This document shows positions 1 through 40,255 of a stretch of 40,255 nucleotides of DNA, piece after piece. How positions within the stretch are numbered: the first letter of the stretch is position 1; each line of letters starts with the position of its first letter. The translations under genes were made by a program, and so were the position numbers. The notes beneath the pieces are model-generated. The model searched no databases and had not been told where the DNA came from. It saw only the letters and a list, made by a program, of their open reading frames with translations. Source of the stretch: a virus; IMG/VR virus record IMGVR_UViG_3300048837_000915, positions 1-40,255 of that record, one strand, 5' to 3'.

Positions 1-106
1 TCGACCAGCTTGAAGCGCGCCGCGAAAATTGAGCGCGGCCGTGCGCGATAAATGGCTGATGAAGTGCTTTCGCGCCGCGAAATGAAATTGCGCGCTGCGC
101 AAACTA
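1..106. repeat. Left phage end with repeated putative transposase-binding sites
   Basis: No gene is visible between the window start and the stop codon of the last tail gene. The 12-mer CGCGCCGCGAAA occurs twice in direct orientation, at 16-27 and 71-82. Each copy is followed by a related AT-richer stretch: AATTGAGCGCG after the first, TGAAATTGCGCG after the second. The inner site resembles, in inverted orientation, GCAAATGAGTTGC at the right end of the window (40083-40095). Mu-family transposases bind several such sites at each terminus, so this is probably the left end. The exact terminal base and the target duplication could not be fixed. Confidence 0.5.
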
Positions 107-607
107 TCAGAACGGGAATGGTCTGATCACGGTCAGCGTGAGCTGACCGATGACGGTCTCGCCACACCTCGCGGTAGCGGTCAGCGAGTTGCTGCCGAAG
201 CCGCGCGGGGCAGGCGGGAGCGAGACGATCAGCAGCGGCCCCGATGAGGTCGCAGCCTCTCCGAAGCTCGGCGGAGTAGACCACGCGATGTCCCACTCCA
301 CCCCGCCTACCGCATCCCCCAGCGGGATACCGACCAGAGTCCAGGTATGTGTGTCACCCGCATCGGAGTCGGGCGCGAGGGTGAACGCGCTGGTGTATGG
401 CATCGCCGAGCCCTGAATGGCGCCAGAAAACGCGCGCGTCCCGGACTTGTAGGCGGGAATCTCGCCCCACGTCACTGCCGTCGCCGAGCACGGGCAGCCC
501 GTCGGACCGGGGGCCGGCGGCAGAGGCAGGGGATCGGAATCCGCCGCCAGGCGCTGCAGGCGGATCGACAGGCCCAGATTGGGCGTGCGCTGGACCACTC
601 GCTTCAT
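107..607 (-). CDS. Small Ig-like/beta-rich distal tail protein
   Basis: This 166-residue protein is the last gene of the late minus-strand operon. Its ATG overlaps the stop codon of the preceding tail gene in an ATGA, which fixes the start. The sequence is rich in Ser, Thr, Pro and Gly, with short beta-strand-like segments. A Pro-rich linker near residues 26-36 leads into a Cys pair (CPC near residue 40). I recognise no catalytic motif. Position at the end of the tail module suggests a virion tip or decoration protein with an immunoglobulin-like fold, but that is inference. No tail-fibre assembly protein follows it. Confidence 0.75.
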   Translation of the reverse strand: MKRVVQRTPNLGLSIRLQRLAADSDPLPLPPAPGPTGCPCSATAVTWGEIPAYKSGTRAFSGAIQGSAMPYTSAFTLAPDSDAGDTHTWTLVGIPLGDAVGGVEWDIAWSTPPSFGEAATSSGPLLIVSLPPAPRGFGSNSLTATARCGETVIGQLTLTVIRPFPF

Positions 608-1869
608 ACCACCACCTCGATATCGAAGGGGCTGTAGCCCGCCATGTATACAGACAGCGAGTGCGCGCCGCGCTCGGTGCGGAACTGCACGCGCCCGAGC
701 GCATCGGTCTCGCGGGTCTCCTGACCGTCCAGCGTCACTGCGGCACCGGCCAGGGGGTTGCCGGCCGGGTCGCTGATCGTGAACGTGGCCACACCGTCCC
801 GGAACGTCACGCTGTCGTCGGGCCGCGCAGCATCCACGGCCTGCGCGCGCTGGATCATCTCGATCCGCGGCGCGCTGCCCGCCGGCATCCACGCGACCAG
901 ATCGAGCGTGCCGCGGCCGCGGTCGCGGGCCGTGCTCAGCACCAGGGCAGAGCCTGCAGGCACGCGTGGATGATCGACCGCGACAGTGTCGCCCGGCGCG
1001 ATCGCGAGGTATGCATCCACGGTCGCCCGCAGCGTCCAGCTCGGCCGCGCGATCATCGCGAGCCGGGCCTGCGCGATCGCCAGGGCATCGCGCGCCGTGC
1101 GCACCGCGCCCATGTCGAGCTCCAACTCCAGCCTGCCGTAGGACTGCACGGCATCCGGGGCGGATACGGTCACGGCCTGCCGCGCGCCGCCGGTCGCCCA
1201 GTCGTACCCGAACGCCGCCCGCGCCACCGTGGCCAGCTCGCCGGCGGTCGCCTCGGCGGAGATCCGCTCGACGTTCAGCACCGTCAGCGGCGCCATCGGG
1301 ACGCCGATCGCGCGGCGCCGCGCGGTCGGCGGGTCCGCGACCCACACCGCGCCCAGCGGCTCGATCACCTGCGCGATCGCCGCGCGCACCCGCGTGTCAC
1401 GCTCGGCGAACACCATCCCGAGCGCGAGGCCCGGGAAATCGTCCCGCAACCCCTGGAACGCATCTGCAGCCGGCGACCACCCGCAGCGCCGCAGCAGATC
1501 CGCCGCGATCGCCGCCGGGTGCTCGAGCAGCGCGCCGCTCGTGTCGTCGCGCCGGCCCACCACCTGCACCGCCAGCTCGGCCTCGGGCGCGCGCGTCACG
1601 CGCACGGTCGAGATCGCGCGGCCGGTCTCGTCCAGTCGCTGCACCAGCTGCCAGCCGTCGAGCGCCTTGCCCGCACTGCGCACCGCCTCCACGGCGACTA
1701 CCGGATGATCGGCGACGAGCCACTCCAGCCCCGCGTCGTCGAGCGGCACCGGCGACAGCGTGACGCGCCCATACACCCACGGCAGCACGCGTGCGGCCGC
1801 TTCGGCGCGGTACCGCGGCAGATCTGCCGCCACGCGCAGCGGCAGGGGATCGGACAGCAGTCTCATCAC
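604..1869 (-). CDS. Tail tip/baseplate protein with C-terminal carboxypeptidase-regulatory-like domain
   Basis: This is a 421-residue protein. The start is a GTG immediately followed by an ATG (1866), both downstream of a GGAGGG ribosome-binding site. The body reads as a mixed alpha/beta tail protein of the kind found after the large tail proteins of siphovirus-type Mu relatives. The last about 65 residues (from near TFTISDPAGNPLAGAAVTL) match the carboxypeptidase-regulatory/PEGA-like beta-sandwich pattern, with a turn at DALGRVQF and the motif MAGYSPF. Such domains are common surface-binding appendages on phage tail tips. A role in adsorption is inferred. The ATGA overlap with the downstream gene supports cotranslation. 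Confidence 0.75.
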   Translation of the reverse strand: MMRLLSDPLPLRVAADLPRYRAEAAARVLPWVYGRVTLSPVPLDDAGLEWLVADHPVVAVEAVRSAGKALDGWQLVQRLDETGRAISTVRVTRAPEAELAVQVVGRRDDTSGALLEHPAAIAADLLRRCGWSPAADAFQGLRDDFPGLALGMVFAERDTRVRAAIAQVIEPLGAVWVADPPTARRRAIGVPMAPLTVLNVERISAEATAGELATVARAAFGYDWATGGARQAVTVSAPDAVQSYGRLELELDMGAVRTARDALAIAQARLAMIARPSWTLRATVDAYLAIAPGDTVAVDHPRVPAGSALVLSTARDRGRGTLDLVAWMPAGSAPRIEMIQRAQAVDAARPDDSVTFRDGVATFTISDPAGNPLAGAAVTLDGQETRETDALGRVQFRTERGAHSLSVYMAGYSPFDIEVVV

Positions 1870-1872
1870 GAC

Positions 1873-2136
1873 TCAGCCCTCCAGCGAAAGCGTTGCCACG
1901 TCGGCCAGCGTCACCGCCTGAACCGACCCGGTGAACACGGCCACGTCATCGATCAGCAGCACCGCGCGAGCCCGCAGCGGCGGCACCGCCAGCCGCGCGG
2001 CCGCCTCGCCGCGAGCGTTGTCCAGCACCACGGCCACGCTCGGCACCTCGCCGTTCAGCGCAGCGCGCTCGGCGCCGGTCTCAAGCACATCGAGCACCAC
2101 CGGCGGCACCGTCTCGATCCGCAGCTGCGCCCTCAT
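1873..2136 (-). CDS. Small tail protein, function unknown
   Basis: This 87-residue protein starts at an ATG that overlaps the stop of the 1154-residue tail protein (ATGA). It ends three bases before the start of the next tail gene. It is predicted to be mostly beta, with segments such as LRIETVPPVV and ARAVLLIDDVAVF, and has no signal peptide or membrane segment. The tight spacing on both sides marks it as a tail-operon member. I do not recognise a named family; it could be a small hub or tip accessory protein. Confidence 0.7.
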   Translation of the reverse strand: MRAQLRIETVPPVVLDVLETGAERAALNGEVPSVAVVLDNARGEAAARLAVPPLRARAVLLIDDVAVFTGSVQAVTLADVATLSLEG

Positions 2137-5100
2137 GCCAGCACCGCCCTGAACGGGAGCTCCACCGACACCATGGGCTCGGCCACGCCCTCGGCCTGCC
2201 AGCCCATGTGCTCGGTCAGCACGATCTCGTCCGCATCGACCACCGCGATCGCCGCGCGCGCCGGCACCCGCACGTCGGGCACGATGCACACCGGCTCCAT
2301 GCCCTGCTCTGCCGTGTGATCCACCAGCGCCAACAGCGCGTCGACGTTGGCCCCGATCAGCGCACCGCCCTGGTCGAGCTCCCAGCGCCACGCCCCGCCC
2401 GTGCCGCGGCCGCGGTACAGCGCCGCCGGGTTGATGCCCTGGCCGCGCGCCAGGCCATACTGCCTGCGCATCGTCAGATCCGACGCCCCCACGCTCGGCT
2501 GCCAGCCCACGCCGGCCCACAGCCAGCCGATCGACCCGCCCGCGCCGGCACCCGTTACCACGACCCGCAGATAGCGCGCCGCGGTACCGGCCGGCAGCAC
2601 CGCCAGCACCGCCGATGCATGCCACGCCGGCGTCGCCGTCCATTCGCCGACCGCTGCCACGCCGCCCGAGATCGTCACAGCGCAGCCGGCCGGCAGCGTG
2701 TGCAGCCCTAGCAGCACCGCCTCCACGTCGTGCACCGCCAGCAGATCCACGTCGATCGTCACCGCAGCGCCGGACCACGCAAAGCCCTGGCCGATGCGCG
2801 GCTGGCGCATCCTGCTCGTCCCGTAGGTCGCCACCGCCTGGTAGCTCGCCGAGTCGCCGGCGACGAAACTGGGCGCCGCGCCCGGGGTCGCCACCAGGCT
2901 CAGCCCATCGCCCAGGGCGTGCGTCGCCCCGAACAGATCGCCCACCGTCCAGGCCCCGCCGTCACGCCGCCAGCGCAGCGACCCGCCCTCGATCGACACG
3001 TCGATCGCGTCGCCGACCTCGAACGGGATGCCGCCTGGAGCGAGCGACGCCTCCACCGGCCCGGCGACGTACGGCGCTGGCGCAGACGGGTTGTAGAGCC
3101 AGTCAGGCAGCGCCCCCGACACCGTGCCGCGCACCGTCCACGTCTGCGTCGGGTCGCCCGCGGCGCCGCCGACGAACGGCGCGCTGCTCGCAGCCACCAC
3201 CGGAATCACGATCTTGTCGCCCTGCTTGTACCCGGCCATTCCGGTACCGCGGATCGTGATCGTGACCTTATCGCCATCCTTGATCCGGCGCTCGCACGCC
3301 GTGACGATCCCGAACCCGAACTCCTTACTCGACGCTGGCGTGCCGTCGCACCCGAGCACAGCCGACACGTACGGCTCGTTGGTGAATGCGGGGAGATACT
3401 CGCCGGACTCGTCGACCCACCAATGGTCGGCCTCCGGAAAGTCGCGCCAGCAGCTGCCCCCGCTTGCACCTGCGCTGCTGGCGTCAGATTTTGGGACGAT
3501 GCCCGCCATCGCCCGGACGTGATCCATCATCGAGCCGACGAGTCGCGGCCACGATTCGTCCCCGGTCCACGCATAGATCCTCGTGCGTCCTTCGGCCAGT
3601 TCCCAGACTGCCGTGCCATCGGTGATGTCGCCGGCCTCCGTCGGCCATGTCGGCTCCGTTGTGCCCGTCACGCCGGCCGTCTTGACCACATAGAAATAGC
3701 CCGTACCGGGATCGATCTTGTCGCCGAGCGCCACCGCCTGCGATGCCTTCCAGTAGTACGGCTGCGCCTCGTACGAGATCGATGGCGTCGTGCTGTCCAC
3801 CCACGGGCCGGACCCCACCCAGTTCGGCTCGGTCGCCCCCAGCGACTCCGGCGGCGAGCTGGAGTCATAGGCGTACGGCACCCCCAGGATCCGATACAGC
3901 CGCCCCGTTTTCGTCGACGAGCGGATATAGCGCAGCGAGATCGACGACTCAGACGGCGACGGCTGGATCGTCCGGATCGACAGCCCGGGCAGGTACTGCG
4001 GGGCGCTGATCGGCGCCCCGCCCAGCAGTTCGTAGGGGTCCAGATCGGTCTGCAGACCGGCCCAGTACGCATCCCACTGAGCCAGAGCACCCGCGTCCTC
4101 GTAGATCTCCGACAGACAGCTCGCCAGCGCGCGCACAGTCTGATCTGCGATCTCGATATCCGTCCGATCCGAGAACACGCGATCGCTCTCGCTCGTGCTC
4201 TGCTTGATCCCTGTATTGGTCTCGACGAACCCAGCCCGCCACGCATACAACTGCACCAGCCGCGTCTGATACGCCGCATCGAGTGCCATACCCGTACCTC
4301 CCACATCCAGCCCCAGGCATGCGCCCGAGAGATTGAGCGCCGGCAGGTCTGCGCACACGCAATCGGCCGGCGGGCGCTTGCGGTACGTGAACGTGATGCT
4401 CTTGTCGGTCGCTGCCGCCCCCAGCGTCAGCGGCTTGAAGCACAGCGCCGGCAGCCCCTCGTCCGCCTCGCGCGAGGCCAGCTGCACCAGCGCGCTGATG
4501 CGCGCGCCGTCCGCGTTGCTCGCGGGCAGCGGGATCCGAAACTGCACCGGCCCGGACGTGTACAGCTCGCCCGCCACGGCCGCGGGCAGCTCGCCCGACA
4601 CGCCGCCGCGGACCGTCCACAGCGGCGCCACGCTCTGCCCCGCGTAGGTCAGCACCAGGTTTTCCGTGGGCGCGACGGACGCCACCGACACCACCTCGAC
4701 CACGCCGCCTGTCGCCGGCAGCGCATGCGCATCGGTGCGCAGCGGGATATCCGTCACCGCCATGCCGCCGGGCGCCGTGTCGCGCGCAACCAGGCCGCGC
4801 ACCCGCGCCAGCGCGCTGCGCGCCTCGACCTGGGCCAGGAATTCGTAGATCGTCACCGCCGTATACAACTCGGTGCTCACGCCATCGGTCAGCGACAGCG
4901 CGTAGTCGCCCGCGACCTGCAGCAGCCGCACATCCGCCGGAATCTCGTAGGCCGTCGCTGGATCCAGCCGATACACGAACCGGCCGCCCTCCCACGTCTT
5001 CCACGCCCGATGCACCGCCGGAAAGCCCTCGAACTGCACCCGCAGCGCCGCATCCGGGATGCCCGCGTCCGTCGCCGCCGGCTGGCCCCAGTCCCACTGC

Positions 5101-5597
5101 GGCCCCTCCAGGCTGTCCGTTCCGGCCGCAATCGGCTCGATCGTCGCGTACTGCATCGGCGTCAGCGTCAGGTTGCGTGTCACCGACAGCGCCAGCGCGT
5201 TGCCCGCCACCCCCGCCGCCCGCGCCACCAGCGCCGCACCATAGAACTCCAGCGCCGCCGGCACGGGCTCCGTGCCCGCGTCGAGCAGCGCGAACGTCAG
5301 CGACTCCGGCACCGCCGACACATCGAGCGCGTCGATCGACAGCACCCCGTTGCCCACGCCCCGAATCACCGGCGCAGACGGCGTCAGCGCGCCACCCGAG
5401 CCCGACACCACCTCCACATCCACCACCGCATCCGCCGCGCCCGTATAGCTCCCGCTCACCACCAGCCGGCCGCCGCCCTGGCGCGACTGCGCAACGAGTC
5501 GCACGTCGTCGCTGGCGCGCTGTGCGCTCGCCGTCAGCGACGCGGCCGACACGCGGTTGTGCTTGTTGGAGAGGATCCGGTTCACCGAGATCGACAT
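2133..5597 (-). CDS. Large tail structural protein (1154 aa), downstream of tape measure
   Basis: This very large protein begins directly after the tape-measure stop (TAA followed at once by ATG). It sits where siphovirus-type Mu relatives such as Pseudomonas phage B3 encode their large tail-tip proteins. It is beta-rich and multi-domain. Two stretches share the wording WTVRGxVSGxLP (near residues 330 and 860), which suggests an internally duplicated domain. Cys-containing segments occur near residues 395-420. No glycosidase or protease motif is evident. A role as a central tip or receptor-interacting protein is inferred from position and size. Confidence 0.8.
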   Translation of the reverse strand: MSISVNRILSNKHNRVSAASLTASAQRASDDVRLVAQSRQGGGRLVVSGSYTGAADAVVDVEVVSGSGGALTPSAPVIRGVGNGVLSIDALDVSAVPESLTFALLDAGTEPVPAALEFYGAALVARAAGVAGNALALSVTRNLTLTPMQYATIEPIAAGTDSLEGPQWDWGQPAATDAGIPDAALRVQFEGFPAVHRAWKTWEGGRFVYRLDPATAYEIPADVRLLQVAGDYALSLTDGVSTELYTAVTIYEFLAQVEARSALARVRGLVARDTAPGGMAVTDIPLRTDAHALPATGGVVEVVSVASVAPTENLVLTYAGQSVAPLWTVRGGVSGELPAAVAGELYTSGPVQFRIPLPASNADGARISALVQLASREADEGLPALCFKPLTLGAAATDKSITFTYRKRPPADCVCADLPALNLSGACLGLDVGGTGMALDAAYQTRLVQLYAWRAGFVETNTGIKQSTSESDRVFSDRTDIEIADQTVRALASCLSEIYEDAGALAQWDAYWAGLQTDLDPYELLGGAPISAPQYLPGLSIRTIQPSPSESSISLRYIRSSTKTGRLYRILGVPYAYDSSSPPESLGATEPNWVGSGPWVDSTTPSISYEAQPYYWKASQAVALGDKIDPGTGYFYVVKTAGVTGTTEPTWPTEAGDITDGTAVWELAEGRTRIYAWTGDESWPRLVGSMMDHVRAMAGIVPKSDASSAGASGGSCWRDFPEADHWWVDESGEYLPAFTNEPYVSAVLGCDGTPASSKEFGFGIVTACERRIKDGDKVTITIRGTGMAGYKQGDKIVIPVVAASSAPFVGGAAGDPTQTWTVRGTVSGALPDWLYNPSAPAPYVAGPVEASLAPGGIPFEVGDAIDVSIEGGSLRWRRDGGAWTVGDLFGATHALGDGLSLVATPGAAPSFVAGDSASYQAVATYGTSRMRQPRIGQGFAWSGAAVTIDVDLLAVHDVEAVLLGLHTLPAGCAVTISGGVAAVGEWTATPAWHASAVLAVLPAGTAARYLRVVVTGAGAGGSIGWLWAGVGWQPSVGASDLTMRRQYGLARGQGINPAALYRGRGTGGAWRWELDQGGALIGANVDALLALVDHTAEQGMEPVCIVPDVRVPARAAIAVVDADEIVLTEHMGWQAEGVAEPMVSVELPFRAVLA

Positions 5598-8500
5598 TTA
5601 CAGCGCCCCTTTCCTTTGCAGATCCGTGATCACCGGCCCGAGCTGGCGCGCAAAAGCCTCGAGGCTTGCGCGGTCGCCCGAGAAAATGCCGGACCCCGGC
5701 AGATTGATGTTGAGCGTGGTCTGCCTGGCGCCCGCCGCAGCCGCGGCCGGTGCGGCCGCCTGCACCCCGGCGCCGCCCGCCGACACGCCCGACGAGCTGC
5801 CCGAGCTCGATCCGCGCGGCGGCGCCGACGCATTCGTGCGCTGGCGTGCCTCGGCGCGGTAGATCTGCTCGATCAGCGTCAGTTGTTCCTGGAGCAAATT
5901 GATTTCGGCCTGCAGCCGCTGCACCTCGCCCTGATCCCGGCGCAGCTCCGCACGACGCAAGTCCAACCGTGTCAGCTCGATCGTGCGCAGCACCTCGGCC
6001 TGGTCGCGCGACTGCCGCGCGGCGGCGATCTGCTCTTCGGTGCCGTTGAGCTCCAACAGCCGCAGGCGCAGCTGCTCAACGCCGTCCGCGGCATTCGACG
6101 AGAATCGCTCCTGCGCCGCGTCGAGCCGCTCCATTTCTTCGATGTAGAGCCGGGCCGCCGAGCGCGCCCCGTCGATTGCCCCCGAGGCCACGCTGAAAGA
6201 GCGCGCCTGCGCGAGTGTGCTGTTGTAGACCTCAGACGCTACCCGCCGTGCTTCGTCCGCATACCGGCTCTGCGCCGTGGTCGCATCCACCAGCGACACC
6301 GTGACCGACTTCACCGCCGCGTTCTGCTCACGCGCGGCCTCGACCATACTCTTGCCGGCATCCTTCGCCGCCTCGCCGAGCTCGCCCGCGCTGCCGGCGG
6401 CGTCCTTCAGCGCCTTGTCGGTGCCCTTCACGCCGAACGCCGCCTCGGCCATGGTCCGCACGATCACCTTTCCGGTCTTGTCGACCTCCACCGCCAGGCC
6501 CAGCGCCGACGCCTGCGCCTTCACCGTCGCATCCGCCACGCCGCCGTTCGCCGCCACCGCCTGCTCGGCGTAGGCGGTGAAAGCGGCCCGGAGCTCCTCC
6601 GCCGTCGCCTTGCCCGAGTCGCGAATCACCTCGAACGCCTGCTTCGCCTCCGCGGCCGCGCGGTCCATCTCGGCCTTCGACGTCACGCCCAAGCGGCGGA
6701 ACGCCTCCTCCACGCTGTTGATCCCCGGCGTCATGTCTTCGATCCGGCGCCGCGCCGCCTCCGACGCATCCGCCAGGCGCGTCATCGCCTCGGCCCCGAT
6801 CTTCCCGGCCTCGCCCAGATCCTGGATGCGCGAGTTCAGCGCATCCACCGCCGCCAGCGTGTCCGCCTTCTTGAACGCCGCCCCCAGCGCCAGCTCGATC
6901 GCCCCGGCCGCCTGCACCGCCTCCACCTCGGCCGCATCCAGCGCCGTCACGATGCCGTCCACGCCCGCGATCGCCTCTGCCGCCGCCGGGCTGATCTGCC
7001 CCAACGCCGCAGCCGCATTCACCCCAAGCTTGCCGAACGACACCGCCAGCACCGCATCATTGATCTGCGCCAGGCGCTCGGCCGCATCGGCAGCCCCGCC
7101 GAACGCAATCTCCGCCTGAATGCGGAACTCCTGCAGCTCGCGCGCCGACAACTGCGCCAGCTTCGCGCGCAGCGCCGCGTCGATCTGCTCCCCAGTCACC
7201 TGCGCGCCCAGGCGCAGGCGGTCCAGGTCCAGAATCAGCGCCTTGATGCCGTCCGAGCTGCCGATGTCCGCCGCCTGCACCACCGTGCCCAGCGCCTTCG
7301 CCGCGTCCTGGCCCTTCGCGCGCAGCTCGGCAAAGCGCAGCTCAACCTCGCTCAGCTTGAAGCGCAGCGCCTCCGCCTTCGTGGCCACCAGCTCGATCTC
7401 GCCCGCCACCGCGTTCTGCGCCGGCTCGGCCAGCATCTTCTCGATCGCCGCGTCGGCCTCCTCGGCCGCCGTCTTCGCGCGGAAGAACTCCACCACCAGC
7501 GCCGCCACGCCCGCCACCGCACCGGCCACCGCCAGCCCTGGCAGCGCGCGGCCCAGCGTCAGCAGCGCACCGGTCGCAGCCTGGCCGGCCGCCGCCAGCC
7601 CGCCCAGCGCCGCAGTCTGCGCCGCCGTCGCCGCCGTGCCCGCCGTCGCCAGCGTCACATAGCCCCGCAGCGCCGCCGCCGCCTTCACCGCCAGCGCCGT
7701 CACCACCACCTCGCCGGCGGTCGCGGCCGCGCTCGCGATCTCGTCCAGGTTCTCGGCCACCATGTTCAGCCCGCCGGCCACGGCATCCGACGCCCCGGTG
7801 GTCTTGTCGAGCTCGCCGACGAACACCTGCCAGTTGTTCGCCATGCGCTGCGCCGCACGCTCGATCGTGTCCGGCAGCTTCGAGAACTCCGCGTCGATCG
7901 CCGCTGCCTGGCTCTGCAGCGCGCCCAGCACCACCTCGGTGGTCAGCGCCCCTTGCTCGGCCATCGCACGCAACTCGCCGCGCGCCACCCCCAGCCCATC
8001 GGCCAGCGCCTGCATCAACCGCGGCGCCTGCTCGTTCACGCTGTTGAACTCGTCGCCGCGCAGCGCGCCGCTCTGAAACGCCTGCGCCAGCTGGGTAATC
8101 GCCCCGCTCGCCGCGCCCGCGGCCGTTCCGCTCACTGCAAAGCTCTTGTTGATCGTGTCGGTCAGCTGCGCCACGTCCTCCTGCGACGTGCCCAGCTCGC
8201 GCGTCGATCGCGTCAGCGCCCCGAACAGATCCCCGATCGCGTTCAGCTCGCTGCCGGTTGCATTTGCCGACGCCCGCACCTGGTCGAGTGCCGCCGGCAG
8301 GTTGCCAGCAGCGCCCACCGCCAGCGCCAACCGCGCCTCGAGGTTCTTCGCCGCGTCCGCGATCGGCCCCAGCGAAGCCGCGAAGCCGGCCAGTTTGTCC
8401 ACCGCGAACGCGCCGGCCACCAGCCCGCCAATCGGCCCCAGCAGCGCCGGCAGCCTCCCCAGCCCGCCGCCCAGCGTATCCACGCCGGCCGCCGCCTGGC

Positions 8501-8762
8501 GCGCTTCCTTCCCAAGCGCATCCACGCCGGCAGCCGCGCCGCGCGCCTCGTCGCCCAGCGCCCCCAGCGTCCGGGCCTGCTCCGCAATCCCGGCCTCGCG
8601 GCCAATCTGCTGCACCCCCTCCGCAATCGGCTTGAGCTTCGGCGCAGCCTCGGCGGCCCCCTGCGCCAGCTCATCCATGCCGCGCGCCACGGCGTCGAGC
8701 TTTTCAGTCCCGTCCGTCGAAACCTTTACGGTAATCCCGGCTTCGTGATTCGCGCCCGCCAT
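5598..8762 (-). CDS. Tail tape measure protein
   Basis: This 1054-residue, Ala-rich, largely helical protein has the typical tape-measure N-terminal domain (TIGR02675-like) at about residues 180-330, including RELGTSQEDVAQLTDTI, FQSGALRGDEFNSVNEQAP and a Met-Ala-rich stretch after it. Hydrophobic Ala/Gly segments near residues 335-425 are the usual membrane-inserting part. The C-terminal part contains coiled coil (LRRDQGEVQRLQAEINLLQ). By the rule of about 0.15 nm per residue, the tail would be near 150 nm. An ATG with CGGAG upstream marks the start. The gene lies 61 bp after the tail-tube gene, leaving no room for tail-assembly chaperones between them. Confidence 0.95.
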   Translation of the reverse strand: MAGANHEAGITVKVSTDGTEKLDAVARGMDELAQGAAEAAPKLKPIAEGVQQIGREAGIAEQARTLGALGDEARGAAAGVDALGKEARQAAAGVDTLGGGLGRLPALLGPIGGLVAGAFAVDKLAGFAASLGPIADAAKNLEARLALAVGAAGNLPAALDQVRASANATGSELNAIGDLFGALTRSTRELGTSQEDVAQLTDTINKSFAVSGTAAGAASGAITQLAQAFQSGALRGDEFNSVNEQAPRLMQALADGLGVARGELRAMAEQGALTTEVVLGALQSQAAAIDAEFSKLPDTIERAAQRMANNWQVFVGELDKTTGASDAVAGGLNMVAENLDEIASAAATAGEVVVTALAVKAAAALRGYVTLATAGTAATAAQTAALGGLAAAGQAATGALLTLGRALPGLAVAGAVAGVAALVVEFFRAKTAAEEADAAIEKMLAEPAQNAVAGEIELVATKAEALRFKLSEVELRFAELRAKGQDAAKALGTVVQAADIGSSDGIKALILDLDRLRLGAQVTGEQIDAALRAKLAQLSARELQEFRIQAEIAFGGAADAAERLAQINDAVLAVSFGKLGVNAAAALGQISPAAAEAIAGVDGIVTALDAAEVEAVQAAGAIELALGAAFKKADTLAAVDALNSRIQDLGEAGKIGAEAMTRLADASEAARRRIEDMTPGINSVEEAFRRLGVTSKAEMDRAAAEAKQAFEVIRDSGKATAEELRAAFTAYAEQAVAANGGVADATVKAQASALGLAVEVDKTGKVIVRTMAEAAFGVKGTDKALKDAAGSAGELGEAAKDAGKSMVEAAREQNAAVKSVTVSLVDATTAQSRYADEARRVASEVYNSTLAQARSFSVASGAIDGARSAARLYIEEMERLDAAQERFSSNAADGVEQLRLRLLELNGTEEQIAAARQSRDQAEVLRTIELTRLDLRRAELRRDQGEVQRLQAEINLLQEQLTLIEQIYRAEARQRTNASAPPRGSSSGSSSGVSAGGAGVQAAAPAAAAAGARQTTLNINLPGSGIFSGDRASLEAFARQLGPVITDLQRKGAL

Positions 8763-8823
8763 GCTCGCTCCGTTGGGTAGGGTTCAAGCCCCGCCCGGCG
8801 CCAGCGCCGGACGGGGGCGCATA

Positions 8824-9606
8824 TCAGATCAGGCTGATCCGCATGAAGCCGCCGTAGTCGGCATCCGACTCCAGCTCGGTCACGAACAGCGCCTCGCCCG
8901 CCAGCTGCAGCGACGCCTCCTCCTCCGCGATCCACGAGAAGTCCCCGTCCATCGCAAGGTTGATGCGCGGGATGATGATCCGCGCGCGCTGGCCCGAATC
9001 GTTGATCCCGTTGAAAATCAGCCCGCGCTCCACGCCGGTGGTGCTGAACGCGCTGATGTTCGTGTACGCCGCGTAGCTGTAATCCACCTTCACCGGCTCC
9101 ACGTGCGCTGCCGGGTGGGCGATCAGGCGGCAGCGCGCGTGCTTCGCGTCCTCGATCGTGTAGTGCGTGTCCAGCACGTACACCAGCGGGGTCACCGCCG
9201 TGCTGTCCTCGATCACCACGTTCGACACGTCCGGGTGGCGCAGCGTGAAATAGTCGCCCACCGCAAGCGTCGGCAGCTGCTCGTTCGTCACCGTGCCGCC
9301 GGCCTCGGCCACCGCATCCCCGTAGAACGCCGCGGCCAGGGTCCGGCCCGAGAACTGCACCATCGACAGCGACACCGACAAGCTCTTGCTCGTCGTGCGC
9401 TCGCGCAGCGTCAGCCGCTGGCCCGAGCACGTCTCCTTGATCGCGGCCTTTTCCACTGCGAGCGAGGTCGCCAGCTGCGACGTGCCGCAGCCCACGCGGT
9501 ACAGATCCACCAGATAGCCCTGGTCGGCGCGGCCGTTCACCGGATCGTAGCGGCCGATCATCACCGGCCCCTGGCCGTCCCAGATAATGGGGGTGTTCTT
9601 GTCCAT
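8824..9606 (-). CDS. Major tail tube protein
   Basis: This 260-residue protein sits upstream of the tape measure and has the length and character of a siphovirus tail-tube protein. It is beta-rich, with repeated strand-turn-strand segments and no Cys-rich or membrane regions. Motifs such as RGLIFNGINDSGQRARIII are what I would expect of the tube proteins of Mu-like siphophages. An AAGGAG ribosome-binding site lies within the end of the preceding gene, which is consistent with coupling and high expression. Assignment rests on order (completion protein, small protein, tube, tape measure) plus general character. Confidence 0.8.
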   Translation of the reverse strand: MDKNTPIIWDGQGPVMIGRYDPVNGRADQGYLVDLYRVGCGTSQLATSLAVEKAAIKETCSGQRLTLRERTTSKSLSVSLSMVQFSGRTLAAAFYGDAVAEAGGTVTNEQLPTLAVGDYFTLRHPDVSNVVIEDSTAVTPLVYVLDTHYTIEDAKHARCRLIAHPAAHVEPVKVDYSYAAYTNISAFSTTGVERGLIFNGINDSGQRARIIIPRINLAMDGDFSWIAEEEASLQLAGEALFVTELESDADYGGFMRISLI

Positions 9607-9609
9607 CGC

Positions 9610-9801
9610 TTACTCCTTGGCTTTCGCCGTCTTCGGTTGCGCCGCGGCCGACTCGGCCGCGGCGGCGGGCTCGTCGGCCTCTTCGGCCACGCCCAGGCCG
9701 ATCAGCCACTCGGCCTTGTGCTCTTCCAGGCTCAGCTTCGCGCCGGCCGGATACTTGCGCCCCGCATGGGTGTGGGGCGCCTTCAGGGTGATCCGCTTCA
9801 T
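9610..9801 (-). CDS. DUF7210-like small phage protein
   Basis: This 63-residue protein carries the pattern KAPHTHAGRKYPAGAKL followed by AEWLIGLGVAE. It is the pattern I associate with the DUF7210 family of small phage proteins encoded between head-tail joining and tail-tube genes. The C-terminus is an Ala/Lys-rich disordered tail. Its last codons overlap the ribosome-binding site of the tail-tube gene. The function of the family is not known to me; the position suggests a structural or assembly accessory role. Confidence 0.75.
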   Translation of the reverse strand: MKRITLKAPHTHAGRKYPAGAKLSLEEHKAEWLIGLGVAEEADEPAAAAESAAAQPKTAKAKE

Positions 9802-9830
9802 ATCTCTGGTCTCCAGGGTTGCGGTCGGGG

Positions 9831-10322
9831 TTATCTGCACGGTCCCGCCGGGTCGGTCTCGTCGTGCTCGGTCACCAGCCGCAGTCGCGCGGCGTGGCAC
9901 AACACCCCGGCAAACATCACCGGGGTCGCTTCTTCCAGGGTGATTCCAGCCGGGTCCGCCTGCTGTCGCACCCGCACCCGCCCGCCCAGCGACGGGTCGA
10001 GCTCGAACGCCTCCGCGATCGCGTCCACCAGCGCATCCATCACCAGCTCCGACGCCGCCGCATCGGCCAGCGCCCGGTACCCGGTGATCTCCCACGTCGT
10101 GGTCACCCTCCGGCGCCCTGGCGTCACACGCGCCGCCGCAAACGCCGCGCGCCGCACATACCAGCCCTGCAGCACGTCCTGCGCGCCCTCGTCGGCCGCA
10201 TACACCGCGCGCAGCCCGGTGTGGTTCGCCGCGTAGCGCTCGTACGCATGCACCTGCCCGGCGCCCGGCACGGCCGCCAGCGTCGCCACGATCGCAGCGC
10301 GGATGTCTTGGGTCTTGCTCAT
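9831..10322 (-). CDS. Tail terminator/completion-like protein
   Basis: This 163-residue protein starts at an ATG that overlaps the preceding stop (ATGA). It has alternating helix and strand segments and a central RRVTTTWEITGYRAL strand. Size and position, directly after the gp10-like tail completion gene and before the tube protein, fit a tail terminator that caps the tube and joins it to the head. No diagnostic motif is visible, so the name is based on synteny and length. Confidence 0.65.
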   Translation of the reverse strand: MSKTQDIRAAIVATLAAVPGAGQVHAYERYAANHTGLRAVYAADEGAQDVLQGWYVRRAAFAAARVTPGRRRVTTTWEITGYRALADAAASELVMDALVDAIAEAFELDPSLGGRVRVRQQADPAGITLEEATPVMFAGVLCHAARLRLVTEHDETDPAGPCR

Positions 10323-10819
10323 TGGGGGTCTCCGATGCGCTGCGCGATGCGCTCCACGGCCCGGCTCAGCCCGGCCTGGATCGCATCCTGGTTGGCCTCG
10401 AACGTGTCGCGGAACATGAAAGCGCCCTCGGTACCCACGCGGGCGATCTTGCGAGCGATCGCCCACGCCGCCTGGCGCGCCTCCTTGCCGCGCACGCCCA
10501 GCTTGGCCTGCGCCCACAGCTCCAGCGGCGCCACCGGCGGCATGTGCGGCTTCGTGCCCAGCTCCACCGCCGTCGCATAGCCCAGCGGCGAGCCCACGCG
10601 GCCCTCCACGCCCAGGCCCTGCAGCTCAGTCACCTGACTCGTGATGCTCTTGCGCAGCGTGCCTTGCGTCGTTGGGGTGCGCTCCTGCACCTCACCCTGC
10701 AAGTGCGCCAGCGTCGTCTCAACGAAGCCGCGCAGCTCCTCGCGCACCACCTCCGGCGCCCTGGCGATCTGCTGCCCCAGCCGGGCCACCTCGCGAGCAT
10801 CCAGCTCCACGCGCAGCAC
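10319..10819 (-). CDS. HK97 gp10-like tail completion protein
   Basis: This is a 166-residue protein. I chose the GTG at 10819 because GGAGG lies seven bases upstream and the previous gene stops one base before it; an upstream ATG at 10852 would overlap that gene and has no ribosome-binding site. The pattern of an N-terminal long helix, the phrase RTPTTQGTLRKSI, and the glycine-rich segment GSPLGYATAVELGTKPHMPP is typical of the HK97 gp10/minor tail protein family. That family joins the tail to the connector. The neighbours, connector above and terminator below, agree. Confidence 0.8.
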   Translation of the reverse strand: MLRVELDAREVARLGQQIARAPEVVREELRGFVETTLAHLQGEVQERTPTTQGTLRKSITSQVTELQGLGVEGRVGSPLGYATAVELGTKPHMPPVAPLELWAQAKLGVRGKEARQAAWAIARKIARVGTEGAFMFRDTFEANQDAIQAGLSRAVERIAQRIGDPQ

Positions 10820-10820
10820 C

Positions 10821-11516
10821 TCAGCGCCTCCGGTACATGCGGCCGCGACCATGACTGGTGGGGAGCGTCAGATCCACGACCACGCCCGCCGCGTCGATTC
10901 GCGGCTGCTCCACGCCCTGCGCATTCACGTCGATCCCCAGGTGCGCGAAGTAGCGCGCGCGGTAGCTCTTGGCGCGCATCGCCCACTCGCGCGCCGGGTG
11001 CGCCTGGTCGACGCGGTCGGCCGCAATCGTCGCGTCCTGCGCGCTCGCATGCACCGTCGCAATCTGCTCGGCCAGCACGCTCGCCGCGTAGCACGCCACC
11101 GCCTCGCGGTGCGCCGTCGGGATCGTCGTCGACGTCGCATCCACCCGGTGCGGCGCACCGTAGTGCAAGCGCGCCGTCGCGCCCGGCATCGCCGCCTGCA
11201 GCAGCCCGATCACCTCGCCGGTCGGCGTGCGCCACACCGTCCAGGCATCCGCCTCGAGCGGCACCGGCGGCGTGGTCACCGGGCATTCCACCGCACGCAA
11301 ATCGCTTGCACCCGAAACCCAGCCCAGCGGCAGCGGCACCGTCACGCCGTCCGCCGTCACCACGTCTTCCACTAGCTCGCGCGGGCGGTCGTGGCTGTAG
11401 CGCGCCAGCGCCAGCTCGATCGCACGCTCGCGCTGCTCGGGCGACACCCACTGCGCGGCATCGCGCACCAGGTCGTCGATCAGGGTTTCCAGCTCGGAGA
11501 GGGTTGCGGCAGGCAT
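10821..11516 (-). CDS. Head-tail connector/adaptor protein
   Basis: This 231-residue protein opens with a helical segment (LSELETLIDDLVRDAAQW) typical of gp6-like and related head-tail adaptors. A beta-rich middle follows, then a helical C-terminal half containing HREAVACYAASVLAEQIA. It is the first gene after candidate late promoter A and precedes the gp10-like gene. There is no Shine-Dalgarno sequence before the ATG. The role is inferred from helix pattern and synteny; the exact family is unresolved. Confidence 0.7.
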   Translation of the reverse strand: MPAATLSELETLIDDLVRDAAQWVSPEQRERAIELALARYSHDRPRELVEDVVTADGVTVPLPLGWVSGASDLRAVECPVTTPPVPLEADAWTVWRTPTGEVIGLLQAAMPGATARLHYGAPHRVDATSTTIPTAHREAVACYAASVLAEQIATVHASAQDATIAADRVDQAHPAREWAMRAKSYRARYFAHLGIDVNAQGVEQPRIDAAGVVVDLTLPTSHGRGRMYRRR

Positions 11517-11546
11517 CGGGGCACTCGGGGCGAGGGGACTGCCCGG

Positions 11547-11599
11547 ATGTTGCCGCGCGCGCGCGAAGCCGCTGAAGTAAAGGGGTTTTGGCCTTTTGG
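11547..11599 (-). promoter_or_regulatory. Candidate late promoter A (tail segment)
   Basis: This is one of three similar 53-bp sequences on the minus strand. It reads CC-rich and A-rich, then CCTTTACTTC, then a GC-rich spacer, then CAACAT. TTTACT to the -10-like hexamer is exactly 23 bases in all three copies. It lies just after the recombinase stop codon and 30 bases before the connector start. By position it corresponds to the Mu tail promoter PP, which needs the C activator; here Mor (39688-40035) would be the activator. Promoter function is inference. Confidence 0.55.
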
Positions 11600-11607
11600 C
11601 CAGGGCG

Positions 11608-12561
11608 CTAGCCCAGGGACACCACTTTCCAGCGGCCCTGCCGACGATCGAGCCCGCGATCGTCCTTGTACAGCTCGGTCATCGACGCGTGGCTATGCCC
11701 AAGCAGCGTCTGCACATCGCGCACGCCCTGCGCGTCGTACATCCGCGCCGCCAGGCTGCGGCACTCGTGCAAGCTCGGCGGATCTGCATCCGCATCGGCC
11801 GGCGGCAGCGCACCCTCGCGGGCCTGCTCGAACCGCCAGCTCATGCTCGCGCCCACCGGCGGCGCCCCGGTCGTCTTGCGCACCAGCCACCCGTCGCCAT
11901 CGTCTTCCAGGGCCGCATAGTCCCGGCACTGCGCCACCGCATCCGCCACCGTCATGCCCAGGGCGCCCAGCCGCAAGCTGGTCGGGATCGCCACCCGCGT
12001 GCCCGTCTTCTGCTGCTCGATGTGCAGGCACGGCACCGCTACGCCGTCCACCTGCTCGGACCACACATCCGAGAACCGCATCGCCCGCAGATCTCCGCGC
12101 CGCTGCCCCGTCACCAGCGCCAGCACCAACATCCGAGACACCCACGGCGGGCTGTGACGCGCTGCCCAGTCGTGCATCGCCGACCACTGCTCGAACGTCA
12201 GCCGCAGCCGCGCCACGCGCACGCGCGGCGTGCGGATTCCGTGGCACGGGTCGCGGTCGATCCATCCGTAGTTCACCGCCTCGCGGAACATATCCCGCGT
12301 CTCGATCAACATCCGGCGCGCAAGGTGCGGATGCTCAGCGGCCACATCGCCGATGAATGCGGCTATCTCGTGCGGCCGCACCGCCCCCACGCTGCGCTCG
12401 CCCAGCTCGCCGACGATGCGCTTGATGTAGCCGGCGCGGTTCTGCTTCGTCTTGAGCTGGATCGGCTTCGCCGCCACCACCTTGCCGTAGATCTCCGCCC
12501 ACTCGGCCACCGTCCGGTACTTGTGGACGATGCGGCCGAGTGTTGCGGAAAGGAACGACAT
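11608..12561 (-). CDS. Lambda-type tyrosine recombinase (integrase)
   Basis: This 317-residue protein has the full catalytic set of a tyrosine recombinase: Arg154 in TGQRRGDL, Lys185 in QQKTGTR, His265 and Arg268 in LHECRSLAARM, His289 in LLGHSH, and the nucleophile Tyr298 in ELYKDDRG. The last two are nine residues apart, as in lambda Int, and the C-terminal tail after Tyr also resembles lambda. A core-binding domain fills residues 10-115, but there is little room for an arm-type DNA-binding domain. It lies within the late operon between a spike-like gene and the head-tail connector, far from either phage end. The leader has no Shine-Dalgarno sequence and is C-rich. Confidence 0.93.
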   Translation of the reverse strand: MSFLSATLGRIVHKYRTVAEWAEIYGKVVAAKPIQLKTKQNRAGYIKRIVGELGERSVGAVRPHEIAAFIGDVAAEHPHLARRMLIETRDMFREAVNYGWIDRDPCHGIRTPRVRVARLRLTFEQWSAMHDWAARHSPPWVSRMLVLALVTGQRRGDLRAMRFSDVWSEQVDGVAVPCLHIEQQKTGTRVAIPTSLRLGALGMTVADAVAQCRDYAALEDDGDGWLVRKTTGAPPVGASMSWRFEQAREGALPPADADADPPSLHECRSLAARMYDAQGVRDVQTLLGHSHASMTELYKDDRGLDRRQGRWKVVSLG

Positions 12562-12600
12562 GGGGCTAGGCGGGGAGTGGGGGGATGCGCGCGAGGGGGA
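12562..12600 (-). other. C-rich leader before the recombinase gene
   Basis: On the minus strand this 39-base gap is dominated by runs of four to six C residues and contains no purine-rich ribosome-binding site ahead of the recombinase ATG. Such C-rich, weakly structured RNA is what Rho prefers. It could lower both transcription and translation of the recombinase relative to its late neighbours. That is inference from composition only. Confidence 0.3.
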
Positions 12601-12804
12601 TTAGAACGCTTCTTCCGTGAATACCACGCCGGGCGGCACGCATATCAGGTCTTCTGCGGATACCTCTTCGGGCGGACTGTCACCATAGTCCCGCGTCTTC
12701 TTCAGTTCCGCATTGATGGCCGCTACGGCTGCGTCCGGGCAGTCCGCTACCACAAAAAATGACCTTGCTCCGTGCCCTTCGGCATACAAGACATACAGAT
12801 TCAT
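12601..12804 (-). CDS. Small accessory protein, unknown
   Basis: This 67-residue acidic protein starts at the ATG at 12804, with GAGG nine bases upstream. It contains a strand-helix-strand pattern (LYVLYAEGHGARSFFVVA, then a helix AAVAAINAELKK). It lies between the NodB-like spike gene and the recombinase gene. Its codons are less GC-rich than those of the capsid and tail genes, as in the spike gene, which suggests the two were acquired together. No family is recognised. Confidence 0.7.
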   Translation of the reverse strand: MNLYVLYAEGHGARSFFVVADCPDAAVAAINAELKKTRDYGDSPPEEVSAEDLICVPPGVVFTEEAF

Positions 12805-12814
12805 TTTCCGGTCC

Positions 12815-14455
12815 TCAGAAAGCGATCTTGGTCGGGTCGTGACGATAGACCCACTCGCCGTCCCAGCGGACAAACACGTCGCCGGGGCGCAAATATGTGA
12901 CGCTCGCCAGCTCGGACGGGCTCAGTACAAGCAGTTTGCCGGCGCGAACATAACTGTCGAGGTCGGCCAGCAGCGCGCGCCACTGATTCAGGCCAGAGTT
13001 GTACACAGTTGGCTGCACTCCGTCGAACGGCACGATGTCATGCGTAAACTGCATTATCGTGCTGCCGTACATCGCAGCCCGCTCGACCGTCATTTGCAGC
13101 AGCGAGCCCTCGTATGTGTCGCGCGTCTCCGGCGTGCTGGCGTCGGCCGGGTGGCTGTACAGCTGCCCGCTGAAATAATTATAGCGACCCCATTTCGGAA
13201 TCCACCCCGTATTCCAGCCCGCGTTGATGCCGCACCGCGTAACGCCGTCGCGCAGCAGCGGACGCGCCGGCGTGTTTCGCCGGAAGGGAGGCTGGGCGGC
13301 GAACGGATCGACGCCCCACTCGCTATCGACGACTTGCGTGCGCGCAACCTCCACACCAAGTCGCCCAAGCTCTTGCGCCATGAAAACACCGCCCGCAACG
13401 TTTGATCGTCCAGAGCCTTGCAGGAATTGCAGGAAGCGCAGCCCCGCTTGTTTTGCGCTAGTGTTGTTGCGGATGCGGTTGGAGATCGCGCGCCAGGACG
13501 CCTCCAGCACCGCGGGCGTCTCAGTCCCTGTCAGCGCACCAGCAGCCGGCGCGCCGGACTCCAGCGAACGCATGTGCGGGAATATGTCCCATCCCGCGTC
13601 CGAAAATTGCCGCAGGTCCGAAAGGCTCGGCAACACTGCGTTGTTTTCCGCATCTTCGAACAGCGAAACGCCACCGCGCCAATCTCGCTGCCGGAATGCA
13701 GATAGAGCGTGCTCGCGGAAACCCTGATACGCACCATCCCCGATCAGCGTAAATGCACCGATGGGCCACTGACTGGAATAGATGCGATTGATCTTGATGA
13801 CGCACGCACCGGATGTTTGAATATGGAAACGGAATCCCACAATCTCGGCGTCGGCCGGCGTGCCGTTGCCCGTACCCCACCCCGGCACCGTGCCGTTCGG
13901 CACGCCGCGATCCGGCGCATTAACCTGCAATGTCCGGTACTTGCCGTTCCAGCGCGCGGCGAAATTCGGGTCTGTGCAGCCATACGACGACGACCCAACC
14001 TCTACCAGCGACATCGGCGCCCGGTCATTTTGCCCAGCGAAGTACGGCCAGATTGCAAACTCGGCGATCTTTGACCAGTCGTCACACCATACCCGGAAAT
14101 GGTTGTGGAACCCAAGCTTTGCCTTCGTACCGTAGTAGTCGGGCGGGATTGGGAGCGTTGTGTAGCCGAGCGCCGTCACGCCCGCCATCGTCAGCACGAG
14201 ATCTTTTCTATAGAACTCGCCGGCAGCGGAATCTGCAATCGTAGCAACGACGCCCGCCGCGGCGGTGATCGTCGCCGGGTTGATCGCCTCGGGGTTGAGG
14301 ATCGGTCGGTGCGTGGGCAGCAGCTCATGCAGCGGGATCGGACCGCCGCCTGGGTTTCGCTGGACGGGGTATGCACTCCCCCCACCCGGTCCACTCACGA
14401 ACCGAACCTCCTGCCCCACCGGCGGGGCAGCCCTTTCAAGGATGCTGCGCTTCAC
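12815..14455 (-). CDS. NodB-like (polysaccharide deacetylase fold) protein, probable tail spike
   Basis: This is a 546-residue protein. An N-terminal third of unknown fold is followed by a region (about residues 245-500) that follows the NodB deacetylase plan. AFTLIGDGAYQGFREHAL corresponds to the usual FTFDDGY motif, LRQFSDAGWDIFPHMRSL to the D-G-W-E-I-G-S-H motif, and the C-terminal FTHDIVPFD to the late His motif. The metal ligands are only partly kept: the second motif has the first His but Leu where the second His is expected. The domain may be inactive or use other ligands. It is probably a virion glycan-binding or glycan-modifying protein. Codon use is less GC-rich than its neighbours. 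It overlaps the previous gene by ATGA. Confidence 0.6.
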   Translation of the reverse strand: MKRSILERAAPPVGQEVRFVSGPGGGSAYPVQRNPGGGPIPLHELLPTHRPILNPEAINPATITAAAGVVATIADSAAGEFYRKDLVLTMAGVTALGYTTLPIPPDYYGTKAKLGFHNHFRVWCDDWSKIAEFAIWPYFAGQNDRAPMSLVEVGSSSYGCTDPNFAARWNGKYRTLQVNAPDRGVPNGTVPGWGTGNGTPADAEIVGFRFHIQTSGACVIKINRIYSSQWPIGAFTLIGDGAYQGFREHALSAFRQRDWRGGVSLFEDAENNAVLPSLSDLRQFSDAGWDIFPHMRSLESGAPAAGALTGTETPAVLEASWRAISNRIRNNTSAKQAGLRFLQFLQGSGRSNVAGGVFMAQELGRLGVEVARTQVVDSEWGVDPFAAQPPFRRNTPARPLLRDGVTRCGINAGWNTGWIPKWGRYNYFSGQLYSHPADASTPETRDTYEGSLLQMTVERAAMYGSTIMQFTHDIVPFDGVQPTVYNSGLNQWRALLADLDSYVRAGKLLVLSPSELASVTYLRPGDVFVRWDGEWVYRHDPTKIAF

Positions 14456-14811
14456 GACATCACCTCCCAGCTCGCCGCAATCTGGGCGCCGGTGCCCGCA
14501 AAGTGCAGCTCCATGCGGTGCCAGAGCGTGCAGTTGATCGCCAGCTGCGTGTTCGCCGCGGCGGCCAGCGTCGGCGCGCGCGGCGCCGGGGTCACGACAA
14601 GGTAGCCATCTGCGGCAGTCACCGAGCCCGGCGTGATGTCGCGCAGCGGCGCGTTCGGCGTGGCCTGGCCGTAGAGCTTCCAGCCGGTCACGGCCGATGC
14701 GCCTTTGTTCTCCAGGTCGACGCGCAGGATGCTCGCGCTGTAGCCCGGGTTGTCGATCACGACAACCGGCTCCAGGCTGGCGGTCAGGGTGCGGTTGGCG
14801 GTTTTGCTCAC
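14452..14811 (-). CDS. Small virion-type protein downstream of capsid
   Basis: This 119-residue protein has a GTG start, with GGAG upstream. Its composition (short strands, many Ala, Thr and Pro, no charged helices, one WHRMELHFAG strand) fits a beta-sandwich decoration or head-fibre protein. It follows the capsid gene after a 149-base gap and overlaps the spike gene by ATGA, so the two may be partners, for example an adaptor anchoring the spike. No family name can be given with confidence. Confidence 0.65.
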   Translation of the reverse strand: MSKTANRTLTASLEPVVVIDNPGYSASILRVDLENKGASAVTGWKLYGQATPNAPLRDITPGSVTAADGYLVVTPAPRAPTLAAAANTQLAINCTLWHRMELHFAGTGAQIAASWEVMS

Positions 14812-14960
14812 GGGGATCTCCAGCGATACGAAAAAGGTGGGGGTTTCCAGTCCTCTCGCCCGTTATCCACCCCCGAAAAGGTTGGCGGGCCGAGGCAGTC
14901 GCGGGGCTCCCGGGGGCAGCGGCTGCCAGCCGCCCCCGATCACTGCCCTGGGGGAGTCCC
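14812..14960 (-). terminator. Intergenic hairpin after the capsid gene
   Basis: The 149-base gap after the capsid stop contains a strong bulged inverted repeat at 14911-14938, with arms CGGGGG...GCGGCT and AGCCGC...CCCCG separated by GCC. There is no U-tract after it. It is more likely an attenuator, an mRNA 3'-end stabiliser or a Rho-dependent stop than an intrinsic terminator. It would let capsid mRNA accumulate above that of the accessory block downstream. The rest of the gap shows no gene. Confidence 0.45.
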
Positions 14961-17249
14961 TTACGCCACCACCGCCTTGTAGAACCCGCGGTAATCCATC
15001 ACAGCGCCGCTGTAGATGTGGCGGATCTTGTAGGTGACCTGGTCGTTCGAGAACAGCGACCCGACGTTCGGCGTGTCTTGCACGAAAAGCTCCGGCTCCT
15101 CGCGGCCGTTCAGGAAGCCGACCTCGATGGTCGGGATCTGGCGCGGGTCGGCCACCACCGCCCAGTCGTTGGCGTCGGTCCAGTACGGCACCGCGATCAC
15201 TTCCGGGTTGATGGTCTGGATGAAGGTCTTGTCGTTGTTCTGGTTGCGGATGAACAGGTCGAACGCGGCGGCCTGCAGCTCGGGCGGGACCAGGAGCGTC
15301 CGCGGCGTCAGGTTGAGCCGCTTGAGCGAGCCCGCGCGGGTCTGCTTGAGCATCGCCAGGCGTGCGGCCGCAAAGCTCGTGGCGTCCAGCGCAGCGGCGC
15401 CGAGGTTGCCGTGGCCAGCGGTGAACAGCGCCGTGGTGTCGTAGATCGTCGGGTTCGTGCGGATGAAGTCCATCACGAACTCGTACAGCGTGTTGGCGGC
15501 AGCCAGCGCCATCTCGGTCGGCAGGCGGCGGATTGCGCCCACGTCGTCGTTGGCGATCATCTCCAGGGTGATCGACTCGGTGCCGCCGCGCTTGGTCAGC
15601 GCATAGGTCGCCTTCTCGTCACTCGGGCTGGTCAGCGCGGTGTAGGCCGCCGCCTGGTTCACGCCGGGCAGGTTGCCGTAACCACCGATGCGGGTGCGCT
15701 CCTGGGTGCGGAAGTCGGTCACCGGCACCACGTCGGCCACCTTGCGCCAGGCCTGCAGGTCGGTCATCTGTGCGTAGTCGGCCAACATGCGGCGGGTGAT
15801 GCTGTCGCCCAGCACGTTCGCCCAGCTCGAGGAGGACAACGCCTCGACGAAGCGCTCGCCCATCGACTCGCGCATGCGCGACAAGTCGCAGTTGCGCAGG
15901 TCGCCGGTGATCTGGCGGTCGCCGGTGATCTCGACGTAGCACTCCTTGAAGCTGTGCACGCCGCTGCGGTTGAAGAAGTTGTCGAGCATGGCGCCGATCT
16001 TCTGCGAGCGGTCTTCCACCTGCACCGTCTCGTCGAAGTGGATCACCGGCTTGCCGCTCTCGGTGAAGCGCGCCAGGTACGCGCGCTCGTCCTCAATGGC
16101 CTTGCTCACGTCCGCCGCGGTGAAAGGCGCTTGCGCCTCCACAAAGCGGGCGAGCAGCTTGTCCTTGGCGGGCTGCGGCAGCTTGGCGGCGCCGACCAGG
16201 TCGCGCGCGGTGATGCGGGCCTCCACCAGGCGCACCTGGTCCATCAGCGCCGGATCGGCGGCGGGCGCGGGGGCCGGGGTCGGCGCGGGCTTGGCGGCCT
16301 TCGCCTCCACGAAAGCGGCCTCGATCTGCTCGTCAGTCGCGTTGGCGTCGTCGAAAGCGGGGTTGTGGGCCTTGATGGCCTCGATCATGCGTTGGCGCAG
16401 TGCCATGTCTTCATCCTCCTGGGACGGGGTTGCTTGGGCTTCGACGATGCGCAGCAGGGCACCGCCCGCACCGGGTTCCACGATCAGATCCACGGAATGG
16501 ACCTTGGTGATTTGGGTTGCGGCGCGCAGCTTGCGGCCGCCCTTGGTGATGACCTTGGCCTTCGCGTCGGCGTCAATCGAGAAGCCGAACAGGCCGGCCA
16601 TGCCGCGGGCGTGGGCCTCGCGCACGCGCACGGCCACGTCGCCATCGGGCTGGATCAGGTGCAGATCGGCCTGGATCTCGCCGGTGTCGGCCGCAGCCCC
16701 TTCGACGAAGCGGGCGTTGCGCAGCTGGCCTACCAGGTTGCGAAAGCTCTTGCCCGGCGCCACGGCCTGGGTGCCGGCCGCGACGTGATCGGAGTCGCTC
16801 TTCTCGAAAACGCGCGCGCCTTCGACCAGGCGCACGGCGTCACGCAGCACGGCGTCGGGGTAGTAGTTGCGGTTGCCCGATTCGCCGGCGCGGATCACGC
16901 GGATCAGCCACACGCCGCCGGTAGGCTCGCCCACCGCTTCGATGAAGGCCTGCTCCTGCTGCGCCTCGGTCATGCGCGAGGCGGCATCCACGTGCTGCAT
17001 CACCACCTCGCGCGGCGCGCCCACGGTGACCGCGTTGTCTTCGGAAAGGGTGAAGGGGAAGGCGTAGTAGCGGCCGTCCTTGTAGACGACCACGCGGTCC
17101 GGATAGACCGCCTCGGGGCTTGCGTACTCGGAGACGTGCCCGGCCTGGACCAGCGCACGCATCACCAGGTTGAGCACCGCGCGCACCTCGGTGGCGGCGG
17201 CCTCGATCAGCCGCGCGCCCACGATGCCATGGGCCGGGATGCTTTTCAT
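14961..17249 (-). CDS. Fused prohead protease, scaffold and major capsid protein
   Basis: This 762-residue protein has three parts. Residues 1-275 are a prohead protease of the S78-like type, with a probable catalytic His155 in SDSDHVAAG and Ser252 in KVHSVDLIVEPG. Residues 282-400 are a helical scaffold with a Pro-Ala linker (PAPTPAPAPAAD). The remainder is a Mu gpT/HK97-fold major capsid protein with the C-terminal IRHIYSGAVMDYRGFYKAVV. In Mu these functions are separate genes, with the scaffold made from an internal start. Here Met282 (ATG at 16404-16406) is preceded by AGGAGG, so the scaffold-capsid part is probably also made on its own. Confidence 0.92.
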   Translation of the reverse strand: MKSIPAHGIVGARLIEAAATEVRAVLNLVMRALVQAGHVSEYASPEAVYPDRVVVYKDGRYYAFPFTLSEDNAVTVGAPREVVMQHVDAASRMTEAQQEQAFIEAVGEPTGGVWLIRVIRAGESGNRNYYPDAVLRDAVRLVEGARVFEKSDSDHVAAGTQAVAPGKSFRNLVGQLRNARFVEGAAADTGEIQADLHLIQPDGDVAVRVREAHARGMAGLFGFSIDADAKAKVITKGGRKLRAATQITKVHSVDLIVEPGAGGALLRIVEAQATPSQEDEDMALRQRMIEAIKAHNPAFDDANATDEQIEAAFVEAKAAKPAPTPAPAPAADPALMDQVRLVEARITARDLVGAAKLPQPAKDKLLARFVEAQAPFTAADVSKAIEDERAYLARFTESGKPVIHFDETVQVEDRSQKIGAMLDNFFNRSGVHSFKECYVEITGDRQITGDLRNCDLSRMRESMGERFVEALSSSSWANVLGDSITRRMLADYAQMTDLQAWRKVADVVPVTDFRTQERTRIGGYGNLPGVNQAAAYTALTSPSDEKATYALTKRGGTESITLEMIANDDVGAIRRLPTEMALAAANTLYEFVMDFIRTNPTIYDTTALFTAGHGNLGAAALDATSFAAARLAMLKQTRAGSLKRLNLTPRTLLVPPELQAAAFDLFIRNQNNDKTFIQTINPEVIAVPYWTDANDWAVVADPRQIPTIEVGFLNGREEPELFVQDTPNVGSLFSNDQVTYKIRHIYSGAVMDYRGFYKAVVA
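16404..16420 (-). promoter_or_regulatory. Internal ribosome-binding site and start for scaffold-capsid
   Basis: On the minus strand a perfect AGGAGG (16415-16420) lies eight bases before an in-frame ATG (16404-16406) encoding Met282 of the protease-capsid fusion. Initiation here would give a 481-residue scaffold-capsid product in excess of the full-length protease fusion, as the stoichiometry of a capsid requires. The six-base match and the ideal spacing make chance less likely, and a protease-scaffold boundary is exactly where it falls. Confidence 0.75.
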
Positions 17250-17251
17250 GG

Positions 17252-17494
17252 TCAGGCCTTGCCGCCCTTGCTCGCCGGCGCCTTGCCGGTCAGCTTCTCG
17301 CCCGAGGTGGTCACCACGACGAGCTCGTCACCGCGCACGCGGTTCGCGAAGACCTCGTCGGCCTGCAGCGGCACGTCGGTGTCCTTGCCGGTCGGCTTGC
17401 CATCGGCGCCCAGCTCGGGCGCCTTGCGGCTCACCAGCTTTGCGGCCTGCTCGGCCGGCAGGTCCATGGGGTGCTGCGGGGTGGGTTTGTCCAT
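17252..17494 (-). CDS. Small head-module protein, unknown
   Basis: This 80-residue, Lys-rich protein starts at the ATG at 17494, with GGAG upstream, and ends two bases before the capsid fusion start. It is the first gene after candidate late promoter B. It is probably partly disordered, with a small beta segment (ANRVRGDELVVVTTSG). No family is recognised. Its place suggests a virion-assembly accessory role. Confidence 0.65.
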   Translation of the reverse strand: MDKPTPQHPMDLPAEQAAKLVSRKAPELGADGKPTGKDTDVPLQADEVFANRVRGDELVVVTTSGEKLTGKAPASKGGKA

Positions 17495-17534
17495 TGCTGC
17501 GCTCCGTAAAGGCGGTTGGGGGAATGACGGAGCG

Positions 17535-17587
17535 AGCATGGCGCCTCGCGCGAGGGCCGCAGAAGTAAAGGGATTTGGGCTTTTCGG
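17535..17587 (-). promoter_or_regulatory. Candidate late promoter B (capsid segment)
   Basis: This is the second copy of the conserved minus-strand sequence: GAAAAGCCCAAAT, then CCCTTTACTTC, then 23 bases counted from TTTACT to CATGCT. It lies after the MuF stop codon and 40 bases before the start of the gene ahead of the protease-capsid fusion. That matches the location of the Mu PI promoter. Activation by the Mor-type protein at the right end is inferred. Confidence 0.55.
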
Positions 17588-17609
17588 GGCGGGCGCCCGG
17601 GTGCGCGGC

Positions 17610-18503
17610 TCAGCCCTGGCGGGCGGCGTTGCGCACGGCAGCGCGTGCGCGTGCGTTCTCGGCGGCGTCGCTCTCGGCGACCTCGTCTTTCACGGTGCGC
17701 TCGAGCCCGTACGGGTTGTCCTTCGGCACCACCGGCACCGCAGCGCAGCCGCAGTTGATCGTATGCCGCGCCGGCGCGCGCGGGTCGCCGGGGTACATCA
17801 TCTTCACCGCGCCGCCCTCCAGCACGAACGGCTTCTCCACCGGCTGCGTCTGCCCATGGATCGCCACATGCTCTGGCCGCGGCTCGCGCTTGCCGCTCTT
17901 CAGCCACTTCTTCTGCAGCCCGGGCACGTACTGCGCGCTTTGCTCCATGCGCAACTGGTTTGCTGCCGCAAAGGCCCGGTTGAGCTCGGTCGCAACGATC
18001 GTCGTGCCCCGGCGCAGCGTCTTCTCGCCCAGCGCCTCGCTCACGGCCTTGATCGCATCGAAGGGCGTCTTCACACCAATCGTCACCAGGCCCAGCTCGC
18101 TGTTGATCAGGTTCGCCGCGTCCAGCGTCACGTCCTTGATCTTCTCCGTAAGGAACTGCCGCATCGCAGACAGCTGCCGCGTGTCCAGCTGCGGCATCAC
18201 CACCGACACCGCCGACGCCGCCAGCACGCCATCCACCAGCGCCGAGCCCTGCCGCCACGCCGCCACCTGGCCGGCATCCACCGCCGCCGCCACGTCTCCC
18301 GCGATCAGCTCGAGCACGCGGCGCACCTCGCCCTGCAGCTGCGGCAGATACCACGCCTGGTAGTCGCTCGGCAGCGCCGCCAGAATCGCCAGGATGTCGG
18401 CGTCCGCCTTCTGCAGCAGCGCGCGCAACTCGGCCAGCGTGCCGTTGATCAGCCGCGTGCGCCCTGTCAGCGCCGCGTTGAAGGCCTCGGTGGGCGTCGT
18501 CAC
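17610..18503 (-). CDS. MuF-like minor head/morphogenesis protein
   Basis: This 297-residue protein has a long helical N-terminal two-thirds followed by the MuF signature: KKWLKSGKREPRPEHVAIHGQ, with a C-terminal ARHTINCGCAAVP. The Mu gpF (gp30) family binds the portal and is packaged in the head. The start overlaps the Lar-like stop by ATGA. It is the last gene before candidate late promoter B. Confidence 0.92.
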   Translation of the reverse strand: MTTPTEAFNAALTGRTRLINGTLAELRALLQKADADILAILAALPSDYQAWYLPQLQGEVRRVLELIAGDVAAAVDAGQVAAWRQGSALVDGVLAASAVSVVMPQLDTRQLSAMRQFLTEKIKDVTLDAANLINSELGLVTIGVKTPFDAIKAVSEALGEKTLRRGTTIVATELNRAFAAANQLRMEQSAQYVPGLQKKWLKSGKREPRPEHVAIHGQTQPVEKPFVLEGGAVKMMYPGDPRAPARHTINCGCAAVPVVPKDNPYGLERTVKDEVAESDAAENARARAAVRNAARQG

Positions 18504-18814
18504 AGCCGCCCCTCGGCCTCGGGGTCGTCACGCCGCCGGCACGGCGCGCGCGTGTTCCACGCGCAGGTCGCCGCGTACATCGCCTCGTCGCGCAGCCCAT
18601 GGTCCGGCCCCGGGCGGTACTGCACATCCTGCCCCTGCGCACGGCACTCGATGCAGCAGCACAGCGCCCGGCGCGCGCCCAGCATCCAGCTCACGTCCAC
18701 CATTTCCGCCACGCCACCGCAGAACGGGCAGGGCAGCAGCTCGGGCAGCTCGGGCAGCGCCTCACCCCGCAGCAGCTCGGGGGCCGTCGTCGGAAGCCCC
18801 TCCGGGGCAAGCAT
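18500..18814 (-). CDS. Lar-like restriction alleviation zinc-ribbon protein
   Basis: This is a 104-residue protein. I chose the ATG at 18814, which has GAGG seven bases upstream; a GTG at 18820 is possible. The pattern LLPCPFCGG (Cys29, Cys32), a second Cys pair in CIECRAQ (Cys54, Cys57), then CAWNTRAP (Trp86, Asn87, Arg89) is the Lar family signature. Rac-prophage Lar relieves type I restriction by modulating EcoKI. Finding it between portal and MuF genes, with a DNA methyltransferase nearby, suggests protection of replicating or incoming phage DNA. Confidence 0.75.
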   Translation of the reverse strand: MLAPEGLPTTAPELLRGEALPELPELLPCPFCGGVAEMVDVSWMLGARRALCCCIECRAQGQDVQYRPGPDHGLRDEAMYAATCAWNTRAPCRRRDDPEAEGRL

Positions 18815-18816
18815 GC

Positions 18817-20268
18817 TCACGCCTCACCCCGCTCGGCGCCCGGCGCCGCGTCGGGCTCCGGCTCCGGACCCGGCCCCACAAAGGCATCCCGCGCCGCGCG
18901 CGTCTCGGCGCCCTCGCGCGCCTGGCGCAGCTCCTCGGCCGGGTCGATCTCCACCCCCAGCCGCCCCGCCACCGCGGCCACCAGCGCCACGCCGGTCTCC
19001 TCGCCCATCAACCCCGCGTTGATCGCCATGCTCACCGCCTGCACCACCTGGGCGAGCGCCGCCGCGTATTTGGTCGTGTCGCGCGCCGTCATCTCCGGGA
19101 ACACCGCCTCGCACGCCAGGCGCTCGTCCCACCAGTCCGGCTCGCCAGCCTCGGCGATCAGTTTCTGACGGATCACGTAGCGGCCCACGCTCTCGATCAT
19201 GTGCTTCAGGAAGCGCTGCCGCATCGAGAAGGCCTTGAATGTCGGCTCGCCCATGCTGTCGCCGGTCGCGCGATTCACATCGCCGCCACCGCCAAACCAG
19301 TGCTCGGGGATGGTCGCGCCGCCGAGCACATGGTTGCGGAACAGCCGCGCCCCGTCCGCCGTGTCGCCGGCCTTGATGTCTGGGCTTTCTGCTTTCCAGA
19401 CCTCCGAGTCGTTATGCACCCGCACGCTGCCCGGCGCCGGCGCCTTGATCGTCCGCGCCTTCTCCTTGATCTTCGACTCGTCCGCACCGGTCACGGTCAC
19501 GTCCCACACGAAGGCCCGCAAAAAGTTGTAGCGCTCGATCTCGCCGAACAGAAACTGATCGTAGGCATCCACCCAGTCCGCCGGCGCCCGCAGGTCGCTG
19601 CGCCCGCGCCGGGAAACGCTCAGGTCATTGACCGTGAAGTAGAACGCCTCGCCATCCGCAAACGTCTTGCGAATCTCCTGCGTGCGCTGGGTAAAGACCG
19701 TCTCCGGCCCGTTCACGATCACCCGGTAGCGCAGCGCGCGCCCCTTGCGGTCCCGCACCGTCACGATGCCGATCGGCTGCTCCGGGTTGTCCGGGTCCAC
19801 CACGACGGTCTCGATCAGCGCCGGGTCCAGATAGCCCAGGCGCACATGGCCATCCACCTCATTCACGAAGGTCGGCCACACCTGCTCGCCGAATATGCTC
19901 AGTTCGCGCACCTTCTTCGGCAGCTTCACGTCCATCGAATTGATCGGATCCGACCAGAAGCGCCCGATCGTCTCCTGCATTGCCGGCTCGCCCGCGCGCA
20001 GCTCCACGCCCTCGGCCAGCATGTAGGCCAGCGGCAGCTCGACGATGCGGTTCGCCAGCAGGTTCGCGTCCCACAAATACAGCGCGGTCTCGCGCATGCG
20101 CGCCTGGCTCAACGGCGACAGGTCGCGGTCGGCGTCGCCACTCAGCCGGCGCCAGCCCTCTTCATCGTCCGGGTCGATCGTCGCGCCGGCCGCCTCCACC
20201 ACGCGCGCGGCGCCCTCGGTTTCAGAGGCATCACCCCCGCGGCGGAACAGAAAATCCAGAATGCCCAT
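18817..20268 (-). CDS. Portal protein
   Basis: This 483-residue protein lies between terminase and MuF, where Mu gp29 and other portals are found. Portal features include an early helix with ANRIVELPLAYMLAEGVEL, then LSIFGEQVWPTFVNEVDGHVRL, and the stem/crown region FWSD...KLPKKVREL. The C-terminal tail is acidic and Pro-Glu-rich (PGPEPEPDAAPGAE). It forms the dodecameric ring for DNA entry and exit. It is separated from the upstream small gene by 54 bases and overlaps nothing on that side. Confidence 0.9.
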   Translation of the reverse strand: MGILDFLFRRGGDASETEGAARVVEAAGATIDPDDEEGWRRLSGDADRDLSPLSQARMRETALYLWDANLLANRIVELPLAYMLAEGVELRAGEPAMQETIGRFWSDPINSMDVKLPKKVRELSIFGEQVWPTFVNEVDGHVRLGYLDPALIETVVVDPDNPEQPIGIVTVRDRKGRALRYRVIVNGPETVFTQRTQEIRKTFADGEAFYFTVNDLSVSRRGRSDLRAPADWVDAYDQFLFGEIERYNFLRAFVWDVTVTGADESKIKEKARTIKAPAPGSVRVHNDSEVWKAESPDIKAGDTADGARLFRNHVLGGATIPEHWFGGGGDVNRATGDSMGEPTFKAFSMRQRFLKHMIESVGRYVIRQKLIAEAGEPDWWDERLACEAVFPEMTARDTTKYAAALAQVVQAVSMAINAGLMGEETGVALVAAVAGRLGVEIDPAEELRQAREGAETRAARDAFVGPGPEPEPDAAPGAERGEA

Positions 20269-20322
20269 CGGCCTAGCCTCTCGGTGTTGGTTATAACGCG
20301 TGTTACACGCCCTCAGGCGGGC

Positions 20323-20508
20323 TTACACGCCTTCGGACGGGTCATCAGCCGCCCCACATGGCGCACAGGGCGCCACGGGCCGCGCTTGCGTCTTGTCCGT
20401 TGCCTGGTCCCAGGTCTCGCCCGCATGCCTCGCCAGCGGCTTGCGCTGCCGCTGCCGCAGGCGCTTCCTCGACCACGCCAGGCGGGCGTCCAGGTCGCGC
20501 GGCTTCAT
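20323..20508 (-). CDS. Small basic protein, unknown
   Basis: This 61-residue protein starts at an ATG that overlaps the methyltransferase stop (ATGA). The N-terminal half is a strongly basic helix (RLAWSRKRLRQRQRKPL), as in nucleic-acid-binding peptides, and the rest is disordered. Downstream, 9-base direct repeats GGCGTGTAA lie around its stop codon. No family is recognised. Coupling to the methyltransferase suggests a shared accessory origin. Confidence 0.6.
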   Translation of the reverse strand: MKPRDLDARLAWSRKRLRQRQRKPLARHAGETWDQATDKTQARPVAPCAPCGAADDPSEGV

Positions 20509-21317
20509 GCCCCACCTGCCAGGCGCGCGGCTTGCTGCTCGGTCAGCTCGTAGGCGTCGCGCACATCGGCGATCGCCGGTGGCCAGGGGATACCTTGCGC
20601 CTCGGCGATGCGGCGGCAGGCGACGGCGAAATGCTCGGGGTCGCATTCGATGCCGACGAAGCGCCGGCCCTCCAGCACAGCAGCAACGCCCGTCGTGCCA
20701 GACCCCATGAACTGGTCCAGGATCTGGGCACCCTCGGGCACGATGCGCACCAGCTCGCGCATCAGCGCGGTCGGCTTTCCGGTCATGTGGTGCTTGTCGG
20801 CCTGCAGCACGGTCGCCCGATAGGCGCCGGGGAACGGCCCAGCGTGCTCGGCGATCGGGATCTTCCCGGCCGTGCCCCACACGATGTATTCACACTGGTG
20901 TTTCAGGTAGCCCTTGTGCGGGGCGCGCGCACCCAGGCCCTTGTCCCATGCGGCCACGCCGCGCCACATCAGGCCCGCCCACTGGAAGGCATCCGACAGC
21001 GCAGGCAACTGGCGCCAGTCGATGAAGCTGAGCACATAGGCGCCTTCCTCTATCGGCAGCCGCTTCAGCCATTCGACGCACCAGTTCATCCACGACCGCT
21101 GGTCTTTCGCGTCTCCGGAAAACGCCCGCCACTGGCGCTTCACGTCGCCCGAGACATACTTCGCCTTCACCGACATGGTGCGATCCGCGCGGTACATCCC
21201 GCCCGACGCATAGGGCGGGTCGGTGATCACGGCAGCCACCGGCGGCAACCCGGGCATGATCTCCATGCAATCCCCCAGGTACAGCACCGCCGCACCGATC
21301 TCCACCTTCTTCACCAC
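20505..21317 (-). CDS. DNA adenine-N6 (or cytosine-N4) methyltransferase, beta class
   Basis: This 270-residue protein has motif IV TDPPYASGG (residues 32-40) before motif I DQFMGSGTTGVAA (residues 201-213), the order of beta-class N6/N4 methyltransferases. DPPY favours adenine as target. There is a segment for target recognition between them (WDKGLGARAPHKGYLKHQCEY). No partner endonuclease is encoded nearby, so it is an orphan. It probably methylates phage DNA to escape host restriction. The GTG start sits behind AGGGGAG and overlaps the terminase stop. Confidence 0.93.
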   Translation of the reverse strand: MVKKVEIGAAVLYLGDCMEIMPGLPPVAAVITDPPYASGGMYRADRTMSVKAKYVSGDVKRQWRAFSGDAKDQRSWMNWCVEWLKRLPIEEGAYVLSFIDWRQLPALSDAFQWAGLMWRGVAAWDKGLGARAPHKGYLKHQCEYIVWGTAGKIPIAEHAGPFPGAYRATVLQADKHHMTGKPTALMRELVRIVPEGAQILDQFMGSGTTGVAAVLEGRRFVGIECDPEHFAVACRRIAEAQGIPWPPAIADVRDAYELTEQQAARLAGGA

Positions 21318-22885
21318 AGCGTCACTCCCCTGGCGCCCATGCGCCCTTGTCCCATCTTCGGCCGCGGCGCGCGGTACGTGTACGCCTCGGCCTCCACCGT
21401 CTCACCCGCTGCCGGCGGCACCTCGGCGCGGCTGGCGGCGTAGGCCAGCATGATCGCCACCGCCGAGTCGCCGTGCCGCTTGCCCCCGTCCGCGCCATCG
21501 GTGCGCACGTCGGGGATGATCGGGATGCCCTTGTCCACCACCACCAGGCGCAGGTCATCCAGGATGTAGCGGTCCATCGGCAGCTCGATCCCGCCATCTT
21601 CGAAAGCCGCTTTCAGCGGGGCGGTGTTGTCCCGGTACCAGGGGCGCGACAGCATCACCTGCTCGATCAGCGTGGCGCCGTAGCGCTGCATCGCCTTCTC
21701 GCCCAGGTACTGGCCGTTGCCGCGCGCATCCAGCTTGCCGGCGCGGAACCTCGGCAGCCGGTCGCAGATATAGAAGAACGCCTCGCGCTGCTGGTCGAAC
21801 GGGCAGTTGCGCAGCTCGAGCAGGAACGGGAACCGCCGGCGCAGGTTGGCCAGCAACTGGCACGGCGCCATCACCGTCAAGTCGCCCGTCCGCCCGAAGT
21901 CCTCGCCGACGAAGCTCGGCGCATCCGGGTCCAGCGCCAGCAGCAGCGGCAGCACGTGGGTGTCGAGCCACTCGCGCATCTCGGCCGTGCGCAGGTGCTC
22001 GGGCCAATGCACAAAGTCCGGGGCCGGCGGCGCCCAGCGCAGCACCGGCAGGTCCTTGTTCATGCGCGCTTCGATCAGCGCGCGCGTCAGCCAGCTGCCC
22101 GAGCCGTTCTTGGGGATGCAGTCCAGCTCCTCGGCGGCGTTGTCGCCGTACTGGGCATAGATGCCCTTCACCCAGATCTGCTTGTCCGCCTCGGTGGGCT
22201 GCACGCCGCGGCGCAGGCATACGCGCTCGTACAGGCCATCGGCCAGCGCGTCCTGGAAGGTGATCGTGTGCACGCTGTACGGGTACTTGCCCGCGCGGAT
22301 GTCCTTGATCCACTCGTTGAAGGGGTTGGCGTCGCCGTCGTGGGTGCTGATCACATGCACCTGTCCGCCCCAGATCAGCAGCGCCATCGCCGCCTTGAGC
22401 AGCTCGCCCAGGTTCGAGTGGAATGCCGCCTCGTCGATGATCACCCGGCCCTGCTTTCCGCGCAGGTTGCGCGGGCTGCTGCTCAGCGCGGTGATGCGGT
22501 GGCCCGATGCGCAGCGGATGGTGAAGGTGAGGATGCTCTTCTTCTCGTCGCCTTCGATGAAGACGTCCTCGCCTTCCTCGATCTCGCTCGCGGCCATGCC
22601 GTAGAACTTGAGCCAGTCGCCGCAGTCGCGGATGAACTCTTCGGCCATGTCCTTCGTATAGCCGATGTACCACACGTCCATGCCGCTCGCAGACGCCGCC
22701 AGCAGCGCCGAGTCGCCGGCCTCGCCCCAGCTCAAGCCGATACGGCGCGATTTCTCGCAGAACTTCACCGGCGTGGCGTCCTTGGCCCAGCGCTGCTGGT
22801 AGGGCAGGAACGCCATCGGCGTGCGCGCGTCGCGCGCTTCCATCGCACGCGCCACCGGGGCGAGGGCGGGTGCGGCATCAGTCAT
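21311..22885 (-). CDS. Terminase large subunit (Mu gp28-like)
   Basis: This 524-residue protein has an N-terminal ATPase domain, with a deviant Walker A (KSRRIGLSW, residues 45-53), Walker B RVIIDEAAF (147-155) and the coupling motif STHDG. A C-terminal RNase H-type nuclease follows, with FVGEDFGRTGDLTV near residue 330 and a late KRHGDSAVAIMLAY. It packages phage DNA into proheads. In Mu-like phages the small-subunit role is served by a gp27-type protein, which is also present here. Confidence 0.95.
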   Translation of the reverse strand: MTDAAPALAPVARAMEARDARTPMAFLPYQQRWAKDATPVKFCEKSRRIGLSWGEAGDSALLAASASGMDVWYIGYTKDMAEEFIRDCGDWLKFYGMAASEIEEGEDVFIEGDEKKSILTFTIRCASGHRITALSSSPRNLRGKQGRVIIDEAAFHSNLGELLKAAMALLIWGGQVHVISTHDGDANPFNEWIKDIRAGKYPYSVHTITFQDALADGLYERVCLRRGVQPTEADKQIWVKGIYAQYGDNAAEELDCIPKNGSGSWLTRALIEARMNKDLPVLRWAPPAPDFVHWPEHLRTAEMREWLDTHVLPLLLALDPDAPSFVGEDFGRTGDLTVMAPCQLLANLRRRFPFLLELRNCPFDQQREAFFYICDRLPRFRAGKLDARGNGQYLGEKAMQRYGATLIEQVMLSRPWYRDNTAPLKAAFEDGGIELPMDRYILDDLRLVVVDKGIPIIPDVRTDGADGGKRHGDSAVAIMLAYAASRAEVPPAAGETVEAEAYTYRAPRPKMGQGRMGARGVTLW

Positions 22886-23114
22886 GGAGATCCACCAACG
22901 CTGCCGCCTCGCGAAACCTGCGCATGGTCATGTGGCGCATCCGGCTGCGCTCGGCCGGCACGCGCGACAGCCGCCGCACATACTCCGTCTCGTCGCAATC
23001 CATCAGCGTCACGCTCTCGCAGCTCACGGTCGCTGGGTGGATCACAAACACCCACCAGCGCTCGCCGTCGACCTGGTACTCGCCACCGCGCACCACATGC
23101 TCCCGTTGCAGCAT
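22878..23114 (-). CDS. Small accessory protein before terminase
   Basis: This 78-residue protein starts at an ATG that shares a base with the upstream stop (TGATG) and overlaps the terminase start by eight bases. It contains strand segments (ERWWVFVIHPATVSCESVTL) and a basic C-terminal helix (RMRHMTMRRFREAAAL). Such a basic helix could bind DNA. It is inserted between the gp27 and gp28 equivalents, where Mu has no gene. Function unknown. Confidence 0.6.
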   Translation of the reverse strand: MLQREHVVRGGEYQVDGERWWVFVIHPATVSCESVTLMDCDETEYVRRLSRVPAERSRMRHMTMRRFREAAALVDLHD

Positions 23115-23293
23115 CAGTGCTCGTCCTCGCAAAGGTCGATCTTCAGCAGCCCTGGATCCGTCAGGGCGCGCAGGATATGAACCGCGTCCTCTGTATCGTC
23201 AAGGTTGAGAATCCGGGCGAGCATCTCGCCGAATGCCTCGGCGAAGGCGCCCTCGTCCTCGCGACTAAGATTGAATTCGATCTTCTGCGCCAT
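23114..23293 (-). CDS. Small acidic protein before terminase
   Basis: This is a 59-residue, strongly acidic helical protein (FNLSREDEGAFAEAFGEML). I chose the ATG at 23293, sharing one base with the previous stop; a GTG at 23296 is also possible. It forms a coupled pair with the basic 78-residue protein downstream. The opposite charges hint that the two could interact, but this is only inference. Confidence 0.6.
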   Translation of the reverse strand: MAQKIEFNLSREDEGAFAEAFGEMLARILNLDDTEDAVHILRALTDPGLLKIDLCEDEH

Positions 23294-23832
23294 CACACCA
23301 CCCCCAGAATCTTCTGCCGGATCAGGTCCGCCGCCTCATCACTCAGCCCGCTGGCCTTGGCCTGCTTCACCGCTTCCACCGCCGCGCGCTTCGCCACCTC
23401 CTGGCGGATCATCAGGATCCGGTCGGCGGTCAGCTTGTCCGTGCTCGCCAGGTCCTTCATGGCCTTCGCCAGGAACATCACCTCCTGTGCATCGCCGCCT
23501 TCCTCGCGGTCGCCGATCGACCCCAGCGTCTGGAACGCCACGCTGCGCAGCATCTCGGGCAGCAGCCGGGCCACGTCGCCATCGGGCTCGCTCTCCAGCT
23601 TGCTCACCCACACCTTGGCCACCTCCTGCGCCTCGCGGTACCGGCGCATCTGCTCCTCGGCGCGCTGGGCGTAGCGGCCCAGGGCGCTGCGGCTCACCGG
23701 TGCGGCGCCGCCGTTGATCGTCGCCAGGTGCGCCAGGATGTCGTCGAGCGTGTGGCGCCCGTCGCGCAGCAGCTCGTCCACCGCGCTGCGCAGCCGGGTG
23801 TCCAGCTTCTGGACACTGCTCTTGCGGGCCAT
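23293..23832 (-). CDS. DUF3486 protein, Mu gp27-like (small-terminase role)
   Basis: This 179-residue protein starts at the ATG of MARKSSVQKLDTRLRSAVD. Its N-terminal helix-turn-helix-like part (HTLDDILAHLATINGGAAPVSRSALGRYAQ) and long helical rest are typical of DUF3486, the Mu gp27 family that acts as the terminase small subunit. Neighbouring gp26-like and gp28-like genes agree. Confidence 0.9.
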   Translation of the reverse strand: MARKSSVQKLDTRLRSAVDELLRDGRHTLDDILAHLATINGGAAPVSRSALGRYAQRAEEQMRRYREAQEVAKVWVSKLESEPDGDVARLLPEMLRSVAFQTLGSIGDREEGGDAQEVMFLAKAMKDLASTDKLTADRILMIRQEVAKRAAVEAVKQAKASGLSDEAADLIRQKILGVV

Positions 23833-23836
23833 GGCG

Positions 23837-24136
23837 TCAGATCCCGGGCGCGGGGCGCGCCACGCCCGGCACCACCACGCGGCCATGCGCCACGTCGGCG
23901 CCGCGCTGGGTCAGGGTGGCAATGCTCACGCCGCCCACGGCCTCGAGCTTCAGCAGATCCTGCTCGGCCAGCCACGCCAGGTCGGTGCCCAGGCGGTCCA
24001 TCCCCACCGCGTGGCCAAAGCCATCCAGGGCGCGCTGCAGCAGGTAGGCGTTGCCGCGGTAGTCCGGCGCCTGCTCCAGCAGCCGCAGCACCACCAGGCG
24101 GCGGTCGGCCGTCACGTGTTCCGCAAACGAATTCAT
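23837..24136 (-). CDS. Mu gp26-like winged-helix phage protein
   Basis: This is a 99-residue protein. The sequence FAEHVTADRRLVVLRLL, then TDLAWLAEQDLLKLE and VSIATLTQRGADVAHGR follow the winged-helix pattern of the VpaChn25_0724-type/gp26 phage family. It lies between the DUF2730 and DUF3486 genes, as in Mu relatives. The role in head assembly or packaging regulation is not settled. Its start overlaps the DUF2730 stop. Confidence 0.85.
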   Translation of the reverse strand: MNSFAEHVTADRRLVVLRLLEQAPDYRGNAYLLQRALDGFGHAVGMDRLGTDLAWLAEQDLLKLEAVGGVSIATLTQRGADVAHGRVVVPGVARPAPGI

Positions 24137-24525
24137 TGCTTGCCCCCGGTCGTCATCAGGTAGGTGTGGATCAGGTGCAGCGTGTTGTTCGCGCCCTTGA
24201 ACTCGCCCTGCAGGCTGGCCAGCGTCTCGCCCACCTGGTCCATGCGGGCGTGGATGCGCTTGAGGTCGTCGTGGCTCGGTGCGTGCTGGATGTCCTTTTC
24301 CACGCGGGCGAGGCGGTCGCCATGGTTGTCCATGCGGTGGTCCATGTCGCTCCTCATGCCCTCGATCCGCGTCTGCAGGCTCGCCTGCAGGCTGGTGATG
24401 CGCTCGTTGGTCACCCGGTTGCGGTTGGCGAAATACGTGTAGAGCGCCGCGATCCAGATCACCAGCGTGTTGGTGATCTGCAGCCAAAGTTGTACGTCTT
24501 TCAGTTCCATGCCGGCGCTCGTCAT
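24133..24525 (-). CDS. DUF2730 protein, Mu gp25-like
   Basis: This is a 130-residue protein. I chose the ATG at 24525 because it overlaps the Rz stop by ATGA; a second ATG at 24510 is possible. A transmembrane segment (LVIWIAALYTYFANR) is followed by long coiled coil with repeated Met-Asp-His positions, which is the DUF2730 (Mu gp25) layout. The family lies at the border of the lysis and head modules. Function unknown. Confidence 0.85.
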   Translation of the reverse strand: MTSAGMELKDVQLWLQITNTLVIWIAALYTYFANRNRVTNERITSLQASLQTRIEGMRSDMDHRMDNHGDRLARVEKDIQHAPSHDDLKRIHARMDQVGETLASLQGEFKGANNTLHLIHTYLMTTGGKQ

Positions 24526-25148
24526 TTCGGGTCGGGGGGTTCGTGCCAGTCGATCAGCGCGTCGAGCCGGCGGGCGCACTCGTCGTACTGCCGCCCGGCG
24601 CCGATCGCCCATCGGGCCAGGTCGGTGTCGGTGGCGTAGCGCTCGGGCTCAGGCCCGCCCCCAGCCCCATCTCCACCCCGCTGCGCGGAATCGGCGCCAG
24701 CGTCGGCGACACGCGCTGCAGCAGGGCGGCCGGCGGCCGCGGACACTCGAGCGGGGGCAGGGGCGATGCCGGGGGCACGGTCGAGCACGCGCAAAGCAGC
24801 AGCGTCCAGACAGGCGCGCCCCTGCGTAGCCAGGGTGATCTGTTCATCGAGCTCTCCTCGTAGGGCTTCGGCCTGCCGCAGCGCGGCGGCCAGTTCGTCG
24901 GTCAGCGCATCGCCGCGTGCCTGGGCAGCCTGCAGCCGCGCCGCGGCCTGCTCGGCGAAGATTCGCCACTGCTCGCTGTGCTCGCGCTGCACGGCCTCCA
25001 GCGCGTTCTGCAGGCTCGCCACCTCGCGCGCCTTCAGCAGCCCGTTGAGCCACCCGCCGCCCATCGCGGCCAGGCTCAGCGCGAGGGTCACGAGCACCAA
25101 CTTGGTACCGCCACCGAAATGGTCGACCAGCCATGCGAGCGGGTTCAT
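24522..25148 (-). CDS. Rz-like inner-membrane spanin
   Basis: This 208-residue protein starts at the ATG of MNPLAWLVDHFGGGTK, which overlaps the holin stop by ATGA. There is one N-terminal transmembrane helix (KLVLVTLALSLAAMGGGWL) and a long periplasmic helix (REVASLQNALEAVQREHSEQW onward), as in i-spanins. A lipoprotein reading frame nested in another frame (24554-24847) is the matching o-spanin. Together they fuse the inner and outer membranes at lysis. Confidence 0.85.
   Translation of the reverse strand: MNPLAWLVDHFGGGTKLVLVTLALSLAAMGGGWLNGLLKAREVASLQNALEAVQREHSEQWRIFAEQAAARLQAAQARGDALTDELAAALRQAEALRGELDEQITLATQGRACLDAAALRVLDRAPGIAPAPARVSAAAGRPAAARVADAGADSAQRGGDGAGGGPEPERYATDTDLARWAIGAGRQYDECARRLDALIDWHEPPDPK
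24554..24847 (-). CDS. Rz1-like outer-membrane spanin lipoprotein, nested in Rz
   Basis: This 97-residue reading frame lies entirely within the Rz gene in another frame. It begins MNRSPWLRRG, has a hydrophobic stretch (VWTLLLCAC) ending in a lipobox-like LCAC, and then a Pro-rich segment (STVPPASPLPPLECPRPP). This is the standard layout of nested Rz1 o-spanins. It is longer than lambda Rz1 (60 residues). Confidence 0.75.
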   Translation of the reverse strand: MNRSPWLRRGAPVWTLLLCACSTVPPASPLPPLECPRPPAALLQRVSPTLAPIPRSGVEMGLGAGLSPSATPPTPTWPDGRSAPGGSTTSAPAGSTR

Positions 25149-25384
25149 GTGCGGATCGCCTGGCTGGTCACGATGCGCAGCATCGCGTTGATCACCGGCA
25201 GCCCCACGGCGATCGCGGTGTAGAGATTCACCGGCAGCAGCGGCTGCAGCAGCCCGGTGCTCGCCTCCAGGGCCAGCAGGCCGGCGGCGAGCACGTTCAC
25301 CCAGATGGTGCGGCTGTGCCACCAGTGCTTGCAGGTGGGCGCAGGCACAGCGGGCTCGTCGGCGTAGTCGCGCGGCGTATCCAT
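25145..25384 (-). CDS. Holin
   Basis: This 79-residue protein has two predicted membrane helices (TIWVNVLAAGLLALEA and LYTAIAVGLPVINAML), a Cys/His/Trp-rich N-terminal part (TCKHWWHSRT) and an Arg-Thr end. Size, topology and the place between amidase and spanins fit a phage holin. The start shares one base with the preceding stop (TGATG). Confidence 0.85.
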   Translation of the reverse strand: MDTPRDYADEPAVPAPTCKHWWHSRTIWVNVLAAGLLALEASTGLLQPLLPVNLYTAIAVGLPVINAMLRIVTSQAIRT

Positions 25385-25605
25385 CACGCACACTCCTGCG
25401 CGGCCGCGTCGGTCGGCGTCAGCTCGCGCACCACCAGCACGTCGCCCCGGTGCAGATGCACGATCGCCGACCCGCCCGGCGGCAGCTCCTGCGTGCGCAC
25501 CGGCCGGTCGTTCACCTGCCCGCAGGCATCCACGTGGAACACGTCCGCGCGCAGCCATGCCGCGCTCTCCGGTTCGTGATGGGTCACGGTCACGCACAGG
25601 CTCAC
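25384..25605 (-). CDS. Small lysis-cassette protein, unknown
   Basis: This 73-residue protein has a GTG start that overlaps the amidase stop (GTGA). It has alternating strands (CVTVTHHEPE, SAIVHLHRGDVLVV) and no signal peptide or membrane helix. It sits between the amidase and the holin and is translationally coupled to both. It might be a cytosolic beta-barrel accessory factor. I do not recognise a family. Confidence 0.65.
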   Translation of the reverse strand: MSLCVTVTHHEPESAAWLRADVFHVDACGQVNDRPVRTQELPPGGSAIVHLHRGDVLVVRELTPTDAAAQECA

Positions 25606-26123
25606 GGCAGCCTCCACTCGGTCAGGATGTGCCCGGGCTGCGGCTGCAGCCCGTCGGCGAGCCACTGCTCCACGTCGAACCCCGGGCACGCCTTGCGCGC
25701 CCCGGTGTCACGGTGCCCGCACACCCCGCGCCAGTACGTGTCGGAGTTCGCGTGCTGCAGCGGGATGCCGTACGTCGCGCACAAATAGCGCACCTGCTGC
25801 GCGAGCTGGTCCCACTGCAAAGGGGTGAACTGGTCGGTGCCGACCAGGCAGATCGACAGGCTGTTGCCGTTGTGGCCGCGCGCATGGGCGCCCACCTCCG
25901 ACGCATGCCGGCCCGTAGCCAGCCCGCCGTTGGTGTAGATCACCCAGTGGTAGCCGATGTGGTACAGCTCGGGGTTCCACTTGCGCGCCTCGTCCGTCTT
26001 GGGCGCACGCCGGAACCCGGCCTCTTTATGCCAGTGGTCGATATCCAGCACGCTGGTCCAGCGCCCGTTGGGCGTGGCCGCGCAGTGGATGATGAGGGAG
26101 TCGATTCGGCGCAGGTAGCTCAT
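25602..26123 (-). CDS. Endolysin: N-acetylmuramoyl-L-alanine amidase (T7 lysozyme type)
   Basis: This 173-residue protein has the Amidase_2/PGRP fold. Zinc ligands are His13 (LIIHCAATPNG), His137 and Cys146 (CGHRDTGARKACPGFD); Tyr58 lies in YHIGYHWVIY. It cuts between N-acetylmuramic acid and L-alanine of peptidoglycan. There is no signal sequence, so export depends on the holin. It is the first gene after candidate late promoter C and has no Shine-Dalgarno sequence. Confidence 0.95.
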   Translation of the reverse strand: MSYLRRIDSLIIHCAATPNGRWTSVLDIDHWHKEAGFRRAPKTDEARKWNPELYHIGYHWVIYTNGGLATGRHASEVGAHARGHNGNSLSICLVGTDQFTPLQWDQLAQQVRYLCATYGIPLQHANSDTYWRGVCGHRDTGARKACPGFDVEQWLADGLQPQPGHILTEWRLP

Positions 26124-26129
26124 GCCCGC

Positions 26130-26182
26130 AGGCTACGCGCGCGGGCGAGGGGGGCCGAAGTAAAGGCGTTTGGGGCTTAGGC
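26130..26182 (-). promoter_or_regulatory. Candidate late promoter C (lysis segment)
   Basis: This is the third copy of the conserved minus-strand sequence: TAAGCCCCAAACG, then CCTTTACTTC, 23 bases from TTTACT to TAGCCT. It begins within the end of the XRE regulator gene and lies only six bases ahead of the amidase ATG. Transcription from the -10-like hexamer would start at or next to that ATG. Its place equals Mu Plys. Confidence 0.55.
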
Positions 26183-26407
26183 GGCGGGCGTGTCCGCCCC
26201 AGGCGCGCGCCAGCCGTCCAGACCGGCGGCCAGCGCCGCGCAGGCAAGCGCGGTGCGCCGGTCGATGGTGACGGCTGCGCCGTCGGCCCAGTCTGCGCCG
26301 CGCTCGAGTCGCTGGTACGTGGCCAGCGTCACACCCAGCGCCGCCGCCGCGGCGCGCTGGGTGTAGCCCATGTGTTGCCGCCAGGCGGCAAGGTCAGCCG
26401 GGGTCAT
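26177..26407 (-). CDS. XRE-family helix-turn-helix regulator
   Basis: This 76-residue protein has a clear Cro/CI helix-turn-helix (WRQHMGYTQRAAAAALGVT, then LATYQRLERG). Its start overlaps the preceding stop by ATGA, so it is coupled to the acidic protein upstream. A perfect dyad (GTCAC-T-GTGAC) in the shared leader is a likely operator for it. It may repress its own operon, or control late promoter C, which begins within its last codons. Confidence 0.85.
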   Translation of the reverse strand: MTPADLAAWRQHMGYTQRAAAAALGVTLATYQRLERGADWADGAAVTIDRRTALACAALAAGLDGWRAPGADTPAA

Positions 26408-26739
26408 GTGTGAAACTGGTCAATGTCCAAGTCAAAAGCCTCCGCCAGTTCGCGATACGTCGCGTAGCTTTCGCCCTTCACCAGCGCAACACCCCGGCCG
26501 TAGCTGTCTTGGAAAACAGACTCGCCCGCAGCCCCTTCAACAGCATCAACTAGCTTATCCGTGGCAATTTCAAAAACATCAAGCTCTTCGCGAGTGCTAC
26601 CAGGGGCGCGGCTAAGGAGGTCGGCGAAATCTTCGTATCCAGCTTCACGCGCATAAGCGTCGATTGCCTCGTCGGCGTTTTCGCCGACGTACTCGCCCAT
26701 GAGGTTGCCGTTGGCCGCAATTTCAAAGGTCTTGCTCAT
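26404..26739 (-). CDS. Strongly acidic protein paired with XRE regulator
   Basis: This is a 111-residue protein. I prefer the second of two adjacent ATGs (26739), seven bases after AGGAG. I count about 25 Asp/Glu against about 8 Lys/Arg. It has a strand-helix start (FEIAANGNLMGEYVGENADEA) and helical remainder. The gene is less GC-rich than its neighbours. Gene order and coupling resemble a reversed toxin-antitoxin pair, but the charge is more like a DNA-mimic or anti-restriction protein. The function is not known. Confidence 0.7.
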   Translation of the reverse strand: MSKTFEIAANGNLMGEYVGENADEAIDAYAREAGYEDFADLLSRAPGSTREELDVFEIATDKLVDAVEGAAGESVFQDSYGRGVALVKGESYATYRELAEAFDLDIDQFHT

Positions 26740-26751
26740 CATCGTTCTCCT

Positions 26752-26814
26752 GTCACTGTGACCGCCCCTGCGATCACCATGACTTCATTCCATACGACTT
26801 AATTTCCAAGTCAA
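26752..26814 (-). promoter_or_regulatory. Promoter and operator of the acidic protein/XRE module
   Basis: On the minus strand, TTGACT (26809-26814) and TGGAAT (26787-26792) are separated by 16 bases and resemble sigma70 -35 and -10 boxes in an AT-rich patch. Downstream in the leader lies a perfect dyad GTCAC-T-GTGAC (26752-26762), a good operator for the coupled XRE protein. This module thus seems to have its own regulation, independent of the late promoters. Confidence 0.5.
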
Positions 26815-26832
26815 GCGGCCAGCCGAAGATTT

Positions 26833-27369
26833 TCACGGCCGCACCTTCGACGCAATTCGCACCGCCGCATCCGCCAGGTCCGCCAGCATCAGCGACATCT
26901 CACGCGTCACCCGGGCCACCACCAAAAAGAACACCCCGAACACCAGCCCGCTCACGAACGACGCGAAGCTGCCCGTGCCGCTCATGGCCCACGCCCCGAA
27001 CATTCCGCCCACGAACATCAGCACCGCCAGCAGCACCACCACCCAATACAGCAGCTCGACCAGGCCGCGAAACGTCGGGTACAGCGACGCCAGGCGCAGC
27101 CGCTCGGCGAACACCTCCACAGACACCTCCGCCGCACCCGCCCCGCGCGCCGCCGACGTGGGCGATGGCGCTGGCGAGGACGCACCCGCACCCGCAGCCG
27201 CCTCGCCCGCCGCAGGCCCCGTCGGCCGTGGCGCCCGGCTCACCATCGGCCGCGTCCCCCAGGCCGCCTCCACCCGGCTGTAGATCGCCCCGCAGCTCGG
27301 GCACGCCTCGAGCTCGTCTCCGCTGGCCTCGTGATTCGCGTGTCCGCACTTCAAGCAATTCCGGTACAT
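26833..27369 (-). CDS. Zinc-ribbon membrane protein in the repressor-linked group
   Basis: This 178-residue protein starts at the ATG after GGGAGG. Two CxxC pairs (CLKCGHAN and CPSCGAIY) form an N-terminal zinc ribbon. A Pro-Ala linker (residues 40-75) follows, then two membrane helices (LLYWVVVLLAVLMFVGGMF and FVSGLVFGVFFLVV). A short helix ends the protein. It lies in the same direction as, and downstream of, the repressor, so it could be made in lysogens. A role in exclusion or membrane sensing is possible. Confidence 0.8.
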   Translation of the reverse strand: MYRNCLKCGHANHEASGDELEACPSCGAIYSRVEAAWGTRPMVSRAPRPTGPAAGEAAAGAGASSPAPSPTSAARGAGAAEVSVEVFAERLRLASLYPTFRGLVELLYWVVVLLAVLMFVGGMFGAWAMSGTGSFASFVSGLVFGVFFLVVARVTREMSLMLADLADAAVRIASKVRP

Positions 27370-27382
27370 CGTCGCCTCCCGT

Positions 27383-27970
27383 TCAGTTCTCGCAGCGCCG
27401 CGACGCCGACCAGAATGCGCAGCTCGCGCGCCCCGTCTGCACCACCTCGCAATCCGGGCTCGGCACAATCTGCACCAGTGCATCGCCCACCGTCAGCTCG
27501 CGCCCTGCCTGCGCCAGGCACGCAGGGCAGGCATCCAGCCCCGCGCGGATCTCCACCGCAGCCCAGCCGCGCTCCCCCAGGTCCTGCAGCTGGTGCGCGT
27601 AGTACCAGCGCGCCGCCGCATTGCGCCGGGCGTCGTTCTCGGCCAGCGCCATCAGCTGCACCGCCGCCTGCATCGCCGTGCCGTGGTCGCGCAGGTCCAT
27701 TACGCGCTCCATCAACACCACCCGCAGCCGGTTCGCCGTCATGCCCGGCGCCAGCCCGAACAGCGCCGCCGCGTCATCCACCCGGCTCTGCGCGAACCGC
27801 GCCTTCCACGCCCGCTCGATCGCCTCGGCGGCGGCCTCGGTTACCAGGCGCCGCGTCGGGTCGCTCGGTGTCGAGCGCACAAACAGGTAGCTCCCGCAGT
27901 GCGGGCACTTCGTCTTGCGCTGCGGCAGCCGGTTCAGCAGGCCGCCACAGGTCGGGCACTTCGGGTCCAT
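27383..27970 (-). CDS. Zinc-ribbon helical protein in the repressor-linked group
   Basis: This 195-residue protein starts MDPKCPTCGG, with GGAGGT upstream. The N-terminal CPTCGG and CPHCGS form a zinc ribbon. The rest is mostly helical (LVTEAAAEAIERAWKARF, then ALAENDARRNAAARWYYAHQ), with two further Cys (CPAC) near residue 150. No enzymatic motif is seen. It is followed 13 bases later by the membrane zinc-ribbon gene, suggesting joint function. Not recognised beyond the zinc ribbon. Confidence 0.8.
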   Translation of the reverse strand: MDPKCPTCGGLLNRLPQRKTKCPHCGSYLFVRSTPSDPTRRLVTEAAAEAIERAWKARFAQSRVDDAAALFGLAPGMTANRLRVVLMERVMDLRDHGTAMQAAVQLMALAENDARRNAAARWYYAHQLQDLGERGWAAVEIRAGLDACPACLAQAGRELTVGDALVQIVPSPDCEVVQTGRASCAFWSASRRCEN

Positions 27971-28127
27971 CACGCCACCTCCCTGCCTGTGCATTGCCCC
28001 GGCGCCGCGCCGCGCGCGCCGCCATCACCATGTCCAGCTCGTCCGGCGTCAGGCACGACGGCACCACCTGGCGCACCACCACATCCCCTGCGGCCGCGTA
28101 TTGGATCGGCCCGAAAAACTGCTGCAT
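27774..28127 (-). CDS. Possible small gene coupled to the repressor
   Basis: This reading frame starts at an ATG that shares one base with the repressor stop (TGATG). The first about 40 residues (MQQFFGPIQYAAAGDVVVRQ and on) look like protein. The rest overlaps the next gene by 197 bases and has the Arg/Gly-rich look of a shadow frame. The real gene may have ended earlier, near 27990, and lost its stop. Treat the 3' end as unreliable. Confidence 0.45.
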   Translation of the reverse strand: MQQFFGPIQYAAAGDVVVRQVVPSCLTPDELDMVMAARAARRRGNAQAGRWRDGPEVPDLWRPAEPAAAAQDEVPALRELPVCALDTERPDAAPGNRGRRRGDRAGVEGAVRAEPGG

Positions 28128-28579
28128 CAGCCGATCCGCCCGCCGTTTCCCTGCTCTACGTCCCCCGTGGCGATGTGCTTCACATCGCGCCCTGCCAGGT
28201 TCTCCACCGGCCCGTTGAAAACCTGCGACGGCGCCGGCTTGGCCAGCGCCTCGATCATCGCCAGCACCGCCCGCCGCCCCTTGGCGTCCAGGCCGCGAAA
28301 CCCTTTGATCAGCCCCAGCTCCGGCAGCGTCAGATGCCCCACCGGCCCGGGCTCCGACACGGCCAGCCCATTCGCCGCCGGCGCCCGCCGGCCGGTGAGC
28401 ACGTAGAGCACGTCCACGCCGATCGCCGCCAGGCGCTCTAGGTAGGCGGCGTCTGGATGGCGCTGCCCGTTCTCGTACTTGAGCTGGGCCTGCTTCCGCA
28501 CGCCTGCCGACTCCCCCATCAGCTCCTGGCTGAGGGATAGCCGAACCCGCTCCTCTCGCAGTCGCTCTCCGATACTCAT
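28127..28579 (-). CDS. CI-like phage repressor (XRE family)
   Basis: This 150-residue protein starts at MSIGERLREERVRLSLSQ. It has a Cro/CI helix-turn-helix (SQELMGESAGVRKQAQLKYE) followed by RHPDAAYLERLAAIGVDVLYVLTG, the usual extension of such repressors, and no LexA-type autoprotease residues. It faces away from the Ner-like gene and early operon. The intervening operator region makes it the lysogeny repressor. The start codon abuts the first operator repeat and has no Shine-Dalgarno sequence. Confidence 0.88.
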   Translation of the reverse strand: MSIGERLREERVRLSLSQELMGESAGVRKQAQLKYENGQRHPDAAYLERLAAIGVDVLYVLTGRRAPAANGLAVSEPGPVGHLTLPELGLIKGFRGLDAKGRRAVLAMIEALAKPAPSQVFNGPVENLAGRDVKHIATGDVEQGNGGRIG

Positions 28580-28623
28580 TTGCGTACAAACCCGTTGACA
28601 GATACGCGATTGCGTACCATCAT
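28580..28623 (+). promoter_or_regulatory. Early promoter with overlapping operator repeats
   Basis: On the plus strand a perfect TTGACA (28595-28600) is followed after 17 bases by CATCAT (28618-28623), giving a strong sigma70-type early promoter. The octamer TTGCGTAC occurs at 28580-28587 and 28610-28617, and the second copy forms the dyad TACGC-GATT-GCGTA lying between the -35 and -10 boxes. These are likely binding sites for the repressor and the Ner-like protein. I could not place the repressor's own promoter with confidence. Confidence 0.75.
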
Positions 28624-28704
28624 TCATTCACACCGTCACACCTCGAACGGCAACTAAAGCGACACGCGCCAACGTGCCGCCAGCCCCCGAAGGAGCTTCA
28701 CACC

Positions 28705-28947
28705 ATGAAACTGCGCACCCCGGACGAAGCCCGCGCCGAGCTTCAGGCCAAGGGCATCTCGATCACCCAATGGGCGGTCGCCAACAAGTTCTCGCCCAAC
28801 CTCGTCTTCGAGGTTCTGGGCGGCCGCAAGAAGTGCGTCCGCGGCCAGGCCCACGAGATCGCCATCAAGCTCGGCCTCAAGTCCGGCGAGATCTGCGTCG
28901 ACCCCGCCCGCGCCCTCGAGCGCCCCCGCCAACGCGTCGCCGCCTGA
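28705..28947 (+). CDS. Ner-like early DNA-binding regulator
   Basis: This 80-residue protein is the first early gene, behind AAGGAG. The helix-turn-helix pattern GISITQWAVANKFSPNLVFEVLGGR and the basic segment KCVRGQAHEIAIKLGLK are typical of small Ner/Cro-like regulators that start the early operons of Mu-like phages. It probably turns down both divergent transcripts late in the early phase. It follows the early promoter by about 80 bases. Confidence 0.85.
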   Translation: MKLRTPDEARAELQAKGISITQWAVANKFSPNLVFEVLGGRKKCVRGQAHEIAIKLGLKSGEICVDPARALERPRQRVAA

Positions 28948-28955
28948 GGCCCGCC

Positions 28956-29099
28956 ATGCGCTTCCGCCGCCTTCGCTACCTGCGCCAGCAGTCCTGCCCC
29001 TTCCTGGCCGACCTCAGCGTCGACTACCAGGAGGCCTTCTGCGCCCTCACCGCAGCCCACGGCATCGAAGCCGCCCGCTGCTACTGCCTCGGAGCGTGA
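28956..29099 (+). CDS. Very small early protein, unknown
   Basis: This 47-residue protein starts MRFRRLRYLRQQ. It sits eight bases after the Ner stop and four bases before the next ATG, a spacing that fits a genuine gene in the operon. It has a basic N-terminus and Cys residues at the end (RCYCLGA). Its function is unknown. Confidence 0.55.
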   Translation: MRFRRLRYLRQQSCPFLADLSVDYQEAFCALTAAHGIEAARCYCLGA

Positions 29100-29103
29100 C
29101 GCC

Positions 29104-29547
29104 ATGTTCGGATTTGAATACCTCTACCAGTTCGACGACCGCACCCTGGCCGCCCTCGCCGAGATCGCAGATCGCGGCCTGCTTTCTCTGCGCCCGCAAG
29201 ACACCGAAGACGCCTACATCCAGCGTCAAGTCTTGCCGCGACTGCGCTTCATGGGCGGCCCCCTGGCTCACCTTGTTTCGAGCGCATATACACCAGCGTC
29301 TCCGCAAGCCACGCCACCGATGCCTGTGTGTCCGGCCTTCGCATGGCCCATTGCGCATTCCCAAGCCGACCGGCCAGCGCCTGCAGATCCAGCCCGCCCT
29401 GCTCATGGAGCAGCGCAGCCATCTCGCAGAACGCAAACCGTAGCGCCTCCAGCTCCGCATCCTGCCGCGCCTTCGAGTACGGCGGATACAGATCCGGATC
29501 GCCACCCATCGGCAGCAAGTTCGGAGTGGGGGCACCTGGTTCCATGA
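29104..29547 (+). CDS. Early protein with doubtful 3' half
   Basis: The first about 60 codons (MFGFEYLYQFDDRTLAALAE and on) look like protein, while the remaining Pro/Ala-rich part coincides with a convergent gene on the minus strand (29249-29545) and looks like a shadow frame. The gene was probably truncated or had its tail replaced when the minus-strand gene came in. Function unknown. Confidence 0.45.
   Translation: MFGFEYLYQFDDRTLAALAEIADRGLLSLRPQDTEDAYIQRQVLPRLRFMGGPLAHLVSSAYTPASPQATPPMPVCPAFAWPIAHSQADRPAPADPARPAHGAAQPSRRTQTVAPPAPHPAAPSSTADTDPDRHPSAASSEWGHLVP
29249..29545 (-). CDS. Convergent minus-strand gene inside the early operon
   Basis: This 98-residue protein starts at the ATG at 29545, with GGAG six bases upstream; a GTG at 29572 is possible. 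The sequence (RQDAELEALRFAFCEMAALL, then SVAWLAETLVYMRSKQGE) has the amphipathic helices of a real protein. It opposes the plus-strand operon and overlaps the doubtful end of its neighbour. Transcription during lysogeny would be antisense to the early operon. No family is recognised. Confidence 0.55.
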   Translation of the reverse strand: MEPGAPTPNLLPMGGDPDLYPPYSKARQDAELEALRFAFCEMAALLHEQGGLDLQALAGRLGNAQWAMRRPDTQASVAWLAETLVYMRSKQGEPGGRP

Positions 29548-29656
29548 CGCGCTCCATCGGGTTGATCGACACGACCCGATTTTAGCCCGCCGCAAAGCTC
29601 TTTCGCACCTTCCAAACATCATTCGTTTTCGCCCAACGTTACCCAGGTCACATCCA
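29548..29656. other. Intergenic gap with AT-richer segment
   Basis: The stretch between the doubtful early gene and the next plus-strand gene is richer in A and T than its surroundings (for example TTCGTTTTCGCCC). I see no clear gene in it. It may hold a promoter for the minus-strand gene, with TAAAAT (rc of 29578-29583) as the -10 box, or for the plus-strand operon, but neither is convincing. Confidence 0.35.
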
Positions 29657-30121
29657 ATGAGCCGCCACCTCTCGAAACCCCAGCCCACCAGCCTGCGCGC
29701 CGCCTTCGAAGCGGACAAGGCGCACGCCCTCGCGCGCCGCCGCCTCGGCGTCGAGCGCCTCGCCGAGCTCATGGCCACCACCCCGGCCACGCTCTACAAG
29801 TGGCTCGAGACCGACGCCATGCCCATCAACCGCCTCGCCGCCTGGGAGCACATCACCGGCAGCGACTGCGTGGTGCGCTACCTCGCCGCCAGCGCCCACC
29901 GCGTGGTGATCGACATCCCCCACGGCAGCGCCACCGGCCCGCAGGACGTGCAAGGCCTGCAGACCACGCTCAACCACGCCGTGGGCGCGCTGCTGGATTT
30001 CCATGCCGGCCGCCTCGACCGCGACGGCTGCATGGCCGCGCTCACCGGCGGGCTCGAAGTGCTCGCCTGGCACCGCGAGAACGTGCGCAAGAACGACCAA
30101 CCCGAGCTGGAGCTGAACTGA
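29657..30121 (+). CDS. Early helix-turn-helix regulator
   Basis: This 154-residue protein has an N-terminal helix-turn-helix (VERLAELMATTPATLYKWLE) followed by RLAAWEHITGSDCVVRYLA, a layout resembling phage CII/CP76-type regulators. The remainder is helical and ends Asp/Glu-rich. It begins the coupled early string that includes the winged-helix gene, which starts on its stop (TGATG). A role in tuning early transcription is likely. Confidence 0.75.
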   Translation: MSRHLSKPQPTSLRAAFEADKAHALARRRLGVERLAELMATTPATLYKWLETDAMPINRLAAWEHITGSDCVVRYLAASAHRVVIDIPHGSATGPQDVQGLQTTLNHAVGALLDFHAGRLDRDGCMAALTGGLEVLAWHRENVRKNDQPELELN

Positions 30122-30426
30122 TGAGCCACAAGTACGACAACGCCGGCCAGCAGCGCATCTTGCGCGCCCTGCTGATCCTCGCCGGCAACGAGTTCAACGG
30201 CGTCGCCCCCGGCGAGCTGGCCAAGGCCATGAACGAGTCGCCCAGCACCGCCACCCGCGACCTGCACAACCTCAAGGAGGTCGGCTTCGCCGAGCAGATC
30301 CAGGAGACCGGGCGCTGGCGCCTGGGGCCGAAGGTGGTGCAGGTGTCCTTTGCCTTCTCGCACGAGCTGCAGCGCGCACAGCAGCGCGTGTCCGAACTGC
30401 AGAACCGCTACACGAGGCTGCCATGA
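30121..30426 (+). CDS. Winged-helix (IclR-type) early regulator
   Basis: This 101-residue protein has a winged helix: RILRALLILAGNEFNGV, then LAKAMNESPSTATRDLHNL, and the wing RWRLGPKVVQVSF. It has only the DNA-binding domain of an IclR-type regulator and no ligand domain. A C-terminal helix (LQRAQQRVSELQNRYTRL) may drive dimerisation. It overlaps the next gene by ATGA. Confidence 0.8.
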   Translation: MSHKYDNAGQQRILRALLILAGNEFNGVAPGELAKAMNESPSTATRDLHNLKEVGFAEQIQETGRWRLGPKVVQVSFAFSHELQRAQQRVSELQNRYTRLP

Positions 30427-30695
30427 CCGACGCCCACCAGGCAGCCCGCGACGCCGTTGCCCACATCGTCTCCGACGTGGCAAGCGCTCAGCACAACCGC
30501 ATGTTCGTCGCGGTTCTGCAGTACCTCACCGCCGACGACGCCCTGCCGGAAGAGACCGCACAGCGCCTGCTCGACATCTGCGACAACGACCTTCAGGACG
30601 TAATCCGCACCGGAAAGATGCTGGTCAAGGACTGCAGCCTGCTCATCACCGAGGCCGTCATGCGGGCCGCCATCAAGATCAAAGAGGAACACTGA
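30423..30695 (+). CDS. Small early protein, unknown
   Basis: This 90-residue helical protein has Cys residues in LLDICDNDLQDVI and KDCSLLITEA and a charged C-terminus (AAIKIKEEH). It is coupled to its neighbour on the upstream side (ATGA) and spaced one base from the next gene. No family is recognised. It may be a partner of the DUF3102-like protein. Confidence 0.7.
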   Translation: MTDAHQAARDAVAHIVSDVASAQHNRMFVAVLQYLTADDALPEETAQRLLDICDNDLQDVIRTGKMLVKDCSLLITEAVMRAAIKIKEEH

Positions 30696-30696
30696 A

Positions 30697-31674
30697 ATGG
30701 CCCGTACCGCCCGCACCACCGAACTCCAGACCACGCCCGACATGGAAGCGGAGATCCTGCACGCAGACATGCGCGCCCTCGACGCCGTTGCCGTGGCCAA
30801 CCAGCAGCAGCACAACGCCGCGCGCATCGTCGCCTCGCAGCTCGGCTATCAACTGCCCGCCGACTGCGTCGACCCCGACCTGATCCAGCGCGACATCGCC
30901 GCCAACATGCGCCGCAGCATCGAGGCCTGCCTCGAGGTCGGCAAGGGGCTGCTGGTCCTGAAAGAGGCTTGCCAACACGGCGCGTTCATGGCCCGCCTGG
31001 ACGTTCTCGGGATCGAACCCCGCGTTGCACAGCGGTTCATGCAGGCTGCTCGCAAATTCTCAAATGCGACGGCGCCGTCGCTTTTGAAAGCCGCCGGCAA
31101 CCAGGCCAAGCTGTTCGAGCTGCTCGTTCTTGATGACGAACAGATTGAAGAACTGGAGCTGACGGGGCAGACAAACGGCCTCACGATTGATGACATTGGC
31201 AAGATGGGATTCCGCGAGCTGCGCAAGGAATGCCGCGGCCTGCGCGACAAGGTTCACGCCCTCGAGCGCCTCAACGACGACAAGAACAAGAAGATCGACG
31301 AGATCTCCACGCTCAAGCTCTCCGTCTCCCCCTGGGACGAGAAGGTCAACACCTTCAAGGCCGCAATCGGCGCCCACTTCGACCAGCTCGAGCAGGGCGT
31401 CGCGCAGATCCACCTCTTCCACGGCGCCATCCTCCAGGAAGACACCCAGTGGGGCGGCGACGACGAGCAGGAACGCCTGATCCTGCGCCAGTTCGCCACC
31501 CTCTACGGCGACCGCCTGCGCCGCCTCACCCAGCAGTTCGCCGAGCTGCGCGACCACTACGACGCCACGCTCTCCGGCTGGGCCGCCGAGCTCGACACCC
31601 GCAACCTCGATCTTTTCCAGGCGGGGCAGGGCGATGACGACGACGTTGGCGTCTCCGACGTGATCGGCGCGTAA
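30697..31674 (+). CDS. DUF3102-like early protein
   Basis: This 325-residue protein has an N-terminal DUF3102-type region: RRSIEACLEVGKGLLVLKEA, then HGAFMARLDVLGIEPRVAQRFM and FSNATAPSLLKA. A coiled coil follows (RELRKECRGLRDKVHALER), and the C-terminus is acidic. DUF3102 proteins are common in phage and plasmid early regions, and are thought to bind DNA or partner proteins. It directly precedes the transposase. The function is not established. Confidence 0.75.
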   Translation: MARTARTTELQTTPDMEAEILHADMRALDAVAVANQQQHNAARIVASQLGYQLPADCVDPDLIQRDIAANMRRSIEACLEVGKGLLVLKEACQHGAFMARLDVLGIEPRVAQRFMQAARKFSNATAPSLLKAAGNQAKLFELLVLDDEQIEELELTGQTNGLTIDDIGKMGFRELRKECRGLRDKVHALERLNDDKNKKIDEISTLKLSVSPWDEKVNTFKAAIGAHFDQLEQGVAQIHLFHGAILQEDTQWGGDDEQERLILRQFATLYGDRLRRLTQQFAELRDHYDATLSGWAAELDTRNLDLFQAGQGDDDDVGVSDVIGA

Positions 31675-31684
31675 GGACATCATC

Positions 31685-33457
31685 ATGGCCACCGCGCCCA
31701 ACCCCACCCACGCCACGCGCGAGTACCTGTGCGAGCTTGCGCGCCGGCTCGACGCCGCCCAACACGGTGGCAAGGGCGCGCTGCTGGCCGAGGCCTGCGC
31801 CCTGTACGGCTGGAGCACCGGCAAGCTCTATACCGAGCTCGAGCGCCAGGCCGGCTGGACCAGCGGCCGCAAGACCCGCGCCGACAAGGGCCGCACCCGC
31901 CAGGGCGAGGACGCCCTCGCCATGGTCGCCGCCATGCAGCGCGGCAGCGTGCGCAGCAACGGAAAGCAGACCATGTTCACCCCGGTCGCCGCCAGCATCG
32001 CCGCCACCAACGGGCAGGACATCGTCGTCTCCACCCGCCAACTCAACCGCCTCACCCGCGCCCGCCGCCTCGGCGTGCGCCAGCAGGCCGAAAGCCACGC
32101 CCCCACCGAGCTGCGCAGCCTGCACCCCAACCACGTGCACCAGGTCGATCCCTCGCTCTGCCTCGTCTACTACCTGCGCGGCGAGCAGAAGATCATCCGC
32201 GACGACGAGTTCTACAAGAACAAGCTCGACCGCCTGGCCAAGGTGCAGTTCAAGTGCTGGCGCTACGTGCTGTACGACCACGCCTCCGGCCTGGTGCAGC
32301 CCTGGTATGTGGAAGCCGCCGGGGAGTCGCCGCTCAACCTGTTCAAGTTCCTCATGCACGCCTGGGGCCTGCAGGACGGCCGCCGCTTTCACGGTGTGCC
32401 CAAGGTATTGATGTGGGACAAGGGCAGCGCCAACACCGCCGCCGCCGTGCAAAACGTGCTGCGTGCGCTCGAGGTCAAGTCCATCACCCACGCCGCCGGC
32501 AACGCCCGCGCCAAGGGTGGGGTGGAAGGCGCCAACAACCTGGTGGAAACGCAGTTCGAATCCCGCCTGCGCTTCGACCCGGTGCACAGCGTCGATCAGC
32601 TCAACGCCGCCGCCAGCGCCTGGGCCGAGGCATTCAACGCCAACGCCATCCCGCACCAGGACACGCGCCTGCGCCGCAACGGCATGGAGCCCATCGCCCG
32701 CTACGACCTGTGGATGAAGATCCGCCAGGACGAGCTGCGCATCCTGCCCCCGGTCGACGTGTGCCAGGCCTTCCTGGAAGGCAAGACCGTCACCCGCAAG
32801 GTGGCGCGCGACCTGTCGATCACCTTCGCCCATCCGCGCGCCGGCGGCAGCCGCACCTACAACGTGGAAGGCCTGGCGGGCGTGTGCGCCGGCGACACGC
32901 TCGAGATCAGCCCGCTGCTGTTCGGCGACTGCGCCATCAGCCTGCGCGTGCCGCGCTTCGACGGCGAGGACCTCGTCTATCGCCTCGAGCCCGAGGCGCA
33001 AGACCTCGACGCCTACGGCCGCCCGCTGTCCGCCCCGGTCATCGGCGAAACCTACGCGCGCCGCCCCGACACCGACGCCGACCGCGCCGGCAAGGCGCTC
33101 GACGGCCTGCTCTTCCCGGGCATGACCGCCGACCAGATGGACAAGGCCCGCCGCAGCAACGCCGCGCTCATGGGCGGCATGGTGGATGCGCACCGCCACC
33201 TGCAGCACATCGAGATCCCCGCCGCGCTGCCGCGCAAGGGCACAGACATTAATGTGGCCGCCCCGGTTTTCGAAGCCCCGCCCATGACGCACTTCGAAGC
33301 TGCCAAGGCCCTTCGAAGCCGCGGCATCGAGCGCCCAGACCTGCATCCATGGCTCGCCGCCCAGTACCCCGACGGCGTGCCCGAGGCCGAGCTCGACACC
33401 ATCGTCGGCCGCCTCAAGGGCACCACCCAGGCGCCGCGCCTGCAGGCCGTGGGGTGA
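31685..33457 (+). CDS. DDE transposase, MuA-type
   Basis: This 590-residue protein catalyses strand transfer and replicative transposition of the phage. The catalytic triad is Asp155 (HQVDPS), Asp245 (MWDKGSAN) and Glu281 (GGVEGANN), with 35 residues between Asp245 and Glu281, the classic D-D-35-E. An N-terminal DNA-binding region (residues 10-140) precedes the catalytic core. The C-terminal part (from about 360) corresponds to the beta-barrel and ATPase-binding region. AAGGA lies before the ATG. Confidence 0.95.
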   Translation: MATAPNPTHATREYLCELARRLDAAQHGGKGALLAEACALYGWSTGKLYTELERQAGWTSGRKTRADKGRTRQGEDALAMVAAMQRGSVRSNGKQTMFTPVAASIAATNGQDIVVSTRQLNRLTRARRLGVRQQAESHAPTELRSLHPNHVHQVDPSLCLVYYLRGEQKIIRDDEFYKNKLDRLAKVQFKCWRYVLYDHASGLVQPWYVEAAGESPLNLFKFLMHAWGLQDGRRFHGVPKVLMWDKGSANTAAAVQNVLRALEVKSITHAAGNARAKGGVEGANNLVETQFESRLRFDPVHSVDQLNAAASAWAEAFNANAIPHQDTRLRRNGMEPIARYDLWMKIRQDELRILPPVDVCQAFLEGKTVTRKVARDLSITFAHPRAGGSRTYNVEGLAGVCAGDTLEISPLLFGDCAISLRVPRFDGEDLVYRLEPEAQDLDAYGRPLSAPVIGETYARRPDTDADRAGKALDGLLFPGMTADQMDKARRSNAALMGGMVDAHRHLQHIEIPAALPRKGTDINVAAPVFEAPPMTHFEAAKALRSRGIERPDLHPWLAAQYPDGVPEAELDTIVGRLKGTTQAPRLQAVG

Positions 33458-33465
33458 CAAGAATT

Positions 33466-33495
33466 CGGCCCGGTGTGCGCGAACACACCAGGCCG
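33466..33495 (+). promoter_or_regulatory. Strong hairpin between transposase and ATPase genes
   Basis: The 112-base gap after the transposase contains a near-perfect inverted repeat: CGGCC-C-GGTGTG, loop CGCGAA, CACACC-A-GGCCG, with a single C/A mismatch. It has no U-tract, so it is not an intrinsic terminator. It could be an mRNA stabiliser or an attenuator setting the ratio of transposase to ATPase. The remaining part of the gap shows no gene. Confidence 0.6.
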
Positions 33496-33569
33496 AGAGG
33501 TGGGTAACGCAGCGCGAACTGCGAAACCCGTTTGCAGCAACAGCAACAACTGCACTGGAGATTGTACCG

Positions 33570-34850
33570 ATGGAAGTCCCCACCAAGGGCACAGGCACAG
33601 GCACCCGCCTCGCCAACCAGCCCGCCCCTGCGCCGATCCGGCTCAAGGCAACGCTGCTGCGTCACGGCATTCGCCACGACGAGGTCGCCGACCGGCTCAT
33701 CCAGGCCGGCGGCAGCCGCGCCGGGCAGCCGCTATCACGCAGCGCCTTCACCCTGCTGCTCAACCGCGGCTGGCGCCCCAGCCACACCCCGTGGCCGCAG
33801 ATCACCGCGGCGATCGAGACCTACCTCGACGAGCGCGGCGTCCCGCCCGACGAGATCGCCGAGATCTGGGACGAAGACACCGTCCGCCACCACAGCACCA
33901 AGCCGCTCAACACCCGCCTGGGTGAAGACCGCAGCAGCCGACACGCCCACGAAAACGCCATCGAGATCGAGCCCGAAATGCTTTCTGCCCAAGCCCGCCG
34001 CCACTTCGGCCTGTTCCGCGACCCGTTTGTCGACGACGTGCAAGGCCCCGATGACCTCTTCATGTCCGCCGACCAGCGCTATGTCCGCGAGGCCATGTTC
34101 CAGGCGAGCAAGTCCGGCGGGTGGTTCATCGCCGTAGTCGGCGAGTCCGGCAGCGGCAAGACCACCCTGCGCCGCGAAACCATCGACCGCATCAACCGCG
34201 AACACGTGCCGGCCGTGGTCATCCAGCCCAAGTCATTCGACAAGACCGCGCTCAAGGCCGCCCACATCTGCCACGCCATCCTCGCCGACGTGAAGCCCAA
34301 CGAGTCGCCCAAGCGCAGCCTCGAGGCGCTCGCCCGCCAGGTCGAAAAGGCCCTCACCGAATCGTCCCGCAGCGGCCAAAGCCACGTGCTGATGATCGAG
34401 GAGGCGCACGACCTCAACATCCAGACGCTCAAGTACCTCAAGCGCTTCTGGGAGATGGAAGACGGCTTCAAGAAGCTGCTCTCGATCGTCCTCATCGGCC
34501 AGCCCGAGCTGGACGAGAAGCTCGACGAGCGCCGCTACTTCGAAGCCCGCGAGGTCATCCGCCGCTGCGAGGTGGTGCGCCTGCTGCCGCTCGACAACCA
34601 GGTCGGCGACTACCTCAACCTCAAGTTCCGCCGCATCGGCGCCGACCCCGCGGCCATCCTCGACCCCGCCGCCATCGACGCCATCCGCATGCACCCCAAG
34701 CTGTCCCGCACCGTGCGCGGCAAGGGCGGCAACGAGGTCATCAGCCTCACTTACCCGCTGGTGGTCAATGCGCTCATCACCCGCGCGATGAACGAGGCCG
34801 CGCTCCACGGCGCCCCGAAGGTCACCGCCGACATCATCAAGGGGGTCTGA
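33570..34850 (+). CDS. MuB-like AAA+ transposition ATPase
   Basis: This 426-residue protein has an N-terminal helix-turn-helix region (RHDEVADRLIQAGGSR through about residue 100) and an AAA+ domain with Walker A GESGSGKTT (191-199) and Walker B HVLMIEEAH (272-280). MuB-family ATPases bind DNA in an ATP-dependent way, choose targets and stimulate the transposase. It directly follows the transposase gene, with TGGAGA upstream of the ATG. Confidence 0.93.
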   Translation: MEVPTKGTGTGTRLANQPAPAPIRLKATLLRHGIRHDEVADRLIQAGGSRAGQPLSRSAFTLLLNRGWRPSHTPWPQITAAIETYLDERGVPPDEIAEIWDEDTVRHHSTKPLNTRLGEDRSSRHAHENAIEIEPEMLSAQARRHFGLFRDPFVDDVQGPDDLFMSADQRYVREAMFQASKSGGWFIAVVGESGSGKTTLRRETIDRINREHVPAVVIQPKSFDKTALKAAHICHAILADVKPNESPKRSLEALARQVEKALTESSRSGQSHVLMIEEAHDLNIQTLKYLKRFWEMEDGFKKLLSIVLIGQPELDEKLDERRYFEAREVIRRCEVVRLLPLDNQVGDYLNLKFRRIGADPAAILDPAAIDAIRMHPKLSRTVRGKGGNEVISLTYPLVVNALITRAMNEAALHGAPKVTADIIKGV

Positions 34851-34851
34851 C

Positions 34852-35067
34852 ATGGCCACTCAACACTAAATCGAAATGGCCCTCAACCTCGTCGACCGCG
34901 GCGCCCGCGTGGCGCTCACGGCCGGCGAGCTGGCCGACGGCGACATCAGCGTCGTGGTGCATCTGGTCAGCGGCTGCGGTACCCCGCGCCGCGTCGGCCA
35001 CCTGCGCCTGTCCGAAGCCGCCGCCCTGGCGCTCACGGTTCAACTCGGCGAGGCGCTCGGACTATGA
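34852..35067 (+). CDS. Small early protein with an in-frame stop after five codons
   Basis: The ATG at 34852 has a GGGGG ribosome-binding site but meets TAA at codon six. An ATG at 34876, in the same frame but without a ribosome-binding site, begins a 63-residue protein (MALNLVDRGARVALTAGEL). The upstream five codons plus the stop look like the original N-terminus, broken by one nonsense base or used as a short leader. The protein contains a beta-rich segment (ISVVVHLVSGCGTPRRVGHL). It overlaps the next gene by ATGA. Function unknown. Confidence 0.55.
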
Positions 35068-35306
35068 AGCTCGCCGATCTCCTCGCCCCCGCCTTCATCG
35101 AAGGCCGCGTGCTGCCCGTAGTCGTCGCCTTCGCCTTCGGCGTGCTCGTCCACGACATCGCCGGCGATGCCGAAGTCGACCGCGCCCGCATCCAGGCCCG
35201 TCAGGCCTTCCTCTACGCCGACCAGGTCCGAGCCCTGTGCGGCGCCCAGCCCGACCCCGAGCGCGCCGTCCAGGCGCTCGCCCACCACCAGGAGCCCCGC
35301 AAATGA
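35064..35306 (+). CDS. Small early membrane-associated protein
   Basis: This 80-residue protein has a hydrophobic N-terminal half (GRVLPVVVAFAFGVLVHDIA) that could cross the membrane, and a charged helical C-terminal half. It is linked by ATGA overlaps to the genes on both sides. No family is recognised. Confidence 0.7.
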   Translation: MKLADLLAPAFIEGRVLPVVVAFAFGVLVHDIAGDAEVDRARIQARQAFLYADQVRALCGAQPDPERAVQALAHHQEPRK

Positions 35307-36037
35307 GCCGCAAGCCCACCCACGCCCCCGCGCGCGCCGCCCTCACGCCGCCGCCCGCGACCGGCCCGCTCGACCACCGCATCCTCGCCACCATCGCCCT
35401 AGCCAGCAGCAAGGCCCCGGCCAACGCCGACGATGTCGCCGCCCTGGTGGGCGGCCCCGCGGCCGACTTCTGGGCAGCCTTCGAGCAGCTCAAGCGCGAG
35501 CACCGCGTCAACGTGGCCATCATCCGCCGCGCCACCGACCCGGCCGAATGGCTCGCCATCTGGCCTACCGGCCTGCCGGTCAAGCACGAGACCTGGCTCG
35601 ACCAGAACCGCCACGGCGCATTCGTCGCGCTGCCCGCCGGGGCCATCCGCCAGCACCTGCCCACGCGCCCGCACCTCGACGCCGACCCGCGCCCCGACCT
35701 GCGCGCCGTCACTGCCGGCCGCACCACCACGCTCGCCACCGAGCGCCGCAACCGCATCGCCGCCCTGGTCGCCGGCCGCCCCCTGGTGCGCGGCCTCACG
35801 TTCAAGGAGGTCGCCGACGCCATCGGCGTCAGCGCCAGCGCAGTCCACTACCTCTACGACAGCATGATCGAAGGCGACCGCGTCGCATCCGGCCGCATCC
35901 CCGGCGAGACCAAGGTGTATCGCCTCTACGACCCCAAGGCCGAGGCCGCCGAAGCGCAGCGCCTCGCCGCCGGCCTCCAGGGCCGCATCGCCGCCCACCA
36001 GGCCCGGCGCAACCCCAGCCATCAGGAGGCCGCATGA
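35303..36037 (+). CDS. Early winged-helix-type protein
   Basis: This 244-residue protein has a helix-turn-helix-like N-terminal part (ADDVAALVGGPAADFWAAFEQL) and a second one near residues 165-215 (LTFKEVADAIGVSASAVHYLYDS), with a strand-turn ending (ETKVYRLYDP). Two DNA-binding domains suggest a transcriptional or DNA-replication accessory protein. It starts within an ATGA overlap. No family name given. Confidence 0.7.
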   Translation: MSRKPTHAPARAALTPPPATGPLDHRILATIALASSKAPANADDVAALVGGPAADFWAAFEQLKREHRVNVAIIRRATDPAEWLAIWPTGLPVKHETWLDQNRHGAFVALPAGAIRQHLPTRPHLDADPRPDLRAVTAGRTTTLATERRNRIAALVAGRPLVRGLTFKEVADAIGVSASAVHYLYDSMIEGDRVASGRIPGETKVYRLYDPKAEAAEAQRLAAGLQGRIAAHQARRNPSHQEAA

Positions 36038-36489
36038 TCGCCACTCACCCCCGTGCCGCGCGCCGCACCGGGGCGCTCCCGCCCGCGCTCTCGCTCGTCG
36101 CGCAGATCCGCATCGCCGCCGCCGGCACGTCCGACGAGCGCATCCAGCGCGTGCGCGACCGCCTGCTGATACCGCGAAACAGCACCGAAGCCCGCACCCT
36201 CCCGCTGCGTCGCGCGCTGCTCGAGCTCCTCGCCCACGGCGGCGAGCTCGACATCAACACCCTGCGCGCCCGCCTGCCTGCCGGCATCGAGCACAGCCAC
36301 GAAAGCGCCCGCCGCCAGCTCGCCCTGCTCCAGCAGTTCGGCTGGGCCGAGTCCCGCTGCGCCACCAGCCGCCGCGGCATGACCGTCGGCAGCCCCCGCG
36401 CCCGCTTCTACACCATCAACGCCGCCGGCCGCACCGCCCTCGCCGACGCCGCCACCGCCGCCACTGCTTCCACCACCGGAGATCACTGA
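36034..36489 (+). CDS. Early winged-helix-like small protein
   Basis: This 151-residue protein has a helical start (ALPPALSLVAQIRIAAAGT) and a winged-helix-like centre (LLELLAHGGELDINTLRARL, then SHESARRQLALLQQFGWAE). Such proteins recur in early regions of Mu-like phages next to Gam. Ends two bases before the Gam ATG, and starts by ATGA overlap. Function unknown. Confidence 0.7.
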   Translation: MIATHPRAARRTGALPPALSLVAQIRIAAAGTSDERIQRVRDRLLIPRNSTEARTLPLRRALLELLAHGGELDINTLRARLPAGIEHSHESARRQLALLQQFGWAESRCATSRRGMTVGSPRARFYTINAAGRTALADAATAATASTTGDH

Positions 36490-36490
36490 C

Positions 36491-36988
36491 ATGGCCCGCA
36501 AGCGCCTTTCCGCCACCACCCTCGAATCCTGGACCGACGTCGACGCCTGCCTCAAGGCCATCGGCGAAGCCGACCGCGAACTCGGCCTCCTCGAGGCCGC
36601 CCAGCAAGAGCAGATCGACGCCATCAAGGCCTCGACCAAGGCCGCAGCCGAGCCCCTCCAGGCCAAGAAGGCCGGCCTGGAGCTCGCCATCCAGCAGTAC
36701 GCCGAAGCCAACCGCGCCGAGTTCATCAAGGCCAAGACCCGCGAGCTCACCTTCGGCACCGTCGGCTTCCGCCTCTCCACCCGTGTCGTCATCAAGAACA
36801 CCGGCAACACCCTCCAGGCCCTCAAGGACTTCGGCCTCACCGCATGCATCCGGATCAAGGAGGAGTGCGACAAGGAGGCCATGAAGAACCTGCCCCTCGA
36901 GCAGATCCACGCCGTCGGCGCCAACCTCAAGCAGGAAGACGCCTTCGGCTACGAGATCAAGCGCGAACTGATTCAGGAGGTGGCGTGA
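36491..36988 (+). CDS. gam: Gam-like host-nuclease inhibitor
   Basis: This 165-residue protein belongs to the Phage_Mu_Gam family. It opens SATTLESWTDVDACLKAIGEA, has a long central coiled coil (AAQQEQIDAIKASTKAAAE), then the diagnostic strand GTVGFRLSTRVVIK and the C-terminal helix LKQEDAFGYEIK. Mu Gam is a Ku-like protein that binds DNA ends and blocks exonucleases. It protects the linear phage ends in infection. Confidence 0.93.
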   Translation: MARKRLSATTLESWTDVDACLKAIGEADRELGLLEAAQQEQIDAIKASTKAAAEPLQAKKAGLELAIQQYAEANRAEFIKAKTRELTFGTVGFRLSTRVVIKNTGNTLQALKDFGLTACIRIKEECDKEAMKNLPLEQIHAVGANLKQEDAFGYEIKRELIQEVA

Positions 36989-37161
36989 TGGCCAAGGCAA
37001 TCATCATCCTCGACGACGACGGCCCGGACGGCGAGGTCAACATCCACTTCCGCTTCGAGCCCAACGGGATCGACGAGCAAAGCAGCGCCCACGCGCTCGC
37101 CGCCCGTCTCCTCGGCACCGCCAGCGCGCTGCACCAGCCGGACGTAGGGGAGGGCGCGTGA
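36988..37161 (+). CDS. Very small early protein, unknown
   Basis: This 57-residue protein starts on the Gam stop (TGATG). The order is strand, acidic turn, strand (IIILDDDGPDGEVNIHFRF) then a helix (SAHALAARLLGTASALHQ). Its stop overlaps the next start in the same way. No family is recognised. Confidence 0.65.
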   Translation: MAKAIIILDDDGPDGEVNIHFRFEPNGIDEQSSAHALAARLLGTASALHQPDVGEGA

Positions 37162-37384
37162 TGCCCGGGCGGATCCACTGCGCGAACACCGAGCTAAACG
37201 CCGTGCGTGTCGCAGACGTCTTTCAGCTCACCAATGGGAACCGCTACACGCTCATGATCGGCGCGGAGTCCAAGGCTCCGATCATTCGATCCGGGAATAC
37301 CGGCAAGATCTGGGCCATCAATTGGGAACAGCTGATACAGATGGCTCGCGATGCCGGGGTGGACGCCGACGCGGGGGGCTCTGA
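37161..37384 (+). CDS. Small early protein that has lost its stop by an apparent frameshift
   Basis: The ATG at 37161 (shared with the previous stop) opens a protein containing VADVFQLTNGNRYTLMIGAE. It has codon use less GC-rich than the rest of the operon. The frame has no stop here: it runs into the following genes as far as 37991. One extra G in the run of six at 37374-37379 would place a TGA exactly on the next ATG (TGATG, ending 37384), giving a 74-residue protein. Either the run has lost a base, or this is a sequencing error or a slippery site. Confidence 0.6.
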
Positions 37385-37635
37385 TGAAAGCCGACCCCTC
37401 CGGCACCCCCGCCGAACGCGCCCGCGCGCTCATGGGCTGGAAGCCGCGCGCCCAGATCCTCGCCGACGGCGGCGACATCACCCGGCGCTGCGAGCGCTGC
37501 CGCTTCCGCCGGCTCGACCGCATCTTCGTCGCCGAGCGCGTGGACTTCGCGTCGGTGTGCGGCCACCCGGACGCCGCCGGCGACCACGGCCACGCCACCC
37601 GCGAAAGCGCCACCTGCAACCACTGGGAGCTCTGA
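37384..37635 (+). CDS. Small Cys/His-rich early protein
   Basis: This 83-residue protein starts at the ATG at 37384. CERC near residue 36, then CGHP near 59 and CNHW near 78 give four Cys plus several His (DHGHATRES). It is likely a zinc-binding fold. It is positioned between the frameshifted gene and the PEP-CTERM-like gene in the early operon. Function unknown. Confidence 0.75.
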   Translation: MKADPSGTPAERARALMGWKPRAQILADGGDITRRCERCRFRRLDRIFVAERVDFASVCGHPDAAGDHGHATRESATCNHWEL

Positions 37636-37637
37636 CC

Positions 37638-37991
37638 GTGCGACCCCGCATGCTCCCGCCCGGCACGCTGCGCCGCCTGCGCATCAAGTGGTTCGCCCTC
37701 GGCGTGCTGCTCGGCGCCGCGCTCGTGGCCTCGGCGGCGATGTACGTCGCCGCCATCGTGCCGCCCGAGCTCGCCTACCGCAGCGCCAAGCCCACCGTGC
37801 GCCCCGAGGCCTCGCCGGCCCCGCGGCACCCGGCTGCGCCGGCCATCCCCTCGTGCCAAGGGCAGGGCAAGGACTGCGCCGCGCTCGACGCCCCGGGCGC
37901 CGATCCCCCCCGCCCCCTCCCCGAACCCGGCGCGCTCGCCCTGGTCGCCCTCGGCCTCGGCGCGCTCGCCCTTTACCGGAGCCACACATGA
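37638..37991 (+). CDS. Small membrane protein with a PEP-CTERM-like C-terminus
   Basis: This 117-residue protein starts at GTG 37638 (or ATG 37650). An N-terminal signal anchor or signal peptide (WFALGVLLGAALVASAAM after Arg/Lys residues) is followed by a Pro-rich linker. The C-terminus is PEPGALALVALGLGALAL, then YRSHT. That is the PEP-CTERM layout: Pro-Glu-Pro, a hydrophobic helix, then a basic residue. Exosortases (EpsH/XrtA family) process such proteins in many betaproteobacteria. Here it is phage-encoded, in an early operon. The chance that a Pro-rich membrane protein imitates the pattern remains. Confidence 0.7.
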   Translation: MRPRMLPPGTLRRLRIKWFALGVLLGAALVASAAMYVAAIVPPELAYRSAKPTVRPEASPAPRHPAAPAIPSCQGQGKDCAALDAPGADPPRPLPEPGALALVALGLGALALYRSHT

Positions 37992-38206
37992 GCACCCTGA
38001 CCCTCAAGGCAAACAGCCGCGGCAGCTGGGCCAACGTCTGCAACCTCACGCCCGCCCAGCTCGCAAACGTCAAATCCGCCGCCCTCCAGCTCTGCCTCGC
38101 CGCCAACTGCGGCGTCAGCTTCAAGGTGGCCGACGAGCGCGGCACCACCCTCCACAGCCTCGACGCGCGGCAAGACCCGCTCGCCTGGCACGACCGCACG
38201 ACCTGA
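37988..38206 (+). CDS. Small early protein, unknown
   Basis: This 72-residue protein overlaps the previous stop by ATGA. It contains TLKANSRGSWANVCNLTPAQ, two Cys in LQLCLAANCGVSF and a C-terminal helix. It resembles small uncharacterised proteins that occur between Gam and HU in Mu-like early regions. No function assigned. Confidence 0.7.
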   Translation: MSTLTLKANSRGSWANVCNLTPAQLANVKSAALQLCLAANCGVSFKVADERGTTLHSLDARQDPLAWHDRTT

Positions 38207-38348
38207 GCGTCTGCATGGCCCCAGGAAACCGAGGGAACGATCGGAACCAGCCGGCACGGAATCCGCAAAGGCCCGCCTTGGGGAAACCCGAAAGGGCGCC
38301 GGGAACCGGCAACCCCCACACAACCGCAGCACCACCAGGAGCATCCGC
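38207..38348 (+). other. Repeat- and hairpin-rich intergenic segment upstream of HU
   Basis: This 142-base gap in an otherwise tightly packed operon has no gene. It contains six GGAA-type repeats (GGAAAC at 38224, GGAACG 38234, GGAACC 38243, GGAATC 38258, GGAAAC 38282, GGAACC 38302). It also contains small hairpins: CCC-GAAA-GGG, with a GNRA-type loop, and GCCGG-GAA-CCGGC. It may be a structured RNA, a leader regulating HU, or an array of protein-binding sites. Confidence 0.45.
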
Positions 38349-38645
38349 ATGAACAAGCCCGAACTGATCGCCGCCATCGCCGCCGACTCCACCTGCAGCA
38401 GGGCCAACGTCGACCTCGTACTCGACTCCCTCGCCAAGGTCGTCACCGACCACCTCGCCGGCGCCGACCCCCACGTCGACGCCGAGGTCACGCTCCCCGG
38501 CCTGGGCAAGCTCAAGACCACCACCCGCGCCGCCCGCACCGGCCGCAACCCCGCCACCGGCGCCCCGATCGAGATCCCCGAGCGCGTCGCCGTCAAGTTC
38601 GCCCCCGCCAAGTCCCTCGACGACCGCCTCAACCGCGCCTCCTGA
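38349..38645 (+). CDS. HU-family DNA-binding protein
   Basis: This 98-residue protein is an HU/IHF-type dimeric DNA bender. It starts NKPELIAAIAADS, has VTLPGLGKLKTTTRAARTGRNP, with the GRNPATG arm motif, and ends VAVKFAPAKSLDDRLN. Mu transposition needs HU or IHF for transpososome assembly, so a phage-borne copy fits. It ends with normal length (about 90-100 residues). Confidence 0.95.
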   Translation: MNKPELIAAIAADSTCSRANVDLVLDSLAKVVTDHLAGADPHVDAEVTLPGLGKLKTTTRAARTGRNPATGAPIEIPERVAVKFAPAKSLDDRLNRAS

Positions 38646-38723
38646 CGCGCCTTGCCCGAAGGCCTGCCCCGCGCAGGCCTTCCATCAAGCCCCGTCCTTT
38701 CCCACCCCTGTCGGGAGACAGCC

Positions 38724-38921
38724 ATGCAAGCCACCCCCGAAGAATCCAGAGAAGACCTGCGCGCCATCGCCCGCAACCTCCGCGACGGCGCCCGCCGGGT
38801 GCGCGCCAGCGCCGCCTACGCCGACGGCCAGGCCTACCGCGACGAAATCGCCCACGCCGAACGCCTCGAAGCCCAGGCCCGCCGGCTCGAACGCGAAGCC
38901 GACGAGTCGGCCCCCCGCTAA
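38724..38921 (+). CDS. Small helical protein, unknown
   Basis: This 65-residue, Arg/Glu/Ala-rich protein is mostly one amphipathic helix (EDLRAIARNLRDGARRVRAS, then HAERLEAQARRLEREAD). It starts with an ATG after GGGAG. It may form a coiled-coil partner. No family is recognised. Confidence 0.7.
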   Translation: MQATPEESREDLRAIARNLRDGARRVRASAAYADGQAYRDEIAHAERLEAQARRLEREADESAPR

Positions 38922-38943
38922 CCCACGCCCCCAGGAGCCCGCC

Positions 38944-39024
38944 ATGCTGCAAACCCTCGCCGAACACCTCGCCGACCTGCTGCTGGCCGCGCTCCTGTGG
39001 CTCATGCCGATCGAAGAGGAATAG
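38944..39024 (+). CDS. 26-residue hydrophobic peptide
   Basis: The ATG at 38944 has AGGAG seven to eight bases upstream. The peptide starts MLQTLAEHLADLLLAALLW and ends in LMPIEEE. It is one amphipathic or membrane-spanning helix with an acidic tail. It lies between the helical protein and gemA with normal operon spacing, so it is probably expressed. Roles in other phages include membrane-active kil-like effects, but I cannot assign one. Confidence 0.5.
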   Translation: MLQTLAEHLADLLLAALLWLMPIEEE

Positions 39025-39028
39025 CCCG

Positions 39029-39679
39029 ATGAACGTCCAGGCCCGCAATGCCCGCACCCACCTGATCCGCCTGATCCACGTCGCGCGCCGCGACCTCGAC
39101 ATGGCCGACGACACGTATCGCGCCATCGTCGGCCAGCTCGCCGCCGGCAAGGCCAGCTCCGCCGACTGCACCGTCCCCGAGCTCGAGCGCATCGTCGCCC
39201 ACCTAAAGCAAGCCGGCTTCAAGGTCCGCAAGCCCAAGGCCGCCCAGCCCGCCGAGCACCGCCCCCTGGCCACCGACCCCGAGTCCAAGAAGCTGCGCGC
39301 CGTCTGGCTGCTGCTCCACCAGATCGGCGCCACCCACAGCAACACCGAGGCCGCACTCGCCGCCTACGTCAAGCGCATGACCGGCGTCGACGACCTCCAC
39401 TTCGCCCGCCGCCCGTCCGACAAGTTCCGCGCCATCGAAGGCCTCAAGGCCTGGGCCGCCCGCGAACTACCCGCCGCCATCGCCGCCCGCATCGCCCGCC
39501 TGATCGCCGCCGGAATCATCCCAGCTGGGCTGGAGCCCATCCACATCCACCACGTCGTGGCCCCGACCCTCAACCCCCGCAGCTTCGACGCCCTGGTCTA
39601 TGCCTGGCAGTGGCTCGACGGCAAGGAGCGCAAGGGCGCCGAGGTCTTCGACATCCACCCGCCCGCGCGGGTCGCCTGA
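39029..39679 (+). CDS. gemA: GemA-like protein (Mu gp16, DUF1018)
   Basis: This 216-residue protein matches the GemA/DUF1018 pattern: IRLIHVARRDLDMADDTYRAI, then KKLRAVWLLLHQIG, then RMTGVDDLHFAR and SFDALVYAWQWLDGKER. Mu GemA modulates host gene expression and DNA supercoiling. It comes just before Mor, as in Mu, where gemA and mor are adjacent. Confidence 0.9.
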   Translation: MNVQARNARTHLIRLIHVARRDLDMADDTYRAIVGQLAAGKASSADCTVPELERIVAHLKQAGFKVRKPKAAQPAEHRPLATDPESKKLRAVWLLLHQIGATHSNTEAALAAYVKRMTGVDDLHFARRPSDKFRAIEGLKAWAARELPAAIAARIARLIAAGIIPAGLEPIHIHHVVAPTLNPRSFDALVYAWQWLDGKERKGAEVFDIHPPARVA

Positions 39680-39687
39680 GGCCGGCC

Positions 39688-40035
39688 ATGTCCCTCCAAC
39701 TCGACGACGACTATCCCGAGATCCTGGCGGCCGCGGCCAACGCGGCCTATGCCTGGCTCACAGAGCACCTGCAGCTCGAGCACCAGCCCGCCGCCGAGGC
39801 CGCTTTCGCCATCGCCGAGGCCATCCGCAACGATGTCGGCGGCGCCTACGAGTACATCCCCAAGGGCCAGACCTGGCTGCTCTCCCGCCGCGATCGCGAG
39901 ATCTACGGCAAGTTCCGCGGCGACAACTACCGCCAACTCGCCCGCGAGTACCACCTCTCCGAAATGCGCATCCGTCAGATCGTCGAGCGCTGCCGCTCCG
40001 AAGACATTCGCGCGCGCCAGTCCACCCTGCTCTGA
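39688..40035 (+). CDS. mor: Mor/C-type transcriptional activator
   Basis: This 115-residue protein is the last gene of the plus-strand operon. The motif VGGAYEYIPKGQTWLLSRRDREIYGKFRG, cut here into shorter recognisable parts (YIPKGQTWLLSRRD, IYGKFRGDNY), followed by the helix-turn-helix QLAREYHLSEMRIRQIVERC, identifies the Mor family. Mu has separate Mor and C; only one is seen here, so it probably activates the late promoters directly. Confidence 0.93.
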   Translation: MSLQLDDDYPEILAAAANAAYAWLTEHLQLEHQPAAEAAFAIAEAIRNDVGGAYEYIPKGQTWLLSRRDREIYGKFRGDNYRQLAREYHLSEMRIRQIVERCRSEDIRARQSTLL

Positions 40036-40040
40036 GCAAC

Positions 40041-40060
40041 AAAAAAGGGCCGTCCGGCCC
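40041..40060 (-). terminator. Intrinsic terminator facing into the prophage
   Basis: On the minus strand the palindrome GGGCC-GGAC-GGCCC is followed by six T residues, the form of an intrinsic terminator. On the plus strand the A-run lies before the hairpin, so it would not terminate the Mor operon efficiently. It would block host transcription entering from the right end, antisense to early genes. It starts five bases after the Mor stop. Confidence 0.7.
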
Positions 40061-40180
40061 CTGATCCACATTTGCGCCACGTGCAACTCATTTGCTGCCG
40101 GCGTCCCGTTTCCTCCCCCTCCGTCCCACCGCATCCCGCATTTTTCGATACGACAGGCCCCGACTTTTCCTGTCTCCCCT
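40061..40180. repeat. Right phage end with putative transposase-binding sites
   Basis: No gene is visible here. CATTTGCGC (40069-40077) and CATTTGCTG (40089-40097) repeat 20 bases apart, and GCAACTCATTTGC (40083-40095) reads, in reverse complement, as GCAAATGAGTTGC, akin to the left-end site. CATTTTTCG (40139-40147) reverse-complements to CGAAAAATG, close to CGAAAATTG at 23-31. The phage end should lie between about 40100 and 40185; the exact base was not fixed. Confidence 0.45.
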
Positions 40181-40255
40181 CAACCTTCTCCGCGCAACGA
40201 CCTGGGAGACCGCGATTACTTCCGCCAGCTGTCTGCCGCCCGCGATGACTTTCTG
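40181..40255 (+). CDS. Host gene fragment, Cache-type sensor domain
   Basis: The final frame reads PSPRNDLGDRDYFRQLSAAR before DDFL at the window edge. The pattern N-D-L-x-D-R-D-Y-F is characteristic of dCache/PAS-like extracellular sensor domains of chemoreceptors and diguanylate cyclases. It appears to be the interior of a chromosomal gene, interrupted by the prophage just to the left. It is partial; the rest lies beyond the window and, if so, the 5' part lies beyond the left end. Confidence 0.6.

Follow-up and report, generated by a model that had tools for sequence, protein, structure and literature searches.

Three short minus-strand repeats in the analysed window, a 40,255-base IMG/VR virus record of a transposable, Mu-like phage whose arms are divergent, are very probably sigma70-type late promoters that depend on a Mor/C-family activator and serve three late operons, with an amidase mRNA that is probably leaderless. 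The sequence itself shows the repeats, their spacing, their conservation in relatives, a leader of zero length if transcription begins where predicted, and one Mor/C gene; that the activator binds and activates, exactly where transcripts start, and that translation is leaderless are inferences from these features. In the proposed mechanism, the Mor/C-family protein (39688-40035) would be made last in the early operon, and its dimer would bind [A/C]AAA-N4-TTTA at about -43.5, recruiting RNA polymerase to a non-consensus -10 hexamer (YANNNT) without a usable -35. The activated promoters would then start the lysis/packaging, head, and tail operons; the first nucleotide from the lysis promoter (P-lysis) would be the A of the amidase ATG, and the tail promoter (P-tail) would restart transcription downstream of a cargo insert.

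Repeats at the borders of the late segments

The early genes of this phage occupy the plus strand from about 28.7 kb onwards and include a CII-like regulator (29657-30121), a MuA-like transposase (phrog_310, 6e-81), a MuB-like protein, the Mor/C-family activator, and, in our reading of the sequences, HU-like and gp16-like genes. Late genes lie on the minus strand in the order amidase, terminase, portal, gp30-like, capsid, integrase cargo, connector, and tail. Within this late region, the pattern CCNAAANNCCTTTACTTC occurs with 0 mismatches at 11574-11591, 17562-17579, and 26157-26174, always on the minus strand, and a scan of the window at up to 3 mismatches returned only these three copies and no fourth. 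Shuffled sequences gave a mean of 0.11 matches, and none of the 100 shuffles gave three.

The first-pass annotation had described three near-identical 53-bp copies on the minus strand (26182-26130, 17587-17535, and 11599-11547). All three are present, but near identity holds only for a core of about 20 bp; the hexamer recurs with it, and the spacer and flanks are not conserved. In pairwise comparisons of the copies, the core (from -10 to +10 around the dyad centre) is identical at 16-17 of 20 bases, the spacer at only 5-12 of 21, and the hexamer at 3 of 6; the three cores are CAAACGCCTTTA, CAAATCCCTTTA, and AAAACCCCTTTA. As had also been reported, exactly 23 nt separate TTTACT from TAGCCT, CATGCT, or CAACAT (YANNNT) in all three copies, and each copy comes after a stop codon, the preceding ORFs being those of a helix-turn-helix (HTH) protein (ending at 26177), a gp30-like protein (17610), and an integrase (11608).

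All of the following features are on the minus strand. At P-lysis, the dyad core CAAA-CGCC-TTTA (26161..26172), a predicted Mor/C operator conserved in L080 and L082, is followed by TAGCCT (26130..26135), which starts 32 nt from the dyad centre, and then by the first gene of the lysis/packaging segment, an N-acetylmuramoyl-L-alanine amidase (endolysin) gene (25602..26123; PF01510 4e-17, phrog_822 7e-39). At the head promoter (P-head), the core CAAA-TCCC-TTTA (17566..17577; conserved in L081, L210, and L211) and CATGCT (17535..17540) precede an 80-aa ORF (17252..17494) with GGAG upstream and homologues in L142, L174, L215, and others. Next comes the 762-aa capsid protein (14961..17249), whose C-terminal part is Phage_capsid_4 / Mu gpT-like (PF25209 3e-51, PF10124 4e-6). 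At P-tail, the core AAAA-CCCC-TTTA (11578..11589; conserved in L210) and CAACAT (11547..11552) stand before a conserved gene in the connector position (10821..11516; synteny in 77 relatives), which is followed by an HK97-gp10/Neck1 gene (10319-10852). The -10 hexamers of the three copies are weak YANNNT sequences without a sigma70 -35 at 16-18 nt, and no sigma70 -35/-10 pairs were found in 11300-26400. Terminators at the segment borders of the window were not above chance, and a search for RNA families found none.

Spacing between dyad and -10 hexamer in relatives and in Mu

Relatives were collected via terminase and capsid. The motif is retained at the same sites in L080, L081, L082, and L210, which have a 91% identical capsid or 94-95% identical TerL. 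Beyond these, a scan of the whole collection with the exact 15-base pattern matched 75 stretches, about the chance expectation for a collection of this size, and only near-identical phages among them are informative; named phages searched with the head/lysis DNA of the window showed no similarity. In relatives, equivalent sites precede the lysis and head-protease genes in lineage-specific versions. One element of each pair comes before lysis, about 2-3 kb upstream of the terminase gene, and the other before protease/capsid, about 2.5-4 kb downstream of that gene. Most are imperfect dyads of the form NAAN-N4-NTTA (AAA-N4-TTTA-like) whose sequence differs by lineage, for example, CCTAAAACCCTTTAATTTA in Rheinheimera, GGTAAAGCGCTTTACT, AGTAAAGCACTTTAT, TAACACATGTTA, and CAAACCAGTCTAAT in Cardiobacterium.

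Alignment of the sites by dyad centre brings out a -10-like hexamer sharply focused on +31/+32. After reduction of 65 sites to 28 non-redundant ones (<60% identity), nAnnnT stands at +31/+32 in 22 of the 28, while with other offset pairs the count is 1.4 on average and 5 at most; dyad centres were placed by eye, and the sites of L220, L240, and L260 (5 or 6 of the original 65) were spotted with the -10 score in view. Odd-centred or unclear pairs in L243, L278, and L280 are not counted. D3112 and YPCBV-1, examined later, have nAnnnT at +32 in all four of their sites, and PM105, KP12, L161, and L162 yielded no convincing pair of motifs. Long GC-rich hairpins with T runs that came up in blind repeat searches (L231, L238, L249, L254, and L258) are terminator-like and were excluded. 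A run of alternating GC (CGCGCGCG) often links dyad and -10 in GC-rich phages, as in the window copies, L098, L147, L165, and L213. L166 has three operator copies (TAAY-N4-GTTA; 3423, 7331, and 14026), the extra one preceding the lysis region instead of the tail, and in the Mucispirillum prophages L169-L179 an AT-rich element, TATAATAAATATTAATAATA, is repeated at several places and possibly represents another operator type.

Activation by Mor and C has been worked out mainly for Mu, and the starts of the Mu late promoters have been mapped. The hexamers of Mu Plys (TAGACT), PI (CAAACT), PP (TATCCT), and Pmom (TAAGAT) all stand at +32 from the dyad centre, so that the window copies share with them the 32 nt to the start of the -10, a non-consensus YANNNT, and the lack of a usable -35. 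At Mu Pm, the Mor dyad spans -51 to -36 with its centre at -43.5, in a promoter for which no -35 sequence is indicated (PMC4287176); the window dyads are likewise centred at about -43.5, and the record likewise encodes a single early Mor-family activator. Since the Mu late promoters and the Mor site at Pm share this spacing and centre, the geometry of the window promoters is of the Mor/C-dependent type. Their operator, AAA-N4-TTTA, is unlike that of Mu C (TTAT-N6-ATAA / CCATAACCCC type), and, in contrast to Pm, which drives the C operon, the same class of site stands at three late operons.

The first-pass annotation had placed the copies where Mu has its three C-dependent late promoters. This is correct for the lysis and head positions, where the window sites, like the Mu C promoters, precede the lysis and head-protease genes in a phage with a Mor/C-family activator. 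The third copy, however, precedes connector and tail genes after the cargo and does not correspond to Mu PP, whose position is within gene N and about 390 bp ahead of P (baseplate hub); no counterpart of Pmom was found in the window. RNA-seq of the B3-like phage Fc02 distinguished three late clusters, the first starting from holin-endolysin and the second comprising mainly virion genes (PMC9936078). D3112 resembles the window in having a paired dyad/-10 element before its first late gene and before the protease, with a different operator (TTGAACCCCTTCC).

The tail copy and the activator

In most of 77 measurable relatives, the connector gene lies within about 0.75 kb of the capsid gene, whereas inserts of 2-4 kb separate the two in the window, L210, L212, L213, L214, L278, and L279. 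The contents of these inserts are unrelated: the 3.4-kb cargo of the window (11608..14811, minus strand) holds an integrase gene and ORFs without known function, L210 has fibre-type proteins and an S11 peptidase, and L213 has a GDSL-type protein. The window integrase is a tyrosine integrase (11608-12561, minus strand; PF00589 4e-14, phrog_7244 4.5e-40), encoded among the late genes of a phage with MuA/MuB-type transposition genes as well. The other cargo ORFs (12815-14455, 546 aa, and 14452-14811, 119 aa, minus strand) have no Pfam or PHROG match, and the 546-aa ORF found no match among named phages. In L210, whose capsid is 91% identical, the same pocket (3858-7573) carries a GP4-type fibre (Gp80), an adaptor (Gp77), and an S11 peptidase-like protein.

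P-tail would restart transcription after this cargo pocket. Alternatively, the tail copy could be a recent duplicate that was brought in with the integrase cargo and is dispensable for tail expression, as its position directly after the integrase gene and the lack of a copy before the connector gene in seven cargo-free relatives with known motifs might suggest. We regard such an origin as unlikely, given that a third copy is found in four cargo-bearing relatives: L210, despite its unrelated cargo, carries a copy of its own 76 bp ahead of the connector gene, and in L212-L214 a degenerate version of the different motif particular to these phages stands 121 bp ahead of that gene (15-16 of 20 positions, versus 14 on the control strand). 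No comparable copy was recognised before the connector gene in L278 or L279.

The candidate activator of all three promoters is the product of the last early-operon gene (39688..40035, plus strand; PF08765 6e-25; longer frame from 39610), the only PF08765 gene in a record whose left end may be incomplete. It is 39% identical to Mu C over 79 aa and 31% identical to Mu Mor over 77 aa, and it matches PDB chains of Mu C and of Mor, two proteins with solved structures. A hairpin follows the gene, and the right end of the phage is about 150 bp away, as placed by L290 (96% identical transposase), which diverges into host DNA just past the activator gene and hairpin. Mor/C genes were found in 22 of the 27 records searched, the five without one being fragments, and in D3112 and PM105 (B3-like), too, the annotation places a single activator gene last in the early operon. 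Because there is one Mor/C-family gene, and it is the last before the right end, the protein probably drives the late genes directly. Thus, in contrast to the two-activator relay of Mu, a single Mor/C protein would probably serve all late promoters without a Mor-to-C step.

Across 22 phages, similarity of the Mor helix-turn-helix tracks similarity of the operator (Mantel r 0.48, p 0.0002), also after correction for terminase (partial r 0.25, p 0.017), and in the converse test terminase adds nothing (r 0.02, p 0.42). This correlation argues against the view that the dyads serve a different phage regulator (CI/Ner- or CII-like) as operators or are targets of a host factor, with Mor/C acting elsewhere. 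The window does encode further DNA-binding proteins, including the CII-like one and two HTH proteins (28127-28627 and 26177-26407). Moreover, the operator does not track the activator closely, because L142, L155, and L174 have operators 78% like that of the window, yet Mor helix-turn-helices only 24-29% identical, and such pairings of similar operators with distant Mors (L142/L174) would fit a different binding protein. Such a regulator is nonetheless very unlikely, as the dyad-to-minus-10 distance is that of the Mu Mor/C promoters (PMC4287176) and the sites stand at the starts of late operons only, with none in the early or repressor region. That the repeats are module-boundary sequences for homologous exchange without a promoter role is scarcely credible: their location at module borders, with counterparts at the equivalent borders of relatives, would fit this, but variation of the core among lineages would defeat such exchange, the spacer and flanks are not conserved, and a recombination linker needs neither the fixed -10 nor the fixed ATG spacing kept across differing lineages. 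The reading of the repeats as late promoters of Mor/C-type architecture, first proposed in the first-pass annotation, is supported by the Mu-like -10 spacing, the equivalent sites in relatives, and the single Mor/C gene.

Predicted leaders of the late transcripts

With +1 placed six bases after the hexamer and start codons predicted, the ATG of the window amidase coincides exactly with the predicted +1 of P-lysis (26123, minus strand), giving a zero leader. No earlier amidase start is available, because the TAG of the P-lysis -10 is an in-frame stop. The amidase mRNA is therefore predicted to be leaderless, which we consider probable, unlike the transcript from Mu Plys, which has a leader. For the head and tail operons of the window, the predicted leaders are about 34 nt (+1 at 17528, ATG at 17494) and 24 nt (+1 at 11540, ATG at 11516).

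Predicted leaders of -2 to +3 nt occur at 12 of the 28 non-redundant sites, the window amidase included, and the leaders at the other sites are mostly at least 14 nt long and often include a Shine-Dalgarno-like sequence. In D3112 and the related MP29, and at the protease of PM105, an ATG lies 0-1 nt from the predicted +1; in MP29 an open frame of the protease begins at the predicted ATG, and in H70, another relative of D3112, the start of an annotated gene coincides with the ATG predicted for that phage. The 115-aa ORF that begins at the predicted leaderless ATG at 10749 of D3112 (L298) is unannotated in that phage and annotated in H70. An apparent frameshift relative to MP29 near the start of the D3112 protease gene (19793-19918) may explain the internal annotated start. 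A search of the open-access literature turned up no report of leaderless transcripts from transposable phages.

Near-zero predicted leaders at many sites, including separately in D3112, suggest that leaderless late mRNAs extend beyond the window phage. On balance, we lean towards the view that many Mu-like phages, among them the window phage and D3112, make leaderless lysis mRNAs and often leaderless head-protease mRNAs. The distances between operator, -10, and ATG would then be locked, such that binding of the activator fixes where transcription starts as well as a translation start lacking a Shine-Dalgarno sequence, while the operator diversifies by lineage together with the activator. By the geometric rule that emerges, a dyad followed after about 31-32 nt by nAnnnT and often by an ATG at +1, many Mu-like late promoters would be readable from sequence. 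The lineages would also supply natural activator/operator pairs for studies of specificity, and leaderless late transcripts are predicted in laboratory-accessible phages, such as D3112.
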